From assembly GCF_003054265.1 (NCBI RefSeq), contig NZ_QBKT01000009.1:1-64000 (forward strand): a DNA stretch of 64,000 nucleotides, given 5' to 3'. The position numbers and the translations under genes were made by a program. The notes under the pieces are model-generated. The model was not told where the DNA came from. It saw only the letters and a program-made list of their open reading frames with translations, and searched no databases. Below are positions 1-64,000 of this stretch, in pieces. Source of the DNA: Kordia periserrulae. Lineage in GTDB: Bacteria > Bacteroidota > Bacteroidia > Flavobacteriales > Flavobacteriaceae. Every line of letters begins with the position of its first letter. Position 1 is the first letter of the stretch.

Positions 1-1203
1 ACCTATCATCCAACGGTAGCAGAAGCTTTAGCAGGCACAGGAGCGTTAGTAAACGGTTTTGAAAACATGACCGACCCACAAACGGTCTTTATCCGTGTGG
101 AGAACACCGCTACAGGCTGTGTCAACACCAACAACATTGCAAGTTTAGAGCTCAGTGTAGAACCAATACCAACGGCAACTGCGCCAGCAACCTATGAACT
201 GTGTGCCACGGACGCATCAGACCCAAACACAGCGGTGTTTGACCTTACTAGTTTAGATGCAGAAATCATCGCAGGACAGTTAAACATGGCAGTATCCTAC
301 TATGAAACCGCCATGGATGCAGATAGTGATATCAATGCCATTGCCAATGCGACAACGTATGTAAACACGTCCAATCCACAGACGCTTTATGCACGCGTTC
401 GACAAACCATTACAGGCTGTTTATCCGACCCAGTACTAGTAACATTACAAGTGAACGCACTACCAGTATTTACCCTACCAGCAGACGATATTTTGTGTGT
501 AGATGCCGATACAGGAACCACTACTGACGGACCGATGATTGGCGTAGACTTAGGTGCAGGCTACAGCTATAGCTGGACCACACCAAATGGTACAGCAAAC
601 TCGCCAACGGTAGCAGTAACTACCGCAGGAACTTACACGCTGACCATTACAGACAACAACTTTACCACCAGTTGTATTTATAGCGATAGTGTGACGTATC
701 AGGCGTCTTCTGCACCATCGGTATTAGACATACAAATCACTACACCAGCTTTTGCAAGCAGTCACAATGTGATAGCGACAGCCTCAGGCGGTTCTGGCGT
801 GTATGAATACCAATTGGATGATGGAGATTGGCAAGAAACAGGAGAGTTTTTAGACCTAGCACCAGGCGAGCATACCATCACCGTGAGAGATACCAACGGC
901 TGTGGAGAGCTTATCAGAGGCTTTGAACTGATAGATTACATGAAATTCTTTACACCAAACGGCGATGAGTATCATCCAACGTGGAACATCATCGGACTAC
1001 GCAATCAGCCAGGCGCGAAGATTTACATCTTTGACCGATATGGAAAACTACTCAAACAAATCAGTCCAGCAGGACCAGGTTGGGATGGAACTTACAACGG
1101 TTCGCCAATGCCATCACAGGATTACTGGTTTAGAGTAGAATACGTAGACCCATTCGATGGAACACCGAAAGAATTTATCAATCATTTTACGTTGAAGAGA
1201 TAA
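1..1203 (+). CDS. T9SS-exported adhesin-like protein, C-terminal part (5' end outside window)
   Basis: The reading frame is open from base 1, so the gene starts upstream; the first internal ATG is at 67 but there is no reason to prefer it. The visible part has repeated Ig/PKD-like segments (phrases such as TVFIRVENTATGC and TLYARVRQTITGC recur, with paired Cys). It ends in a gliding-motility type-B sorting domain over the last ~85 residues: FFTPNGDEYHPTWNI, IYIFDRYGKLL, GWDGTYNG, DYWFRVEY. In Bacteroidota such domains target large secreted proteins to the type IX system and the cell surface. The protein is therefore probably a large surface or secreted adhesin. Ligand unknown. A strong hairpin terminator follows. 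Confidence 0.88.
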   Translation, partial: TYHPTVAEALAGTGALVNGFENMTDPQTVFIRVENTATGCVNTNNIASLELSVEPIPTATAPATYELCATDASDPNTAVFDLTSLDAEIIAGQLNMAVSYYETAMDADSDINAIANATTYVNTSNPQTLYARVRQTITGCLSDPVLVTLQVNALPVFTLPADDILCVDADTGTTTDGPMIGVDLGAGYSYSWTTPNGTANSPTVAVTTAGTYTLTITDNNFTTSCIYSDSVTYQASSAPSVLDIQITTPAFASSHNVIATASGGSGVYEYQLDDGDWQETGEFLDLAPGEHTITVRDTNGCGELIRGFELIDYMKFFTPNGDEYHPTWNIIGLRNQPGAKIYIFDRYGKLLKQISPAGPGWDGTYNGSPMPSQDYWFRVEYVDPFDGTPKEFINHFTLKR

Positions 1204-1234
1204 TTTACACCAAAAAAAATATACACCATACACC

Positions 1235-1266
1235 AAAAACCGAAGAATTAATCTTCGGTTTTTTTG
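1235..1266 (+). terminator. Intrinsic terminator of the T9SS protein gene
   Basis: The inverted repeat AACCGAAGA / TCTTCGGTT with a TTAA loop is followed by a run of T. The rest of the 332-bp gap to the next gene (1267-1480) is AT-rich and shows no ORF or other structure I can support. Confidence 0.85.
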
Positions 1267-1480
1267 TTTTAGTTTTGACGAAATTAATCAAAAGTATTAG
1301 ATAAATTAGTGAGAATAGTAGGCTTTAATGATGCTCTGTAGATTAAAATTTCTAAAATTTAAGCTGAAATCGTATCAGATAATTGTTATTACTTAAAACA
1401 AAAGAAGAGAGTAGAAGGGAAGTGGAGGAATACGTTTTTTATCCTTCAAAAGGGTAGAAAACTAAAGAAAATAGTCTAAA

Positions 1481-1512
1481 AATAAAAAGACCTCATCATT
1501 ACAATGAGGTCT
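1481..1512 (-). terminator. Intrinsic terminator of the FadL-like gene
   Basis: AGACCTCAT (1488-1496) pairs with ATGAGGTCT (1504-1512). On the minus strand the stem is followed by a T run (plus-strand A run at 1483-1488). It lies just past the stop of the minus-strand gene at 1536. Confidence 0.8.
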
Positions 1513-1535
1513 CAAAATGTGTTATTTGTGTGATG

Positions 1536-3056
1536 TTATAATTTGAACGTTAACGAGAATGTTACGTTTGAATTTACGTTATTGATATTAGCACGGTCTA
1601 CCAAACCAGCTTGGAAAAGTTGTGGATTGTTAGCTTGCTCGCTTCTATCATAAGCCAAATCAAATGACATGCTTCCAAAATTGTATCCGATACCAAGAGA
1701 ATAGCCTTCTAAGTCACCGATAGTTGCACCATTTTGGTATGGACTTTCTTCAAAGCGATAACCGCCACGCAAGCTTAAACGGTCAATTCTGTATTCGCCT
1801 CCAATTCGATACGAAGAAGCTGCTTGTAGTTGAGTTTCTATATTGTTGTTCGTGATAGCAAAATCATCAGTTGGACGCAATTTGGCATTTGAATAATCTT
1901 TTAAAGAGTAATCAAAACTAATCAAACCTTTCTTTCCGAAAATATACGCAAAACTTCCTGTTAAGCTTCCTGGAATCACAATTCTGTGTTCTCTATAAGC
2001 ATTGACTACATTTGGAAAAATATCTCTTCGCAGAATTTCATTTGGATCATTCGGATTACGAAAATCGGTACTTAATCCTTGAATTAATTCGTCATTCAGA
2101 CTATACCAAGTTGGCGATTGATACGAACCTCCCAAACGAACATTGTCTAATTTTAAAATAGCTCCTACTTGAAAAGAAATTCCAACTCCATAGGTGTATA
2201 ACTCATTAGAAAATTCAGCATATTGCAATCCTGACGCAGCATTTACAGGTGTTTCAACCAAAACTCTTCGTTCACGATAGTCAACATCATGCGAATTCAC
2301 GTTTAATCCTAAATGTAAGTTGTCTTTGTACTGAGAAGCTAAATTGAAGGTGTATTTTCTGTTGAATCCAGAAGTCTGTACGATATAATCATGAATGGCT
2401 CCATTAGAATAATCTGCATTTGAAAAGTACGATGTGTTCGCATCATCGTCCACATCAGGATTAATCACAAAACCTTCATATCCTAAAAAACCTTGCTGAG
2501 CATCAAAACCAAAGTTTTCTCCTAAAAATAAATAGGTGTCTGTATCAGTTTCATCAGGGAATTGCGCAATATTTCCTAAGGCTTGTCCGTTAGCATAAAA
2601 TAAAAAATAGTCGGCAATTCCTCGAGTTGGATTTGTTCCTGTTGCAAAATAATTATTGTAATAGTTGTCATTATTCTGAACATTGATTCCAAATGAAATT
2701 TTTTTCCAATCACTATCCCCCATATTGTTAAAAACAAATACAATTCCTGCTTGATTTAAATCAAACTCAGATTCGTTTCTATTGGCTGCTGTACCGAAAT
2801 AAGAGACATCATTATCATTATTATAATTACTAAGTGAAAGCGTGACTTCGCTGGTACTAAAAATTGCTGAACCTGCAGGATTGATTGAAAATGCAGAGAA
2901 ATCTCCTCCAAGAGCACCGAACGCTCCACTCATGGCTCTAAAACGTGCAGTTCCATTCAAATTTTCAGTAGAATAACGAACAACATCGTTTATATTTTGG
3001 GCGTAACTTATGGACATAGAGAGCATGACCATGAATAGTATGAATACTTTTTTCAT
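1536..3056 (-). CDS. OmpP1/FadL-like outer-membrane beta-barrel protein
   Basis: 506 aa with a clear Sec signal peptide (MKKVFILFMVMLSMSISYAQ). After it come RAMSGAFGALGGDFSAFSINPAG, typical of the plug region of OmpP1/FadL/TodX-type porins, and then alternating amphipathic strands ending in a C-terminal aromatic strand (FSLTFKL). The family forms outer-membrane channels for hydrophobic compounds. In Flavobacteriia such proteins are often labelled haemin receptor, but nothing here fixes a substrate. The downstream lipoprotein gene at 3107-4105 is on the same strand and transcribed first, so both may share a transcript. Confidence 0.8.
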   Translation of the reverse strand: MKKVFILFMVMLSMSISYAQNINDVVRYSTENLNGTARFRAMSGAFGALGGDFSAFSINPAGSAIFSTSEVTLSLSNYNNDNDVSYFGTAANRNESEFDLNQAGIVFVFNNMGDSDWKKISFGINVQNNDNYYNNYFATGTNPTRGIADYFLFYANGQALGNIAQFPDETDTDTYLFLGENFGFDAQQGFLGYEGFVINPDVDDDANTSYFSNADYSNGAIHDYIVQTSGFNRKYTFNLASQYKDNLHLGLNVNSHDVDYRERRVLVETPVNAASGLQYAEFSNELYTYGVGISFQVGAILKLDNVRLGGSYQSPTWYSLNDELIQGLSTDFRNPNDPNEILRRDIFPNVVNAYREHRIVIPGSLTGSFAYIFGKKGLISFDYSLKDYSNAKLRPTDDFAITNNNIETQLQAASSYRIGGEYRIDRLSLRGGYRFEESPYQNGATIGDLEGYSLGIGYNFGSMSFDLAYDRSEQANNPQLFQAGLVDRANINNVNSNVTFSLTFKL

Positions 3057-3106
3057 AATGTATTTAGTATAGTATTATTTTTAGGGATGTTTTATATTTC
3101 AAGAAT

Positions 3107-4105
3107 TTAGCGTCTTCCTCCTCGTCTTCCGCCACCACGTGAACCACCACTTGATCTCATTCCGCCACCACCAGACGATCGCATTGAGCCTCCAGATGAA
3201 CTTCTTGACCGCGTATTGATACTAGGTCTATTATTACTACGTGTGGAACGTGTTGACCTTGTAGCTCTAGTTGATCTTGTGGAACGTGTAGATTGTGTAG
3301 CTCTTGTTGAGCGTGTATTTGAGTTTCTAGTAGCTCTTGTATTTCGTGAATTTCTTGTGTTTGCATTTACTCTTCGTGAAGAACGATTGGTCGAGTAACG
3401 ATTTCCATTTCTATTGGTAGTTCTTGAATAATAATTAGCTCGTCTACTTGCCAAAGCTCTGCTAGCATAGCCTCTTCGTCCAACATTATAAGCATAATTT
3501 CTGTAAGGAGAGCGCCAAGCATTCCAGCCCCATCCCCAGTTATTCCAACCTGGACCCCAGCCATTCCAGCCCCAATTGTTCCAGCCTATAGGACACCAAG
3601 CATTCCAGCCCCATCCCCAGTTATTCCAGCCAAGACCCCAACCCCAACGGTTCCAGCCCCAGTTGTTCCAACCCCAGCCCCAATTATTCCAGCCCCATCC
3701 CCAGTTGCCCCAACCGATTTGAGGACCACCATATACATTAATGGTGATGTCATCTGCTGTTTCGCCCCAAGGAGAGTAGCTTTCACTGTAGCCGATTGCG
3801 TCAACATTCGTTTCAGTTTGAGGTTCTGTATTGTTACTAGTGTAGGATTCAACATCCGTGAAAATGTCACCATAACGGTCTTCTGCTTCGAATGATTTTT
3901 GTTCGAAATAGTTTTGATATGCATTGCTTGAGGGATTGACATCTTGAACAACTTCTACAGTTTCTCTTCTCGGTTCTTCAGTGCCATATATTCCATCATC
4001 GTACGTAGCTTGTTGGTATGTGCCACATGATGTTAGTGTCAAAAAAGTGATAGCCATTAAATGCATGGCTTTAATATTATTTTTGAAATAGTATATTACT
4101 TGCAT
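3107..4105 (-). CDS. Trp/Gly/Asn-repeat lipoprotein with basic Ser/Arg-rich tail
   Basis: 332 aa. The N terminus has a hydrophobic segment ending in a lipobox (FLTLTSC), so it is probably a lipoprotein. The called start gives a long n-region (MQVIYYFKNNIKAM); an internal Met at residue 14 is an alternative start. Residues ~130-200 are a near-tandem repeat of WGW/NNWGWGW units (about ten copies), followed by a region very rich in Arg, Ser, Thr and Asn, and a Gly/Ser/Arg C terminus (SSGGSRGGGRRGGRR). The DNA is correspondingly repetitive (C-rich on the plus strand, 3508-3716), which produces spurious open frames in other phases. No family recognised; a surface or cell-wall-associated role is an inference from composition. 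Confidence 0.7.
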   Translation of the reverse strand: MQVIYYFKNNIKAMHLMAITFLTLTSCGTYQQATYDDGIYGTEEPRRETVEVVQDVNPSSNAYQNYFEQKSFEAEDRYGDIFTDVESYTSNNTEPQTETNVDAIGYSESYSPWGETADDITINVYGGPQIGWGNWGWGWNNWGWGWNNWGWNRWGWGLGWNNWGWGWNAWCPIGWNNWGWNGWGPGWNNWGWGWNAWRSPYRNYAYNVGRRGYASRALASRRANYYSRTTNRNGNRYSTNRSSRRVNANTRNSRNTRATRNSNTRSTRATQSTRSTRSTRATRSTRSTRSNNRPSINTRSRSSSGGSMRSSGGGGMRSSGGSRGGGRRGGRR

Positions 4106-4206
4106 ATCTCCTAAAAATTAATTGTTGAACAATACAAAAATAGTTAGTTTTGTCGAAACTATTTTTTATTTAACATAGTCACAATATTTGTGCCAAACTA
4201 CTAAGG

Positions 4207-5685
4207 ATGAGCAAGAAATTAACAAAGAGATCTGATGATTATTCAAAATGGTATAATGAGTTGGTCGTAAAGGCTGATTTGGCTGAAAATTCGGCAGTTA
4301 GAGGTTGTATGGTTATCAAACCTTACGGATATGCTATTTGGGAAAAAATGCAAGCTCAATTGGATAAAATGTTTAAAGAAACGGGACATGAAAATGCCTA
4401 TTTTCCATTATTTGTACCAAAAAGTCTCTTTGAAGCTGAAGAAAAAAATGCTGAAGGCTTTGCAAAAGAGTGCGCTGTAGTAACACACTATCGCTTGCAA
4501 GCGGATCCAGATAAAAAAGGAAAACTACGTGTTGATCCTGAAGCAAAATTGGAAGAAGAGTTGGTGGTGCGTCCAACAAGTGAAGCCATCATCTGGAATA
4601 CCTATAAAAATTGGATTCAATCCTATAGAGATTTGCCAATCTTAATCAATCAATGGGCAAATGTGGTTCGTTGGGAAATGCGTACGCGTTTGTTTTTAAG
4701 AACGGCTGAATTTTTATGGCAAGAAGGACATACAGCACACGCAACGAAAGAAGAAGCAATTGCAGAATCTTTACAAATGCAAAGAGTCTATGCAGAATTT
4801 GCTGAAGATTTTATGGCAATGCCTGTAGTAAAAGGCGCTAAGACTGAAAGTGAACGTTTTGCAGGCGCTTTAGATACATACACTATTGAAGCCTTAATGC
4901 AAGACGGAAAAGCTTTGCAAGCTGGAACATCACACTTTTTAGGTCAAAATTTTGCAGAAGCTTTTGATGTAAAATATGTGACGAAAGAAGGAAAGCAAGA
5001 ATTGGTATGGGCAACTTCTTGGGGTGTTTCTACGCGATTGATGGGTGGACTCATCATGACGCATAGCGATGATGCAGGATTGGTATTACCTCCAAAATTA
5101 GCGCCAATTCAGGTGGTTTTTGTTCCTATTTATAAAAATGAGGAGCAATTTGACGCCATTGCTGAAAAAGTAGCAGAAATTTCGACTGAGTTGAAAAATA
5201 AAGGTGTTTCTATCAAGTTTGATAAGCGCGATACCTTGCGTCCAGGCGCAAAATTTGCCGAATGGGAATTAAAAGGAGTTCCGTTGCGTATTGCGATGGG
5301 AGCACGCGATTTGGAGAACGGAACAGTAGAAATTGCCCGTAGAGATACATTTGAAAAACAATCTGTAGCACAAGAAGCGGTTGTGGATACTGTTTTACAT
5401 CTTTTAGAAACAATTCAAGAGGATTTATTTGCAAACGCAAAAAGTTTTAGAGACGAACATACAACTGTAGTAGACACATTTGAAGAATTCAAAGATGTCA
5501 TTGAAAACAAAGGCGGATTTGTTGCTGCACATTGGGATGGTACTGCTGAAACCGAAAATAAAATAAAGGAACTCACCAAAGCAACTATCAGATGTATTCC
5601 ATTAGATGCTTTGGAAGAAGAAGGAAAATGTGTATATTCGGGTCAGAAATCAACTAAAAGAGTCTTATTTGCGAAGGCATATTAA
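4207..5685 (+). CDS. proS: Prolyl-tRNA synthetase (type 3, short form)
   Basis: 492 aa. It charges tRNA-Pro with proline in the cytosol. The class II catalytic core is present: the start [29 protein letters not shown], motif 2-like [26 protein letters not shown], and [18 protein letters not shown]. The anticodon-binding domain ([10 protein letters not shown]) and a zinc-binding-like C-terminal domain follow, ending in a C-terminal Tyr as in archaeal/eukaryal-like ProS. There is no INS editing insert, so it belongs to the short ProS class typical of Bacteroidota. The start at 4207 matches the usual N terminus. Confidence 0.96.
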
Positions 5686-5712
5686 AAAAAGTAAAAAAAA
5701 TTTTTAAAAATA

Positions 5713-5743
5713 GTTGGAGCATATAAAAATAGTTGTATTTTTG
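5713..5743 (+). promoter_or_regulatory. Promoter of tRNA-Glu copy 1
   Basis: GTTG at 5713-5716, then 19 nt, then TATTTTTG at 5736-5743. This fits the Bacteroidota housekeeping promoter (TTG at -33, N19, TAnnTTTG at -7). The tRNA begins about 20 nt further on. Confidence 0.75.
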
Positions 5744-5763
5744 CATCCGCTAACAGAAATAAT

Positions 5764-5835
5764 GGCCCGTTCGTCTAGGGGTTAGGACGCCAGGTTTTCA
5801 TCCTGGTAACAGGGGTTCGAATCCCCTACGGGCTA
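5764..5835 (+). tRNA. tRNA-Glu (anticodon TTC), copy 1
   Basis: A full cloverleaf can be drawn. Acceptor GGCCCGT pairs with ACGGGCT (G1-U72 wobble). The anticodon stem is CCAGG/CCTGG around loop TTTTCAT (anticodon TTC). The T arm is AGGGG-TTCGAAT-CCCCT. CCA is not encoded. The sequence is identical to the copy at 5908. Confidence 0.95.
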
Positions 5836-5856
5836 CTAATTTTTTCTGAAAGTTTA

Positions 5857-5887
5857 TTTGCAAGTTTAAAATTATCAATTAAATTTG
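5857..5887 (+). promoter_or_regulatory. Promoter of tRNA-Glu copy 2
   Basis: TTTG at 5857-5860, 19 nt, TAAATTTG at 5880-5887. It is an exact match to the Bacteroidota sigma-A consensus, so the second tRNA has its own promoter. Confidence 0.8.
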
Positions 5888-5907
5888 CACCCTCATTGAA
5901 AAATGAT

Positions 5908-5979
5908 GGCCCGTTCGTCTAGGGGTTAGGACGCCAGGTTTTCATCCTGGTAACAGGGGTTCGAATCCCCTACGGGCTA
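5908..5979 (+). tRNA. tRNA-Glu (anticodon TTC), copy 2
   Basis: The 72-nt tRNA is identical to the copy at 5764-5835, but the flanks differ, so it is a true gene duplication. rpsT starts 38 nt downstream and may be read through from this promoter. Confidence 0.95.
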
Positions 5980-6017
5980 CGAAACACTAAGGTTTATAAA
6001 GATAATTAGGAGAAAAG

Positions 6018-6269
6018 ATGGCAAACCATAAGTCAGCATTAAAAAGAATTAGAAGTAACGAGGCAAAGCGTCTAAGAAATAGATATCAGCACAAAACGAC
6101 TCGTAATGCGATTAAGAAATTAAAATCAATTACAGACAAGAAAGAAGCTGAAGCTTTATTATCTAATGTAACTTCTATGATTGATAAATTAGCAAAACGC
6201 AATATTATCCACGATAATAAAGCAGCTAACTTAAAATCAAAATTGACAAAGCACGTAAGCGCACTTTAA
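6018..6269 (+). CDS. rpsT: 30S ribosomal protein S20
   Basis: 83 aa, highly basic and helical: [21 protein letters not shown] at the N terminus and [17 protein letters not shown] near the end, both typical of S20, which binds 16S rRNA. The purine-rich AGGAG of aattaggagaaaag lies at a good ribosome-binding distance from the ATG. The gene is monocistronic apart from possible read-through from the tRNA-Glu gene. Confidence 0.96.
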
Positions 6270-6294
6270 TAGGTAGTGATTACTTAAAATATAG

Positions 6295-6322
6295 AAACTC
6301 CAATCTAATTGGAGTTTTTTTT
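6295..6322 (+). terminator. Intrinsic terminator of rpsT
   Basis: AAACTCCAAT (6295-6304) and ATTGGAGTTT (6308-6317) form a 10-bp stem with a 3-nt loop, followed by T8. Confidence 0.88.
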
Positions 6323-6360
6323 ATGTCTACACTTTTCTGAAATAGAATAAGTGAGTACAA

Positions 6361-6394
6361 AAAAAGCTGCTCAATCGTATTGAGCAGCTTTTTG
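6361..6394 (-). terminator. Terminator of rho, bidirectional in form
   Basis: GCTGCTCAAT / ATTGAGCAGC stem with a CGT loop, A run on the left and T run on the right, so it can act in both directions. It lies between the convergent rpsT and rho genes, just past the rho stop. Confidence 0.85.
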
Positions 6395-6420
6395 GATTTA
6401 TAAAGGATATATTCTTCTTA

Positions 6421-8100
6421 TTATCCGTTCATGGATAGTAAAAATTCTTCGTTGTTTCTAGTTTGTTTGATACGTTGATTGATAAATTCCATTGCTTCTA
6501 CAGGGTTCATATCTGCTAAATATTTACGCATTACCCACATACGCTGTATGGTGCTGTCATCTAACAATAAATCGTCTCTACGTGTACTTGAAGATGTAAG
6601 GTCAATCGCAGGGAAAATTCGTCTGTTGGAAATTTTACGATCCAACTGCAATTCCATGTTTCCTGTTCCTTTAAATTCTTCAAAAATTACCTCATCCATT
6701 TTAGAGCCAGTTTCTGTCAATGCAGTCGCGATGATTGACAACGAACCACCACCTTCAATATTTCGGGCAGCTCCAAAGAAACGTTTTGGTTTGTGAAGCG
6801 CATTCGCATCCACACCACCACTTAATATTTTACCAGAAGCAGGTTGTACCGTGTTATATGCTCTTGCTAATCTCGTAATTGAATCTAATAAAACAACCAC
6901 ATCGTGTCCGCATTCTACCAAACGCTTGGCTTTTTCCAAAACGATGTTTGCTACTTTTACGTGGTCAGAAGCTTCTTTATCAAAGGTAGAAGCAATTACC
7001 TCTCCTTTTACATTACGTTGCATGTCGGTAACCTCTTCAGGGCGTTCATCAATCAATAAAATAATTTGATATACTTCTGGGTGATTTGCCGCAATAGCAT
7101 TCGCAACATCTTTTAAAAGCATCGTTTTACCAGTTTTTGGTTGCGACACTATCATTCCTCTTTGTCCTTTCCCGATAGGAGAAAACAAATCCATAATACG
7201 CGTAGAAATCGTGCTTTGACGTTCTGCGATATTGAATTTTTCATTTGGGAATAATGGTGTCAAATGCTCAAATGCCACTCGATCACGCACTACTTGTGGG
7301 TCCAATCCGTTAATCTTGCTTACTTTGATTAATGGGAAATACTTTTCACCTTCTTTCGGCGGACGCACAATTCCTAAAACGGTATCTCCAGTTTTCAATC
7401 CAAACAAACGAATTTGCGATTGCGATACATAAATATCGTCTGGAGATGATAAATAATTATAGTCAGATGATCTTAAAAATCCGTAACCATCTTGCATAAT
7501 ATCTAACACACCTTCGCTTTCAATAATACCGTCAAACTCAAAATCAGGTTCGCGGTAGCGATTGCGCTGGTCTTTGTTTCCGTTATTTTTGTTAGAATGC
7601 TCTTTCTTATTGTTGTGTTTATTATTTTGCTGTGAATGCTCTTTCTTGTTATTCTGTTTATTGTGTTGCTGCTTGTTATTATTGTTGTCGGCAGCATCGT
7701 TTCCAGATTTTTTAGAATCGTCATTTTTCGCTTGAGGAGCTGTGTTTTTTTGATTCTTATCTGTATTGCGATTGTTCGATTTATGTTGTTTAGAAGCCTG
7801 CTGTTGTGTATTAGAAGTATCTGAAGAAGTCGTCTTTTTTTGTGGAGAAGTTGTCGATTGGTTCTCCTTTCGTTGATTCGGTTCACGTTTAATACGCTTT
7901 CGTTTGGACGCAGATTCTTCTGTTTTTTGCTCAGTATTTGTAATAGGAGCAACAGATTCAGGATTGCTAGCTTGCAAATCTAAAATCTTGTAAATTAAAT
8001 CTAATTTCTTTAAAGTTCTATACTTTGGAACGGCTAAAGCCTTGGCTATCTCTTGTAATTCAGGGAGTTTTTTACTTTTTAATTCTGAAATTTCTAACAT
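6421..8100 (-). CDS. rho: Transcription termination factor Rho with a long low-complexity insert
   Basis: 559 aa. Rho is the hexameric RNA helicase that ends transcription. An N-terminal Rho_N SAP-like domain (1-45) is followed by an Asn/Gln/Lys/Ser-rich disordered segment (~50-183). The cold-shock-type RNA-binding domain spans ~186-250 ([15 protein letters not shown]). The RecA-like ATPase follows, with Walker A PKTGKT at 321-326 and Walker B VVVLLDS at about 401-407. The insert makes it longer than E. coli Rho (419 aa). Such inserts are known in Bacteroidota, and in Bacteroides thetaiotaomicron the Rho disordered region supports phase separation; whether this one does is inference. Confidence 0.96.
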
Positions 8101-8254
8101 GTATTGGCTTGTAATGGATTGTTTTTTTGAAAAAATGAGTGATGTAACTCGTAAGAAGTGAATAAACCTATTAGTAATAACAGGTCATGAAATATCTATG
8201 CAATAATACAAATTTATTTTAATAAACAAAATAGTATTTTATGAAAAGAACTAT

Positions 8255-8262
8255 TATTTTTG
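8255..8262 (+). promoter_or_regulatory. -7 box upstream of the DUF4293 gene
   Basis: TATTTTTG matches TAnnTTTG and ends 17 nt before the ATG at 8280. No clear TTTG box is seen at the expected -33 position. Confidence 0.5.
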
Positions 8263-8279
8263 TCATCCAATTTTAAGAT

Positions 8280-8693
8280 ATGATTCAAAGAATACAAACT
8301 TTATACATGTTATTAGTCGCGGCTGTTGCTGGCGGTTTATCATTTGTATTCAATTTATATGCTTTTGAAGACGGAACAGAAATCTATGCAAAAGACGATG
8401 TAGTGTACTTAGGTTTGTTTATGGGTTCGGCTGTATTGGCATTTATCACTATCTTTTTATACAAAAACAGAAAATTACAATTTGTGTTGAATCGTTTCAA
8501 CATCTTATTTCACCTTATTTTATTAGGGATATTTGTATATCGAATGCTAAATTTATCTGGAGAGATTGATACAATCTCTGAGAAAGGTATTGGGGTTGTT
8601 CTTCCTCTTATTTCTATCGTTTTATTAGTGCTCGCAAACCGAGCAATTAAAAAGGATGAAGACCTTGTAAAATCTGTAGATCGATTGCGATAA
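8280..8693 (+). CDS. DUF4293-type integral membrane protein
   Basis: 137 aa with four predicted membrane helices (residues ~7-28, 43-60, 70-88, 103-122), starting MIQRIQTLYMLLVAAVAGGL. This matches the DUF4293 family, which in Flavobacteriia is usually encoded divergently next to rho, as here. Molecular function unknown. Confidence 0.8.
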   Translation: MIQRIQTLYMLLVAAVAGGLSFVFNLYAFEDGTEIYAKDDVVYLGLFMGSAVLAFITIFLYKNRKLQFVLNRFNILFHLILLGIFVYRMLNLSGEIDTISEKGIGVVLPLISIVLLVLANRAIKKDEDLVKSVDRLR

Positions 8694-8721
8694 ACCTAAC
8701 ATCTTAGTAATCTTAGTGCGT

Positions 8722-8757
8722 AAAACTCCAAAGTATCAAAGCTTTGGAGTTTTTTTA
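8722..8757 (+). terminator. Intrinsic terminator of the DUF4293 gene
   Basis: AAAACTCCAAAG (8722-8733) pairs with CTTTGGAGTTTT (8742-8753), followed by more T. Confidence 0.85.
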
Positions 8758-8907
8758 TTGAAATTGTAGTGGTGTAAATTTTTCTTAGGAATCTCAAAAG
8801 CTACCAAGTGAAAATACGCGTATCTAAAAATCGACAATAATACGTTGAAAAATCTGCATGTGTGATTGTAAGTTTACAGTATTAATCAACCTTATAAAAT
8901 TGTAATT

Positions 8908-9762
8908 ATGGAACTTACAGCATCAATTTATGGTGGCGGTCCTTTTTATCCAGGCGATAATTCGGCATTACCAACCATTAAAGAATCAGGATTTACTACT
9001 GTGGTTTGTTGGGCATTACACGTGCGTCCAAATGGAGATTTAGCATATAATGATACATTAATCATATCAAACGGACAATATGTAGGCGATGCTTCTTGGG
9101 GAGAACAACTCGCAAACATCAAAGAAGGTGGAAGTGTGAATAGAATTTTATTTTCCATTGGTGGTTGGGAAACGAATGATTTTTATCATATTATGAATTT
9201 ACTCAATACACAAGGCGACGGACCTTCCAGTATTTTATACAAAAACTTTGAAACCTTACGTCATGTAATTCCAGCAATTGATGGTATTGATTATGATGAT
9301 GAAGGAAATTACAATATCAATACCATTACCAGATTTAGTCGTATGTTGGCAACGATTGGATTTGAGCAAATTACCTTCTGTCCATATTCAAGTCCGCAGT
9401 TTTGGATTAATTGTTTAGTCGCTTTAGAAAAAACAAATCCAGGATTGGTCACAGGTTTCAACTTGCAATGTTATGCAGGTGGCTCGTATAATATTGGCAA
9501 TGTTAAGCAATTTTGGATTACACCGTTGCAAGCTGCTATGGGGAAAGGATTTGATGCTGCTGGCTTTGTAGATCCAGGGTTGTGGAGCAATCATGGAGAC
9601 GATTGTATGCAAGGGATGAATCCAAAGCAAATTAACAGTCAATTCGCAAAATGGAAAAAAGATAAAATTAGGGGCGGATTTATCTGGCTGTACGACGATA
9701 TTGAAAAATGTGGAAACGATCCGCAAGCTTACGCTGACGCAATTCTTAGTGGATTGAGCTAG
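8908..9762 (+). CDS. GH18-like (chitinase/endo-N-acetylglucosaminidase fold) protein, no signal peptide
   Basis: 284 aa. The catalytic signature DxxDxDxE of glycoside hydrolase family 18 is intact as DGIDYDDE near residues 125-132. It is preceded by the SxGG strand (ILFSIGGWE) and followed by ITFCPYS and the C-terminal GFIWLYDD that fits the conserved Trp strand. GH18 enzymes cleave beta-1,4-GlcNAc polymers or N-glycan cores. Unusually, the protein begins MELTASIYGGGPF with no signal peptide or other export signal, and there is no carbohydrate-binding domain. The substrate and how or whether it leaves the cell are unknown. It is a single gene with no partner. Confidence 0.72.
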   Translation: MELTASIYGGGPFYPGDNSALPTIKESGFTTVVCWALHVRPNGDLAYNDTLIISNGQYVGDASWGEQLANIKEGGSVNRILFSIGGWETNDFYHIMNLLNTQGDGPSSILYKNFETLRHVIPAIDGIDYDDEGNYNINTITRFSRMLATIGFEQITFCPYSSPQFWINCLVALEKTNPGLVTGFNLQCYAGGSYNIGNVKQFWITPLQAAMGKGFDAAGFVDPGLWSNHGDDCMQGMNPKQINSQFAKWKKDKIRGGFIWLYDDIEKCGNDPQAYADAILSGLS

Positions 9763-9776
9763 TTTTATAAAAAAAT

Positions 9777-9909
9777 AAAAAGCTATTTGGAAAACTTTGA
9801 AACGTCATTCTGAACTTGATTCAGAATCTTGCAATAGTAATTTCTCACTGTTATGGGAAACCAAATCAAGTTTGGTTTGACGAAATTTATATGTTCCAAA
9901 TAGCTTTTT
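9777..9909 (+). repeat. Terminator stem split by an ~80-bp double-hairpin repeat
   Basis: Outer perfect 16-bp arms AAAAAGCTATTTGGAA (9777-9792) and TTCCAAATAGCTTTTT (9894-9909) would form a bidirectional terminator between the convergent GH18-like and nitroreductase genes. Between them lies an element bounded by CGTCA (9803) and TGACG (9882) with two internal hairpins: ATTCTGAA/TTCAGAAT (9807-9827, loop CTTGA) and AAACCAAA/TTTGGTTT (9858-9878, loop TCAAG). The two loops are reverse complements; AACTTGATT and AATCAAGTT can pair as an alternative. Confidence 0.7.
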
Positions 9910-9913
9910 CAGC

Positions 9914-10513
9914 TTAAACTGTCTTCACAACCTTTTCCAAATCTCTTCTTGATTTTGGATTTTTACTTGGCTGATTTTTATCTTCTTCATCGCGATAACC
10001 AATTGCAACGGCTGCAAGTGTTTTGTAATTTTCAATACCGAGAATTTTATCGTAATTATCAGGTTCAATACCTTCCATCGGTGTAGAATCGATGCCCATT
10101 TCCGCGCAAGCGCTTAACAAAATTCCGATAGCTAAATACACTTGCTTGTCAAACCATGCTTTAATTTCAGCAGCTGGTTTTGGCTTGATAAATTCTTTAT
10201 AATAATCCACTGCGCCTTTTGGAAGTTCTGCTTTAATTTGCTTTTCAAACAATTCAGGAGAATCAATTCGGCTAAACACCACAACCGTATCGCAATCGGT
10301 TACTTTTTCGGTATTCAACCATGATACTTTTGAAAGTTTCTCTTTCGTTTCTTGGTCAGACACAAACGTAAATCTCCACGGTTGACTGTTAATAGATGAC
10401 GGACTCAAACGCAAAATCTCTTTCAATTCTTCTATATATTGGGAATCTATTTTCTTGGAAGCGTTGTATTTTTTAGTAGTATAACGTTCTTCCATTGCGG
10501 TTAAAAAACTCAT
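9914..10513 (-). CDS. Nitroreductase-family NAD(P)H-dependent oxidoreductase
   Basis: 199 aa, FMN-dependent nitroreductase (NfsB-like) fold: MEERYTTKKYNASKKI, the FMN-contacting SPSSINSQPWRF, and the C-terminal YRDEEDKNQPSKNPKSRRDLEKVV. Such enzymes reduce quinones and nitro compounds in the cytosol. The gene is divergent from an HxlR regulator 100 bp away, a common pairing in which the regulator senses redox or electrophile stress and controls the oxidoreductase. The physiological substrate cannot be read from the sequence. Confidence 0.88.
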   Translation of the reverse strand: MSFLTAMEERYTTKKYNASKKIDSQYIEELKEILRLSPSSINSQPWRFTFVSDQETKEKLSKVSWLNTEKVTDCDTVVVFSRIDSPELFEKQIKAELPKGAVDYYKEFIKPKPAAEIKAWFDKQVYLAIGILLSACAEMGIDSTPMEGIEPDNYDKILGIENYKTLAAVAIGYRDEEDKNQPSKNPKSRRDLEKVVKTV

Positions 10514-10574
10514 TCTGTATACTTTTTTTGATTAAACTATAATTTTTATAGTAACAAAAATAAAGATAGTTTTA

Positions 10575-10582
10575 TATCTTTG
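10575..10582 (+). promoter_or_regulatory. -7 box upstream of the HxlR gene
   Basis: TATCTTTG matches TAnnTTTG. It lies ~30 nt upstream of the coding region in the space shared with the divergent nitroreductase gene. Confidence 0.5.
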
Positions 10583-10613
10583 CAATAACGGTCAAAAATG
10601 ATAGTTGAAAATT

Positions 10614-10979
10614 ATGAGAATAGCAGCACCAAAAACATACAGCTTCAACGGAAAAGAATATCCGTGTTGTGCCAGTTTAACAATGGGAATTATTGGCGGA
10701 AAGTGGAAAACCGTCATTCTCTATTACTTGATGAATGATACATTGCGCTACAACGAATTGCGAAAATTGATGCCAACAGTAACAGAGCGAACATTAAGTT
10801 TACAACTGAAAGCATTGGAAGAAGACAAACTCATTAAACGAAAAGTGTACACCACAAAACCGCCGTTAAAAGTAGAATATTCACTAACAGATTTTGGAAA
10901 AACGTTGATTCCACTCATTCAATCTATTGCCGATTGGGGACATGATGTGGCTCAAAAAGAATCAGAAAGTAAAAGTTAA
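10614..10979 (+). CDS. HxlR-family winged-helix transcriptional regulator
   Basis: About 121 aa from ATG 10614; an in-frame TTG at 10605 would add three residues but is less likely. Typical HxlR features: an early Cys pair (EYPCCASLTMGIIGGKWK), the winged helix (LRYNELRKLMPTVTERTLSLQLKALE) and the wing (PPLKVEYSLTDFG). The N-terminal cysteines are the usual redox-sensing site. It is divergent from the nitroreductase gene, its probable target. Its last 4 bases overlap the convergent phosphoesterase gene. Confidence 0.9.
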   Translation: MRIAAPKTYSFNGKEYPCCASLTMGIIGGKWKTVILYYLMNDTLRYNELRKLMPTVTERTLSLQLKALEEDKLIKRKVYTTKPPLKVEYSLTDFGKTLIPLIQSIADWGHDVAQKESESKS

Positions 10980-11473
10980 TAACGATTGGCAAGTTCAATA
11001 ATTTCTAAATCTTTAATTTTATCCTTGTCAATCACAAAACGCAGCATGGTACGAACTTTATGAAAACCGTGTTTTCCGCACGCGCCAGGATTCATGTGAA
11101 GTAAATTCAGCTTCTTATCAAACATCACTTTCAAAATATGGGAATGTCCGCAAATAAAAAGCTGTGGCGGATTTTGACGAATTTCCTCGCGCACGCGTAC
11201 GTTATACTTGTTCGGATAACCGCCAATATGCGTAATCCACACATCAACATCTTCACACATAAAACGATTGTGTTCAGGAAATTCCATGCGCGCTTTATCA
11301 TTGTCAATATTGCCATACACGCCGCGCAACGGTTTTAATTCTTTAATGGTATCTGTCACAGACAAATCGCCAATATCGCCTGCGTGCCATACTTCATCTG
11401 CATGTTGAACATGCTTTAAAATGTGGTCGTCAATATGACTATGGGTATCTGATAACAGTAAAATTTTCTTCAT
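10976..11473 (-). CDS. YfcE/MJ0936-type metallophosphoesterase
   Basis: 165 aa. The metal-binding motifs are in order: DTHSHID (near residue 9), HAGDIGD, GNIDND, THIGG and CGHSH. This is the compact calcineurin-like fold of the YfcE phosphodiesterase family, which hydrolyses phosphodiesters in vitro; the natural substrate is unknown. It is convergent with and overlaps the HxlR gene by 4 bp. Confidence 0.9.
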   Translation of the reverse strand: MKKILLLSDTHSHIDDHILKHVQHADEVWHAGDIGDLSVTDTIKELKPLRGVYGNIDNDKARMEFPEHNRFMCEDVDVWITHIGGYPNKYNVRVREEIRQNPPQLFICGHSHILKVMFDKKLNLLHMNPGACGKHGFHKVRTMLRFVIDKDKIKDLEIIELANRY

Positions 11474-11617
11474 AAAATATATTGGTAAAAAAACTCAGCT
11501 ACGTATGCGGATTCTACGTTTAAAATGTCAAAACAAACGTTACATCATTAAATCTCGATTATCGAGTAAAACTTTGCTAAATAATTGTTATTGCGCGCAA
11601 ACTAATGAATTAAAACT

Positions 11618-11625
11618 TATCTTTG
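11618..11625 (+). promoter_or_regulatory. -7 box upstream of truA
   Basis: TATCTTTG, a TAnnTTTG match, ends 30 nt before the TTG start codon of truA. Confidence 0.55.
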
Positions 11626-11655
11626 TCAGTCTGAAACAAAAGTAGCAAAATTACC

Positions 11656-12408
11656 TTGAGATACTTCATTGAACTTTCCTATAATGGCGAAAATTATCAC
11701 GGTTGGCAAAATCAGCCGAACGCCATTTCAGTGCAAGAAGTTATCGAAAAAGCATTGTCTACCTTATTGCGAACAGAAACGGTAATTGTAGGCGCAGGAC
11801 GTACGGATGCTGGTGTGCATGCCAAACAAATGTATGCACATTTTGATACGGAAGTTGTTTTTGATGCTTCAGAACTGACATTTAAGCTTAATTCATTTTT
11901 GCCGAAAGATGTTGCCATTCAGGGAATTTATGCGGTCCATAAAGAGGCGCATGCGCGATTTGACGCTACAAGCAGAACCTATGAATATTGGATTGTCACT
12001 GAAAAAAATCCTTTTCATAATCAATCGGCACATCTGGTTTTTAAACCGTTAAATGTTGAATTGATGAATTTGGCAGCGAACGAATTATTTAATCATGAAG
12101 ATTTCAAATGCTTTTCCAAAGCGCACACCGATGTAAAAACTTATATCTGTGATATACAAAAAGCAATTTGGGAACAAAAAGGCGAATTGTTAATCTTTAC
12201 CATTCAGGCAAATCGTTTTCTGCGCAACATGGTACGCGCCATTGTAGGAACCTTATTAGATGTCGGATTGGGTAAAATAACCCTTGAAGAATTCAAGCAA
12301 ATCATTATATCGAGAGATCGAAACCAAGCAGGCACTTCGGTACCTGGAAAAGCGTTATATTTGACCGCGGTAACATATCCGCCAGAAACCTTTACAAACA
12401 ATGGCTAA
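11656..12408 (+). CDS. truA: tRNA pseudouridine(38-40) synthase TruA
   Basis: 250 aa. It isomerises uridines 38-40 in the tRNA anticodon arm. The catalytic Asp is D51 in GAGRTDAGVHAKQ; other family signatures are RYFIELSYNGENYHGWQNQ at the start and FLRNMVRAIVGTLL near the end. The start codon is TTG (11656): the family N terminus begins exactly there and no upstream ATG is in frame. Its last 8 bases overlap the start of the ABC exporter gene, implying co-transcription. Confidence 0.95.
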   Translation: MRYFIELSYNGENYHGWQNQPNAISVQEVIEKALSTLLRTETVIVGAGRTDAGVHAKQMYAHFDTEVVFDASELTFKLNSFLPKDVAIQGIYAVHKEAHARFDATSRTYEYWIVTEKNPFHNQSAHLVFKPLNVELMNLAANELFNHEDFKCFSKAHTDVKTYICDIQKAIWEQKGELLIFTIQANRFLRNMVRAIVGTLLDVGLGKITLEEFKQIIISRDRNQAGTSVPGKALYLTAVTYPPETFTNNG

Positions 12409-14167
12409 AGTAACAGGAAAAGTATTTGATTTTGGTCTTTTTAAACGATTATTGACCTACACAAATCCTTATAAAATCACCTTGTATTTTGTGGCAATCG
12501 CGGCAATATTATTGTCTGTGTTCGCGGTGGCGCGACCTGTACTGCTCAAAATAACGGTGGACGACTACATCGTAACCAAAGACAAAGAAGGATTGTTACT
12601 ATACATTCTTTTAATGCTTGGTGTGTTGCTGTTGGAAGTTATATTTCAGTTTTTATTTGTCTTTTATGCAAACTGGCTTGGGCAAAGTATCATTAGAGAT
12701 ATTCGTAAAAAGCTATTCGAGCATATGTTGCAATTCAAAATGGCGTATTACGACAAATCGTCGGTAGGTCGTTTGGTAACACGTGCCGTAAGCGATATTG
12801 AAACCATTGCTAGTATTTTTAGTGAAGGATTGTTTGTCATTATTGCCGATTTGTTAAAAATGCTTGTTGTGATGGGCGTGATGTTGTGGATGAGTTGGAA
12901 ACTATCGCTAATCGTATTTGCAATTTTACCGCTAATTATTTACGCAACACGAGTATTTCAAAAAGCTATGAAAGCAGCGTTTGAAGAAGTCCGTGCGCAA
13001 ATTTCCAATCTAAATTCCTTTGTCCAAGAACGTGTAACGGGAATGAAAATCGTACAATTATTTTCACGAGAAGAGACAGAATATAAAAACTTTAAAGCCA
13101 TCAACGAGAAACATAAAAAAGGATGGTTAAAAACAATTTGGTATAACGCTATTTTCTTTCCAATTCCAGATTTGGCAAATTCTATTGTTATCGGATTGGT
13201 TGTGTGGTACGGCGGATTGATGTCAGCAACGAATGTTTCTGTCGAACTAGGAAATGTATTGGCATTTATCATGATGGTTGGCATGTTGTTTAGACCTTTA
13301 CGACAAATTGCTGATAAATTTAACACCTTACAAATGGGAATGGTGGCTGCAGGGCGAATTTTTACCATTTTAGATACTGAAAGCAAAATTGAAGATGAAG
13401 GAGAAATCACGTCTTTAAACATCAAAGGTGACATTTCGTTTACAGATGTATGCTTCTCGTATGTGGAAGATGAAGAAGTGCTACACGGTGTTTCATTTGA
13501 AGTGAAACAAGGAGAAACGGTTGCGATTGTCGGAGCTACCGGCGCAGGAAAATCTACAATTATCAACTTATTGAATCGTTTTTACGAAATAGATTCTGGA
13601 ACCATTGCTATTGACGGAATCGATATCAAAAGTGTAAAACTAGAAGCCTTACGTGCCGAGATTGCCGTAGTATTGCAAGACGTATTTCTGTTTGCAGACA
13701 CTATTTTTAACAACATCACGCTACAACATCCCGAAATTACACGAGAAACAGTAGAGGAAGCTGCCAAACAAATTGGTGTGCATGAATTTATCATGAGTTT
13801 GCCAAACAATTACGATTACAACGTAAAAGAACGTGGCGGTATGCTTTCTTCTGGGCAGCGACAGTTGATTTCGTTTTTACGTGCATACGTCACCAATCCG
13901 AGTATTTTAATTTTGGATGAAGCCACTTCTTCGGTCGATTCGTATTCGGAACAACTCATACAAAACGCTACAGATACCATTACACAAGGAAGAACCTCAA
14001 TTGTTATTGCACATCGATTGGCAACGATTAAAAAGGCAGACAATATCATTGTAATGGATGCTGGAAAAATTGTAGAACAAGGTTCACACGATGAATTGTT
14101 GCAAATAGAAGGCGGCTACTATAAAAACTTGTACGAAGTGCAGTTTATTCAACAGGAGAGTGCATAA
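12401..14167 (+). CDS. MsbA/LmrA-type ABC exporter, fused permease-ATPase
   Basis: 588 aa half-transporter. Six membrane helices lie in residues ~1-320, and the nucleotide-binding domain in ~345-588 with Walker A GATGAGKST (~377), signature LSSGQ (~480), Walker B ILILDEATSSVD (~502) and switch IAHRLATI. It should work as a homodimer exporting a lipid, drug or peptide. There is no N-terminal C39 peptidase domain, so it is not an obvious processor of the double-glycine peptides encoded 1 kb away. The gene order truA-ABC exporter is frequent in Flavobacteriia. Confidence 0.93.
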   Translation: MAKVTGKVFDFGLFKRLLTYTNPYKITLYFVAIAAILLSVFAVARPVLLKITVDDYIVTKDKEGLLLYILLMLGVLLLEVIFQFLFVFYANWLGQSIIRDIRKKLFEHMLQFKMAYYDKSSVGRLVTRAVSDIETIASIFSEGLFVIIADLLKMLVVMGVMLWMSWKLSLIVFAILPLIIYATRVFQKAMKAAFEEVRAQISNLNSFVQERVTGMKIVQLFSREETEYKNFKAINEKHKKGWLKTIWYNAIFFPIPDLANSIVIGLVVWYGGLMSATNVSVELGNVLAFIMMVGMLFRPLRQIADKFNTLQMGMVAAGRIFTILDTESKIEDEGEITSLNIKGDISFTDVCFSYVEDEEVLHGVSFEVKQGETVAIVGATGAGKSTIINLLNRFYEIDSGTIAIDGIDIKSVKLEALRAEIAVVLQDVFLFADTIFNNITLQHPEITRETVEEAAKQIGVHEFIMSLPNNYDYNVKERGGMLSSGQRQLISFLRAYVTNPSILILDEATSSVDSYSEQLIQNATDTITQGRTSIVIAHRLATIKKADNIIVMDAGKIVEQGSHDELLQIEGGYYKNLYEVQFIQQESA

Positions 14168-14174
14168 GAAGAGA

Positions 14175-14957
14175 TTAACTCAAATCTTTTTGAAGCAGTT
14201 CTTCTAGCGAATCGATATCTTCATACAATACAAACTCACCATCGCGGATATAGGAAATTTGTCCAGATTCTTCGGAAACAACAAGAACCAAGGCATCTGT
14301 TTTTTCGGTAATTCCCACAGCGGCTCTATGGCGCAAACCAAAACGTTGCGGAATCATAGTAGATTTTGAAACAGGCAGAATCACACGGGTAGCTGTGACA
14401 CGATTTCCTTCAATGATAATGGCGCCGTCGTGCAGTGGACTGTTTTTAAAGAAGATACTTTCTAGCGTAGGTACATTGACGTCCATTCCCATCGTATCGC
14501 CAGAATCTTTTACAAATTCTAAGGAATTATTGCGTTCAATCACAATAATAGCGCCTGTTTTAGTGGCAGACATTTTAGTGCAAGCTTCAACAATTGCTTC
14601 CACATCAGTATCAATATTGGCATCTTGTTTTAAAAATCGGAAGTGTTTTACAAAACTTCGTTTCGCAGCAAAGTTCGTGGAACCAATCATTAGTAAAAAC
14701 TTTCTGATTTCTTGCTGAAATACAATGAATAATGCCAAAATTCCAACATTAATAAATCCACCAAAAATATTGCTTAAAACGTTCATTTCTAGTGCTTCGG
14801 TAATCTTCCAAGCTACAAAAATAATCACAATTCCAATAAAAATATTAATCGCGGCCGTTCCCTTTACGAGTTTGTATATATAATACAGCAATACCGCAAC
14901 GAGAATAATTTCGATGAAGTCTAACAATCCAAAATTTAAAAAGTCTAAAAAGTCCAA
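14175..14957 (-). CDS. cdaA: Diadenylate cyclase CdaA (c-di-AMP synthase)
   Basis: 260 aa. Three N-terminal membrane helices (residues ~12-85) precede a DAC domain with the catalytic DGA (177-179) and RHR (209-211) motifs. It makes c-di-AMP from two ATP at the inner membrane, a messenger for turgor and cell-wall control. The gene is convergent with the ABC exporter (7-bp gap). In many Flavobacteriia folP lies directly upstream of cdaA; here two small peptide genes on the opposite strand separate them. Confidence 0.95.
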   Translation of the reverse strand: MDFLDFLNFGLLDFIEIILVAVLLYYIYKLVKGTAAINIFIGIVIIFVAWKITEALEMNVLSNIFGGFINVGILALFIVFQQEIRKFLLMIGSTNFAAKRSFVKHFRFLKQDANIDTDVEAIVEACTKMSATKTGAIIVIERNNSLEFVKDSGDTMGMDVNVPTLESIFFKNSPLHDGAIIIEGNRVTATRVILPVSKSTMIPQRFGLRHRAAVGITEKTDALVLVVSEESGQISYIRDGEFVLYEDIDSLEELLQKDLS

Positions 14958-15064
14958 AGTGCGTTTTTACAATACAAAAAGTAAAAGTAACAAAATTTAA
15001 AATGAAAAATGAAAAGTGTTTTGATAAGTTATCAAACCATAAAAAAACAAAGAAAAACTAGGGC

Positions 15065-15103
15065 AAAACCGTAACTAGGGTGTACTGAGGTTCTTTATAT
15101 TTC
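15065..15103 (+). promoter_or_regulatory. Unusual promoter of peptide gene 1
   Basis: AAAACCGTAAC (15065-15075), 20 nt, then TATATTTC (15096-15103). The same box with exactly the same spacing precedes the second peptide gene (15472). The upstream box does not resemble the usual TTTG; its GTAAC end is like the -35 element of ECF-sigma promoters. The sigma factor is not identified. Confidence 0.5.
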
Positions 15104-15136
15104 AGTTTTATAATTTATAATCAAACAATAAACACC

Positions 15137-15325
15137 ATGTTAAAAAACATCTTACAACTTGAAGGAGCAAGAGAAATTGAAAAAAAGCAACAACAAAAAA
15201 TCTTAGGAGGATCTGTGTGTAAACACAACGGATCTTGCGTAAACTACGGAAGCGAATGCAACGAACGCGAATGCCAAAAAGCACCAAACCCACTTGATTC
15301 TGATGCTGAAGGAGGAATGAATTAA
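15137..15325 (+). CDS. Double-glycine-leader Cys-rich peptide (RiPP/bacteriocin-like precursor) 1
   Basis: 62 aa. A leader MLKNILQLEGAREIEKK continues through QQQKILGG, a double-glycine motif like those cut by C39-peptidase transporters. The core is about 37 aa: SVCKHNGSC, NYGSECNEREC, then an acidic tail ending GGMN, with four Cys. The leader shape (MLxxIL..G...QQKI.GG) is typical of flavobacterial bacteriocin-like or GG natural-product precursors. It shares pattern and Cys spacing (C-x3-NG-x-C, C-x3-EC) with the 53-aa product of 15538. Own promoter and terminator; no modification enzyme or peptidase transporter is visible nearby. Confidence 0.75.
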   Translation: MLKNILQLEGAREIEKKQQQKILGGSVCKHNGSCVNYGSECNERECQKAPNPLDSDAEGGMN

Positions 15326-15352
15326 AAATTTTTAAAATTTTACATGATAAAG

Positions 15353-15380
15353 CTGTCTAGTATCTCTAGGCAGTTTTTTT
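15353..15380 (+). terminator. Terminator of peptide gene 1
   Basis: CTGTCTAG (15353-15360) pairs with CTAGGCAG (15366-15373, one G-U), followed by T7. The stem sequence closely resembles that of the second peptide gene terminator. Confidence 0.8.
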
Positions 15381-15471
15381 ATGGAATTCAATACGCAGAC
15401 TTTTTGTGAAAATAATCTTGAAAAGTTATTTCTATAAAACTATATAATTTTAGCTTATAAGAAAATATGGT

Positions 15472-15510
15472 AAAACCGTAACGAAAAAAATGACAAATCA
15501 CGTATCTTAA
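15472..15510 (+). promoter_or_regulatory. Unusual promoter of peptide gene 2
   Basis: AAAACCGTAAC (15472-15482), 20 nt, TATCTTAA (15503-15510); same layout as upstream of peptide gene 1. The start codon is 27 nt beyond the second box. Confidence 0.5.
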
Positions 15511-15537
15511 AAAAGTATAATCTAAAATAAGCATACC

Positions 15538-15699
15538 ATGTTACACAGTATTTTAAAAATCAACGGAGTTTCAAAAATTAAAAAAGAGGAACAACAAAAA
15601 ATCAACGGAGGACGTAAACAATGTATTCAAAATGGCGTTTGTACAGATTGCGGAGAAAAATGTGCAGAGATTGAATGTGTTTTTTGCATCGATTTTTAA
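15538..15699 (+). CDS. Double-glycine-leader Cys-rich peptide (RiPP/bacteriocin-like precursor) 2
   Basis: 53 aa. The leader MLHSILKINGVSKIKKEE continues to QQKINGG; the core begins RKQCIQNGVCTDCGEKC and ends AEIECVFCIDF, with six Cys. It is a paralogue of the peptide at 15137, with the same leader pattern, an NG-x-C pair and an EC near the end. It lies between cdaA and folP on the opposite strand to both. A role as a modified secreted peptide is inferred from the leader; the maturation genes are not in this window. Confidence 0.72.
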   Translation: MLHSILKINGVSKIKKEEQQKINGGRKQCIQNGVCTDCGEKCAEIECVFCIDF

Positions 15700-15711
15700 A
15701 TAAAAAACAGA

Positions 15712-15742
15712 AAACTGTCTAAAACAACTTTAGGCAGTTTTT
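15712..15742 (+). terminator. Terminator of peptide gene 2
   Basis: AAACTGTCTAAA pairs with TTTAGGCAGTTT (one G-U), followed by TT and a T-rich tail. Confidence 0.8.
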
Positions 15743-15761
15743 ATTTTTCAGTAGTTAAAAC

Positions 15762-15897
15762 AGTCAAGAGTCAAGAACCAAGAGTCAAGAACCAAGAGTC
15801 AAGAACCAAGAGTCAAGAGCCAAGAGTCAAGAGCTAAGAGTCAAGACGAAAAAAACCAACACCCAACACCCAAAACCTAAAACCTAAAACCTAAAAC
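15762..15897. repeat. Heptamer-based tandem repeats running into the folP 3' end
   Basis: 15762-15845: three perfect and two variant copies of the 14-mer AGTCAAGAACCAAG, itself two related 7-mers. 15856-15897: another run of 7-mers, CCAACAC twice, CCAAAAC, then CTAAAAC three times. The second run includes the folP stop codon (15891-15893), so the last folP codons lie in the repeat. This is not a CRISPR array: there are no spacers. Confidence 0.85.
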
Positions 15898-16718
15898 CCA
15901 ACCATCTCCACCAACTTCACACATTCCACAGCTTCCTTTACATCATGAACACGTAAAATAGAAGCGCCGTTTTGTAGTGCAATTGTATTTAGGACAGTCG
16001 TTCCATTTAAGGCTTCTTGTGGCGTCGTTTCCAATACTTTGTAAATCATCGATTTTCGGGAAACTCCAACTAACACAGGGCAATCGAGCGATTCAAACAG
16101 TTGTAAAAGTTGTAAAATGGTATAATTATGCGCAATCGTTTTTCCAAAACCAAACCCAGGATCTACAATAAGGTCGTTAATTTTATGTGTTCGCGCCAAC
16201 GCAACTTTTTCGGAAAGTTCTTTTAGAATATCGTTGACAACATTCTCATAATTAGGGTTTTGTTGCATGGTTTTTGGCGTGCCTTGCATGTGCATCATAC
16301 TATACGGAACGCCCAATTCGCCCACAGTTTGCATCATATTCGCATCTAAATTTCCCGCTGAAATATCATTAATAATCGCCGCCCCAATGTTGATAGCTTC
16401 TCTAGCAACTTCGCTTCGAAAGGTATCAACAGATAGAATTGTTTGAGGAAATTTTGTTAAAATCAATTCCAAAATCGGCAACAAACGCTGTTTTTCTTCT
16501 TTTGTAGAAACTTCAGGGGCATTTGGTCGCGAACTGTACGCACCAACATCGATAAACGTAGCGCCATCGGTCAACATTTTTTCGACTTGCGTCAAAATTG
16601 ACGAAGCATCTTTATACATACCGCCATCGTAAAAAGAATCGGGCGTTACATTCAAAATTCCCATCACTTTAGGCGTGTCGAGCGCAATTAATTTTCCCTT
16701 ACAATTGATACTTTTCAT
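15891..16718 (-). CDS. folP: Dihydropteroate synthase
   Basis: 275 aa cytosolic enzyme that joins p-aminobenzoate to the pterin in folate synthesis. All signatures are present: MGILNVTPDSFYDGG, FIDVGAYSSRP, SVDTFRSEVA, INDISAG, DPGFGFGKT, GVSRKSMI and the C-terminal RVHDV. The C terminus (VEMVGF) is encoded inside a heptamer repeat tract, so its end may vary between strains. Confidence 0.96.
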   Translation of the reverse strand: MKSINCKGKLIALDTPKVMGILNVTPDSFYDGGMYKDASSILTQVEKMLTDGATFIDVGAYSSRPNAPEVSTKEEKQRLLPILELILTKFPQTILSVDTFRSEVAREAINIGAAIINDISAGNLDANMMQTVGELGVPYSMMHMQGTPKTMQQNPNYENVVNDILKELSEKVALARTHKINDLIVDPGFGFGKTIAHNYTILQLLQLFESLDCPVLVGVSRKSMIYKVLETTPQEALNGTTVLNTIALQNGASILRVHDVKEAVECVKLVEMVGF

Positions 16719-16953
16719 CTGTTTGTTCTTATATCATTAATTTTGTCAGATGCAATTCGCCACTAATCATATCGGAAGATACTAACCATTAGTTTTGGCT
16801 CATTTCATACATACATACCTTTAAAATGAACTTATGTCATTTTCTTTTTATAAATTGGTAATTTTGGACGAAATTTACATAAAATAAAGCGCATCGCATA
16901 GTAAATTTAAGGCTAAGTAAGTTGTGCAGAAGCGAACTATCATAAAAAATAGC

Positions 16954-18150
16954 ATGGAAAAATCAGGAACTGAGCAAACCTCAAACAAACCAACAATTTG
17001 GCAACAAATTGTAGAAAAGAAAGTAGCTTTTTTTAATACCATCTATGGAAAAATACTCACGATAATCTGTCAAATATTTGTGGGCGGATTGTTTATTTTT
17101 TCAGGATTTATAAAGCTGAATGATCCTGTTGGTTTTTCGTTTAAACTCACCGATTATTTTGCAGAAGACGTTCTGAATTTACCATCGTTAGTGCCGTACG
17201 CGCTGTGGTTGGCGGTTTTTCTCGTCATTCTTGAAGTTATTTTAGGTGTGATGATTTTACTAAGCCTATTCAAAAAACCAGTATTGTGGAGTTTGCTCGG
17301 ATTGATTGTATTTTTCACCTTTCTCACCTTTTATTCGGCATATTTCAACAAAGTAACCGATTGCGGTTGTTTTGGTGATTTTTGGAAATTGACACCTTGG
17401 GAAAGTTTCACAAAAGACATCATTTTGCTAGTCGCGATTCTTATTTTGTTCATTGGAATGAAACACATCAAGCCTATTTTCTCTAAAAAAATAAACATCG
17501 GCATTGCAGTCGTGAGTTTAATAGCGTGCATTTTCTTTGGAAGACATGTGTTGAATCATTTGCCAGTTTTCGACTTTAGACCGTACAAAATCGGCGCAAA
17601 TATTCCAGATGGGATGATTGTTCCGCCAGATGCTCCCAAACCTATCATTGAATATACGTGGGTTTTTGATGTGAATGGAGAAGACGTAGAAGTTGTGACG
17701 ACAGATGTGTCGCAACCACAAGTAGAAGGTGGCGTTTACAAAGATTTAAAAAGTGAAATCATAGATGAAGGTTACGAACCACCAATTCACGATTTCATCA
17801 TTGAAAGTCCAGAAGAGGGTGATGTTACAGATAGGATGCTGGAAGAAGAAAAAATCATCATGGTCATCATGTATCGATTGGAAAAAGCGGAAGAAGCAGG
17901 ACTTTTCAAAGTAAAAGAATTTACCGATAAAGCGTTGGCAGCAGGATATAAAGTCATTGGATTATCAGCTTCCGATGCGCAGGAATTGCAAGATTTGGCA
18001 GATTTGATGCAGTTCAATTTTAATTTTTATCTCACAGATCCTATCACCTTAAAAACCATTGTACGCTCCAATCCTGGAATCATCAAAGTGGAAAAAGGGA
18101 CCATTACAGACAAAAAACATTACAACGATTTTGACACGATAAAACTGTAA
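16954..18150 (+). CDS. BT_3928/DoxX-MauE-like membrane protein with thioredoxin-like C-terminal domain
   Basis: 398 aa from ATG 16954; a GTG at 16924 would add ten residues and is less likely. Four membrane helices lie in residues ~35-165, with FIFSGFIKLNDPVGFSFKL and a CGCF motif (137-140) as in MauE/DoxX-type proteins. Beyond residue ~190 is a periplasmic region ending in a thioredoxin-like fold without a CxxC (MYRLEKAEEAGLFKV, GLSASDAQELQDL). A role in periplasmic redox or disulphide transfer is plausible but unproven. It begins a collinear run continuing to clpS, an order common in Flavobacteriia. Confidence 0.82.
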   Translation: MEKSGTEQTSNKPTIWQQIVEKKVAFFNTIYGKILTIICQIFVGGLFIFSGFIKLNDPVGFSFKLTDYFAEDVLNLPSLVPYALWLAVFLVILEVILGVMILLSLFKKPVLWSLLGLIVFFTFLTFYSAYFNKVTDCGCFGDFWKLTPWESFTKDIILLVAILILFIGMKHIKPIFSKKINIGIAVVSLIACIFFGRHVLNHLPVFDFRPYKIGANIPDGMIVPPDAPKPIIEYTWVFDVNGEDVEVVTTDVSQPQVEGGVYKDLKSEIIDEGYEPPIHDFIIESPEEGDVTDRMLEEEKIIMVIMYRLEKAEEAGLFKVKEFTDKALAAGYKVIGLSASDAQELQDLADLMQFNFNFYLTDPITLKTIVRSNPGIIKVEKGTITDKKHYNDFDTIKL

Positions 18151-18157
18151 ACACTCT

Positions 18158-19231
18158 TTGGGAAGATACATTGTACATAAAATCGGCTATGCGTTTTTGA
18201 CACTTTTTGGCGTCGTGACAGTGATATTTTTTCTGTTTAACATTCTGCCTGGCGATCCTGCAAAAATGATGTTAGGGCAAAATCAAACGGAAGAACAAAT
18301 TGCAATTGTCAAGAAAAAATATGGCTTTGACAAACCTGTGTTGACACAATACGCGTATTACATCAACGACTTGCTGCCCATTTCGTTTCATTCCACCAAA
18401 AAAGAAGATTACACACATTTGGCAGACAACAAATACAGTGCGGTTTCGCTATTTACCATCGGAAATACGACGACTGTTTTAAAACTTCCGTATTTGCGCG
18501 AATCATTTCAAAAATCGGGAAAAAGCGTGGCGCAAGTCATTCGAGAAACCTTGCCAAATACTATTGTGTTAGCTATCGCCGCCATTAGCATTGCGATGTT
18601 GCTGGGAATTTTTTTAGGAATCATTTCCGCATTGTATAAAGACACATTTGTAGACAAACTCATTCAAATCGTAAGTACATTGGGCATGAGCGTTCCTTCA
18701 TTTTTTAGCGCGATTCTATTTGCGTGGATATTTGGGTTTCTATTGCACAAATACACCAATTTAAACATGACCGGAAGCTTATACGAAGTAGATGATTTTG
18801 GCGAATTTATCAGCATTCGCTGGAAAAACCTCATCTTGCCAGCCATTGTGTTGGGAATTCGTCCGTTGGCAGTTATCATACAACTCATGCGAAATTCATT
18901 GCTAGAAGTTTTCAATCAAGATTACATTCGTACGGCAAGAGCTAAAGGATTGAGCGAATTTCAAATCATCAAAAAACATGCTGTCAAAAATGCGCTAAAT
19001 CCAGTAATTACGGCAATTTCTGGATGGTTTGCTTCCATGTTGGCAGGAGCTGTTTTTGTAGAATATATTTTTGGTTGGAACGGACTTGGAAAAGAAATCG
19101 TAGATGCATTAAACAGTCAAGATTTGCCAATCATCATGGGCGCTGTGTTGATTATTGCTGCTATGTTCATTATAATCAATATCTTAGTAGATGTCGTATA
19201 CGGTTGGCTCGACCCGAAAATTAGAACGTAA
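18158..19231 (+). CDS. DppB/OppB-type ABC transporter permease
   Basis: 357 aa inner-membrane permease. It starts at TTG 18158, 7 bp after the preceding stop; no in-frame ATG gives a sensible N terminus. The N terminus GRYIVHKIGYAFLTLFGVV and LPGDPAKMMLGQ is the DppB hallmark, and the EAA-like loop is present (RTARAKGLSEFQIIKKHAVKNAL). The family forms a pore with a DppC partner for peptide or nickel uptake. No partner permease, ATPase or binding protein is encoded nearby, so it must pair with subunits encoded elsewhere or act differently. Confidence 0.9.
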   Translation: MGRYIVHKIGYAFLTLFGVVTVIFFLFNILPGDPAKMMLGQNQTEEQIAIVKKKYGFDKPVLTQYAYYINDLLPISFHSTKKEDYTHLADNKYSAVSLFTIGNTTTVLKLPYLRESFQKSGKSVAQVIRETLPNTIVLAIAAISIAMLLGIFLGIISALYKDTFVDKLIQIVSTLGMSVPSFFSAILFAWIFGFLLHKYTNLNMTGSLYEVDDFGEFISIRWKNLILPAIVLGIRPLAVIIQLMRNSLLEVFNQDYIRTARAKGLSEFQIIKKHAVKNALNPVITAISGWFASMLAGAVFVEYIFGWNGLGKEIVDALNSQDLPIIMGAVLIIAAMFIIINILVDVVYGWLDPKIRT

Positions 19232-19267
19232 ATACGAATGATTTCATCCTAAAAAAGTAACGATCAA

Positions 19268-19831
19268 ATGAAAATTGCGAAGCATATTCTAGTGGCTATC
19301 AGTCTTATGTTGATAGTGTTTTCCTGTAAACATGATACTTCACAAGAAAAATCGCAAAAAGAAAGTCTGCAAAAAATACTGCCGAAAGGCTCAAGTATTG
19401 AAATTTTGATTGATAAAAGCAAGTATACACTTTCTGTCTTTTCGGCAGATACTTTGGTAAAAACATACAACGTCGTTTTTGGAGGAAATCCTGTGGACGA
19501 TAAAGAAAAAGAAGGCGATCAGCGCACGCCAGAAGGTGAATTTGGTGTGCGAGATAAATATCCGCATCGCAAATGGTCAAAATTTATTTGGATAGATTAC
19601 CCGAATGCAAATTCGTGGAAAAAATTCAATCAACGAAAAGCTGCAGGCATCATCAAAGAAGGTGAAACTATTGGTAGCGAAGTTGGAATTCACGGCGTGC
19701 CCGAAGGAATGGATGCTATAATTGACAAACGACAAAACTGGACGCTAGGTTGTATTTCCATGAAAAATAGTGACGTCAATGAAATCTATCCGTATATTAC
19801 CAATCAAACAAAAATTACCATTCAAAAATAG
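19268..19831 (+). CDS. L,D-transpeptidase (YkuD/ErfK) lipoprotein
   Basis: 187 aa. A signal peptide ends in lipobox MLIVFSC (C20). The YkuD catalytic domain has H142 in GIHGVPEG and the nucleophile C162 in LGCISMKN. Such enzymes make 3-3 peptidoglycan cross-links or attach proteins to the wall in the periplasm. The following TlpA-like gene starts 2 bp after its stop, indicating co-expression. Confidence 0.92.
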   Translation: MKIAKHILVAISLMLIVFSCKHDTSQEKSQKESLQKILPKGSSIEILIDKSKYTLSVFSADTLVKTYNVVFGGNPVDDKEKEGDQRTPEGEFGVRDKYPHRKWSKFIWIDYPNANSWKKFNQRKAAGIIKEGETIGSEVGIHGVPEGMDAIIDKRQNWTLGCISMKNSDVNEIYPYITNQTKITIQK

Positions 19832-19832
19832 C

Positions 19833-20321
19833 ATGAAACGCGCACTAAAACTCGTATTAGTTGCTTTTGTCATCATAAGTTGTCAAAAAGAAAATTTAAC
19901 CAAATTCCCACCAGAAGCGTTACAGGAAAAAATGCTGTCAATCACTGGAGAAAACACTACTTTTGAAAAGATTTTACAAAAATACCAAGGAAAAACTATT
20001 TTTGTAGATATCTGGGCTTCTTGGTGTCGCGATTGTTTGGTTGGAATTCCTGGCGTAAAAGAAATTCAAAAAAATAATCCAGCGGTAACCTACCTCTTTT
20101 TATCTTTGGATAGAAATATGGAACGTTGGCAAAAAGCGGTTGAAAAACAGCAGCTTATAGGCGAACATTACTATGTGCCATCAGGAATGAAAGGTACTTT
20201 TGGAAAAGCTATCGGACTCAGTTGGATTCCAAGATATATGGTCATCAATCCTGACGGAAGTATCAAGCTTTTTGAAGCCATTAAAACAACAGATTCAGCA
20301 TTGCTAGAAGCAATACAATAA
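19833..20321 (+). CDS. TlpA-like thioredoxin-fold lipoprotein
   Basis: 162 aa from ATG 19833. An upstream in-frame ATG (19770) lies inside the preceding gene and would bury the signal peptide, so it is rejected. Signal peptide with lipobox VIISC (C17), then a TlpA/ResA-type thioredoxin fold with WASWCRDC (C65, C68) and the cis-Pro loop WIPRYMVI. It is a periplasmic thiol-disulphide oxidoreductase; the DoxX-like redox protein is three genes upstream in the same run. Confidence 0.9.
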   Translation: MKRALKLVLVAFVIISCQKENLTKFPPEALQEKMLSITGENTTFEKILQKYQGKTIFVDIWASWCRDCLVGIPGVKEIQKNNPAVTYLFLSLDRNMERWQKAVEKQQLIGEHYYVPSGMKGTFGKAIGLSWIPRYMVINPDGSIKLFEAIKTTDSALLEAIQ

Positions 20322-20350
20322 ATAAAAATCAAGTCAAAAACATAAAAAAC

Positions 20351-21100
20351 ATGAGACGTAAAATAGTTGCAGGAAACTGGAAAATGAACAATGACCTTTC
20401 GGAAACGGAAGCTTTATTAAATGATTTAATTGAGCAGGTACCAAACACGGATGTTTCTGTAATGGTAGCACCGACGTTTGTAAATTTATTTCAAGCGTTC
20501 AACGTGCTAAAAGGACACAACATTGAAGTCATAGCACAAAACATGCATCAAGAAGCAAATGGTGCGTATACAGGAGAAGTTTCTGCAAGCATGCTTCAAA
20601 GTGTCGGTGTAAATACCGTAATTCTCGGACATAGTGAGCGCAGAGCTTATTTTGGAGAAACGGATGAAATCTTGGCCAAAAAAGTAGATACAGCGTTGGC
20701 AAATGAACTACAAATTGTATTTTGTTTTGGAGAAGAATTGGAAGATAGAAAAGCAGGAAACCATTTTTCTGTAGTAGAAAATCAATTAAAAAATGCTCTA
20801 TTTCATCTAGAAGCTGCACATTGGAAAAATATCATTTTGGCGTATGAACCTGTATGGGCAATTGGTACTGGAGAAACCGCTTCGCCTGAACAAGCACAGG
20901 AAATGCACGCGTTTATTCGTAAAACGATTTCAGAAAAATTTGGACAAGATGTAGCAAACGAACTTTCCATTTTATACGGAGGAAGTGTAAAACCAGCCAA
21001 TGCTGCCGAAATTTTCGCAAAAGCGGATGTTGACGGTGGATTAATTGGTGGTGCTTCCTTAAAAGCAGCTGATTTTGTAGCAATCATAAACGCGTTTTAA
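20351..21100 (+). CDS. tpiA: Triosephosphate isomerase
   Basis: 249 aa TIM barrel interconverting DHAP and glyceraldehyde 3-phosphate. Catalytic signatures: N and K in AGNWKMN, H in LGHSERR, E in YEPVWAIGTG, and phosphate-binding YGGSVKP and GGLIGGASL. The prmA gene starts 1 bp after the stop. Confidence 0.97.
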   Translation: MRRKIVAGNWKMNNDLSETEALLNDLIEQVPNTDVSVMVAPTFVNLFQAFNVLKGHNIEVIAQNMHQEANGAYTGEVSASMLQSVGVNTVILGHSERRAYFGETDEILAKKVDTALANELQIVFCFGEELEDRKAGNHFSVVENQLKNALFHLEAAHWKNIILAYEPVWAIGTGETASPEQAQEMHAFIRKTISEKFGQDVANELSILYGGSVKPANAAEIFAKADVDGGLIGGASLKAADFVAIINAF

Positions 21101-21101
21101 C

Positions 21102-21935
21102 ATGTCAACAACCTATATTGGATACACTTTTAAAGTTTCGCCTGTGCAGCCAGCCACGGAAATACTCATTGCGGAATTGGGTTTTGCAGGCTTTGAAAGT
21201 TTTGTCGAAAATGAAGAAGGTGTCAATGCCTACATTCAAAAAGAAGATTGGCATGCGGCTATTTTGGAGGATATTCAAATTCTAAATAATGCTGATTTTG
21301 AAATCACTTATGAACAAGAAGAAATAGCGCAAGTCAACTGGAATGAAGAATGGGAAAAGAATTTTGACCCGATTGAAGTAGATGGAAAATGTGTGGTAAG
21401 AGCGCCTTTTCACGAAAAACCTTCGGTGGAATATGATATTGTCATTGAACCAAAAATGAGCTTCGGAACAGGTCACCACGAAACGACACACATGATGTTA
21501 CAACATATCTTAAACACAGATGTCACTGATAAAAAAGTGCTGGATATGGGTTGCGGAACTGGTGTTTTGGCAATTTTAGCAGAAATGAAAGGCGCCAAAC
21601 CATTGGACGCGATTGACATTGATAATTGGTGTTATTTGAATTCGCTAGAAAATGTAGAGCGTAACAATTGCAAGCATATTTCGGTGTATGAAGGCGATGT
21701 GACTTTATTGAAAGATAGGAAATATGATATCATCATTGCGAATATTAATAGAAACATTTTACTGAACGATATTCATCAGTATGCAGCGTGTTTACATGAA
21801 AATGGAATGTTGTTTTTAAGCGGATTTTACACAGAAGACATTCCTATCATTACAGACGAATGTGTCAAAAACAAGTTAAAATTTGCAGACAAACTTGAAA
21901 AAAATAATTGGGTTTCGTTAAAATTTGTAAATTAG
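21102..21935 (+). CDS. prmA: Ribosomal protein L11 methyltransferase
   Basis: 277 aa SAM-dependent methyltransferase. The N-terminal substrate-binding domain is followed by MSFGTGHHETTHMML, motif I DMGCGTGVLAILAE (~147), and the post-I acidic DAIDID. The NPPY-like step is IIANINRNILL, typical of PrmA. It trimethylates L11 in the cytosol. It is a tight operon partner of tpiA. Confidence 0.94.
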   Translation: MSTTYIGYTFKVSPVQPATEILIAELGFAGFESFVENEEGVNAYIQKEDWHAAILEDIQILNNADFEITYEQEEIAQVNWNEEWEKNFDPIEVDGKCVVRAPFHEKPSVEYDIVIEPKMSFGTGHHETTHMMLQHILNTDVTDKKVLDMGCGTGVLAILAEMKGAKPLDAIDIDNWCYLNSLENVERNNCKHISVYEGDVTLLKDRKYDIIIANINRNILLNDIHQYAACLHENGMLFLSGFYTEDIPIITDECVKNKLKFADKLEKNNWVSLKFVN

Positions 21936-22019
21936 TGGTGCATAAGCTTTTAACAAACGCTAATGTAACCTTACACGAACAAAAAAGAAACAAGTTTTAC
22001 TACGGATAAAATACCAAAT

Positions 22020-22295
22020 ATGAGTACGCAAGAAAAAATTAAGGAAGAATTACTCACCTTAGAAGAGATACAAAAAAACAATGAAATCGTATTGTACAAT
22101 GACGACGTAAATACATTTGATCACGTTATTGAAACGCTCATTTATGCCTGTGATCATACTGCGGAACAAGCAGAACAATGTTCAATCATTGTGCATTACA
22201 AAGGAAAATGTACGGTAAAAACGGGTGATTATGAAGATTTAAAACCGCGATGCAGTAAATTATTAGAAGCAGGACTTTCAGCCGAAATCATATAA
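22020..22295 (+). CDS. clpS: ATP-dependent Clp protease adaptor ClpS
   Basis: 91 aa. The N-degron binding core is intact: VLYNDDVNTFDHVIETLIYACDHT and AEQCSIIVHYKGKCTVKTG. It delivers N-end-rule substrates to ClpA-type unfoldases. It ends the run tpiA-prmA-clpS and is followed by a terminator. Confidence 0.94.
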   Translation: MSTQEKIKEELLTLEEIQKNNEIVLYNDDVNTFDHVIETLIYACDHTAEQAEQCSIIVHYKGKCTVKTGDYEDLKPRCSKLLEAGLSAEII

Positions 22296-22327
22296 AGAAA
22301 TAAAGACGATGCCTACAACATACTGAG

Positions 22328-22358
22328 ATAGACGCTTTTTTAAGCGTCTATTTTTTTT
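22328..22358 (+). terminator. Terminator after clpS
   Basis: ATAGACGCTT and AAGCGTCTAT form a 10-bp stem with a T-rich loop, followed by T8. Confidence 0.88.
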
Positions 22359-22451
22359 GATGAATTTTTAACAAAACACGTAAAATGTGTTAATTTTTTA
22401 GATATCCTTAATAGATTTAACATTTTATTAGGAATTATACAATAAAATTTA

Positions 22452-22459
22452 TAAGTTTG
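22452..22459 (+). promoter_or_regulatory. -7 box of the M57-like protease gene
   Basis: TAAGTTTG matches TAnnTTTG. It overlaps an in-frame ATG at 22457, which argues that this ATG is not the start and that ATG 22517 is. Confidence 0.5.
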
Positions 22460-22516
22460 AAATGTGTTAAAAATCGCTCCAAACAATTATTAACATTAAC
22501 CGAAAAAACTTCTAAA

Positions 22517-23359
22517 ATGAAAAAAATTAAAAACTTAGCATTGCTAATGGCAATTGTGTTGGGGCTAACCTTCACTTCATGTACCAAAGACAACACCGCA
22601 ACAATCGAAGAAGAAACTGCAGTTGCGCCAGTTGGAATTCCACAAGACGTATTTGAAAAAGCACAATCATTACACTTCAATACATTCGACATGCAAAAAA
22701 CCATGTTCGAAAAGCCAGGAGGAAAAATGGAAGAAGCATATCTTCTTGAAGGAGATATCATGATTCCACACGACCAATTAATGGCAATGGAATTTGGTGA
22801 TGGTATCACTAGCAAGCAATATCGTACAAGTAACCTAGTAAATGATGGTGTGATCACTATTATTGGATATACAGGAAACAATTCTAATGGATTAACAACT
22901 AAAATGATAAATGGACTTAGTTGGGCTGTAGATAACTATAATGCATTGAACTTAGATATCACTTTCCAATTGACTTACGGTACAGATTATGAAAATAAAG
23001 ACATGGTTGTGTACCAAGTATCTGGAGGTGCAGGAGGATCTGCAGGTTTCCCTTCAGGAGGAAATCCAAACAAGTGGGTTCGTATTAATTCAGGATTGGC
23101 TCCATACAGTACCAACGTACACGAGCACGTAATTGGTCACGAAATGGGACACTCAATTGGTTTCCGTCACTCTGACTACTTTAGCAGACAAAGCTGTGGA
23201 CAAAATACAAATGAAGGAAGCGCTGGAGTTGGTGCAATTCATATCCCAGGAACACCTACAGGATGGGATCCAACTTCATTAATGAATGCTTGCTTTAGCT
23301 CAAGCGAAGATGGAGAATTCAACAGTAATGATATTACAGCATTACGTTGGATGTACTAA
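22517..23359 (+). CDS. M57 (HEIGH-type) metalloprotease lipoprotein
   Basis: 280 aa from ATG 22517 (MKKIKNLALLMAIVLGLTFTSC, lipobox C22). The zinc site is HEMGHSIGFRHSD near residue 208, within VIGHEMGHSIGFRH, closely matching the dual-action HEIGH peptidases related to myxobacterial protease B. A Cys pair (SRQSCG and MNACFSS) follows. It should be an outer-membrane-tethered or exported zinc endopeptidase; substrates unknown. Single gene with its own promoter and terminator. Confidence 0.86.
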   Translation: MKKIKNLALLMAIVLGLTFTSCTKDNTATIEEETAVAPVGIPQDVFEKAQSLHFNTFDMQKTMFEKPGGKMEEAYLLEGDIMIPHDQLMAMEFGDGITSKQYRTSNLVNDGVITIIGYTGNNSNGLTTKMINGLSWAVDNYNALNLDITFQLTYGTDYENKDMVVYQVSGGAGGSAGFPSGGNPNKWVRINSGLAPYSTNVHEHVIGHEMGHSIGFRHSDYFSRQSCGQNTNEGSAGVGAIHIPGTPTGWDPTSLMNACFSSSEDGEFNSNDITALRWMY

Positions 23360-23425
23360 TAAACAGTCTTACATAGTAATAAGAGAAAATAATTAAATTA
23401 AAATCGAGAGTGATTTTTAACATAG

Positions 23426-23451
23426 AAAAGGCGCCTAACCAGCGCCTTTTT
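23426..23451 (+). terminator. Terminator after the M57-like protease gene
   Basis: AAAAGGCGC (23426-23434) and GCGCCTTTT (23442-23450) form a 9-bp stem with a 7-nt loop, ending in a T run. Confidence 0.85.
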
Positions 23452-23542
23452 GCTATTTATATATTTTACTGAAACTATAGGAAAAGCATTTTTTTAGCCA
23501 TAAAAAGGCAGATGAAAATGTTATATTTATTCCGAAAATATA

Positions 23543-25255
23543 ATGAACATGCCTACAAAAAAGTTTAAAATATGCATCACTATGGCAGGAGCCGTTTCTG
23601 CGGGAGCCTATACTGCTGGCGTAATTGATTATTTGTTAGAATCACTACACCTATGGGAAAAAGCCAAAGCACAAAATAAAAAACTAGGAAAAGAGCATCC
23701 GCAATACAATCATTCCATTCCGATGCATGATGTGGAATTGGAAGTGTTAAGTGGCGCTTCCGCGGGAGGAATTACAGGAACATTAGCAGTGTTGAGTTTA
23801 CTTAACAAAAATCATCAATTTGTAAATAAAGACAACCCGAAAGGCGAAAACAATATCTTTTACCAATCGTGGGTAAAAATGGCAGATACGGATACCGAAA
23901 CGTCTTTGATGAAAATGTTGCATACAAATGATATCAAAAGTGACGCATATCCAGAATCGTTGTTGAATGTAGCGCCGATTGAAGCCATTGCAGACAATGC
24001 CTTGCAAACAAATCATCAAGTTGCATTTCCTAATTATGTGTCTAAAAGTCTGGATTTAGTGTTGACAACCACCAATTTACGCGGATTAAATTTTCATATA
24101 GATTTTAAAGATAGCGAAACGGTCATCACCAATCATGGTGGTTTTTTTCGGTATAAAATCGCGAATGACACACACAAACCAGGCATTCCTGAAAACGATT
24201 CGTCTCTATTTTATGTGTTGGATTTACAAAATGAAACGCATGTCAATTATTTAAAAGACGCGACACTAAGTACGTCTGCATTTCCGATTGGATTGAAATC
24301 AAGAGAAATACAAATTGCGCATGAATATGTAGCGCGCTATCCAAAATATTTGTTTGATAGGAGTGAAGGCATTCGTGTCGATTTGCAAAAAGAGAATACC
24401 TATACTTTCAATTCGGTTGATGGTGGATTGATAAACAATGAACCTTTCGGAATCTGCATGAAAGTGCTCATCGAAAAAAACAAAACCATTCGCGACGATG
24501 ATAATTATGCAATTATTATGGTGGATCCATTCCCAAATCAAGATAACGATGCAGATGCGTTTGATACCAAACGCGATATTATTTCCATTGCCAAAGGAAT
24601 GTTTAAAGCCTTGCGAAATCAGGTAATGTTTAACCAAGATGGTATTTTGGAAGCCCTGTCGTTGAGCAATCGCACAAAATTTTTAGTCGAACCCAAACGG
24701 AAGCAACAATCTGGCGAAAAGTGGATTCGCTCCAAAAAAGACTTAGCTTCTGCGCCGTTGAGTGGTTTTGGTGGATTTTTGGATGAATCGTTTCGTGAAC
24801 ATGATTTTCACTTAGGTAGAAAAAATTGTCAATCGTTTTTACGATACTATTTCGCCATAGAAAACAAAAATATCAACAAACGATTTGGAACTGACGTCAC
24901 AGAAGCAGCATTGCAACGTTTTTCATTTAGCGATAAAGAAGATGAAAGCAAAACACCAACATACTTTCCAATCATTCCCGACATGCGTGCTTTACACATC
25001 ATTAACAAAGAATTTGACACAGATACCTATGGCGAAGATGCGTATTTGGCATATCCTGCGTATCCAAAATTCAATATGGAATCTTTTGACAACACCTATA
25101 AAAAGCCAATTCAAAAGCGAATTCGTGCCATTGTCAGATCGCTCACCAAAAGCAAATTATACACATTTGCGTTCCGATTGTTAGGACAACGAAAAACGTA
25201 CCGACTCGTTCGAAAAACAATTGAAAAAAGCTTACATGAAAGCGAACTCATATAA
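23543..25255 (+). CDS. Patatin-like phospholipase
   Basis: 570 aa, no signal peptide. Patatin core: an oxyanion-type loop ITMAGAVSAGAYTAGVIDYL (in place of the classical GGGxRG), nucleophile elbow LSGASAGGI (GxSxG, near residue 73) and the catalytic Asp in VDGGLINNEPFG (~292), giving the Ser-Asp dyad. It would hydrolyse acyl chains of phospholipids. The long C-terminal half has no recognised domain and ends in a basic region (KPIQKRIRAIVRSLTKSKLY) that might touch membranes. In some bacteria patatins act in anti-phage systems, but no partner gene is adjacent, so a lipid-metabolic role is as likely. Confidence 0.85.
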   Translation: MNMPTKKFKICITMAGAVSAGAYTAGVIDYLLESLHLWEKAKAQNKKLGKEHPQYNHSIPMHDVELEVLSGASAGGITGTLAVLSLLNKNHQFVNKDNPKGENNIFYQSWVKMADTDTETSLMKMLHTNDIKSDAYPESLLNVAPIEAIADNALQTNHQVAFPNYVSKSLDLVLTTTNLRGLNFHIDFKDSETVITNHGGFFRYKIANDTHKPGIPENDSSLFYVLDLQNETHVNYLKDATLSTSAFPIGLKSREIQIAHEYVARYPKYLFDRSEGIRVDLQKENTYTFNSVDGGLINNEPFGICMKVLIEKNKTIRDDDNYAIIMVDPFPNQDNDADAFDTKRDIISIAKGMFKALRNQVMFNQDGILEALSLSNRTKFLVEPKRKQQSGEKWIRSKKDLASAPLSGFGGFLDESFREHDFHLGRKNCQSFLRYYFAIENKNINKRFGTDVTEAALQRFSFSDKEDESKTPTYFPIIPDMRALHIINKEFDTDTYGEDAYLAYPAYPKFNMESFDNTYKKPIQKRIRAIVRSLTKSKLYTFAFRLLGQRKTYRLVRKTIEKSLHESELI

Positions 25256-25418
25256 ATTATGCTTTCAAAAAAGTATTTCATCAAGATATATTGCTAAAAA
25301 ATACATTAAAAGACATAAAAAACGGTTGCTTTCACAATTCTAAATACGACATTTTCAATCATAAAAAAACAGCATCTTTTGTGTTGTAAATCAGAATATT
25401 ATAATGTTTTATGTTTAC

Positions 25419-25438
25419 ACGTAATTTATAAATTACGT
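25419..25438. other. Perfect 20-bp palindrome
   Basis: ACGTAATTTA followed by its exact complement TAAATTACGT, in the non-coding tract just upstream of non-coding unit 1. It could be an operator or a cruciform; no binding protein is known. Confidence 0.5.
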
Positions 25439-25465
25439 ACACAACTTCTTTTATGCTAGATAGAC

Positions 25466-25597
25466 TTTGCATAAGTTTACCGTAGGTTTTTTAGGTTATT
25501 TATTCTTCCATAAAACAATTACAATCTACAGTTGTAAACCATGTTAAGAAGGATATATTTCTTATGCAAAAGGAGTGTTGGGGGACGCTCCTTTTTT
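25466..25597 (+). ncRNA. Candidate small RNA, array unit 1
   Basis: A TTTG at 25466-25469 could be part of a -7 box (TAGACTTTG, one extra base). Downstream are ACAATCTACAGTTGT (possible small hairpin) and a strong terminator at 25568-25597: GGAGTGTT and GACGCTCC around a GGGG loop, then T6. No ORF fits. First of five terminator-bearing units in the 1.2-kb gap (25256-26490); the 5' end is approximate. Confidence 0.4.
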
Positions 25598-25679
25598 GTT
25601 TTTCTTCTCAAAAATTAACGCTTATTTTAAATTTCATACGCTCACAAAGTAATTTATGGTGTCTCTATCAACTTTTACT

Positions 25680-25769
25680 ACTTTAGAGCAAGTTTCAATG
25701 AGTATTTTATTGAGGTTTATTATTCTACAAATGGAAAGGAGCGTTGGGGAACGCTCCTTTCGTTATTTT
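25680..25769 (+). ncRNA. Candidate small RNA, array unit 2
   Basis: The terminator-like hairpin AAAGGAGCGTT and AACGCTCCTTT around GGGG (25735-25760) is nearly identical in stem and loop to unit 1; the T tract is interrupted. The 5' end is uncertain and no promoter is evident. Confidence 0.35.
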
Positions 25770-25925
25770 CATACATACCTTGTCGCATACAATTAGCTCG
25801 ATATCTGTATAAAAAAGATATAGACGTTATGTTCAACGCCATAATTGTGTCATTCATCTACACTATAAAGAATACTTGTCGACTTTTAAAAGTAGATGAT
25901 GATAATCCCTTTATATTTGGTGTAA

Positions 25926-26005
25926 ATATTTAGTATTACGATAATTACAATCTGGTAAATTGTAAAATATAAAGAACTCTTAATGCCCCAAGAGTTCTTT
26001 TTTTT
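25926..26005 (+). ncRNA. Candidate small RNA, array unit 3
   Basis: Best-supported unit. TATATTTG (25912-25919) matches the -7 box. Then AATATTTAGTATT, a hairpin TTACAAT/ATTGTAA with loop CTGGTAA (25945-25965), and a terminator AAAGAACTCTT/AAGAGTTCTTT with loop AATGCCCC and T tract (25971-26005). Predicted transcript ~80 nt. The AATATTTAGTATT and ACAATCTGRTAAATTGT segments recur in unit 4. Confidence 0.5.
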
Positions 26006-26106
26006 GTATATATCATTCACAGGATATCTTTTTTTGATACATTAGTTTATCGATATATTATGACCATTTATCGATATAAAAATATAGGTTCATCGACTTT
26101 GTGTGA

Positions 26107-26226
26107 TGCGAATTGAAACTAAAAGTATATTTACACTATTAATATTTAGTATTGAAAAGTTAACAATCTGATAAATTGTTTAAGAAAATAAAAAAAGAAT
26201 CCTTTGCCCTGAGGATTCTTTTTTTA
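26107..26226 (+). ncRNA. Candidate small RNA, array unit 4
   Basis: Contains AATATTTAGTATT, a hairpin AACAAT/ATTGTT with loop CTGATAA (26162-26180), and a terminator with stem AAGAATCCT/AGGATTCTT and a TTGCCCTG loop (26191-26225). Clear homologue of unit 3. Upstream, the 12-mer TTTATCGATATA occurs twice, 21 bp apart (26046, 26067). The 5' end is approximate. Confidence 0.45.
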
Positions 26227-26329
26227 TTTAACGCATTTTGAATATGCTTCTTTTCTTATATATCGTGCTAAAAATCAACTTACTATAAACCATATACAAG
26301 CTATTTTGATGTCTTCTTTCACCTCTTTG

Positions 26330-26453
26330 TAATGTTTGATGAAGTTACACGACTATTGTTGGTAAGTACATAGAAATAGTATTGATAATCTGATACGCTA
26401 AGTTGTTTTTAAAAACAAAAAAGAGAATCCTTTGCCCTAAGGATTCTCTTTTC
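26330..26453 (+). ncRNA. Candidate small RNA, array unit 5
   Basis: Contains AATAGTATTGATAATCTGATA, similar to units 3 and 4, a palindrome TTGTTTTTAAAAACAA (26403-26418), and a terminator GAGAATCCTT/AAGGATTCTC with loop TGCCCT (26419-26453). The terminator also has a T tract on the minus strand and may serve the convergent gene ending at 26491. Confidence 0.42.
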
Positions 26454-26490
26454 ATTTTGGAGCGTTTAAAAAAACTAAATACTGATATGT

Positions 26491-27960
26491 TTATTCTTTT
26501 TTGTTGATAAATTCATTTTGAAATTCTTTTACTTTCATCATGTCGATTTCTTTTTTGGAGCTTCCTTTTTGATGCTCTAAATATCCGTTAAATACGTGAC
26601 TCAAATACAACGGAGATGTTGGGTGTCCTGAACCAAAACTAGTGGCATTGTGGCACGACAAACAGTTTGTTAAATTGCTAGCCTCAATTTCTGACAAGCT
26701 AGATTCAAAAGTTTGCGTATAGGTTTCCATAGAAATATTTGCCGAATTTAACGAACCTCTAGCTACAGAACCTGGCGTTGCATCTCCAAGACCATATCCT
26801 TCTTTTTTAATTAAAGTAACTTGCTGCGCAGGTGTTAATCCGTCCGTGTTGATCCAAATAGAGCCTGTGTACGCATAATTATTCCAAACATCGGAAAGAT
26901 TATCAGCCACACACTTATTAATGTAATCGATATTATTATAATTTTCTGGCTCAGATTGGCTTGTTGTCATAAAATTGGTTTCAGGATCAGAACCTTCAAC
27001 CCTTGGCACACCGTATTCAAAAAGGGTGTATGCTTCACTTTTTACTTTTGGAGAAGAACCAGTCCAAGTAATTCCATCTAAATTAGAAACTGTTCCTGTT
27101 TGAAATAACAACTTTTCTGTATCCGCACTTGCCGTTCCTTTGGTCCAATCAAAAGCAGGTGCCAAACTATTATGCTCAAAAGTTGCCCAAATAAATTCTG
27201 GGTGGTTTTCAACAACACCAACTACGTGCATTCCCAACAAAGCTACTTCCGTAGTAGTGCCGTCAACACTAGCATTTGTAGTATAATAATTTCCAAGATC
27301 GCTTTGTGGAATCGCGGAAGTTGGAATCCAAGAGGTTTTCAGTTCAAAAGAACCTACAGGGAACACCGCAGAATTGTCTGGCTGCAAAGTACCATTTGCG
27401 ATTTCAGCACCGTAGTTTTTAGCCGCGGTATTCATCGTTTCATTCATGAAAATCGCATAATACACCGTAGCTGAACTTCCATTATTAAAATTTGGATTCG
27501 ATTGTAAAATTCCTGACGAACCCGCTTGTTTGTATTCAGAAGAAGATAACGTCACTAAAGTTCCTGAAGCCACAGTCACAGGATTCATATACGGATCTAC
27601 TTGCATAATGCTTGCATCTCTCAAAAACATAGGAGTTTTGTTGGTATCAGGTACCGTAAGCCACAAGAACTTTTGCCATGACCATTGGTGAAAAATACAG
27701 TTGGTAGTAGATTTTGCCGCAAATGGACTATTGGCACCTTCTGCGGGCGCTGGTGTTTGTGTGTGTGGAAACCAATTAGTTTCACAGGCACAAGTACTAT
27801 CTACAGTATTGGCATCTGCCAAATCGTATTCAGCTTGTGCTTTGGCTTTTAGTTTGGTCGTTTCGGTGTCGGTTTTTGTTTCTTTCTTTTTCTCTTCACA
27901 AGAAATAAAGAATACAAAAATTACGCAAAGTAGCGCAGTAGTTTTTAATAAAGTCTTCAT
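26491..27960 (-). CDS. c-type haem lipoprotein of unknown role
   Basis: 489 aa. Signal peptide with lipobox FFISC (C21) followed by a Lys/Glu/Thr-rich linker. It has a conserved-looking FHQWSWQKFLWLTVPD region (~90-105), a long beta-rich middle, and a single CxxCH haem-binding motif NCLSCHN near residue 437, followed by a possible Met-ligand region. The layout suggests a surface or periplasmic monohaem cytochrome or a haem-bearing enzyme; no redox partner is nearby. I do not recognise the family by name. Confidence 0.65.
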   Translation of the reverse strand: MKTLLKTTALLCVIFVFFISCEEKKKETKTDTETTKLKAKAQAEYDLADANTVDSTCACETNWFPHTQTPAPAEGANSPFAAKSTTNCIFHQWSWQKFLWLTVPDTNKTPMFLRDASIMQVDPYMNPVTVASGTLVTLSSSEYKQAGSSGILQSNPNFNNGSSATVYYAIFMNETMNTAAKNYGAEIANGTLQPDNSAVFPVGSFELKTSWIPTSAIPQSDLGNYYTTNASVDGTTTEVALLGMHVVGVVENHPEFIWATFEHNSLAPAFDWTKGTASADTEKLLFQTGTVSNLDGITWTGSSPKVKSEAYTLFEYGVPRVEGSDPETNFMTTSQSEPENYNNIDYINKCVADNLSDVWNNYAYTGSIWINTDGLTPAQQVTLIKKEGYGLGDATPGSVARGSLNSANISMETYTQTFESSLSEIEASNLTNCLSCHNATSFGSGHPTSPLYLSHVFNGYLEHQKGSSKKEIDMMKVKEFQNEFINKKE

Positions 27961-28199
27961 GTTACGTTAGTTAAGGTTTGGTTAAGGTGTAATTTAACAA
28001 TTCAAATTTCATAAAAAAAGCAGTAGTATCATAGCGTATAAATACTTGTTTTGAGCCAAAAACTCGAATTATCATGTTTAAAAGTTACCAAAAATCTTTT
28101 TAAGAAGGAAAATAAATAGCGTCAGTTTGATAAGAGTTTTTCTCGAATAAAAGTATTACTTGTCAAGAAAACTAAGCACAAACAACTAAATTTCAATAT

Positions 28200-28445
28200 T
28201 TTACTTTCTTATTCTTTGCTTGCCCAAAGAAAAGAAACAAAAGAAAGGGCACTTTTAGTTCGTGAGTTTTCTATTTTAAATAAAGGAACTCATGAATCTT
28301 TGATTTCCAGAGGTGTTTTTGCTTTTCTCTTTTAGGGAGAAAAGCAAAACCGCATGATTTTTTCTAAATTTCTTCCAAGGTTTCAGAAATTTTTAACGAA
28401 AAAATCATGCTACACTGCGGAAAAGATAAAACTAAGTGTTCTTTT
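28200..28445. repeat. Non-coding nested-hairpin element
   Basis: Part of the 539-bp gap 27961-28499, which has no gene. Holds a purine-rich tract (CCCAAAGAAAAGAAACAAAA from ~28224), a hairpin TTTTGCTTTTCTC/GAGAAAAGCAAAA (~28317-28349) and a longer one GCATGATTTTTTC (28352-28364)/GAAAAAATCATGC (28398-28410) with inner AAATTTC/GAAATTT. It resembles dispersed non-autonomous repeats of Flavobacteriia; copy number cannot be seen here. Confidence 0.45.
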
Positions 28446-28499
28446 TATGTAGAACTAATAGTCTACTGTTAGATTACTTTTATAGGTATAAAACAACTT

Positions 28500-29006
28500 T
28501 TAGTGAATTTCTGTGCGAGAAATAGCATCTACCAATTTTAAAATAGTTGGCATGCGATGCGATCCATGAAGTAATTGAACGTTCTCTAAAACTGTATCTT
28601 TTTCTATCCCAATACACGAAACATATAACGGATTTTCACTTGAGCCACGCTTTATAGGTGTTGCCACTTTTTCAGTGTGAATAAACGATTTTTTCGCAAT
28701 ACCAATGATGGGAACTTTCTCATCAAGTGCTTCCCAAAGATAACCGCCCAAACCATATTTTTTGTCATTATCCACAAACACATGTCCGTCAACAATAATA
28801 GCTTCCAATGTGTGAAGCGGCACTTGTTCCAAAACCTTTAAAATACAAGGCAATTCTCGTTTGTAAAATTCACCCGAAACATACGGTTGAACGTCTTTGA
28901 TGATGGCTGTGTAGACTTGTGTTGGAGTTTCGTCAGACCAATCAAACAATACGCAAACTGCTTTTGCATAAGTTTCTTTATAATGAATATCTAGCGCAGC
29001 AATCAT
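28500..29006 (-). CDS. nfi: Endonuclease V family protein
   Basis: 168 aa, shorter than the usual ~220. It carries the metal-binding acidic residues in order: D6 (ALDIHY), E51 in YVSGEFYKRELP (matching the YxPG-x-x-xRExP signature) and D73 in VDGHVF, then YGLGGYLWE and GIAKKSFI. Endonuclease V cuts near deoxyinosine in DNA or inosine in RNA. It is the second gene of a probable operon with the PhoD-like gene (8-bp gap). Confidence 0.85.
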   Translation of the reverse strand: MIAALDIHYKETYAKAVCVLFDWSDETPTQVYTAIIKDVQPYVSGEFYKRELPCILKVLEQVPLHTLEAIIVDGHVFVDNDKKYGLGGYLWEALDEKVPIIGIAKKSFIHTEKVATPIKRGSSENPLYVSCIGIEKDTVLENVQLLHGSHRMPTILKLVDAISRTEIH

Positions 29007-29014
29007 TTTGGCGT

Positions 29015-30340
29015 TTATTTTCTTGGGTATCGAAGGTCAGTAGCTTTAATTTCGTAATCAAATACCTTATTGCCGTCAGAATCGTAAATAGTAAGCAACA
29101 ATACACGATTCGTGCGTTTTCCTGTAATTTCTAAAATACCAAAATTGCGGTTGTAAAATGTTTTTCCTTTCACCTGAAGCGTATTTCCTTCATCTCTCGG
29201 TGAATGCGTTCCAGCCGTTAAAGGCGAGCAAGTAATATCGATGAGCGGATAGGCATCTTCACGTTCCAAACGTGAAATTTCGGTGTGATGTCGGTCACCA
29301 CTAATAAAAATAACGCCTTCAATCTTTGCATCGTGTAAGCGTTTTAATAATGCTGCACGCTCCGTTGGGTACGTCGCATAATTTTCAAACTTGGTAACGT
29401 CGCTCAGTACTTGTCCGCCGTTAATCACAATTTTAAACGGCGCGCTGCTTTTTGTCAAAGCATCTATCAACCAATCCAATTGCTGTTTTCCGAAATAATC
29501 TTTGTCTTTATTTGGATCTCTATTTGGTGCTCTGTGATAACGGTCGTCCAGCATAAAAAACTCTACATCGTTCCAGGCAAAATGTTGGGTAACGCCACCA
29601 TTTCCAGCCGCATTGGTGTTCAAATTTCCCCAATAATCGTTAAAAGTCTGTTCCGTAATTTTTTTATTCACATAACTGCGATCGGCGTCATTTGGTCCAA
29701 AATCATGATCGTCCCACGTAGCATAATGATGCACACTTCCTAGCAAAGCTTGCATTTCTGGTGTAGCGCGTGTATGTCTAAAACGATGGCGAATTCCGGT
29801 TTCTGTCATAAAATCGGGCGTGCGCAAATACATATTGTCACCAACCCACAACATAGCATCTGGATTTTTTTGTAGAATGGAATTGAAGATTTGATACTTA
29901 TCACCATACGGTTTTGGGCGATCGTCTTTCTTTTCATTAATAAAACTGCACGAACCAATAGCGACTTTAAAATTTGGCGGATCGGTTCGATATTGCCATA
30001 ACGTTTGTGTTTGAAACGCTAATTTATAATCTCTCGGAACATACACATCATTGATATACAGCTTATACGTATACGTTTTTCCATATTCTACTTCATTAGG
30101 TGTTAATTTGGCAATAAAATCACCCGCTTTGGTCGTTTGAACGCTTTCGGTAAATTTCTCCGTTTCATTCTCTGTAAAATAACCAATTTTTAACTCAGCA
30201 GGCGCGGTAGTTTGTACCCAAATCAGTGCTTCCCTAAAGTCAGAATAGCCAACCATAGGACCTGATTGTAATAGTTCTTTTTGTGCAAAAGTGATAGTTA
30301 CACATAAAAAGGAAAGCAAGAGAATTATGTTCTTTTTCAT
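29015..30340 (-). CDS. PhoD-like alkaline phosphatase/phosphodiesterase
   Basis: 441 aa from ATG at 30340 (MKKNIILLLSFLCVTITFAQ, a clean signal peptide); an ATG 33 bp upstream would give an odd basic extension. Family motifs: the N-terminal Ig-like domain (DFREALIWVQTTAPAELKIGY), GSCSF, WVGDNMYLR, WDDHDFGPNDADRSY and SGDRHHTEIS, which bind the metal centre. Exported phosphomonoesterase or phosphodiesterase, probably phosphate-scavenging. Transcribed ahead of the endonuclease V gene. Confidence 0.9.
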   Translation of the reverse strand: MKKNIILLLSFLCVTITFAQKELLQSGPMVGYSDFREALIWVQTTAPAELKIGYFTENETEKFTESVQTTKAGDFIAKLTPNEVEYGKTYTYKLYINDVYVPRDYKLAFQTQTLWQYRTDPPNFKVAIGSCSFINEKKDDRPKPYGDKYQIFNSILQKNPDAMLWVGDNMYLRTPDFMTETGIRHRFRHTRATPEMQALLGSVHHYATWDDHDFGPNDADRSYVNKKITEQTFNDYWGNLNTNAAGNGGVTQHFAWNDVEFFMLDDRYHRAPNRDPNKDKDYFGKQQLDWLIDALTKSSAPFKIVINGGQVLSDVTKFENYATYPTERAALLKRLHDAKIEGVIFISGDRHHTEISRLEREDAYPLIDITCSPLTAGTHSPRDEGNTLQVKGKTFYNRNFGILEITGKRTNRVLLLTIYDSDGNKVFDYEIKATDLRYPRK

Positions 30341-30511
30341 TCGTCGTTTTTTAATGATTACAAATGTCTGCATAAAAATAGAAAACTAGTTTAAATTTAG
30401 GTGAATATTGATGCATATTCGTTCAGTGCAAAAAATCTTTTCACGGACACACATTTTGATTCTACATAGAATTATCTATCTTGGGAAGGCAATAATTTGT
30501 CTCAAAAATAC

Positions 30512-31642
30512 ATGGAAATCAGTACTGTTTTAATTGTCCTTTTGCTAACTGTTGGTGCAGTACAAGGCATCATTTATGGCAGTATTTTATTTCAATCGAA
30601 CACACAAAACAAACTAGCCAATCGCATCCTAGCAACCATTTTATTTCTGCTTTCGTACCGACTTATAGTACAAGTGTTACGACTCTTCGGATTGGGATAT
30701 TACGACAGTTGGTATTATATGATGATTGATCTCAGCTGGATTCACGGTGCGTTGTTATATTTTTACGTAAAAGCACAAACACAACCCAATTTTCGTTTTA
30801 AAAAAGCCGATTGGATACATTTTGTACCTGTGGTTTTACAAATTGGCATCAGCATTTTTGTACGAATACAGAATATATATTGGGATGGCACACGCGAAAG
30901 TTTGTCGTGGTTAGGCTATTATGGATATATCGTTTGGATGAACAATTCTACGATTTATATTATAGCGAGTTTGCTCATCATTCTATATGCATATAAAGCT
31001 CAAAAACGCTTGCAGATGGTGAGTGATATGTTTGAAATGAAAGCCACCAAATTCAATTGGATACAACGGATTATTCGTTCGTTTCTTATCTATTTTTCGC
31101 TGGTTTTATGTGTGTTGTTGATAGATTTAATTGTGTTTTCGTCGTCAAACGAAGGTTCATATTTTTACTTTACGCGCTTTTATTACTATCCGTTTTTTGT
31201 GGGAATCGCGATTTTGACATATTGGATTGGAATGGAAGGTTTTTCGCGAAGAAACGATGCTGAATTGACGCTTAAAAAATCGCTTCCAAGTGAAACTGCT
31301 GAAAAATTAAAAGAAATCTCCAAAAAGCTTGAAACAGCCATGCAGCAAGACAAATTGTATAAAAATCAAGAACTGTCGTTGCAAAGTTTGGCAGAAGCCT
31401 TAGACATCAAACCGTACCTAATTTCTAAAAGTTTGAGCGAAATATACAACAAACGTTTCAATGATTTTGTGAACGAATACCGTGTCAAAGAAGTGCAAAC
31501 CTTGCTAAACGACGCTGACAATTCCAAATACACCTTGCTGAGTTTGGCAATGGAAGCAGGATTCAATTCCAAATCTTCCTTCAATCGCGCTATCAAAAAA
31601 CAATTGGGAATTTCCCCAAGCGAATTGAAAGTTTCCAAATAG
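30512..31642 (+). CDS. Membrane-bound AraC-type transcriptional regulator
   Basis: 376 aa from ATG 30512; a TTG at 30497 is possible. About seven membrane helices occupy residues ~1-245, followed by a cytoplasmic C-terminal AraC helix-turn-helix domain (LSLQSLAEALDIKPYLISKSLSE and LLSLAMEAGFNSKSSFNRAIKK). This 7TM-AraC layout is frequent in Flavobacteriia and would link a membrane signal to transcription. Target unknown; the next genes downstream are a secreted small protein and an S33 hydrolase. Confidence 0.88.
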   Translation: MEISTVLIVLLLTVGAVQGIIYGSILFQSNTQNKLANRILATILFLLSYRLIVQVLRLFGLGYYDSWYYMMIDLSWIHGALLYFYVKAQTQPNFRFKKADWIHFVPVVLQIGISIFVRIQNIYWDGTRESLSWLGYYGYIVWMNNSTIYIIASLLIILYAYKAQKRLQMVSDMFEMKATKFNWIQRIIRSFLIYFSLVLCVLLIDLIVFSSSNEGSYFYFTRFYYYPFFVGIAILTYWIGMEGFSRRNDAELTLKKSLPSETAEKLKEISKKLETAMQQDKLYKNQELSLQSLAEALDIKPYLISKSLSEIYNKRFNDFVNEYRVKEVQTLLNDADNSKYTLLSLAMEAGFNSKSSFNRAIKKQLGISPSELKVSK

Positions 31643-31760
31643 GGTTCAATTCAAAAAATGACGCTTCATTTTCCGAATAAAAAGGGTTCAATTGGCAATT
31701 TGAAACGATTTGAAGCCAATAAATATCTAGGTTTGTGTCAAACTTTAAAAAAATCACACA

Positions 31761-32156
31761 ATGAAAAGACATCAACTTTTTATGCTTTGTTGCATGCTTG
31801 TAATTACTATTCAAACACAAGCACAATCTAAAAACATGGACGCAAATATTTTAGTAGGCACTTGGGTTTTAGACATGAGTCCAGAAAATCCAAACGACGC
31901 CAATTTCGCAGAAATGATGATTACGAAAGTAGCCAATAATACCTTAGAAGGATTTTTCTATCGTGAAGGCGTTTCTATTCGTAACGGAAAAATTAATACC
32001 CAATTGGGAACGGTTTATGGCGCATTGGTTTCGGGTGACAATTCGGGCGATTACAATACTGCCTTTTATTACAAGGATGGAAAATTATACGGAAGTACGC
32101 ACGCACTAGAACGCGATTTTTTAGCCGTTTGGACAGCCACGAAGAAAAGCAATTGA
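31761..32156 (+). CDS. Small secreted protein of unknown function
   Basis: 131 aa with a signal peptide (MKRHQLFMLCCMLVITIQTQAQ). The mature part has a lipocalin-like start (LVGTWVLDMSP) and ends WTATKKSN. It may be a small beta-barrel binding domain; no family recognised. One base separates its stop from the S33 hydrolase gene, so they are probably co-transcribed. Confidence 0.65.
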   Translation: MKRHQLFMLCCMLVITIQTQAQSKNMDANILVGTWVLDMSPENPNDANFAEMMITKVANNTLEGFFYREGVSIRNGKINTQLGTVYGALVSGDNSGDYNTAFYYKDGKLYGSTHALERDFLAVWTATKKSN

Positions 32157-32157
32157 T

Positions 32158-33651
32158 ATGCAGAAACCTATCATTCTTTTACTATTGTGTTGTGTGCTAT
32201 TTTCATGCGAAAAGTCAAAAGAGAAATCCATTAGGTTTACACCAACTTTTACAATTTCAACCGAAACTACACATACAATTCCAGCAGGGCAGGAGTACAC
32301 TTTTGGATATTTGGAAGTGTTGGAAAATCGTGAAAAACCAGCAGGAAAAACGATTCAGTTGCCGGTGTATATTTTTAAAAGTCGAAGCAACAATCCAAAA
32401 CCCGATCCAATCATTTACACGGTTGGCGGACCAGGAAATTCTACCATGCGTTCGGCGCAATACATGAAATATTATCAGTATTTGGATGATAGAGATGTCA
32501 TTTTGTTTGAACAACGCGGAACAGAATTCGCGAAACCTTCATTGGATTGTCCCGCGTGGTCAGAAGCAATTTACAAATCAAATTTCCCTGAATATAACGA
32601 AGCAAAACGTGATAGTTTGTTAGAAGCGGCTGCACGCACATGCAGAGAACGTTTGATAGCACAAGGAGTCGATTTGAACAGTTACAACACGAACGCAATT
32701 GCCGCCGATATTGAAGATTTGCGCAAGGTATTACACATTGAGAAATACAACCTTTTAACAATTTCCTACAGTACGAAAATCGCGCAAGTGTTGTTGCGAG
32801 ATTATCCAACACCGATTCGAAGTGTCGTGATGGATTCGCCATTGCCGTTGGAAGTGAATTACGAAGAAGAAAGTGTTGGGAATTTGCTAGAAGTTGTAAC
32901 TATGTTATTGTCTGATTGTGAGGAAGATGAAAAGTGTGCTGAGAAATTTCCGAACATTAAAAATAGGTTCTTTCAATATTTGCGTGATGCAACTGAAAAT
33001 CCGTTGCAAGTTACGGTTACAAACCCGAATACAGGAAAACCTGCAACATTTCACTTGCAAGGAAAAGACTTGATTACGGTTTTTACAGTTACCAATTCGA
33101 ACAATAGTGCTTACGTTCCAAATGAAATTCAGAAACTATTAAACAACGATTTGAGTTCTGTAAAAGCACAGCTAGAAAGTTTGTTTGATAGACCTACACA
33201 ATTTTCAGGTTCGGGAATGGGCATGCGTTTATCAGTTTGGTGTGCGGAAGAATATCCGTTTGCTTCTAAAAACATAATTGTTGCTGAAAAAACAACATAT
33301 TCAGAAGTATTAGGCTTATCGCCGATGGTTTTTGAACCGAATATTTGTGGTATTTGGAAAGTGCAACCGTTAAAAGCGATTGAAAACAAAGCCATTCAAA
33401 GTGATGTTCCTGTGTTGTTGTTGAGTGGTGAATATGACCATGAAACACCTGTAAAATGGGCTTCGGCAATGCAAAAAAATCTATCAAACAGTTATCATCT
33501 CGTTTTTAAAGGCTGGACACATACCGTAACGACCAATTGGGGCAATCCGTGCGGAATGGAAGTTGCCAATGCGTTTTTTAACAATCCCAATCAAAAACCA
33601 CAATCGAAGTGTTTTGAAGCGATGCAAGCGTTGGAGTTTGTGACGGAGTAG
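32158..33651 (+). CDS. Alpha/beta hydrolase (S33 tripeptidyl-aminopeptidase-like) lipoprotein
   Basis: 497 aa; lipobox LFSC (C17). The fold signatures fit S33 peptidases: IIYTVGGPGNSTM, VILFEQRGTEFAKPSLDC, the catalytic Asp in LLSGEYDHETP and the His in FKGWTHTV, with Cys pairs. The nucleophile elbow is unusual: TISYST near residue 204 in place of the normal GxSYGG, so both flanking glycines are missing though the Ser remains. Activity may be altered. Likely periplasmic or surface-tethered. Confidence 0.8.
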   Translation: MQKPIILLLLCCVLFSCEKSKEKSIRFTPTFTISTETTHTIPAGQEYTFGYLEVLENREKPAGKTIQLPVYIFKSRSNNPKPDPIIYTVGGPGNSTMRSAQYMKYYQYLDDRDVILFEQRGTEFAKPSLDCPAWSEAIYKSNFPEYNEAKRDSLLEAAARTCRERLIAQGVDLNSYNTNAIAADIEDLRKVLHIEKYNLLTISYSTKIAQVLLRDYPTPIRSVVMDSPLPLEVNYEEESVGNLLEVVTMLLSDCEEDEKCAEKFPNIKNRFFQYLRDATENPLQVTVTNPNTGKPATFHLQGKDLITVFTVTNSNNSAYVPNEIQKLLNNDLSSVKAQLESLFDRPTQFSGSGMGMRLSVWCAEEYPFASKNIIVAEKTTYSEVLGLSPMVFEPNICGIWKVQPLKAIENKAIQSDVPVLLLSGEYDHETPVKWASAMQKNLSNSYHLVFKGWTHTVTTNWGNPCGMEVANAFFNNPNQKPQSKCFEAMQALEFVTE

Positions 33652-33745
33652 CTTATAGTATTGACTTTTTAATATAATTTCTTAGTTTCTATTATCTGAA
33701 AACTTTAGTACTTATATTTGAAACTACTAATCATATAGCTCTTTT

Positions 33746-34324
33746 ATGTTAAAAGGATTATTTAAGAAAAAAACACCTTTCGGAAAATTTACCGCTCATT
33801 TATATACGATTTTCCAAACGGAACCTGAATTCTATATGGAAGAATCCACCATAGATGGTGTTTCTGGTGTTACAAGCTTTATTTATAAAGATATTCCTAA
33901 AAAAGGAATGATTACGGGAGTTACATACGGACTTTCTCTTGTGAATTATCCCGAATGGAAGTTTGGACGCCCTGAATTAATGATTACAGTAAATTCCAAC
34001 GATATTTCATGGGCGAAATCTGCAGGATTTTTAGCAAATAGTTTAAGAGGTAATTGTCCTTTCAGTTATAGCAACATCATCAATTTTAGAAAAAAAATAA
34101 CAGATGAATCTGAAATGGACGCTTTTCTGGTTTTTGCACCATCAATACTTGAAAAAAATGATTTTTCGAATATCAATATTGGATTAAATTATAAAGTAAA
34201 CATAGCTGGACTTTACCCAATTTATGCATCTGAAATGAAATATATTGAAAAAAACGGACTCGAAAAGTTTTGGAAACATCCTAATTTTGATATGTACGAT
34301 GTTGCTAGAAAACATGTTAAGTAA
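33746..34324 (+). CDS. Suppressor-of-fused (SUFU) domain protein
   Basis: 192 aa. The SUFU-like core includes TYGLSLVNYPEWKFGRPELMITVNSN and FLANSLRGNCPFSYSNIINF, then LYPIYASEMKYIEKNGLEKFW near the end. In bacteria SUFU-domain proteins are often immunity proteins for secreted polymorphic toxins. The next gene starts 4 bp after its stop, implying translation-coupled expression. Confidence 0.72.
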   Translation: MLKGLFKKKTPFGKFTAHLYTIFQTEPEFYMEESTIDGVSGVTSFIYKDIPKKGMITGVTYGLSLVNYPEWKFGRPELMITVNSNDISWAKSAGFLANSLRGNCPFSYSNIINFRKKITDESEMDAFLVFAPSILEKNDFSNINIGLNYKVNIAGLYPIYASEMKYIEKNGLEKFWKHPNFDMYDVARKHVK

Positions 34325-34328
34325 GAAT

Positions 34329-34967
34329 ATGAAACAAATTGATTTTATAGCAGCTCTTGAATTTTTAAAAACATCTGAAAGTGGTCGTAAAACTCCAGTA
34401 TATTCAGGATATCGTCCGCATATTGAGTTTGAAAATTATCCAGAATACTTAACTTCGGGAGAACAAACCTATATTGGGCAAGAAGTTGTAGAATTGGGTA
34501 CTAAAGTAAAAGCTACTATCAAACTTTTAGCGACTTCATATTTTTCAAAGAGACTTTATGAAAATATGGAGTTCAAATTTTGTGAAGGTGCAAGAGTGAT
34601 AGGTTTTGGTAAAATACTACAAATTATAAATACTGAATTACAATGCGAAGAGGGAATTGATCAAAAAGAAATTAATTTGAATCTGTATCCAAAAGATATT
34701 TTAGAAAGAATAAAATCAGATTTTAGAGACAATTATAGTCTAGCCAAACGGAAAATTCAAGAATTTATAATTTTAGACAAAACTTTTAGAGATTATAGAA
34801 TAGTACGTGCTTTACTATTTACAGCAAATCAAGAAATATCTCGATTAGAAAAAATGATTGCATTAGCGAAAATCGATTGGCGAGATTTACTCTTACAAGC
34901 TGAATATAATCAAATTGATAAAAGAGTTCGAGATTTCAATAACGAATTTGGAAAGGAAAAATTATAA
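34329..34967 (+). CDS. EF-Tu domain-3-like protein with helical C-terminal extension
   Basis: 212 aa from ATG 34329; an earlier in-frame ATG (34245) lies inside the SUFU gene. Residues ~1-100 resemble the C-terminal barrel of elongation factor Tu: GRKTPVYSGYRPHIEF (cf. GRHTPFFxGYRPQFYF), then MEFKFCEGARVIGFGKILQI (cf. FAIREGGRTVGAGVVTKI). The GTPase domain is absent. The remaining ~110 residues are predicted helical and unassigned. It might mimic or interact with the translation machinery or a toxin that uses EF-Tu; that is inference. Co-transcribed with the SUFU gene. Confidence 0.6.
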   Translation: MKQIDFIAALEFLKTSESGRKTPVYSGYRPHIEFENYPEYLTSGEQTYIGQEVVELGTKVKATIKLLATSYFSKRLYENMEFKFCEGARVIGFGKILQIINTELQCEEGIDQKEINLNLYPKDILERIKSDFRDNYSLAKRKIQEFIILDKTFRDYRIVRALLFTANQEISRLEKMIALAKIDWRDLLLQAEYNQIDKRVRDFNNEFGKEKL

Positions 34968-34969
34968 AT

Positions 34970-35131
34970 ATGCGAATCAAACACTGCGATATCTGTAAAG
35001 AAGACTTTGACACCCTATTTCGAATTCAATACAAACTGCCAAAAGAGTGGGTTTTTGTTTGTGAAGATTGCTTGCTGAAAGTCAAAAAAGACAATCCGTT
35101 GTATCGTTATGGCGGGACTTGGAAACGATGA
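34970..35131 (+). CDS. Small zinc-ribbon protein
   Basis: 53 aa. Two CxxC knuckles: C6/C9 in HCDIC and C31/C34 in CEDC, separated by 21 residues, then NPLYRYGGTWKR. A zinc-ribbon fold is very likely. Similar small proteins occur across Flavobacteriia; function unknown. It begins 2 bp after the EF-Tu-like gene and is convergent with the TonB receptor gene. Confidence 0.72.
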   Translation: MRIKHCDICKEDFDTLFRIQYKLPKEWVFVCEDCLLKVKKDNPLYRYGGTWKR

Positions 35132-35141
35132 TGATTTTTGT

Positions 35142-37661
35142 TTAAAAATACAATCGGCAGGAGAAGTTAGGCGTCATTCCTAAGGAGAAGCGTTGTATGT
35201 CGGAAACTGTATCCTGATTGTTGATTCGGTAATAGCGTTCAATTTGGTTGTTGGTGTTCAACACATTCCAAAGTGCAAAAGCAACATCGAGGCGTAAGTT
35301 TTCGTTGAGTTGATAGGCATATTTCGCCGAAAAATCCACACGAAAATAATCATCCAATTGTGACGAATTGACGTCTTGATAGTTGATTTCATCATTTAAA
35401 ATTTCATTGCCAACAACAGGCATCGTGATTGGTTTTCCCGTTCTCCAATTGAATCCTAACCCTAATTTTAATGACTTACGCGTGTATGTAATTCCAGAAG
35501 TCAGCGCGTGCGTAATGTCATAATTGCTTGGAAACGGATTGGCTTCTAGCGTTGTAAATTCGTAGTTGTTTTGCATGTAAGAATAACTCATCCAAATATT
35601 CAAATTGGTTACGCGTTTTCGCAGTAAAACATCAATTCCGTTGACTGAATAACGTCCGCTCGCTTTGGTAAATTCGTATTGATTTTGAAATCCTTGACTT
35701 TGCGTGGTAATTCCGTCTACTTCTTTATAATACACATCAGCACTTGCGAGCCAATTGTCTTTTTGATAACTAATTCCAACAGAAGCTTGTTTGCTCGTAA
35801 GTACAGGGATATCTGCATCATTAGACAGTTGCCAGCGTCTTTTTTCAATACCTAAAAAATCATTTTGAAAGTTGATAATTTGTGAGGTGCTTTGATGTTT
35901 AAATTCACCTTGTGCTTCTACAATAAAATTCTCTAAAAAGGTGTGACTCAAACTAAATCGTGGCTCAATGATGTGTTTTTTGAATTTGTCCAAATAATTA
36001 TAGCGTCCGCCCAAACTAATTTGCGTGGCTTTATCTGCAGAGCTAAAATCGATTCCTGTAAAAAAAGCGTGAGTTCGCAATACTTCTGAAATCAATGTAC
36101 GAATGAGTGGCACATCAATATCGTCTAAATTTGTCACTTCCGTTTCTACAAAATGATACCCAGCGTTGAGGTTGAATTTTTCGTTGAAAATGTAATTCGC
36201 CTTTATTTTCGCGCTTGTTTCCGAGACCTTATTTTCTTGCAAAAAACGTTGTGAATCCAACACATTTGCATTGATAGCTTTGAGTTGATAGTCTGTTTCG
36301 TAAATTTCTACTGTTGTGAATAATTGATCTCTCCAATTGTTTCTGTAATACAATCCAGCAGCAAAACTATTTTGTTGCAAACTACTTTCTTTAGAATCTT
36401 CTACTGAATCTGTCAAAAGCGTTTCTGTAAAATCTAAAGTATTGGATACAAAAATTCCGTTCAATCGCAGTTCATTTCGTTCGTCAATAGCGTACAACCA
36501 ACGAAAAGAGGCATCATAAAAATCAAAGTCTTTATCAGAATTTACAATGTTTCCTTGATTTTCTGCGACTTCGGTATCTTGTGCAATTTGTTTAAAATAC
36601 GCAGTGTATGCAGGTGTTTTTACCAAATCATTAATCGATTTGCGCGCCGCAACTTGGATGGACGATTTGTTGCCTAAAGGCGTATCTAAAAAAACATTTG
36701 CATCTGTAAAATTCACGCCCGCATTTCCACGAAAAGATGTCGTAATATTTTTAGCGGTTTCCATTGTAATGGTTCCTGAAACGCCATCAGTTTCACTGAT
36801 ATCGGTACCGTTTTTTAAGAGATGTACTGTTTGCGTTATTTGCGGATTGTACATCGAAATCAATCCAAAAAAGTGTCCCGATTGATACATTTTGATTCCG
36901 TCCCATTTGATTAAATTCTGATCGTGTGTTCCACCGCGAATGCTTAAATTGGACACTGTTTCATTCGTGCTTTGAATGCCTGGAAACGCTTGTACTGCTT
37001 GCAATACATCGTTTTCAATCATGCCCGGAAGCAAATCGAAATTTTTAAAATCGATTGTAAACGCTCCGTTACCTAATTTGTTAATTCCTGTTGCCAAATA
37101 GTTGGAAATAATCACGCTTGAAAGTGATTCCGTTTGCGTACGGAGAAAGACAATTCCGCAACCATCATCTGTAAAATAATCGCTCAAACGCCGAACTGTT
37201 TTATAGGAAATATGACGAATGATTATCAGCTCTTTGGCAGAGGAAATTTTCAATCGAAAAAAACCATTAGCATCACTCGTGGTTGCGTTGGTTGTTCCTT
37301 GAATCGTGGCAGCTTCTATGGGCGAATTGTCGTCTTTGTTTTTTAAAAAACCACAAATCAATATGCCTTTTTTGAGTTTAACTACAACAAATCGCGCGTC
37401 AATTTTTTCAAAGGTGAATTTGGTTTCTTTTTCGAGCTGTAACAGTATTTTGGGAAGCGATTTAGAAAAATCAGGTTTGCTTACTTTTACTTCGTCGAGT
37501 TCTGATTGTGAATAGTTGAATTCTACATTAAATTGTTGTTTCAACGTATTCAAAACTGTGATTAAATCTTCTTTGCTAGAAGTGGAAGTTTCTTGTCCAA
37601 AACTACACGTAGAAACAAAAAAAACAATGCCAAGAATGTATATGTTACTGATTATTTTCAT
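35142..37661 (-). CDS. TonB-dependent receptor with STN signalling domain
   Basis: 839 aa. A signal peptide (to about residue 22) is followed by a secretin/TonB short N-terminal (STN) domain (residues ~30-95), a carboxypeptidase-regulatory-like repeat (~100-170), a plug domain (IENDVLQAVQAFPGIQSTNE, SIRGGTHDQNLIKWDGI) and a C-terminal 22-strand barrel ending RLYF. The STN domain lets ligand binding signal to the FecR anti-sigma protein encoded next to it. It overlaps fecR-like by 17 bp. The ligand is unknown; siderophore and glycan uptake are both possible. Confidence 0.9.
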   Translation of the reverse strand: MKIISNIYILGIVFFVSTCSFGQETSTSSKEDLITVLNTLKQQFNVEFNYSQSELDEVKVSKPDFSKSLPKILLQLEKETKFTFEKIDARFVVVKLKKGILICGFLKNKDDNSPIEAATIQGTTNATTSDANGFFRLKISSAKELIIIRHISYKTVRRLSDYFTDDGCGIVFLRTQTESLSSVIISNYLATGINKLGNGAFTIDFKNFDLLPGMIENDVLQAVQAFPGIQSTNETVSNLSIRGGTHDQNLIKWDGIKMYQSGHFFGLISMYNPQITQTVHLLKNGTDISETDGVSGTITMETAKNITTSFRGNAGVNFTDANVFLDTPLGNKSSIQVAARKSINDLVKTPAYTAYFKQIAQDTEVAENQGNIVNSDKDFDFYDASFRWLYAIDERNELRLNGIFVSNTLDFTETLLTDSVEDSKESSLQQNSFAAGLYYRNNWRDQLFTTVEIYETDYQLKAINANVLDSQRFLQENKVSETSAKIKANYIFNEKFNLNAGYHFVETEVTNLDDIDVPLIRTLISEVLRTHAFFTGIDFSSADKATQISLGGRYNYLDKFKKHIIEPRFSLSHTFLENFIVEAQGEFKHQSTSQIINFQNDFLGIEKRRWQLSNDADIPVLTSKQASVGISYQKDNWLASADVYYKEVDGITTQSQGFQNQYEFTKASGRYSVNGIDVLLRKRVTNLNIWMSYSYMQNNYEFTTLEANPFPSNYDITHALTSGITYTRKSLKLGLGFNWRTGKPITMPVVGNEILNDEINYQDVNSSQLDDYFRVDFSAKYAYQLNENLRLDVAFALWNVLNTNNQIERYYRINNQDTVSDIQRFSLGMTPNFSCRLYF

Positions 37662-38559
37662 GAAGAATCACACGTTTCTCAGTATCAAATTCAAAGCGAA
37701 TATTCATAGGTTCTGTAACAGCTTTCAAGGCTTTTTCTACATCATCATGCTGAAAACCACCTGTAAAAAGTTGTTCACTGTTAATGTTTTCAGTCGCAAT
37801 GCTAACATCAAATTGACGTTCCAATTCAGCCAATACTTCTTGTAGTGGAACTGCTGAAAACGTACTGATGTTTTCTGTCCAATTTGGTTTAAAATCACTA
37901 GACTTTCGTTCAACAAGTTGGTTGTTTACAATAACAAATTGATCACCAGGCGCTAATATGTTTTGGTGCGTTTTTGTGATGACTTTTACCGAACCTTCGT
38001 AGCATGTAACTTCAAAATAATTGGCGCGTTTTTTCACATTGAATTGCGTTCCCAACACTCGAATGGTATCATTTTGCGCAATCACATCAAAGGTTTTTCC
38101 TTTGGCAACTTTAAAATACGCTTCTCCAAGTAAATTCACGGTTCTGTCATCATTCCAGTTATTTTCATCGTACGAAAGTGACGATTTAGCGTTGAGGACA
38201 ATTTCAGAAGCATCAGGCAAGGTAATGTTGGTTTTTTCGCTAGCCACAGTCGTGATGGTTGTAAGCGAATCGTTCATGAAAAACATGTACAATCCAATAA
38301 AAATGATAAATACAGCCGCTACTTTTAGCAATGGCATCCACACTTTTGTAAGACTTCTTTTTTGCGTTTGCGCGACCAATTTTTTCGCTTTAAACGTTTC
38401 AAAATCATCAACCGTTTCAAAATGCGAGGCTTTAAAGTTTTGGGCATTTTCTATGATGGACTGATAATATTCAAAATCGTCACGCTGTTCAAAATCGCGC
38501 AATTCGGCTTCTGAAAGCTCGCCATTCAGCCATTTTTGTATCAAATTATCGTTGTCCAT
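37645..38559 (-). CDS. FecR-type anti-sigma factor
   Basis: 304 aa. The N-terminal cytoplasmic part (DNDNLIQKWLNGELSEAELRDFEQ) is followed by one membrane helix (~90-112), a FecR beta-domain (VTCYEGSVKVITKTHQNILAPGDQF) and a C-terminal DUF4974-type STN-like domain (FSAVPLQEVLAELERQFDV). It transmits the state of the TonB receptor to the ECF sigma factor encoded 48 bp upstream. The order sigma-FecR-receptor is the standard Bacteroidota arrangement. Confidence 0.93.
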   Translation of the reverse strand: MDNDNLIQKWLNGELSEAELRDFEQRDDFEYYQSIIENAQNFKASHFETVDDFETFKAKKLVAQTQKRSLTKVWMPLLKVAAVFIIFIGLYMFFMNDSLTTITTVASEKTNITLPDASEIVLNAKSSLSYDENNWNDDRTVNLLGEAYFKVAKGKTFDVIAQNDTIRVLGTQFNVKKRANYFEVTCYEGSVKVITKTHQNILAPGDQFVIVNNQLVERKSSDFKPNWTENISTFSAVPLQEVLAELERQFDVSIATENINSEQLFTGGFQHDDVEKALKAVTEPMNIRFEFDTEKRVILHENNQ

Positions 38560-38606
38560 TCGTTTCGTATTTTTGTATATAACAACTATAGGTTTAAAAT
38601 CCCTGA

Positions 38607-39131
38607 TTATTTTATGGAAAATCCTTCCAACTGCTCTTTTAATATTGTAAAAGCTTTGTGAACCCTGTATTCTACTACCTTTACCGTTACGTCCAACAGT
38701 TCTGCAATTTCTTTATGCTTTTTATTTTCAGCTTTGCTCAGCAAAAAAGCAACACGATATTCTTCTTTCATGTTTGCTAAAACTGCATTGTATTTTTCCA
38801 GAAATTCTGCTTCTTGCATTATAAATTCTGGACTGACATTCGTATGTGTTTTGGTTGTTGCTTTTTGATAGTTGAGTTTTACTTTTTCGTGTTTTAAATG
38901 ATTTAACACCATATTATTGGCAACGGTAAACAGAAACGATTTTGCTTTTGCGGGCGAAACAGTATCACAATTTTTCCAAAGTTTTAAAAAAGCTTCTTGG
39001 GTAGTATCATTCGGATTGCAGTTACTTCCGTACTTATAATATAAAAAATCGTGTATGCTTTTTGAAAGTTTTCGATAGAGACTCTCAAAAATACGTTCTT
39101 CGCAAACAGTTGTTTCTAGTTCTTTTTCCAC
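38607..39131 (-). CDS. FecI-type ECF RNA polymerase sigma factor
   Basis: 174 aa. Region 2 (DTTQEAFLKLWKN, AKSFLFTVANNMVLNHLKH) and region 4 (HKEIAELLDVTVKVVEYRVHKAF) are clear. First gene of the sigma-FecR-receptor operon. It is divergent from the lipoprotein gene at 39244, which might be a target. Confidence 0.93.
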   Translation of the reverse strand: MEKELETTVCEERIFESLYRKLSKSIHDFLYYKYGSNCNPNDTTQEAFLKLWKNCDTVSPAKAKSFLFTVANNMVLNHLKHEKVKLNYQKATTKTHTNVSPEFIMQEAEFLEKYNAVLANMKEEYRVAFLLSKAENKKHKEIAELLDVTVKVVEYRVHKAFTILKEQLEGFSIK

Positions 39132-39243
39132 AAAAAATTAGTATTGAAATCAAGATAAGTAAAATTTTTTTAAAAAAAGTCAGGGATTTTGAATTTACGA
39201 TTGTTGTATAGGAAAGAACGAAAAATAAAATCCCAAAATAATT

Positions 39244-41022
39244 ATGAAAACACTCACACAACTTTTAGCAACGGCGCTTCTTTGTACACTTGCGTTTACC
39301 TCGTGTAGAACGGAAGAAACGGAAATTATTGAACCGCCACAAGAACAAACGTTGGAAATCAATTCGCCAGTAAAATCGTTAATGCAACGCACCGCAACGA
39401 ACGATGGTTCTTTAGATAATATTATTGACAATGCCAACTGTGTCACTATTCAATTGCCTGTAACGGTAGTGGTAAATGGATTGCAAATTACGGTAGATTC
39501 TGAAGATGATTTTCAAACGATTGAAGATATTTTTGAAGAATTTGACGACGACGGTGACGAATTAATCATTGAATTTCCAATCACGATTATTTTGTCAGAT
39601 TTCAGCGAAATTGTCATTAATAATGCTACTGAATTGGCAACATTTACAGACAATTGTACAGGCGAAAATGAAGTCGATGACGATATTGAATGTTTGGACT
39701 TTAACTATCCGATTGTGGCTTCTTTCTTTAACACCAATAATGAATTGCTGGAAACAATTTCCATCATGAACGATGCACAAATGTATGAGTTCATCGATGA
39801 TATTGATGAAAATGACATCATTACAGTTCAATTTCCAATTAGCGTTACCACGTATGACGGCGAAACGATTACCATCAATAATTTTGCAGAATTAGAAAAT
39901 GTAATCAATACCTATGATGATGCCTGTGATGAAGACGATGACAACGATTATAACGATGACGATTGTGACAACTGTACTAACGACCAATTGACTTCGGTAT
40001 TAAGCGAATGTTCTAATTGGATGGTGGATAAACTAGAGCGAAATGACAATGATTTGGAAGACACCTATGTAGGCTATAATTTCAATTTTGGAACCGATGG
40101 AAGTATTCAGATAACTTCTGGAGGCGGAAACTTTACAGGAACGTGGCAATCGTCAGGAACCGGCAATAATATTTCGGTAACGATTACAATTCCTGATTTG
40201 CCAGATTTTAACGCTACTTGGAATCTTCACGAAATAGATCAAGAAGACAATGAAACTAAAGTTGATTTGCGATTAGGCGATGACCGTCTGCGATTTGAAA
40301 GCGATTGTTCATCCTCAGGAAACAATGGAAATGTAGACGATACAGCTTTGGTAAACTCCTTAACTACGGGCGATTGGTACATCACGTACTATTTTGATGA
40401 TACGGACGAAACGGCAGACTACACAGATTATGTATTTAACTTCGCTTCTGACGGTTCGGCAACAGCCAACTTAATGGGAACTATTACCAATGGTTTTTGG
40501 AATACTTCGGCAGGCGATGAAACAGCTTTGGAATTGAACTTAAATTTCGGCACCACCATTCCACTTGATGAATTGGCTGAGGATTGGGACGTGCTGGAAG
40601 TCACCAACGACATCATCCGATTAAAAGATGTGAGCGGCGGCGATGGAGATATTGATTATTTAACTTTTGAAAGAAATCCTTCTGGCGGAAGCGGCAATAA
40701 CTTAAATGCTATTCTGGAAACAGGCACATGGATTGTAGACTCATACACTGATGATGGAGTAGATGAAACCGCAGATTATAATGGTTATCAATTAACTTTT
40801 ATGAACAACGGAACTGTGCAAGCTAGCAACGGAACCACCATCAACGGAACATGGGATGTGCAAAATGCTGGAAACACTTTACTATTAAACTTTGAAGCCA
40901 TTCCTTTTGATGAATTCAACGATGATTGGGATGTAATTTCTGTTTCTGAAACGCAAGTAATTCTGCAAGATGTCAGCGGTGGAGGCGGTGGAACCGATGT
41001 ATTAAAACTATCTAAACTATAA
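39244..41022 (+). CDS. Repeat lipoprotein with acidic and lipocalin-like modules
   Basis: 592 aa; lipobox LAFTSC (C21). Two N-terminal repeats (~65-140 and ~150-225) share FPITIILSDFSEIVINN versus FPISVTTYDGETITINN. An Asp-rich linker with Cys (CDEDDDNDYNDDDCDNC) follows, then three copies of a ~105-aa module. Copies 2 and 3 share DETADY, GTINGTW-like strands, DDWDV and DVSGG; copy 1 is more diverged. The modules look like lipocalin-type beta barrels. Probably surface exposed and acidic; ligand unknown. It is followed 14 bp later by a gene encoding one copy of the same module. Confidence 0.72.
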   Translation: MKTLTQLLATALLCTLAFTSCRTEETEIIEPPQEQTLEINSPVKSLMQRTATNDGSLDNIIDNANCVTIQLPVTVVVNGLQITVDSEDDFQTIEDIFEEFDDDGDELIIEFPITIILSDFSEIVINNATELATFTDNCTGENEVDDDIECLDFNYPIVASFFNTNNELLETISIMNDAQMYEFIDDIDENDIITVQFPISVTTYDGETITINNFAELENVINTYDDACDEDDDNDYNDDDCDNCTNDQLTSVLSECSNWMVDKLERNDNDLEDTYVGYNFNFGTDGSIQITSGGGNFTGTWQSSGTGNNISVTITIPDLPDFNATWNLHEIDQEDNETKVDLRLGDDRLRFESDCSSSGNNGNVDDTALVNSLTTGDWYITYYFDDTDETADYTDYVFNFASDGSATANLMGTITNGFWNTSAGDETALELNLNFGTTIPLDELAEDWDVLEVTNDIIRLKDVSGGDGDIDYLTFERNPSGGSGNNLNAILETGTWIVDSYTDDGVDETADYNGYQLTFMNNGTVQASNGTTINGTWDVQNAGNTLLLNFEAIPFDEFNDDWDVISVSETQVILQDVSGGGGGTDVLKLSKL

Positions 41023-41036
41023 AAACACGTATTATT

Positions 41037-41528
41037 ATGAAAACTATGAAAACACGATTTAATTTACTCTTTTTGGTGATGTTAAGCTTCTCTTTAATGT
41101 CAACCACTTGTGAAACGGACGATGATGTCGTTGTAGATAATTCACAAACCATTGCAGAAATCACGGATATTGCAGAAACCAGTACTTGGAGAATTACAAG
41201 TTATGTAGATTCTGGACAAGATGAAACCAACGATTTTAACAATTACAACTTCACTTTTGCAGCCAACGGCACGGTTACCGCAAGTAACGGAACTGACCAA
41301 GTGCAAGGAACATGGTCTGTAACCGATGACAGTAATAGCAATGATGATAGCAATTCGGATGACGATATTGATTTCAACATTTCGTTTAACGTACCAACCA
41401 CCAGCAATTTCTTCGATTTGAATGACGATTGGGATATTATAAGTTATTCCAATACGACCATAAGTCTGCAAGACATTAGTGGCGGAAACGGAGGAACAGA
41501 CACCTTAGTTTTCCAGAGAAACAATTGA
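41037..41528 (+). CDS. Single-module lipoprotein related to the 39244 protein
   Basis: 163 aa; signal peptide ending at lipobox LMSTTC. The mature part is one copy of the module repeated in the upstream protein: WRITSYVDSGQDETNDF, FAANGTVTASNGT, GTWSV, LNDDWDII, LQDISGGNGGTDTLVF. Same operon. The pair faces the ECF sigma locus and may be its regulon or surface partner. Confidence 0.72.
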   Translation: MKTMKTRFNLLFLVMLSFSLMSTTCETDDDVVVDNSQTIAEITDIAETSTWRITSYVDSGQDETNDFNNYNFTFAANGTVTASNGTDQVQGTWSVTDDSNSNDDSNSDDDIDFNISFNVPTTSNFFDLNDDWDIISYSNTTISLQDISGGNGGTDTLVFQRNN

Positions 41529-41551
41529 TCTTTTTTGCCCTAAACTTCACG

Positions 41552-41589
41552 AAAACGCTGTTGAATAGTATGTTCATCAGCGTTTTTTT
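41552..41589 (+). terminator. Terminator of the lipoprotein operon
   Basis: AAAACGCTG (41552-41560) and CAGCGTTTT (41578-41586) with a 17-nt loop, followed by T. Confidence 0.75.
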
Positions 41590-41766
41590 ATGATGTAAAT
41601 TTCCTAAATTCTCTACAATGAACTTTTATTAAGTTTAGAATGGCTATTTAATAAAATCATTTTATGAAAACTCGTCGTGTGTCTAACGTATACTGAGTTT
41701 ATGGCACTTCAATATTTTGTAATTTCAAAGAATACTTTTAAATATTTTTGAAGAGAAAAAGCCATA

Positions 41767-41802
41767 AAAAAAGCAAGCTATTTATGTGTAGCTTGCTTTT
41801 TT
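41767..41802. terminator. Bidirectional terminator-like hairpin before repeat R1
   Basis: AAAAAAGCAAGCTA (41767-41780) and TAGCTTGCTTTTTT (41789-41802), 14-bp stem. It lies 10 bp before the first copy of the island repeat, the position taken by other hairpins in front of copies R2-R4. Confidence 0.8.
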
Positions 41803-41812
41803 GGTTTTATTG

Positions 41813-41864
41813 TGACCCCGAACCTTCAAAGTTCGAACTTTTTGGTGGAGGATTTGCGGGAGAT
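41813..41864. repeat. Island boundary repeat R1 (52 bp)
   Basis: Starts TGACCCCGAACC and ends GCGGGAGAT, with a central 14-bp palindrome AAAGTTCGAACTTT and GGTGGAGGATTT after it. Nearly identical copies lie at 45418, 47432 and 51948. Read on the minus strand it contains ATCCTCCACCA, like the 3' end of a tRNA or tmRNA gene with CCA, and ends GGTTCGGGGTCAC. It is the left edge of the accessory island. Confidence 0.85.
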
Positions 41865-42008
41865 AAGTCTATTTGTAATAGAAAATTTTGAATTACTTAC
41901 TATGCCTCTAGTTCGATTTAAATAATCGCTTTTACGGTAAACCTCATTTTTAACAGTAAGTATTTTATTAATTTTATTCAACTGTAAATCAATGAAATAA
42001 TTATTCAA

Positions 42009-45000
42009 ATGGATTCTAAAGATATCATTACACTGGTAGTTGCACTAATTGGAGGAATAGCAACTATAGTAGCTGCAATAATCACAACAAGAAAAAAAGA
42101 TAAGGACAATAAAAAGCTTAGTGAAGATAATCAAAAACATGAGGATAATACTGATGAAATAGAAACAGCTAGAGAGAAAGCAAAAGAATTAACTGATTTT
42201 AAGGAGTATCAAACTAATATTTCAATTAATGGTCAAGATTTCTTTGGTAGAAAAAAAGACTTACATGAGGTAAAAAGTTTATTTCTAAATTCAAAAAAAC
42301 GATTAATTACAATAACTGGAACTGGTGGTATTGGAAAAACAAGATTTTCAAAAGAAATTGGTTTAGATTTACAAAAAAACTATTCAGGGGGTGTTTGGTT
42401 TGTGGACTTAACCGAGACAACAACAATTAGTGGTATAGCTTATGAGATATTCGAAGTATTTGATAGACGTCATTCAAGCAATCAAACTACCGATACTCAC
42501 GCAGTAATTGAACTTTTAAATCATAGAGGTAAAACATTATTAATTCTTGATAATTTTGAACAAATCGTTGAACTTTCTAACCAATCAATCACATATTGGT
42601 TAGATAAGTTACCAGATGTAGATTTTCTTGTTACTTCAAGAACTCCTTTAAAAATAGCTATAGAACAACAATTTCAATTATCACCTCTTGAGATTCCTGA
42701 CAAGAATGAAACTGACTATGAAAAGATTGTTGAAAATAATTCTGTTAAATTATTTACTTGTATATCAAAGAGAGTATATCCAAACTTTACACTTCAAGAG
42801 AATGATATTAACACATTGAATTCTATAGTTTCATATTTAGAGGGGTTACCTCTTGCAATTGTTATAGTAGCATCTAGAATAAAATATAGTAATCTTGAAA
42901 ATATCGAAAAAGAGTTAAGTAATATTCTAAATTTATCACAAAGAAATCGAGATACTCATGAAAAGCATCAAACACTCTATGATACTGTTCTTTGGAGCTT
43001 CAATTTATTAAAAGAAGTTGAAAAAGAGGTATTCTTAAAACTAAAAGTTTTCAAAGATGGTTTCACGTTAAATTCTATAAAAAAAATAGTATTAAAAAAC
43101 GATGATAGATTAATTGACATATTGGATTCATTAATTGAAAATAGTTTGATTTATACTGATCGTACAGAGCAAGAGTTGAGATATAAAATTTTAATTCCAA
43201 TACAAGAATTTATAAATAAAAAGTCTGAAGTTTATTTTCAAAAAAAAATATTAAATGCTTTGGAAAAAGAGTATTGCAATTTCTTTTATAATTTGAGTAT
43301 AAAGCACAGAAGTACTCTAAATACTAGAAGTAGTATTGATGCTTTAAGTTTTGAAATGGAAAACATTCTTCATACGCAGGACTTATACATAAAGAACTTT
43401 GAATATGAGAAAGCCGCAGAAACAATTTTAATTTTTGTGGAAGTCCTTACGCTTAAAGGTCCCACATCATTAAGAATACCTAGATTAAAAAAATCGTATG
43501 ATACTTTAAGTGATAAACATACTGAAACTTCAGGGAAACTAAAGTTAGAATTGATAAAAACGCACCTTTCTAGGGGTGAATGGTCACTAGCTGAATCATT
43601 AATTTATAAACTACTAGAAAACAATCAATACCTAGAAAATATATTTGAAAAAGCAAAAGTATTTATGCTCCTGAGTACAATAGCCAGTAATTATGGCTTT
43701 TTGAAACGTTCTATTTATTTTCGAATAAAAGCTAGTGAAATCTTCAAAATGACAGAATCATCTGTTCAGTTGGCAGAATGTTATATAGGATTGGGAGCAT
43801 CGAATGAGAGATTAAAAAACTATGAAGATGCAATGAATTATTTTTCTCTTGCTGAAGAAATAGCTAAATCAGAAAACAATCAAGTATTATCAATAAAAAT
43901 TCATAATCGAAAAGGACTAGCTTTTTGGCATCATGGAAAACCAAGTTTGGGTTTAAAGGAAATTAATGCAGCACTTAGATTAAGTAATCTAATGGGAAAT
44001 AACCTACTTTTTGCTGCTAATACCACAAATAAAGGACTGATCCTTTCAGATCTTAACAGGATAGATGAATCGCTAGAATATTTTGAAATAGCAGAAACAT
44101 TTCATAGAGAATTAAGAACTCTACATTGGGCTTCGGTAAATTATGGTGGCTGGGGAAGATCATTAATTTTAAAAAATAATAATTTACAAACTAGAAAAGC
44201 TATAGATTATATAAAAAACTCAGAAAAAATTGCTCGTGAAGTATATTATCCTGAAGATTTGGCTATGAGTCTAGGAGACTTAGGGCGGGCGTATTTACAA
44301 TTAGAAGAGTGGAGAAATGCTTATGAAGCTGTAAGTGAGGCTATTTATCTTGAACGAAAAATGGGAGCAACAGATGAGCATAGACATTTTTGTAATCTTG
44401 TAGTTTTCGGACAATGTTGTTTTATATTGGATAAAAAAATTGAACTATGGGAAACTATAACAAGAGCTAATGATTTAATAAATGTCATTGGAATAGATGA
44501 AAATTATCCAATAAGAAAAGCTGCAATGGACTTTTTAAAATTAAAAGAGCTTTCATTAAAATCAAAATTTCCAATCTTATCAGAGACTCCCATAGTTCTC
44601 AAAAATCTTAACTTATCTAGTAAGTTTTTCTCTAACTTACCAAATCTAATTAAAAAGGTTTCTAAAAATGAAATGTATGAATACCCATGGTTTTTAATTG
44701 AGGACAGTTTGAAAGAAAGAAATATTAAAAGCATTAAGCTATTTGGGTATGGCAGTTTAATTAATAAAGCTTCTGCTTCAAAAACAATAAATACTAAGTC
44801 AGTTAATGAATATACTTTGGCTAGTGGTTTAGGTTTTAAAAGACTATTAAATTATAATATGCCTGATGAAGTTAGAAAACGTTCTTTATATAATAATCCA
44901 ATCGGAGAATTATACAACGGGCTATTTAATGTTGAATATACAGGCTCAGTTAATGACCTATTAAATGGTGTTATGATAGATGTCACAGTTGATGAATTTG

Positions 45001-45290
45001 AAAATTTACGAAAAAGAGAAATAGGTTATGATTTATTGCCTATAGTCTGTATTCCTCATGATAAAGAAACTGATGAATATGTCTTAGCTTATACTTTGAG
45101 TTGTTCTGATCGTAAGTGGGGAGAGAGAAACCTCCTAAATAAAAAATTATTACCTCACAAGACTTATGTTGATTTATGTAAAGAAGGAGCTAAAAAAATT
45201 TCTAAAGAATTTTATGAAGAATTTCTTCGAACTTCGTATTTAGCAGATGGAAAAACTACATTACAAGATTATAAATTTCCAATTAGGTAA
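42009..45290 (+). CDS. Membrane-anchored STAND ATPase with TPR-like repeats and gamma-glutamylcyclotransferase-like C terminus
   Basis: 1093 aa. Residues ~5-28 form one membrane helix (LVVALIGGIATIVAAIITT) followed by a charged linker. The NB-ARC/AAA domain has P-loop TGTGGIGKTR (~103-110), Walker B TLLILDNFEQ (~176), sensor VTSRTPL and GLPLA (~278). Residues ~450-850 are helical repeats of TPR type (AECYIGLGASNERLKNYEDAM). The last ~180 residues resemble gamma-glutamylcyclotransferases: FGYGSLINKAS (~911) for the substrate loop and LRKREIGYDL with the candidate catalytic Glu. STAND proteins with C-terminal sensing repeats are common phage sensors (Avs-like). Here the enzymatic domain would be the effector. 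Visibly more AT-rich than the core genes. Flanked by repeats R1 and R2. Confidence 0.8.
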   Translation: MDSKDIITLVVALIGGIATIVAAIITTRKKDKDNKKLSEDNQKHEDNTDEIETAREKAKELTDFKEYQTNISINGQDFFGRKKDLHEVKSLFLNSKKRLITITGTGGIGKTRFSKEIGLDLQKNYSGGVWFVDLTETTTISGIAYEIFEVFDRRHSSNQTTDTHAVIELLNHRGKTLLILDNFEQIVELSNQSITYWLDKLPDVDFLVTSRTPLKIAIEQQFQLSPLEIPDKNETDYEKIVENNSVKLFTCISKRVYPNFTLQENDINTLNSIVSYLEGLPLAIVIVASRIKYSNLENIEKELSNILNLSQRNRDTHEKHQTLYDTVLWSFNLLKEVEKEVFLKLKVFKDGFTLNSIKKIVLKNDDRLIDILDSLIENSLIYTDRTEQELRYKILIPIQEFINKKSEVYFQKKILNALEKEYCNFFYNLSIKHRSTLNTRSSIDALSFEMENILHTQDLYIKNFEYEKAAETILIFVEVLTLKGPTSLRIPRLKKSYDTLSDKHTETSGKLKLELIKTHLSRGEWSLAESLIYKLLENNQYLENIFEKAKVFMLLSTIASNYGFLKRSIYFRIKASEIFKMTESSVQLAECYIGLGASNERLKNYEDAMNYFSLAEEIAKSENNQVLSIKIHNRKGLAFWHHGKPSLGLKEINAALRLSNLMGNNLLFAANTTNKGLILSDLNRIDESLEYFEIAETFHRELRTLHWASVNYGGWGRSLILKNNNLQTRKAIDYIKNSEKIAREVYYPEDLAMSLGDLGRAYLQLEEWRNAYEAVSEAIYLERKMGATDEHRHFCNLVVFGQCCFILDKKIELWETITRANDLINVIGIDENYPIRKAAMDFLKLKELSLKSKFPILSETPIVLKNLNLSSKFFSNLPNLIKKVSKNEMYEYPWFLIEDSLKERNIKSIKLFGYGSLINKASASKTINTKSVNEYTLASGLGFKRLLNYNMPDEVRKRSLYNNPIGELYNGLFNVEYTGSVNDLLNGVMIDVTVDEFENLRKREIGYDLLPIVCIPHDKETDEYVLAYTLSCSDRKWGERNLLNKKLLPHKTYVDLCKEGAKKISKEFYEEFLRTSYLADGKTTLQDYKFPIR

Positions 45291-45354
45291 AAGTATAGTT
45301 CTTTAAAATCTAACTTATTAATTATCTGTTTTCAAGAGTTTTAGATGAATGAAA

Positions 45355-45476
45355 TCCGCTCGGGTATAAAACATAAAAACTTGTAATCCTCTAAATTACA
45401 AGTTTTTACAATTCTAGTGACCCCAAGCTTTCAAAGTTCGAACTTTTTGGTGGAGGATTTGCGGGAGATTGGGTTG
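45355..45476. repeat. Island repeat R2: terminator module plus 52-bp core
   Basis: 45355-45417 begins TCCGCTCGGGTATAAAA and contains hairpin AAAAACTTGTAAT/ATTACAAGTTTTT (45375-45407). It is a diverged copy of the sequence downstream of tRNA-Arg (52978-53040). The 52-bp core follows at 45418-45469, sharing TGGGTTG beyond it with R3. It ends the STAND cassette and also serves as its terminator. Confidence 0.85.
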
Positions 45477-45588
45477 TTTTTCTTGAATATTACTGCTTTT
45501 TAAAAATTTCACCTCTTTGTAAGAGATTTTGTATTTTTATAAAAATAATTTCTGTTCTAAAGTAAACTGATAAATATTAAAATAAAAT

Positions 45589-47336
45589 ATGGGACAATTC
45601 AGAGATATATCAATTAAAAATGTAATTGAAGACTTAAATCAAAGTTATTTTTACCTGATATTCAAAGAGAATATGTTTGGTTGCGTAAAGCAAAAGAAAA
45701 GAAAATTGAACAACTTTTCGATTCCATTTTAAGAGGTTATCCAATTGGCTCATTTCTTTTTTGGAAACTTAAGAAAGACGATATTGAAACAAATAAAGAC
45801 GCAAAAGAAGATTCTGAAAAATTAAACTTTCAATTATACAAGTTCATTGAAAATTATGATCAAAGAAAAACACACAACGAAAAAGTAAACATAGAACAAA
45901 TAAATTCCAATGATTTATCCATAGTGCTTGACGGTCAACAAAGATTAACTTCACTTTATATTGGACTTAAAGGAACAAGAACTCTAAAAAAGCCCAAAGC
46001 ATGGTGGGATAATCCTAATGCATTTGAGGAAAAACAACTTTTCTTGAATTTAAGATACAAACCAAATGAAGAAAGTCCTGATGATAATTTTAATTTTGAT
46101 TTTCTTCCCAAAAACTCAGTTCCAAAAATTGATGATAATAATTATTGGTTTAAGGTAGGTAACATTCTTGAATTAGGAAGCATAGTTAGCTATGCAAGAG
46201 AAAATAATCTTTCGGACTACGAAGCGGAAATACTTGAAAAAATGAAAGATGCTTTTTGCACTAAAAGTTTAATTTCATATTTTGAGGAAACTGAAAAAAA
46301 TCTAGATAAAGTTTTAAAAATTTTTATTCGTGTAAATAGCGGGGGAACACAATTATCATACTCTGACCTTTTAATGTCAATTTTGACTGCAAATTTCTCA
46401 ACTGACATACGGGATTTGATGAATAAATTTGTTGATTCGCTAAAGGAGCAAGGCTTTGGAGTAATGGGAAGAGATCAAGTACTGAAAACTTGCTTACTAT
46501 TGACTGAAAGCAATCACATTTTCAAACTAAAAAGTTTCAGTAAAAGTAATATCAATAAGATTGAAGATAACTGGGAAGAAATTACTGAAACAATTTTCAA
46601 AACAATAAAATTATTAAAAGAATTTGGTTATACAAACCAACTTTCTTCGGCTTACATTTTATCAGCTATTGCATATTACATTTTCAAAAAGAAAAATATA
46701 GATCAAGAAGACAAAACTGAAATACTCAAATTTGTGCGAAACGCACAAATCACAAGTTATTTTACGACTTCTTTAGACGGTAAATTAGAGGTTGTTGCTA
46801 AAATCATAAGAACAGCTGAGAATTTTTATATGGTCAATAATAAATTAACTGTAAGTAAAGTACAACCTTTGAAAATATCAAGTGATGATATTGATCGAAT
46901 GATGAACTTTCAATATGGAAATCCAGCAATTCTCCCAATTTTGCAAATATTATATCCAAATTTAGATTACAAAAATTCGACTTTTCACATAGATCATATT
47001 TATCCTAAATCAAAATTTAAAGTAAATAATGTAGAATTGAACGAGAACTACCTCACAGAAGCAAATTTTCTTTACAATCTTCAACTTCTTCAAGGAGAAG
47101 AAAATTTAGCTAAAAAAGCAAAAGACCCAGAATTATGGTTGAATGAGCATTTTTCAAATAATAAAGAGCAGATTATAGCCTATAAACAAAGGAATTATAT
47201 AGACCAAAACTTTGAACTTAATTGGACTGTTATAAAGGAGTTTGACGAATATCGAACCGAAAGAATAAAATCTAAATTGAAGGAAATATTGTTGACAGAT
47301 AGAAAAGCAGAAGTGTCTAATAGTTCTAACTCTTAA
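45589..47336 (+). pseudogene. DUF262/DUF1524 (GmrSD-type) restriction-like protein, frameshifted
   Basis: The natural start is ATG 45589 (GQFRDISIKNVIEDLNQSYF). One T is missing from a run (5 T at 45648-45652; 6 would restore the frame). Downstream, the family sequence PDIQREYVWLRKAKEKKIEQLF continues in the other frame to 47336 (about 582 aa if repaired). DUF262 catalytic motif DGQQRLTSLYIGL is intact. The C-terminal HNH-like HIDHIYPKSK and NLQLLQGEENLAKK match DUF1524. Such proteins are nucleases that restrict modified or phage DNA. A downstream TTG (45681) could give a 551-aa truncated protein. This could be a pseudogene, a phase-variable gene or a sequencing error. Confidence 0.75.
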
Positions 47337-47368
47337 ATATTTAAAAATCATATTATTATATAAAACTA

Positions 47369-47490
47369 TCCGCTCGGGTACAAAAATAAAAAACCTGTAA
47401 TCTTTTAAATTACAGGTTTTTACAGTTTTTGTGACCCCGAACCTTCAAAGTTCGAACTTTTTGGTGGAGGATTTGAGGGAGATTGGGTTG
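47369..47490. repeat. Island repeat R3: terminator module plus 52-bp core
   Basis: 47369-47431 differs at only about four positions from the region downstream of tRNA-Arg (52978-53040), including hairpin AAAAACCTGTAAT/ATTACAGGTTTTT (47389-47421). The 52-bp core follows at 47432-47483 and shares TGGGTTG with R2. Both carry GTGACC at the junction. Confidence 0.88.
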
Positions 47491-47507
47491 TTTTTTGAGA
47501 AGTTCCT

Positions 47508-48902
47508 TTAATTTTTATTAAACTCAGTTAATTTTTCATTTACTTCATTTCTACTTTTAACATCTAGCTTTTTATAGATATTGCTTACATGAAATTTTAT
47601 AGTATTTGTTGAAACAAACAGCTTTTCAGCTATTTCACGATTTGTCATTCGTTCATGAATACATTTTAGTACTTTTATCTCTTGCAAAGTTAATGTAGTA
47701 TTACTTAATTCGTTTTCTTCAAGTAATATATAGAACGAATCAATACTTGTTCCTTTTTGATTCTTTGACAATAGCAATTGTAACTCAGAAATTTGTTTTT
47801 TATGTTCTTTATTTAAAATATCTAAACGATATGATATTGCATACGTAAATATTAACATATCAATCATACTAGCTAATTTTAAAAAAAACGTTTGCCCATT
47901 ATTAGGAATCAATCCAAAATCATAAGAAAATAAAAAGTGAAAACCAAAAGTTATAAGGATTGTATAGCCTAAAATATAAAAACGTGCAAATTTTACTTCC
48001 CCCATATAAACAACACATACAATCCACGTAATTGAAAAACTAGACATGGCTACAGTATCTGCCATAATGTAAAAAATAAAATCACCTGTAACTATATGAC
48101 TAATTTCTAATAAACTCATTAGTGTCACTAGTCCTATTGCATATCTTTTGAACTTAGGCACATAGTCTTTAAAATTTAAGAAAGTAAATGAAAAAAGAAA
48201 CATGGTTATCTCGGTTAGTAAGTGAGAAATACCCTCGATATCTATGATTGTGTTTATTGGCAGAATCAAATTCATAGTGCCATCATGATACAAAATAGCA
48301 ACAGTATATGAACATAAAAATATTAGGTAATACAGGTATACTTTTTCATTAAATTTTATGTAGAAAAATAAGTTGCATATTAAAATAGCCAATAAAAAAC
48401 CATAATATGTTCCAGTAAAAAGGTTATATAAAAAAGTATGCTCAAAATATTCTTCAGTCGTATATATCCGTAGAGGGAAATTAGCCTCTTTGCAAAAAAA
48501 AACCTTTAAAAAAATTTCTGTTGTATTATTTTCTATGTCAACCGAAAAATTTGGAAAACGATTCTGTTTATTTTGCTGTAGATTATAATTATTTTTTATC
48601 TCGTTTACATATAAAAGACTATTGCCCTTCCTTTTATAAATAAGAATTTCTTCAATATTATGAGTAGGTATTTCAACGATAATTTTATTTACATCAATAC
48701 TTTTAATTATTACTTTAAACCAATAATTACCATTTTTTAAACCCAAACTTTCTGATTGGGGTATTTCTTGAAATTTAGATTGAAGAACAGAACATTTTAA
48801 AGTGTCATTATCAAAAGATAAAAATTTGATTTGGCAGTTAATTTTTTTTGCCATTGAAATAGAACAATAAAACAATAGTAAAAGTAAGCTGATTTTTTTC
48901 AT
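47508..48902 (-). CDS. 7TMR-DISM membrane sensor with LuxR-type DNA-binding domain
   Basis: 464 aa. Signal peptide, an extracellular 7TMR-DISM type-2 beta domain (~25-160, ENNTTEIFLKVF), seven membrane helices (~165-370), a short coiled linker, and a C-terminal LuxR/GerE helix-turn-helix (TLQEIKVLKCIHERMTNREIAEKL, STNTIKFHVSNIYKKLDVKSR). One-component sensor coupling an outside signal to transcription. Divergent from the LytTR gene at 49109; both probably regulate the DUF2589 genes in the same cassette. Confidence 0.85.
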   Translation of the reverse strand: MKKISLLLLLFYCSISMAKKINCQIKFLSFDNDTLKCSVLQSKFQEIPQSESLGLKNGNYWFKVIIKSIDVNKIIVEIPTHNIEEILIYKRKGNSLLYVNEIKNNYNLQQNKQNRFPNFSVDIENNTTEIFLKVFFCKEANFPLRIYTTEEYFEHTFLYNLFTGTYYGFLLAILICNLFFYIKFNEKVYLYYLIFLCSYTVAILYHDGTMNLILPINTIIDIEGISHLLTEITMFLFSFTFLNFKDYVPKFKRYAIGLVTLMSLLEISHIVTGDFIFYIMADTVAMSSFSITWIVCVVYMGEVKFARFYILGYTILITFGFHFLFSYDFGLIPNNGQTFFLKLASMIDMLIFTYAISYRLDILNKEHKKQISELQLLLSKNQKGTSIDSFYILLEENELSNTTLTLQEIKVLKCIHERMTNREIAEKLFVSTNTIKFHVSNIYKKLDVKSRNEVNEKLTEFNKN

Positions 48903-49108
48903 GATAAAAAAAGATTGATAGTTTTTCTTGTTAAAATAAAGCTACAAACCTTCTCTATAAAACAAGTATAATTACCTGTTTTGCTACTCTACAGGTAGTA
49001 AAAACTATACTTATTTTGTGCAATGTGCTAGAAAGTCTATTCTATTACAATCATATGTTTTGTAGTGATCTGTATAATTTTATAGTCTAATACACAAAGA
49101 GTGTCATT

Positions 49109-49441
49109 ATGAAATATATTGACTATTTAATTATTAAAAAACAACAGGCACTGTGTAAAGTACTAATAGCCAACATAATATACATTGAGGTAGAAGATAA
49201 TTATAGTACTATACACACAATTTCCAACAAGTATTTGGTACAGAAATCTTTAGTAAAATTGAAAGATCTTCTGAAGCACAAAAACTTTGAGCAAATTCAT
49301 AGAAAATATTTAGTCAACTTTGATAAAGTACAAAAAATTGACTTATATGAAAACTTAGTATATCTAAATCAAAACTATGTAGTTAGTTTAAGCGAACGTT
49401 ATAAAAAGCAATTGATTAGTAAGTTTGATGTCATTAAATAA
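49109..49441 (+). CDS. Stand-alone LytTR DNA-binding protein
   Basis: 110 aa, essentially one LytTR domain: NIIYIEVEDNYSTIHTISNKYLV, FEQIHRKYLVNFDKVQKI, VVSLSERYKKQL. No receiver or membrane domain, so it is not a classical response regulator. It lies between the divergent LuxR-type sensor and the DUF2589 genes, which are likely targets. Confidence 0.88.
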   Translation: MKYIDYLIIKKQQALCKVLIANIIYIEVEDNYSTIHTISNKYLVQKSLVKLKDLLKHKNFEQIHRKYLVNFDKVQKIDLYENLVYLNQNYVVSLSERYKKQLISKFDVIK

Positions 49442-49660
49442 TACTTTTTTTACGCTTGCATAGTAAATCAAATACGTTCGTCAACCCAAAAACAACACTT
49501 ATCCATTATCTCTCATACTTCACTAATAATTTAAAGAATTTTACTCCAAGTTTAAGAAGAATATATCATATAAAAGACGTCTATTTTACTTCAACCAAAC
49601 TTAGGGCGTGAATCCGAAAAGCCAATTATTAAATAGAGTAGGAATTTAAAAATTAAAAAA

Positions 49661-50326
49661 ATGGCAGATTCTAAAGCAATAGTATCAATGGCTCAGCAGT
49701 TTACAGGCTTACCCATTGACAACCTTATTGGAGCACCACTTATGGCAGCTGCAACAGCTAACAATGCAATGGCATTAACCCAAACACGATTTTTATTAGA
49801 TACTTGTTTTGAAGCAAAAAATGATTCAGATCAGTTAATTCCAATAATGATAAAGATGGAATTAGTAAGAGGCGTTATTGGACAAAAAACAGATAATAAT
49901 GATAACTCAGTTACACCAATTATTGAAGAAGTCAAAACTACCTTTAATTTACCTTTATTAACCATTGTGCCTCTAAACTCTTTGGCTGTAGATGATGTAT
50001 ATGTGAAGTTTCACATGGAAGTTAAATCAAGCTATTCTGAAGATACTAGTAAAGAAACTAGAGATCAAATGAAAGCATCTGGTTCGTTTGAGGCTAAAAT
50101 GGGTTGGGGACCACTTAGTGCAACTGTGAGAGGAAATGTTTCAAAGGAAAGCTCTTCTGTCTCAAAGGAAGATACACATTATTCTAAAGAAAACTCAGCA
50201 GAATATGATATAAGTGTTCATGCTAAACAAATCCCTTTACCTGATGGTGTAAAAACAATAATTAATGCATTTACACTCGCTATTGAACCAATTCAATTAG
50301 GCAAAGATGTAAAACAAGATAATTAA
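49661..50326 (+). CDS. DUF2589 family protein A
   Basis: 221 aa, no signal peptide or membrane helix. It has the DUF2589 pattern of a short helical start (AIVSMAQQFTGLPIDNLIGAPLMAAATA), then LPLLTIVPLNSLAVDDVYVKFHMEVKSS, and a Ser/Lys-rich middle. Ends in INAFTLAIEPI. Function unknown. An AAATAGAGTAGG motif 30 bp before the start recurs 31 bp before the last gene of the group (51259). Confidence 0.72.
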   Translation: MADSKAIVSMAQQFTGLPIDNLIGAPLMAAATANNAMALTQTRFLLDTCFEAKNDSDQLIPIMIKMELVRGVIGQKTDNNDNSVTPIIEEVKTTFNLPLLTIVPLNSLAVDDVYVKFHMEVKSSYSEDTSKETRDQMKASGSFEAKMGWGPLSATVRGNVSKESSSVSKEDTHYSKENSAEYDISVHAKQIPLPDGVKTIINAFTLAIEPIQLGKDVKQDN

Positions 50327-50393
50327 TAGCTAATCAATCTGTTTGGTCGTAATAATCAATTACATGACCGAACAGATTTAATATTTACATAAA

Positions 50394-50597
50394 ATGAAAA
50401 ATAAAATAAATTGTCCTGTATGTGAAAAAGGGGAAATTCACTTTGATCTTAATTTTTTAGTGACAGGAACTAGTTTTTCCTGTTCTTACTCAGATTGCTT
50501 GACAACTATTAAGCTCCCTAAAGATAGCCAGCACTCTGTCAAATCTGTACTCGAAGGATTAAAAGAGATTAGTTTACAAAAAAAACAATTAATATGA
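50394..50597 (+). CDS. Small zinc-ribbon protein of the DUF2589 cluster
   Basis: 67 aa with C7/C10 (NCPVCEKG) and C30/C35 (FSCSYSDC), a likely zinc knuckle, and a helical C terminus (SVLEGLKEISLQKKQ). Its stop overlaps the next start (ATGA), so translation is coupled. Function unknown. Confidence 0.65.
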   Translation: MKNKINCPVCEKGEIHFDLNFLVTGTSFSCSYSDCLTTIKLPKDSQHSVKSVLEGLKEISLQKKQLI

Positions 50598-51154
50598 AAT
50601 TAGATAGCTTAGTGAATTCCATACAAGCAGCTGCAATAGCTGCTAATGAAGCATTACATGATAGAAATAAAAACCTTATCAATTTATATTTTGATAAAAC
50701 AGATGAATTAACTGAAAGAGAAGTTAAAAATAAAATCTCTAAAAATAATAACCTTGCACCTGAAGATGTTGAAAAAATAATGTCTTCCCTAGCATCAAGT
50801 TTTCTTGATAAAATCAAAGGAAATTCAGAAAAGTTAATTCCTAAAATGGTTACGGTTCAATTTCCCCGTGAAACAAATAAAGGACCTGTTGTACATGATG
50901 TACATGTACCGCTAATTACATTAGTCCCTTTAAGTTTGACAGAAGTATCTAACATAAAATTTAAAACAGATATTGAAATTAAAATAATAGATGATGAACT
51001 AAACCTTTCTTTCCCTGCTAAAGATAATAAGGAAACCTCAGATAAAACTTTAACCAATATAGAAATCAATATAGATAAATCTCTTCCTCCTGAAGGACTA
51101 CGAAAACTTATCGAAGGTTATGAAAGAGCGCTAAGAGCTCAAATACCTGGATAA
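50594..51154 (+). CDS. DUF2589-like protein B
   Basis: 186 aa. Similar plan to the 49661 product: an N-terminal Ala-rich helix (LVNSIQAAAIAANEALHD), then VPLITLVPLSLTEVSNIKFKTDIEIKI and a final helix (LPPEGLRKLIEGYERALRA). The paired ITLVPL/TIVPLNSL strands support homology to protein A. Translationally coupled to the zinc-ribbon gene. Confidence 0.62.
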   Translation: MKLDSLVNSIQAAAIAANEALHDRNKNLINLYFDKTDELTEREVKNKISKNNNLAPEDVEKIMSSLASSFLDKIKGNSEKLIPKMVTVQFPRETNKGPVVHDVHVPLITLVPLSLTEVSNIKFKTDIEIKIIDDELNLSFPAKDNKETSDKTLTNIEINIDKSLPPEGLRKLIEGYERALRAQIPG

Positions 51155-51258
51155 GTAAAGACTAATTTTAGTTCACTAAATGTTGTAGTTATAAAATCAG
51201 GACACTATCCAAAAAACCTAATTACAAAATAGAGTAGAAAAATTTAAATTTTAACAAG

Positions 51259-51723
51259 ATGATATATAAACAACTAGATATTAACTCAGTAAAAAATAAG
51301 AGCTCAAAACTTGTTTCTTTTTTAAATCACAAATTAAAAAGCTTAGCAACTCATTCAATTAATATAATTTTTTTAGGAGAAACGCATAATAATCAAATAG
51401 ATCAAACGGTAACAAGAGAACTTTTAATAAATCCTCCAGTAGTAACTCCCAACGATACAAGAATAATTTTAGAAAGAGGATTGAATCAGGTCTATAATGT
51501 ATTTAGCGCTTTGACTGATCAAAGAACTGAACCTCATTTGAACCTAAATCGGCAAGAAAGAAGTGATTTAATAGCAAAAATGGTTTTGACAGCAATCAAG
51601 CAAGATGATAAAAAAACAATTTATATTGTTTGTGGTGAAGAACATTCAAAAGAAATTTATGAAAGTTTAGATAAACAAAAAATTGAAAACTCAATTTTTA
51701 TTTCAAAACCATCCGTAGTCTAA
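51259..51723 (+). CDS. ChaN/TIKI-like (GExH) fold protein
   Basis: 154 aa. NIIFLGETHNNQID at ~36 and IVCGEEHSKEIYE near ~130 fit the two GExH-type motifs of the ChaN/TraB/TIKI superfamily (haem-binding or metal-dependent hydrolase-like). It is much shorter than typical members, so it is a minimal or divergent form. No signal peptide. The shared AAATAGAGTAGA motif (51228) suggests it belongs with the DUF2589 genes. Confidence 0.5.
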   Translation: MIYKQLDINSVKNKSSKLVSFLNHKLKSLATHSINIIFLGETHNNQIDQTVTRELLINPPVVTPNDTRIILERGLNQVYNVFSALTDQRTEPHLNLNRQERSDLIAKMVLTAIKQDDKKTIYIVCGEEHSKEIYESLDKQKIENSIFISKPSVV

Positions 51724-51907
51724 ATTAAAAATGTAAATTAGAGGATGACTTGTCAGAATAGTAAAGCATTTTCACTGTAATCGCGACGAGATTATTACTC
51801 CTTGTTACTTTACAATTCACTACTACGAATAAGAAACTACGAACTTTCACTATTATTCTTTTGTTTTCATTACAAATCTTGAACGTTGTTCAGCTTTGCT
51901 CTAAAAA

Positions 51908-51940
51908 CAAGAAACCACGTCAATTTGACGTGGTTTCTTG
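51908..51940. terminator. Terminator-like hairpin before repeat R4
   Basis: CAAGAAACCACGTCAA (51908-51923) and its exact complement (51925-51940) form a very stable stem. The following bases (cttaattt) are T-rich, and the minus-strand side also has a T run. It sits 7 bp before R4. Confidence 0.75.
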
Positions 51941-51947
51941 CTTAATT

Positions 51948-51999
51948 TGGCCCCGAACCTTCAACGTTCGAACTTATTGGTGGAGGATTTTAAGAGGAT
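51948..51999. repeat. Island repeat R4 (52-bp core, diverged)
   Basis: TGGCCCCGAACC, then a mutated palindrome AACGTTCGAACTTA and GGTGGAGGATTT, ending AGAGGAT. Same length as R1-R3 with about ten differences, so it is an older or decayed copy. The flanking gap 51724-52150 has no gene. Confidence 0.8.
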
Positions 52000-52150
52000 A
52001 AATGCCTTTCTTTTAGATTATGACTACTTTTAAAGGTGATCATAGGTTTTTATAAGAAAAAATTATTAATTTTAAAGAAGTAAAAGAAATTTCTATTGTA
52101 CTTACTTTAGCAACAATTTATTTATTACGTTGACTACAACAATATTTTAA

Positions 52151-52945
52151 TCGTACATATTAAGCCTGACTACACTTATTGTATTCACAGTTTGGTTTCA
52201 CTTTGGTGAAAAAGTTCATTTAAATCCTATTCTTAAAATAATTTCAACAGCGTTGATTTCACTTGGCATATACAGATTTATTGCTTACATATTTTTACTC
52301 TTACTCAAAAATATTCGATTTATTAGAAAATTTTTCTTGGATCCAAAATATCTAGAGGGAACTTGGGTTGGATTCTATATTGGATCAAATAATCAAGTAA
52401 AGTTTATAGTTGAAAGATTTGAACAAGATTTGGAAATATTGAGAATTCGTGGAACCGCTTACAATGATCAAAAAAGATTTCATACTTCTTAGATTTCTTT
52501 TCCCGCAAATGTGGATGTTAAAAAAGGGGAGTTAACATATATGTATGAGCTAAAGGGAATAAACGAAGTTTCGAATGGGACAGGAATAGTATTTTTTAAT
52601 TTTCATCGTAAAAATAAAAACTCAGCCCCCAAATTGATTAAAGGTTTTTCCGCTGATCTTCACAATAATGAAATAAGAACAAAGTCTATTGAATATAAAT
52701 TATCTGATTCTACTGATTATATAGATTCTGATGCTATAGAAAAAGCGGTTGAATTTTATCAAGAAATAGCTCATACCTTTAATCATCTAAAGCGGCTAAT
52801 AATGTGCATAGTTAATTACTTGCTGATTTTCCAGCGAAAAAATCAGCAAAAATTTTCAATAGATTATGTTATTTTATTATTTTTTGCTAAATACAACCGA
52901 AACAAACCACATGCTAGAACGTTACTATTTAAATCTAACCTTTAA
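52151..52945 (+). pseudogene. Two-TM, beta-rich effector-like protein, degenerate
   Basis: One reading frame runs from 52151 to 52945, broken only by TAG at 52490-52492 (after HTS; one base from TGG, Trp). There is no good start: the frame is closed by TAA at 52148, so the 5' end is also damaged. It encodes two hydrophobic helices (LTTLIVFTVWF; IYRFIAYIFLLLL), then KYLEGTWVGFYIG, FERFEQ-type strands and PKLIKGFSADLH. The plan of two membrane helices plus a beta-rich soluble domain recalls CBASS effectors of the Cap15 type; the link is weak. No cyclase gene is nearby. Confidence 0.5.
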
Positions 52946-52977
52946 GCTTCTAATAATTAATTCCTTAGAAGACACTG

Positions 52978-53040
52978 TCCGTTCGGGTATAAAAACAAAA
53001 AACCTGTAATCTTTTAAATTACAGGTTTTTACAATTTTTG
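52978..53040 (-). terminator. tRNA-Arg terminator and module shared with R2/R3
   Basis: Directly downstream of tRNA-Arg on the minus strand. Hairpin AAAAACCTGTAAT/ATTACAGGTTTTT (~52998-53030) with T tracts on both sides, bounded by TCCGTTCGGGTATAAAA. Near-identical copies occur in R3 and R2. Confidence 0.85.
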
Positions 53041-53114
53041 TGACCTCGGCAGGATTCAAACCTGCAACCTCTTGAGCCGTAATCAAGTGCACTATTCAGT
53101 TATGCTACGAGGCC
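53041..53114 (-). tRNA. tRNA-Arg (anticodon ACG)
   Basis: Minus-strand cloverleaf: acceptor GGCCTCG/CGAGGTC (one G-U), anticodon stem CTTGA/TCAAG with loop TTACGGC (anticodon ACG), T arm GCAGG-TTTGAAT-CCTGC. 74 nt, CCA not encoded. Its 3' end GGTCAC is the junction where R2 and R3 diverge, marking it as the likely insertion target of the island. Confidence 0.94.
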
Positions 53115-53132
53115 TTTTGTTCTTTGCGGGTG

Positions 53133-53163
53133 CAAATATATTTGTTTTTAGTGTAATTACAAA
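53133..53163 (-). promoter_or_regulatory. Promoter of tRNA-Arg
   Basis: On the minus strand TTTG (53163-53160), 19 nt, TATATTTG (53140-53133): an exact consensus match, 18 nt before the tRNA 5' end. Confidence 0.8.
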
Positions 53164-53238
53164 TTATAAACTGTAAAAATTGCTTTTTCTCAAAAAAAAG
53201 AATGCAATTCAATTCGTTTTCAGATACATACAAAAAAA

Positions 53239-53391
53239 TCAATCCAAAGCATTGGTCGTAACGTAATAACGCCAGCCAATAATCGCGAGTTGGAATTTAG
53301 ATGCTTTGCTCAAATCCAACTGCTTTTTGGAAAAAGAAGGTAATAACACCTTATTCAATTTTGCCAATATTTTGAAAAATGATTTTTTCAT
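53239..53391 (-). CDS. Conserved small flavobacterial protein
   Basis: 50 aa: begins MKKSFFKILAKLNKVLLPSF, then SKKQLDLSKASKFQLAIIGW and ends RYYVTTNALD. Basic helix followed by a helix ending IIGWRYYVT, a pattern I recognise from many Flavobacteriia genomes without an assigned function. It marks the return from island to core on the right side. Confidence 0.65.
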   Translation of the reverse strand: MKKSFFKILAKLNKVLLPSFSKKQLDLSKASKFQLAIIGWRYYVTTNALD

Positions 53392-53475
53392 TCGTTAAAA
53401 ATAGCAAAAACAATTCAATCTACCTTTTTAAAATACACATAGTACTAAGTTTATGTACAACGGTATTATTACCAT

Positions 53476-53498
53476 AAAAAAAGCGAACCGAAGTTCGC
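53476..53498 (-). terminator. Terminator of the RiPP precursor gene
   Basis: On the minus strand GCGAAC-TTCG-GTTCGC, a stem with a stable UUCG loop, followed by T7. Confidence 0.85.
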
Positions 53499-53525
53499 AA
53501 TTTTTGTATGAAGTATGCAATACTT

Positions 53526-53705
53526 TTACTGATCGTCTTTCACACACCAAGGCTCAATCGAATTTCCACACAAATTTGGATCGCATGAATAACCACATTG
53601 AGAATTGCATTGCGATCTTGACATTCCTCCTTTTAATTTTCTTTCATTAAAATTGGCAATGGACTTTTTACTTAGTTTCAACAATTTTAGATTCTTTTTT
53701 TTCAT
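53526..53705 (-). CDS. Double-glycine-leader Cys-rich peptide (RiPP precursor) 3
   Basis: 59 aa. The leader MKKKNLKLLKLSKKSIANFN, then ERKLKGG, resembles flavobacterial class I lanthipeptide-type leaders. The core is Cys-rich: SQCNSQCGYSCDPNLCG and a final EPWCVKDDQ (five Cys). The leader differs from those at 15137 and 15538, so it is another subfamily. No LanB/LanC, radical-SAM or C39 transporter gene is adjacent. Confidence 0.72.
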   Translation of the reverse strand: MKKKNLKLLKLSKKSIANFNERKLKGGMSRSQCNSQCGYSCDPNLCGNSIEPWCVKDDQ

Positions 53706-54179
53706 GATTTATAAGTTTTGTTAATATGCTTAAAGATAAAGAATTAAGCGTAATTATTTAGTAACTATTTCTAACGAACATGTGAAATACTGCAACTACA
53801 GATGGCATGGTGAAAAAAAGAGTAGATTCTAAAGAATTATTTAGTTATTTGTTGAAAATATGAATGGATAAAAGGAGTAAATTTTCTTTTTATTGGTTTA
53901 AAAAACTGATTTTTTGTTTCAGCTTTCACTTCCTCAAGAAAGTTGCCATTAACTAACATAAATATCTAAGCTTTTTTAAAATTAAAGTAATTTTTGAGTC
54001 TTACTCATCATCAAGTGAATAACATATTTAGGGTTGTTCAAAATTCACTCCTTCTCATCTGTGATTGGTTGCTTTTAGCAGACTATTTCTCCCAAGAACA
54101 AGACTTCTAGCATTGATTGCAAGGTGTTATAAAAATCATCCATTCATACAATACTTTAATTGAAAAAAAATAAACGAAC
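53706..54179. other. Intergenic stretch without recognisable gene
   Basis: 474 bp of AT-rich sequence between the divergent peptide gene (minus) and the large gene at 54180 (plus). It must hold both promoters. On the minus strand TATCTTTA (about 45 nt before the peptide start) is near a -7 box. No ORF, tRNA or clear hairpin was found. Confidence 0.5.
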
Positions 54180-56573
54180 ATGGAAAACTTCTTTTTCTTT
54201 ACTGATAAACAGTCATGGGAAAATCAGGACCAATCGAATCAAAGGGAGTTTGGCGCAATTGATGGAAATAATTATCGACTACAAAGTACACATAAATTTT
54301 CATCAGGAAATCCAAATTTAGCGGTTGCCACATGCAAATCTATAGTACTCATACAAGAGGCGAGTGGAAATCCAAACTTGATAAACATTGCGTTAAAACC
54401 TGTAAACCCAGTTGACTGGGAATATGATGGTATTGCTTACTTTATGTATAGAGGAATAAAGAAAGATTCAGTCATCATTCCCAATCCAACTACGGGCACA
54501 GATTTTCCTGAAATATTAGCATCGTCTTCTATTGCAGGAGCGCCTGATATTAAAACAGCTGTTATCGAAAACAAAGCGCGTCTCAATGCAGACACGCAAA
54601 ATCCAGACAATGATCCTGCGATTCCTAGACATTTGGGATATTCGTATTCAGCTACGGCTGATCCGACTTCGGATGATTATGTGTTGGATGATGTTCTTTT
54701 GGAAGAAATCTTCTTTAAAGAACCTAATGACATTACATTTCAATTGCCCATCGTAGAAGCAGGTGCCATTCTTGGAGAATTCAGTACCACAAATCTTGCT
54801 GGTTTTGAAATAATTGGCGATCAAATTGGGTTTGAAGCCACAATGGGAACCTTACGAGCTTCCGAAGAACATATACTTGATGTATCATCTTATTCGAGCA
54901 ATGAAAAAAAATATCGCAAAGAAGAAATTTTAAACTACTTTGATCCTGCGGCATTTTATGGGAATTTTATCTTAACGGATGACGAACTGAAAGGTTTTAA
55001 TGCTACAAGTCCAACATTTTCAGAAACTTTAAACAAAGAAGTTTTGTTAGATGATTTTACGAACAAGCATAAAACCTATGTAGATATTCGCCATCAAACG
55101 GGACATTCGTATAACTACTTTGAAAACTTCTATTACGACAATAGTGCTTCAATCACACATAAGAAAAAGCACTATATCTTAGGTAATTTTACTCCATATC
55201 AGCATGGTGTTAACTCAAGAGTATTTGAGTATGGAGCTGATGATTGGCCACTATTTACATTTGATTCAATTTCAGCAGCAGAACCACAAGGCAAATTACC
55301 ATACTATATCTCTTTTCTTAATCAAGTAAAAAGTTTAGCAGCTATTTATCCAACATTTAATGTGGCAACACCTTATAAAACTTTTGATGGCGTAGAATGG
55401 AAAGACAGAACAAAAGGACACATTTTAGAACGTACTATTTTGGTATACGGAAAAAGTATCTTGGATGTAGATGATGATTCGTATCAAGCTAGCAATTTTG
55501 AAGGTGACAATTACGTGAAATCTATGCAATTGTTAAACTATGAAGACTTCATTAACAATGGTGAAGATGCTACTTTTATTGGAGAAGCAGAATATAGAGA
55601 TACTACGGTTAAAATTGTTCTTAATAATTTATCTACTGGGCCTACGTGTGCTTACTATCACATCAAAATGTTACTTGACTTTAAGCCGACACATAGCTTT
55701 GCAGGAATTATTCCGAGACGAATTATAAATCCTGCCAATCCAGCAACAAACGCAAACTTAGAGGAATCCTTACTCAGACATGATGATCATGTGCTCGATT
55801 TAATGTTTCCAATATTTGATATGAAACGTGCATCCTCACACACTGCAGGAGAAGTATTAGCACGTGTATATTCTACTGAAAATGCATTTATGACATCAGG
55901 AACGTACGGGTATTATTATGACCAGCGATACATTCCAAGAATTGGAGTAGCAGAAGACGACAACAACTTGACATTTTTTGCATATATCGATGAAAAAAAT
56001 ATCTATAAATCGGCAAAAATCAATAATGAACGAGAAGTAGTAAACCTTACCTCTTTCAAAATAGCACAACAAGCAGATTTTCTTTTCGGGTTAACCAAAA
56101 GAGACTTAAATGTTTCGCTTCAAAAACAAGATTTTACAAACATTCAATACAAACAATTGGTATTTGCACCAAACGGCTCAGTATCTGATTACATTACCAG
56201 TCCCGCAAGTCCAACGCTGCTCTTCTTCTTATCAAACAACAGTGTAAATGACGGCGTAGAGTTCGAGCTGGATTATGAATATTTTGACTGTATCACCATT
56301 TCAAAAGCACAGTACAACACACTCAAAAGTTTAAAAGACACAGAATTTGGAGTCAATAACTTCAACAAAGTGTATTTGGGAGTTCGCTACAGCAGTTTAT
56401 ATGATAAAAAATCCGAAAATACAACCATCGGGAGATATCAGTTACTGCTCAAAGGGGTAGTTGAAGATGCAGGAGTATTGAAAGAAAAGCATGTATTTAC
56501 CAATATTTACATCTACACAAGAATCACGGACAACCGTGAAGAACCAGCAAGTAATTATAAAACAAAATTCTAA
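54180..56573 (+). CDS. Large protein of unknown function (1 of 3)
   Basis: 797 aa, MENFFFFTDKQSWENQDQSN at the start, with no signal peptide, membrane helix or recognised domain. Mixed alpha/beta composition, many Tyr/Asp; segments such as HRQTGHSYNYFENFYYDNS-like HQTGHSYNYFENF and VFTNIYIYTRITDNREE suggest beta sandwiches. Its stop overlaps the next start (TAATG), so the following gene is translationally coupled. Function not inferred. Confidence 0.6.
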   Translation: MENFFFFTDKQSWENQDQSNQREFGAIDGNNYRLQSTHKFSSGNPNLAVATCKSIVLIQEASGNPNLINIALKPVNPVDWEYDGIAYFMYRGIKKDSVIIPNPTTGTDFPEILASSSIAGAPDIKTAVIENKARLNADTQNPDNDPAIPRHLGYSYSATADPTSDDYVLDDVLLEEIFFKEPNDITFQLPIVEAGAILGEFSTTNLAGFEIIGDQIGFEATMGTLRASEEHILDVSSYSSNEKKYRKEEILNYFDPAAFYGNFILTDDELKGFNATSPTFSETLNKEVLLDDFTNKHKTYVDIRHQTGHSYNYFENFYYDNSASITHKKKHYILGNFTPYQHGVNSRVFEYGADDWPLFTFDSISAAEPQGKLPYYISFLNQVKSLAAIYPTFNVATPYKTFDGVEWKDRTKGHILERTILVYGKSILDVDDDSYQASNFEGDNYVKSMQLLNYEDFINNGEDATFIGEAEYRDTTVKIVLNNLSTGPTCAYYHIKMLLDFKPTHSFAGIIPRRIINPANPATNANLEESLLRHDDHVLDLMFPIFDMKRASSHTAGEVLARVYSTENAFMTSGTYGYYYDQRYIPRIGVAEDDNNLTFFAYIDEKNIYKSAKINNEREVVNLTSFKIAQQADFLFGLTKRDLNVSLQKQDFTNIQYKQLVFAPNGSVSDYITSPASPTLLFFLSNNSVNDGVEFELDYEYFDCITISKAQYNTLKSLKDTEFGVNNFNKVYLGVRYSSLYDKKSENTTIGRYQLLLKGVVEDAGVLKEKHVFTNIYIYTRITDNREEPASNYKTKF

Positions 56574-59500
56574 TGGCAATATATATAACAGAAACAGCAG
56601 CACAAAATGCGCTCACGCAAGAAGCTACATTCTATCCAGAAAATCAGCCGCCATTAAGTTCTGATTTATTCAAAGGAAACAGAGCCTTAAAACTCATCAA
56701 TATGGGAAAAGGTGCTTCGTTAGCTTTAGGTCGAGATAATAATGAAGAAGCAGTACGCTTATTAAATATTGCTTTATTTACAGTAGTTCAAGAAATACCA
56801 GGAATAACAGCAGCAGAGCGAACAAATGCTCAAAATTTAAAATGGGGACCAACCAATGTTGATGGCGGATTTGTGGGAACTTTTGCTGAAATTACCAAAC
56901 TGAGCGTAGAAGTATTTCAACAAAACACTCCTGAATTAGCCGCTACTGCAGATGGTGTCGTAGGACGAAAAACAATCTATGAATTAGACAAAGCACTCAA
57001 CAGAATCGGTGGCTACGATGCAATTAATGGAGGAACAATTATCAATTACGGATTATCAGAAGACATCGGAAAAGATACGGTGGTTTACAATACGTATTCG
57101 GGTGTAAATTACGTTCCGCTGTATAGCGAACCAATTGCAAACTCAAGCAAAGAAATTCTTCGATTAAAAGAAGGTGATATTGTTCGCGTACTTAGAAAAC
57201 ATCCTGCTTCAGCAGCTGGATGGTATCAAATAGTGGTAGTTTCCGCAAGTAAACATACACAAACTACGGATGGACGAGCTAAACTCATAAGAGCTTTTAA
57301 AGACAACATTTCTATTGAAGGGCACATACAAGGAGCCTACATTTGGGAGCACTGGGAGTCAGGACCAAACGGTGAATTTAGAGTGCCTATGCCAGATGTA
57401 AATTCTAAATTATACAGAATTCCAGCGCGACCTACAACGGAAACTCCGTTAAAATTTACCAATACACAATTAAAATCGCTCATTCAAGAGCATTACTACG
57501 ATGAGGTAAAAATATTTCCACAAAATGCAGATGGTGAAATATTCGATCCAAACGATCCTGATAATCCAAATGGAAGTCCTAGTAGTATTGTTACATTTCC
57601 TAGTAGAGGAACTTTAGTAGAAGATTCACCTTTTTTTAAATTTTGTTTAAATCTTCTCATCTATGCAAACAATCCCGACCCTGAAGGAGATTTACAAACA
57701 AATACGACACGAAGTATTTATCCATTGCCAGGAAAAAGTTTCTTTGAAGAAAATGATCATCTAACAGCATACTCTGATTTAGAAACGTATTTGCAAGCAA
57801 ATCAAAATCCGTCGGATATGTACGATACGTTCTTGCAATTTGTAACTGGAATTGACAGTAAGTACGATTACATCCACGAAACGGCGCCAGTTGATGAAAA
57901 AATTCAGCTAAACCTCAATGCAAATGGCAATCACTACATGTGGATTCCTTCCAGACAATTTGCAGAATCATTATGGCGAATTGTCAACAGAGTTTACATC
58001 GATGAATTAGATGATACCGATCCTGTAGTACAGCTTGCTGAACTAGCCATTGAAACTATGTTCCCAAGACGCTCAGAAGGACGTCGTTTCAAAATTCAAT
58101 TAGGAGCAACATACGCTTTTATCGGAGCTGACTTTGAAGGCGATGTCTCCATCTGGCGAAAAGATACTGAAACTACGGGTGACCATATTTTGAAAATTAG
58201 TGCTTACGGAGAACTAAAAGTAGGTCCTGATGTTGGTGTAGAGGCTGGATTTGGTTTTTGGTTTGGAGGAAACAATAGAAAACGTAAAAAAGACGGTATC
58301 AGAGCAGCTATTGGAGCATCTGCACAAGGTGGAGGCGAAGTTAATGCACTCATCGAATTTGAAATTCCTGTCACAGGAAAAGATCCGTTATCAAGAGGAT
58401 TGGCGTCTATGATGTATGCTGGCTCAGGCGTTGTATTACCTGTAATTGCACCCTTTGCATTCTATAGAGCTGCAGAAAATTTCAATGTGGACTTATGGAA
58501 CTATATGACCAAGCTCAAAGTATATGTTGGTGCGTATGCAGAAGCTGGAGCCGAAGCAAGTGCAGGTTTGAGTTTTGGAAACGCTGATGATCAAACTGCT
58601 TGGCAAAACAACAATGTTGATGAAAGTTATGCAAAACCTACCAAATTGGCGTCGCTCTTATCTGGAGCAGCAATATCAGCAGGAGTTGGTGCAGGTGCAA
58701 AACTCGGTTTCGGATTTGACATTGATGTTAATTACTTTGTTGGAAGCGATTATACCAAATGTATGCGATCAGATGGTACACGTGTGCCACTTGAAATTAA
58801 AATGTTTGCCTTTGGTGAAGGGAAATTTCATGCAGATTTTTTCACTTCACTATCCAAAGGACTTTTTGGAATACCAATTGTTCCAAATTTTGTAGTAGAT
58901 CAAGGCTTAGGAATGAAAATAGGGCTAATTTACAGTATTGCTGATGAACCAGATGTCATCAACAATGATACAAGTAATTTTGACTTCACATTTCAAAAAT
59001 TAATTCGAAATAGTAAAAAACTAATTTCATTCTATAACTTCTCGGGAGATTTAGATCGTTATCTGGAATACGGATATGAAACTACCTATAATTTTGATTT
59101 AACAGAAATTGTAAATACCATCACTGACGCGTATTCAGATGCTACTTTACAACTTGGAGGATACAGTCAAACCTCCTTTGAGTTTGGAACTTCATTACAA
59201 AGTATTTTAGACAATTTAGATGGTGTGGAATTTAGAAAACGTTTCAACTTAGCGTATGCTTCAAGAAAACTAAAATCCATGCAACGAAGTCAGCGTATTG
59301 TTGGAAATCGTTGGGTAGGTGCTAAATCAAAATTCATGAATGCATCAAGAGAAATTGGAGGTTTCTCACTATCCTCATTCTTAGATTTAGACTATAAAAT
59401 TTCAGGAACAGATTACATCGAAGCCATTAAAGCACTTGTCATTATGACGCGTATCAGTATTGCGCAATTAAAACTGGACAATCAGAGTATACCAGAAGTA

Positions 59501-60058
59501 TCATTATTACATGATAGACTTGTAACCTTCAATAGCAAAGATACCATTGATGATAGAGTGGCGTATGCACTGACACTTTACAATGATACAGCATTAACAC
59601 CCATACTAGATGCAAACGCTGGAGCAGCCGCTGTATTTTCAAAACTTCTCACAATGACAGCTGTTGAAATTGGAGCTAGAACTGGATTTTATGGAGGTGA
59701 CGGAGATTCTTTCTCTAACATGGATCCTGAAATCAAGAAGATGCTTATGGCAATGGCAATCAACTATGTAAGTAAATGGGAAGACATCAGATTGTCTATC
59801 CATAACGAACTCACATTTGGACTCGGTGTTAGTGGTTCTCTTGGTTTAGGAGCTAAAGTAAGAGGTTTCTTAGGAGTAGAAGCAGGATTGGTAATGCATA
59901 GTGATTTAATTGACAATGACTATGTATACAACAATTACTGGTCAGGTGTTTTAAAATCACTATTTGATGTCAATCCAGGTACACTCCCTGATGGCGAAAT
60001 ACTATCGTCAAAAGACAAAGGAACCTTAGTGGCTATTCTCTTCGATAAGCAACTGTAA
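56573..60058 (+). CDS. Large protein with peptidoglycan-binding-like and SH3-like N-terminal domains (2 of 3)
   Basis: 1161 aa, no signal peptide. Residues ~95-140 look like a peptidoglycan-binding-1 helix bundle (FAEITKLSVEVFQQNTPELA, ADGVVGRKTIYELDKALN). Residues ~175-225 resemble a bacterial SH3 domain (VPLYSEPIANSSKEILRLKEG, AGWYQIVVVS). The middle and C-terminal parts have Gly/Ala-rich beta segments (AYAEAGAEASAGLSFG, GAGAKLGFGFDIDV, GVSGSLGLGAKVRGFLG). The gene overlaps the upstream one by one base. Could be a cell-wall-directed cargo or surface protein; unproven. Confidence 0.6.
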   Translation: MAIYITETAAQNALTQEATFYPENQPPLSSDLFKGNRALKLINMGKGASLALGRDNNEEAVRLLNIALFTVVQEIPGITAAERTNAQNLKWGPTNVDGGFVGTFAEITKLSVEVFQQNTPELAATADGVVGRKTIYELDKALNRIGGYDAINGGTIINYGLSEDIGKDTVVYNTYSGVNYVPLYSEPIANSSKEILRLKEGDIVRVLRKHPASAAGWYQIVVVSASKHTQTTDGRAKLIRAFKDNISIEGHIQGAYIWEHWESGPNGEFRVPMPDVNSKLYRIPARPTTETPLKFTNTQLKSLIQEHYYDEVKIFPQNADGEIFDPNDPDNPNGSPSSIVTFPSRGTLVEDSPFFKFCLNLLIYANNPDPEGDLQTNTTRSIYPLPGKSFFEENDHLTAYSDLETYLQANQNPSDMYDTFLQFVTGIDSKYDYIHETAPVDEKIQLNLNANGNHYMWIPSRQFAESLWRIVNRVYIDELDDTDPVVQLAELAIETMFPRRSEGRRFKIQLGATYAFIGADFEGDVSIWRKDTETTGDHILKISAYGELKVGPDVGVEAGFGFWFGGNNRKRKKDGIRAAIGASAQGGGEVNALIEFEIPVTGKDPLSRGLASMMYAGSGVVLPVIAPFAFYRAAENFNVDLWNYMTKLKVYVGAYAEAGAEASAGLSFGNADDQTAWQNNNVDESYAKPTKLASLLSGAAISAGVGAGAKLGFGFDIDVNYFVGSDYTKCMRSDGTRVPLEIKMFAFGEGKFHADFFTSLSKGLFGIPIVPNFVVDQGLGMKIGLIYSIADEPDVINNDTSNFDFTFQKLIRNSKKLISFYNFSGDLDRYLEYGYETTYNFDLTEIVNTITDAYSDATLQLGGYSQTSFEFGTSLQSILDNLDGVEFRKRFNLAYASRKLKSMQRSQRIVGNRWVGAKSKFMNASREIGGFSLSSFLDLDYKISGTDYIEAIKALVIMTRISIAQLKLDNQSIPEVSLLHDRLVTFNSKDTIDDRVAYALTLYNDTALTPILDANAGAAAVFSKLLTMTAVEIGARTGFYGGDGDSFSNMDPEIKKMLMAMAINYVSKWEDIRLSIHNELTFGLGVSGSLGLGAKVRGFLGVEAGLVMHSDLIDNDYVYNNYWSGVLKSLFDVNPGTLPDGEILSSKDKGTLVAILFDKQL

Positions 60059-60169
60059 GCGCACAAAGTATCTAGAATACTATGAAAAATCATACAAAAC
60101 TACGCACAATGCGTACAACAATAACTAAGAACATTTTTCCATTAAAAACTGTTCATAAATAATATAATT

Positions 60170-63100
60170 ATGCCGGAAAATAATAACATATTTTATCCTA
60201 GTGTAAAAGATCTCGTATCTTTTGATAATCTTCCTGCGAGTTTGAGTTTCGTTGAAGAAGGCTTAGATACCATTCTGGAACATATATATTTCAAAGATTT
60301 TGTAGTTCACAAAACATTTTACAGAGAATTTGGTGAATATCGACTAACTGCAATCATCTTTGAAGATGTCGGGATATCTTTCCCAGGAACCGATGGTTTA
60401 AAACTATTATTAAACCCTGGGAATATTGAAGATAGTATAGAAATTCCTATCGTTCTAAACTACTATTGGACAATCATCCGATACAAAAATCAATTTAGTT
60501 TCAACAGCTTTGATAATGCAATCAAATCCATTGTCGAAATTCTCTTTGAAGTAGCAGGAACAACCAAAGAAGCCTTTTTGCTCGATGCTATAGAAACATT
60601 CATTCCAGAAGGTGGTGGAATTGCTGAATTCGTCAATCAATTCAACAATGAATTTACTGAAACTTTAGGACTCACAGATGACCAAGATTTACTAGTAAGT
60701 ACCAATGAAATCATGGATTTTGTAGGACAAAATAACTACGAAATCATAGACATTGTCGTCACACTATTTCTAAATGATGCTGGATTCTCTTTTGAAGAAT
60801 TATACAATCGCGTAAAAGCACTATTCGACCGCTATTTTGGGCGATTAGAAAAAGAAGACTTTTATCAAATCCTAATTCCACAATTCAATTTTGAAATTAC
60901 AGATATTGATCTAGCCTTACAATTTCCTAGAAAATGGTTGCGACCAATATACACAGGAGCTACTGACTATCCAGATGTAGATCCTGCAACGATTGAAATT
61001 GGCGAAGTATTGCCAGAACCATATCATTCACGTTTAATCTATAATGTTGGGCGATTCAAAATATCAAGCAAAAAAGGATTTGAATTCTTCGATGAAGATA
61101 GCTTCGATTTCAAACGCTCCGAAATAGGAAAAACAGGGTTACAAGTAGAATTTTCAAACTTAAAATTAGACTTGCGAAAAGACAGAAACATTCCAGAAGC
61201 ATCTGCCGATGGACGTTCTGACGATTTCCGTGGTGTCTATGCCGAATTAGCAGCGGTAACCTTACCAAAAAAATGGTTCAACAATGTAGACAATTCTACA
61301 CTTCGTATAGCAGGATACAACATGCTCATCGGAACAGGCGGCGTTTCAGGAACAGTAGCTATTGAAACTGTTAATGGAACACCAAATACCAACGACGATT
61401 ACATGCCTGTAAACATTGGAAATTGGGAACTCGGATTCAAAAACTTTGACATTACGTTCAAGCAAAATGCTATTACAGAATCCAACATTGAAGGACGTTT
61501 AAAAATTCCTAAACTCAAAGATGGCGCTGGAAACGATGCACTGATTGACATCAAAGGGCACTTAAACGAAGAAGGTGATTTCAATCTCACAGCTTCCGAA
61601 GCACAAGGGATTCCATTAAGTCTGTTCGATTTTGTAACCATCAATTTCTTAACGCTCGAATTAGGTCGCGAAGACGAAAAATTCTACGTTGGAACGTCTT
61701 GTGAAGTAACGTTCCAAAATGCCATCATGCAGCGTGTATTGGGCGACCAAAAAATTGTATTGCCAAAATTGCGTGTGTACGAAGATGGTTCTATGGAAAT
61801 TGTGGGCGGAAATGCGTTCATTCCAACCAACATCTCACTAAATCTCGGTCCAATTGAAATTGCCGTGACGGGAATTCACTTCGGCTCACACCAACAAGAA
61901 AAAGACGGCGTGATGCGTAAGTACAACTATTGGGGATTTGATGGTGCTATCAGCTTAGATCCTTTAGGAATTGACGCGCGTGGTGAAGGAATCAAATACT
62001 ATTACACTACCGACAATGACGAACATGGCGGCGATGGCGATAGCTTCTTGCGAATTCAAACTATTGAAGTTGATTTAATCATTCCTGGAACTGCAAATCC
62101 AGATTCTGCCTTAGCCATCATCAACGGAATGTTGTCTATCCCTGAACCTGGAGAATCGCCAGAATACGAAGGGAAAATTGGTTTAAAACTTCCAAAAGCG
62201 CGTATCAGCGGTGCTGCACAAATGCGTTTGCAACCAAAAGAACCAGCATTTATCATTGAAGCAGGCATCGAAATGCCAACACCAATTCCATTAGCCGCAA
62301 CAGGATTAGCATTCTACGGATTCGGCGGATTGCTCGGTTACAAATACGTTGCCGAAAAAGAAGCTATCGGACTCGTTTCTGGTGAAAATACTTGGTACGA
62401 ATACTATACGTATCCGAAACGTGGTGTGAACTTGGACAAGTTCAGCGGGCCGCCACGAACCGATCAATACAATTTACCCGTGGCAGTCGGTGCAGGAACG
62501 GTATTAGGAACCATGCACGATGACGGTTTCTTGTTTTCCACACGATTAATGGCAATTTTATCCTTACCATCGGTATTTATCTTAGATGGTAGAGCCAATG
62601 TATTGGGCGAGCGTTTAGGAATCTTAGACGATACGGAACCACCATTCTTTGCAGGAGTTGCGGTAGGAGACAATTCGTTCGAATTCTGGTTTGGAGCCGA
62701 TTACCAATTGCCAAAATCCAACGGCTGGATTATTGATTTGTATGCAGAAGTACAAGCAGGCTTCTTCTTCAACAATCCGTCCGCGTGGTATCTCAACTTT
62801 GGTACCAAGCAATCGCCAATTACAGCTCGTGTTTTAACCATTATTACGGCACAATCGTACTTAATGCTTTCTGCAAGAGGAATTGAAGCAGGCGCACGTG
62901 TAGACTTATCTCTGAAGAAAAACTTCTTTGGTATCAAAGTAGAAATCAGTGCGTATGTGGAAGTTGGTGGATTTATCAGTTTTGAGCGATTCCAATTAGG
63001 AGGTTACATTGCCTTTGGAGGAACCATTGCTATCAGCGTTTGGAAAATTGTCGGATTCCGTGTGAGTCTCGACGCAATTCTATCTGCGGAAGCGGCAAAA

Positions 63101-64000
63101 CCATTCTTACTCTATGCAGAAGTACGTGTGCGTGTATGTATCAGAATCATCGTGAAAATCTGTAAAACATTCAAGGTAAAACTGAAATGGGAAAAAGATA
63201 ATTCGGTAGACAGAACACCAATTCCGCCATTAGCGAATGGAGACAATCCAAATTATCCAGACAGAACAGAAGAAGCGGTACAAGGTGTACACATGTTGAC
63301 GAATGAAACGTTTGCACTAAACTATTTCCCAAATCAGCCAATGCCTAGTGAAATTGACAAAGTTATTCCGTTAGACACCTACATTGACTTTAAAGCAATG
63401 AAAGGATTAGTACCTAGCGCGGTATCTGACAAAATTGGAGGACACACAGGCGCAGCGGAAAACTTTATCGATCTTATTCCGCCAAACAAAGTAGTTCGAG
63501 GAGGAAAAGAAGTACGTCAAGTAAAACACAAATACTCTATTGAAAACATTGGGATTTACATGGCTGATGGTAGCAACTGGCAACCATACCATCCTTTTGA
63601 AGCCGTAGTTCCTGTAGCTGAAAGACCAAATGTGAATCACTTGCGTATTGGATATTGGCAACGCAACGGAGAACAATACGACTCTATCCGATTGTTAGCT
63701 ACGAATCCATTCTCGTATATGGAAGCTGGTGAGCCAGGATGGTTTATTCCAGAGCAATATGGAATCACACCTTCCGAATTGTATTGTGTATCCAAATTGG
63801 AGACAGGCGATTGCTCGGATATGTTAGAAAAACCATTAGGAACGAAATACTACCGACCAAATGGCTACATCGGTCATTACATTGATGGTGCCTATTATTC
63901 TATTGAAGAAGGAAACGGCGATTTGGAACAAACTATCTATGTGCGAACAATGCAATGGACCGTTCCATTAGTAGATCCAAATAATGGAGAAGATATTACC
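60170..64000 (+). CDS. Very large protein, 3' end outside window (3 of 3)
   Basis: The frame opens at ATG 60170 (MPENNNIFYPSVKDLVSFDN) and has no stop to 64000, giving at least 1277 aa. The N-terminal ~220 residues are helical (GGIAEFVNQFNNEFTETLG); after that come long beta-rich repeats (LGPIEIAVTGIHFGSH; ITTNG-type strands) and hydrophobic Gly-rich strands (IGLKLPKARISGAAQM, LAATGLAFYGFGGLLGYKY, SAYVEVGGFISFERFQLGGY). No signal peptide. Similar style to the C-terminal half of the upstream protein, so the two may be functionally paired. Family not recognised. Confidence 0.65.
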   Translation, partial: MPENNNIFYPSVKDLVSFDNLPASLSFVEEGLDTILEHIYFKDFVVHKTFYREFGEYRLTAIIFEDVGISFPGTDGLKLLLNPGNIEDSIEIPIVLNYYWTIIRYKNQFSFNSFDNAIKSIVEILFEVAGTTKEAFLLDAIETFIPEGGGIAEFVNQFNNEFTETLGLTDDQDLLVSTNEIMDFVGQNNYEIIDIVVTLFLNDAGFSFEELYNRVKALFDRYFGRLEKEDFYQILIPQFNFEITDIDLALQFPRKWLRPIYTGATDYPDVDPATIEIGEVLPEPYHSRLIYNVGRFKISSKKGFEFFDEDSFDFKRSEIGKTGLQVEFSNLKLDLRKDRNIPEASADGRSDDFRGVYAELAAVTLPKKWFNNVDNSTLRIAGYNMLIGTGGVSGTVAIETVNGTPNTNDDYMPVNIGNWELGFKNFDITFKQNAITESNIEGRLKIPKLKDGAGNDALIDIKGHLNEEGDFNLTASEAQGIPLSLFDFVTINFLTLELGREDEKFYVGTSCEVTFQNAIMQRVLGDQKIVLPKLRVYEDGSMEIVGGNAFIPTNISLNLGPIEIAVTGIHFGSHQQEKDGVMRKYNYWGFDGAISLDPLGIDARGEGIKYYYTTDNDEHGGDGDSFLRIQTIEVDLIIPGTANPDSALAIINGMLSIPEPGESPEYEGKIGLKLPKARISGAAQMRLQPKEPAFIIEAGIEMPTPIPLAATGLAFYGFGGLLGYKYVAEKEAIGLVSGENTWYEYYTYPKRGVNLDKFSGPPRTDQYNLPVAVGAGTVLGTMHDDGFLFSTRLMAILSLPSVFILDGRANVLGERLGILDDTEPPFFAGVAVGDNSFEFWFGADYQLPKSNGWIIDLYAEVQAGFFFNNPSAWYLNFGTKQSPITARVLTIITAQSYLMLSARGIEAGARVDLSLKKNFFGIKVEISAYVEVGGFISFERFQLGGYIAFGGTIAISVWKIVGFRVSLDAILSAEAAKPFLLYAEVRVRVCIRIIVKICKTFKVKLKWEKDNSVDRTPIPPLANGDNPNYPDRTEEAVQGVHMLTNETFALNYFPNQPMPSEIDKVIPLDTYIDFKAMKGLVPSAVSDKIGGHTGAAENFIDLIPPNKVVRGGKEVRQVKHKYSIENIGIYMADGSNWQPYHPFEAVVPVAERPNVNHLRIGYWQRNGEQYDSIRLLATNPFSYMEAGEPGWFIPEQYGITPSELYCVSKLETGDCSDMLEKPLGTKYYRPNGYIGHYIDGAYYSIEEGNGDLEQTIYVRTMQWTVPLVDPNNGEDIT

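Follow-up and report, generated by a model that had tools for sequence, protein, structure and literature searches.

The window analysed in this study is the stretch of 64,000 nucleotides at positions 1 to 64,000 of contig NZ_QBKT01000009.1 from Kordia periserrulae, a member of a marine genus. It carries four copies (R1 through R4) of a repeat that we call Y, with starts at positions 41812, 45417, 47431 and 51947, all stacked 3' of a tRNA-Arg(ACG) gene. The features of this array are as follows.

41763..41811, minus strand: terminator hairpin of the GCAAGCTA type left of the first Y, at the outer array edge (fold z -5.4)
41812..41906, plus strand: Y1 (R1), left end of unit 1, core GTGACC (profile score 80.7)
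41812..45416, plus strand: unit 1 (limits from Y to next Y), STAND NTPase with NB-ARC and TPR (ORF 42009-45290, plus strand; Pfam NB-ARC 9.9e-12)
45354..45416, no strand: right end of unit 1, 63-bp module and hairpin (52/63 to the tRNA-Arg 3' flank)
45417..45508, plus strand: Y2 (R2) (profile score 73.1)
45417..47430, plus strand: unit 2, GmrSD_N / HEC-05 defence candidate (ORF 45681-47336, plus strand; PADLOC HEC-05 1.3e-228; Pfam 3.5e-23)
47368..47430, no strand: right end of unit 2, 63-bp module and hairpin (58/63 to the tRNA-Arg 3' flank)
47431..47521, plus strand: Y3 (R3) (profile score 77.8)
47431..51776, plus strand: unit 3, with the six ORFs on the next lines (Pfam)
47508-48902, minus strand: 7TMR-DISM-LuxR (Pfam)
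49109-49441, plus strand: LytTR (Pfam)
49661-50326, plus strand: first DUF2589 (Pfam)
50394-50597, plus strand: small ORF
50594-51154, plus strand: second DUF2589 (Pfam)
51259-51723, plus strand: 154-aa ORF
51777..51946, plus strand: decayed gene-less mini-element of the ~167-bp type (~170 bp) with hairpin GAAACCACGTCAATTTGACGTGGTTTC, preceding R4 (alignment; hairpin z -8.9)
51947..52037, plus strand: Y4 (R4), the most decayed copy (profile score 59.6; 44/52 to R3)
51947..53039, plus strand: unit 4, short ORFs 52253-52492 and 52511-52945 (weak 2TM effector match)
52977..53039, no strand: right end of unit 4, 63-bp module (hairpin z -4.7)
53040..53114, minus strand: tRNA-Arg(ACG), the target gene (ARAGORN; Rfam tRNA 58.9 bits), plus-strand 3' end GTGACCTCG

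Over a 52-bp element, R1, R2 and R4 are identical to R3 at 51, 48 and 44 positions, respectively, and no site elsewhere in the window, on either strand, reaches 30/52. The palindrome AAAGTTCGAACTTT is exact in R1 through R3 and has two mismatches in R4. Five sites match it with no more than two mismatches, versus 1.1 expected, and five were reached in none of 100 shuffles. The core GTGACC is the tRNA 3' end. Comparison shows that each Y is the left end that opens a unit, and that most units close with a terminator hairpin followed by the core.

A hairpin lies directly before each Y copy and before the tRNA end (fold z -4.7 to -8.9). At R2, one of 200 shuffles folded equally well, and at the other four sites none did. 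The 3' flank of tRNA-Arg matches the 63 bp before R3 at 58 positions and the 63 bp before R2 at 52, and it has no match in the 63 bp before R1 or R4 (23/63 and 25/63). These results bear out three claims of a sequence-only reading of the locus: four repeat copies, although each Y truly starts one base before the position it was given; a strong hairpin before each copy, now supported by fold z-scores against shuffles; and the 63-bp module at R2 and R3, where about four differences at R3 are corrected to five.

The right end of unit 4 occupies the expected position of the tRNA's terminator, and no terminator hairpin belonging to unit 3 itself was identified. Across units, the right ends represent several different hairpin families. 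Relatives of the GCAAGCTA type in other genomes lie before Y or directly after tRNA-Arg, and the terminator families found before Y also directly follow tRNA-Arg in other genomes. The DNA search behind the 63-bp module at 52977..53039 scored 14 first-look candidates per genome, and its counts are therefore lower bounds.

The cargo of the four units is mixed, and the label 'defence-like' from the sequence-only reading fits only part of it. For unit 1, proposed as a STAND-cyclotransferase, the STAND assignment held, and a cyclotransferase domain is absent among Pfam matches at E<=1. For unit 2, proposed as DUF262/HNH, GmrSD_N (PADLOC HEC-05) was found without a separate HNH match; this gene might be a broken copy, as its start seems, when read from the sequence, to lie in another frame. 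The DUF2589 set with regulators was confirmed, with two DUF2589 proteins, 7TMR-DISM-LuxR and LytTR. The two-TM protein claimed for unit 4 is backed only by weak PADLOC 2TM effector matches to the first ORF (E 0.01 and 0.042).

Comparisons among Kordia genomes (designated G001 and so on) show that units end core to core, that one and the same unit can occur at different tRNA-Arg genes, that an empty site exists and that terminator families are exchanged. For example, the unit at tRNA-Arg(tcg) of G005 is 97.8% identical to the unit at tRNA-Arg(tct) of G002 along 4779 bp that begin at the Y core and run into the tRNA, whereas the chromosomes of these genomes are 83.9% identical 5' of the tcg tRNA. 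An interval from Y to tRNA(tcg) in G002 corresponds to a Y-to-Y interval in G006 (93.2% over 6951 bp), with identity that begins 2 bp before Y and ends ~9 bp into the tRNA or next Y. Similarly, a unit of G008 matches one of G001 from Y into the next Y (86.8% over 7670 bp), and the same block abuts tRNA-Arg(tcg) in G009 (84.6% over 7523 bp). Unit ends are precise at the tRNA 3' end and the tRNA stays intact, as expected of a tRNA-targeted genomic island. Outside Kordia, a 7.9-kb unit with hipA lies at tRNA-Val in G105, where Y starts with GTGGGC like the tRNA end and a second tRNA-Val is located 0.5 kb past Y.

The Y core equals the adjacent tRNA core over nine bases at the tcg and tct loci of G002 and at the tcg locus of G001. 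This match is partial at G010 tcg (two of four Y), G001 acg (one of three) and G006 tct (one of two), and is absent in G005 tcg and in the window array. No intact adjacent tRNA was found in the stretches fetched for the stacks at 4.73-4.76 Mb of G003 and in C34 of G005, and 25 kb separates the tRNA from the nearest Y in G008. The total of 104 Y matches includes overlapping stretches twice. From the stretches fetched, 31 units (28 from Kordia and three from other genera) were hand-picked as core-to-next-core intervals, leaving out the unit at 1.568-1.572 Mb of G003; long ones may hide unrecognised cores. Their median length is 4.5 kb, and payloads are mostly open frames, with up to seven ORFs of >=90 aa on both strands.

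The tRNA-Arg(tcg) gene of K. periserrulae itself represents an empty site for the 26.7-kb stack of G010. The sequence 3' of it corresponds to the outer flank of that stack (91.3% over 597 bp and 84.0% over 1631 bp), and no Y was found in the 20 kb fetched. When the 3' flanks of tRNA-Arg(acg) were compared among ten loci (<=9 kb each), only one of the 45 pairs shared a stretch of >=300 bp, and this stretch (G005/G007; 474 bp, 66%) is inverted and lies >7 kb away from the tRNA. On the 5' side, by contrast, the G001 locus can be aligned with each of the nine other loci. Five other genomes contain relatives of the gene block left of R1, but homology ends ~260-290 bp before Y, so it has not been established that this left flank was the original flank of the tRNA.

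A DNA search with the whole array against 10 other Kordia genomes (E<=1e-20) yielded no cargo match; its matches were confined to the repeat ends and the stretch of the mini-element. This search was not exhaustive (27 of 165-308 first-look candidates scored per genome), and its counts are minimum values. A fixed block common to all strains would have refuted the sequence-only reading; none was encountered among the species compared, which include no second strain of this species.

Gene-less mini-elements of ~105 and ~167 bp stack in the same manner as gene units, and the one at 51777..51946 aligns with its counterparts at the tRNA-Arg(acg) genes of G001, G002 and G006. The mini-element comparison, with a count of 14, excludes duplicate stretches and two starts (the tRNA copy of the G006 island and a tRNA remnant in G003). 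The length of tRNA end carried is 6-11 bp for Y, 17 bp for mini-elements and 43 bp for the integrase island of G006.

Profile searches of the 28 Kordia units with PF00589 and PF00239 (E<=1e-4) detected neither a tyrosine nor a serine recombinase, the three units from other genera being excluded; the earlier observation that no integrase was in view thus held. No large serine recombinase resides inside Kordia units, and the window's contig has no PF00589 match, i.e. no integron integrase by the array. Integrases are present at several related loci. The G006 stack contains a 13.5-kb island with a 422-aa integrase, tRNA-Arg(acg) of G010 carries a prophage-like element with a 392-aa integrase, and integrase pieces lie beside Y in G004. 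A 428-aa IntI/XerA-like recombinase was not concluded to be the agent because only four of the 11 Kordia genomes, none of them K. periserrulae, have it whole, and it lies near Y in just two of these; C-terminal pieces occur in two more genomes, one beside Y. A 404-aa integrase near Y in G003 and G006 was set aside as part of prophage-like elements (by eye); elements with this integrase lie at tRNA-Leu(caa) in G003 and G001. No recombinase tied to Y was identified, and neither excision nor a circle was shown.

The K. periserrulae genome holds nine Y matches at E<0.01, four of them in the window array, and divergent Y copies without a hairpin are scattered over Kordia genomes, varying by genome. 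The genome-wide dispersal that would have refuted the sequence-only reading is thus met in part. Its question of whether the repeats are att sites, decayed tRNA copies or a cassette system is answered to the extent that Y is a left unit end and not a plain decayed tRNA copy.

Other identities for Y were considered and rejected. A phage origin found no phage match in protein or distant DNA searches, and the 21-bp core has no exact match in viral contigs. As a known RNA, Y and the tRNA flank gave only chance-level leader families, below gathering scores. Y copies can be read as a 32-codon frame, often with a shared stop, that is open in 28 of 40 copies, versus 0 to 14 of 40 for the other five frames. 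For this test, five of 45 copies whose first codon was not GTG, TTG, ATG or GTA were dropped, and four named loci were left out of the copy set as duplicates of unnamed ones. The frame shows no clear excess of variability at third positions and remains a coding-like tail without explanation. The peptide yields nothing in Pfam (E<=1) and, in PHROGs, a weak match (0.065) for only one of three versions. A longer gene ending in the Y peptide was likewise not supported, as, among the matches examined, none at E<1e-6 lies in an open frame >108 aa.

These findings suggest that the array is likely a stack of units that were acquired separately and came to lie between tRNA-Arg and its terminator by insertion, which fits tRNA-targeted integrase-less islands with CIME-like accretion. 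The serial accretion proposed by the sequence-only reading is supported by exact unit ends in different contexts, an empty versus an occupied site and the lack of an integrase in units. A unit would consist of a core (GTGACC, which is the tRNA end in reverse), a Y arm (~60-98 bp), one to several genes, a right end and a core. Insertion would spare the tRNA and displace the older flank outwards beyond the new Y, and the newest unit would supply its terminator to the tRNA. We infer a circular intermediate, although no circle was shown, and a tyrosine recombinase that may act in trans from, for example, an island or prophage using the same tRNA genes. Sites might be recognised through the tRNA acceptor end and a T-loop-like TTCGAAC in Y, which is also an inference. 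Several observations weigh against this reading: no recombinase is tied to Y and no excision is shown, Y and tRNA cores agree in only some stacks, some stacks have no intact tRNA found beside them or lie far from it, a second tRNA-Val follows Y in G105, site-specific crossovers in Y cannot be told from homologous ones, and the origin of the left flank of R1 is not shown.

A possible rival is that the units are CIMEs, the term for elements whose integration and transfer genes have been lost (PMC5704250). On this account, decayed integrative elements kept their att sites and move only once an active element has integrated alongside. In support, integrase islands do share the stacks (G006, with its 43-bp tRNA copy, and G004, with integrase pieces beside Y), and the tandem ssrA islands of Dehalococcoides include 15 without an integration module (PMC3146451). 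The units do show the defining combination of retained att sites and absent integration genes, with site activity not shown. However, no PF00589 or PF00239 match was found in the 28 Kordia units (transfer genes were outside the search), and mostly open payload frames with a median of 4.5 kb (n=31) are unlike decay.

Homologous recombination after DNA uptake, in which cassettes flanked by Y and terminator-tRNA are swapped between loci via these repeats, appears unlikely. Y is common to all units and the 63-bp right end to many, and, because Y is conserved in all units, homologous crossovers within Y cannot be distinguished from site-specific ones. However, the arms are short and diverged (~60-98 bp and 63 bp), and the right ends come from several hairpin families. 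Moreover, no Y was found at the empty site in the K. periserrulae genome, and a first insertion therefore needs a route other than homologous repeats. It is very unlikely that Y is an ordinary REP/MITE-like dispersed intergenic repeat with genes between copies by chance, since, despite the scattered hairpin-less copies that vary by genome, whole multi-kb units are conserved core to core with different flanks and are linked to tRNA ends, and these unit and flank comparisons contradict this reading for hairpin-preceded copies.

The Kordia array resembles the Dehalococcoides ssrA islands in serial insertion at one RNA gene 3' end, border repeats and mixed cargo, and some islands there also lack integration genes (PMC3146451). 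Sixteen of those islands carry a serine-recombinase module and their repeat is the 20-bp gene end (PMC3146451), whereas the Kordia units examined have no such recombinase, combine a 6-11 bp core with a Y arm that is conserved, and use more than one tRNA gene, several in all. CIMEs and accretion share att sites without integration genes, stacked by active elements (PMC5704250), but the Kordia units differ in their compact payloads, a common left arm and no recombinase remnant found. Prochlorococcus tycheposons are tRNA-anchored cargo islands carrying a tyrosine recombinase; they share the anchored cargo and differ by that enzyme. CALINs are integron gene cassettes without an integrase, with small payloads between recombination repeats. 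Kordia differs in having one to several genes per unit on either strand, a tRNA anchor and a repeat at the unit start, and the single-gene cassettes in one orientation that typify integrons are not what the 31 units show.

The unit plan offers a rule for finding mobile units, including defence and toxin-antitoxin operons, that integrase or phage searches would not delimit, and a ready test case for between-species movement of integrase-less DNA. The small size and sharp ends of units also make unknown payloads, such as the DUF2589 set, candidates for testing.

A bolder version of the separate-acquisition reading is conceivable, namely a dedicated cassette system with one trans-acting recombinase family and a bipartite site (tRNA-end bases plus TTCGAAC). 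Any payload bounded by Y on one side and by a terminator on the opposite side could then be filed behind tRNA-Arg, in a tRNA-anchored counterpart of the integron whose empty cassettes would be the mini-elements. Parallel versions might exist behind tRNA-Leu, tRNA-Met and tRNA-Val. Outside Kordia, a 7.9-kb unit with hipA lies at tRNA-Val in G105, where Y starts with GTGGGC like the tRNA end and a second tRNA-Val is located 0.5 kb past Y.

The array stacked 3' of tRNA-Arg(acg) lies on contig C9 of the window's own genome, which belongs to Kordia (4.73 Mb in 38 contigs). A unit is read here as the core GTGACC (the last bases of the tRNA gene, read in reverse), the left-end repeat Y, a payload, a right end that in most units has a terminator hairpin, and a further core. 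From left to right, the array comprises a hairpin, Y1 and unit 1, Y2 and unit 2, Y3 and unit 3, a decayed mini-element, Y4 and unit 4, and the tRNA gene.

Features of the window array (Y copies located by identity over 52 bases)
41812, start of R1 (Y1)
45417, start of R2 (Y2)
47431, start of R3 (Y3)
51777-51946, decayed mini-element, between unit 3 and Y4
51947, start of R4 (Y4)
53040-53114, minus strand, tRNA-Arg(acg)

R1, R2 and R4 match R3 at 51, 48 and 44 of the 52 bases, respectively, and no further site in the whole window is identical to R3 at 30 or more of 52. The sequence-only reading had described four hairpin-preceded repeats, and this held by base identity and a fold test, with a stable hairpin preceding every copy. 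Its claim that the 63-bp block 3' of tRNA-Arg(acg) also precedes R2 and R3 was likewise upheld (52/63 and 58/63).

Five other Kordia genomes contain relatives of a gene block (35142-41528) to the left of the array, and synteny is lost near R1, after this block. In compared genome G001, Y and an unassigned 609-aa gene lie on the other side of the related block. Inside unit 3, the first DUF2589 gene is closely preceded by a match to the DUF805b RNA motif (49603-49644; E 0.00027, under the gathering score).

Units of this kind are real entities, as shown by three that were recovered in differing contexts when 104 Y matches (a total in which overlapping stretches count twice) were compared by Blast with fetched regional stretches and then aligned pairwise. 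A TOTE-type primase-helicase unit (Pfam AEP-TOTE, 9.8e-85) extends from Y to tRNA-Arg(tcg) in G005 and from Y to tRNA-Arg(tct) in G002, with 97.8% identity over 4779 bp and unlike left flanks; on the 5' side of that tcg tRNA, the two chromosomes share 83.9% identity. A 6.93-kb unit runs from Y to tRNA-Arg(tcg) in G002 and from Y to Y in G006 (93.2% identical), its alignment beginning 2 bp before Y and ending ~9 bp inside the tRNA or next Y. The third, a 7.6-kb unit (a sugar-use operon by eye), runs from Y to Y in G001 and G008 (86.8% identical) and in G009 sits directly at tRNA-Arg(tcg) without Y. For all three, the right-end hairpin family is identical at both places. The literature searched, which lacked most subscription papers, contained no description of such units, and absence in print is not claimed beyond it. 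Among published systems, tandem ssrA islands (PMC3146451) and accretion of CIMEs (PMC5704250) come closest.

The tRNA-Arg(tcg) of the window's own genome, with no Y within the 20 kb fetched, is an empty site relative to G010, which carries four units (26.7 kb) at the same tRNA. Its 3' flank aligns with the outer flank of the G010 stack at 91.3% (597 bp) and 84.0% (1631 bp); these alignments end 75 and 68 bp short of the cores, with a loose continuation to the core. The 5' sides are 90.2% identical over 1083 bp.

The comparison of tRNA-Arg loci proposed by the sequence-only reading was run between Kordia species, and revealed differing 3' flanks and a conserved 5' side. tRNA-Arg(acg) is present in all 11 genomes, and the sequence 5' of it in G001 aligns with each of the nine other loci examined. 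On the 3' side, these ten loci were compared over at most 9 kb each, and only one of 45 pairs shares at least 300 bp (G005/G007: 474 bp, 66%, inverted, >7 kb from the tRNA). For the window's own locus, ORF maps were compared, and the whole array served as query in a DNA search of ten other Kordia genomes. Nothing matched there apart from repeat ends and the stretch of the mini-element; this search scored 27 of 165-308 candidates per genome and was not exhaustive.

Insertion between a tRNA and its terminator predicts that hairpin families should be common to Y and to tRNA-Arg 3' ends, as observed. In other genomes, families that precede Y are also met immediately after the 3' end of tRNA-Arg: AAGCCTTACTA at tcg in G009, CCACGTCAA at acg in G006, GCAAGCTA at tcg in G007, and CCTGTAAT in the window, G001 (acg), G002 and G005. 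Divergent Y copies start GTACC or GTAGC. The hairpins in front of several of them look like the sequences that flank tRNA-Leu(caa) (GTACTC) and tRNA-Met(cat) (GTAGCG) in the own genome, a link judged by eye. In G105, a genome outside Kordia, a 7.9-kb hipA unit (Pfam HipA_C, 2.2e-43) is bounded by tRNA-Val (GTGGGC) on one side and by a Y starting GTGGGC on the other, with a second tRNA-Val 0.5 kb past Y.

The proposed search of the own genome and its relatives was also run, and Y occurs outside the array: its profile yields nine own-genome matches at E<0.01, four of them in the array. A 140-bp query (hairpin plus Y) matches 17 of 60 genomes, comprising all 11 Kordia and six others whose matches are weak and confined to the hairpin part. 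The core pattern matches six of 397 genomes of the family, two of them Kordia, and one of the four non-Kordia matches falls within an ordinary gene. This pattern is strict: Kordia G009 was missed by it yet is Y-positive by profile. Named matches beyond Kordia are Aquimarina sp. RZ0 and an uncultured Flavobacteriaceae bacterium. Divergent, hairpin-less Y copies, many starting CTAA, are scattered intergenically in regional stretches L105-L135 (G009, G003, G001, G002 and others), in genome-specific versions adjoined by GAGCGAAGCGA-like repeats; their means of spread is unexplained.

Gene-less mini-elements occur in two sizes, each represented by four aligned copies: 105 bp, and 166-170 bp, the latter set including the window's decayed copy. 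Their first 17 bp correspond to the tRNA-Arg end, and they close with a terminator; nine of 14 starts outside tRNAs are identical to the resident tRNA over all 17 bases. G002 carries three consecutive mini-elements at tRNA-Arg(acg).

The earlier statement that no integrase is in view held for the 28 Kordia units, within which PF00589 and PF00239 profile searches of 11 Kordia genomes (E<=1e-4) gave no match; three units from other genera were left out. Integrase-bearing elements occupy the same tRNAs. At tRNA-Arg(tct), G006 carries a 13.5-kb island that combines a 422-aa integrase with type I restriction genes (by eye); its tRNA copy is 43 bp long, versus 6-11 bp in Y. At tRNA-Arg(acg) in G010, an adjoining prophage-like element (by eye) carries a 392-aa integrase; its far end was looked for and not found. 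Because the G006 copy is longer than those of Y and this far end was not found, the identity of the recombinase is an inference.

Four Kordia genomes encode a 428-aa tyrosine recombinase of XerA/integron-integrase type with a ~150-aa N-terminal extension (L157:4871-6157 in G008, contig C12; L232:10810-12096 in G006, contig C176; L234; L235), followed by mostly co-directed ORFs. The G008 copy exceeds the NF040815 cut-off and scores 199 bits, under cut-off, with TIGR02249. This recombinase might head its own cassette array. A 404-aa integrase is encoded in the prophage-like elements (by eye) of L293, L294 and L296; this integrase adjoins a shortened, 78-nt tRNA-Leu(caa) in G003 and G001, and Y is close to such an element in G003 and G006.

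Unit sizes range from 0.98 to 16.7 kb (n=31; median 4.5 kb). A PADLOC search of 20 proteins from 10 units, chosen partly for their defence look, gave matches <1e-10 in five units, a share that is not an estimate: the defence candidate HEC-05 (unit 2 of the window), the primase-helicase unit, a TmtA-like protein (G010), a SNF2-type helicase (G105; a match common to many helicase families) and AbiE (Aquimarina). A unit from G210, HipA-like by eye, reached 2.8e-9. By Pfam, other units hold DUF1611 alongside a protein with the N-terminal domain of alanine racemase, a TPR-kinase bearing FlgO, secretion-tail and CarboxypepD domains, and, within one unit, a single insertion-sequence transposase.

A protein of 565-609 aa is encoded downstream of Y in four genomes (G009, G001, G005 and G008). 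Neither Pfam, tried with two copies, nor NCBIfam, tried with one, gave a match that passed the cut-off.

Locations of the 565-609-aa protein
L146:15199-16896
L147:1536-3365
L155:13216-14937
L157:3057-4607

It is split into two ORFs in G008, and one small ORF intervenes after Y in G005.
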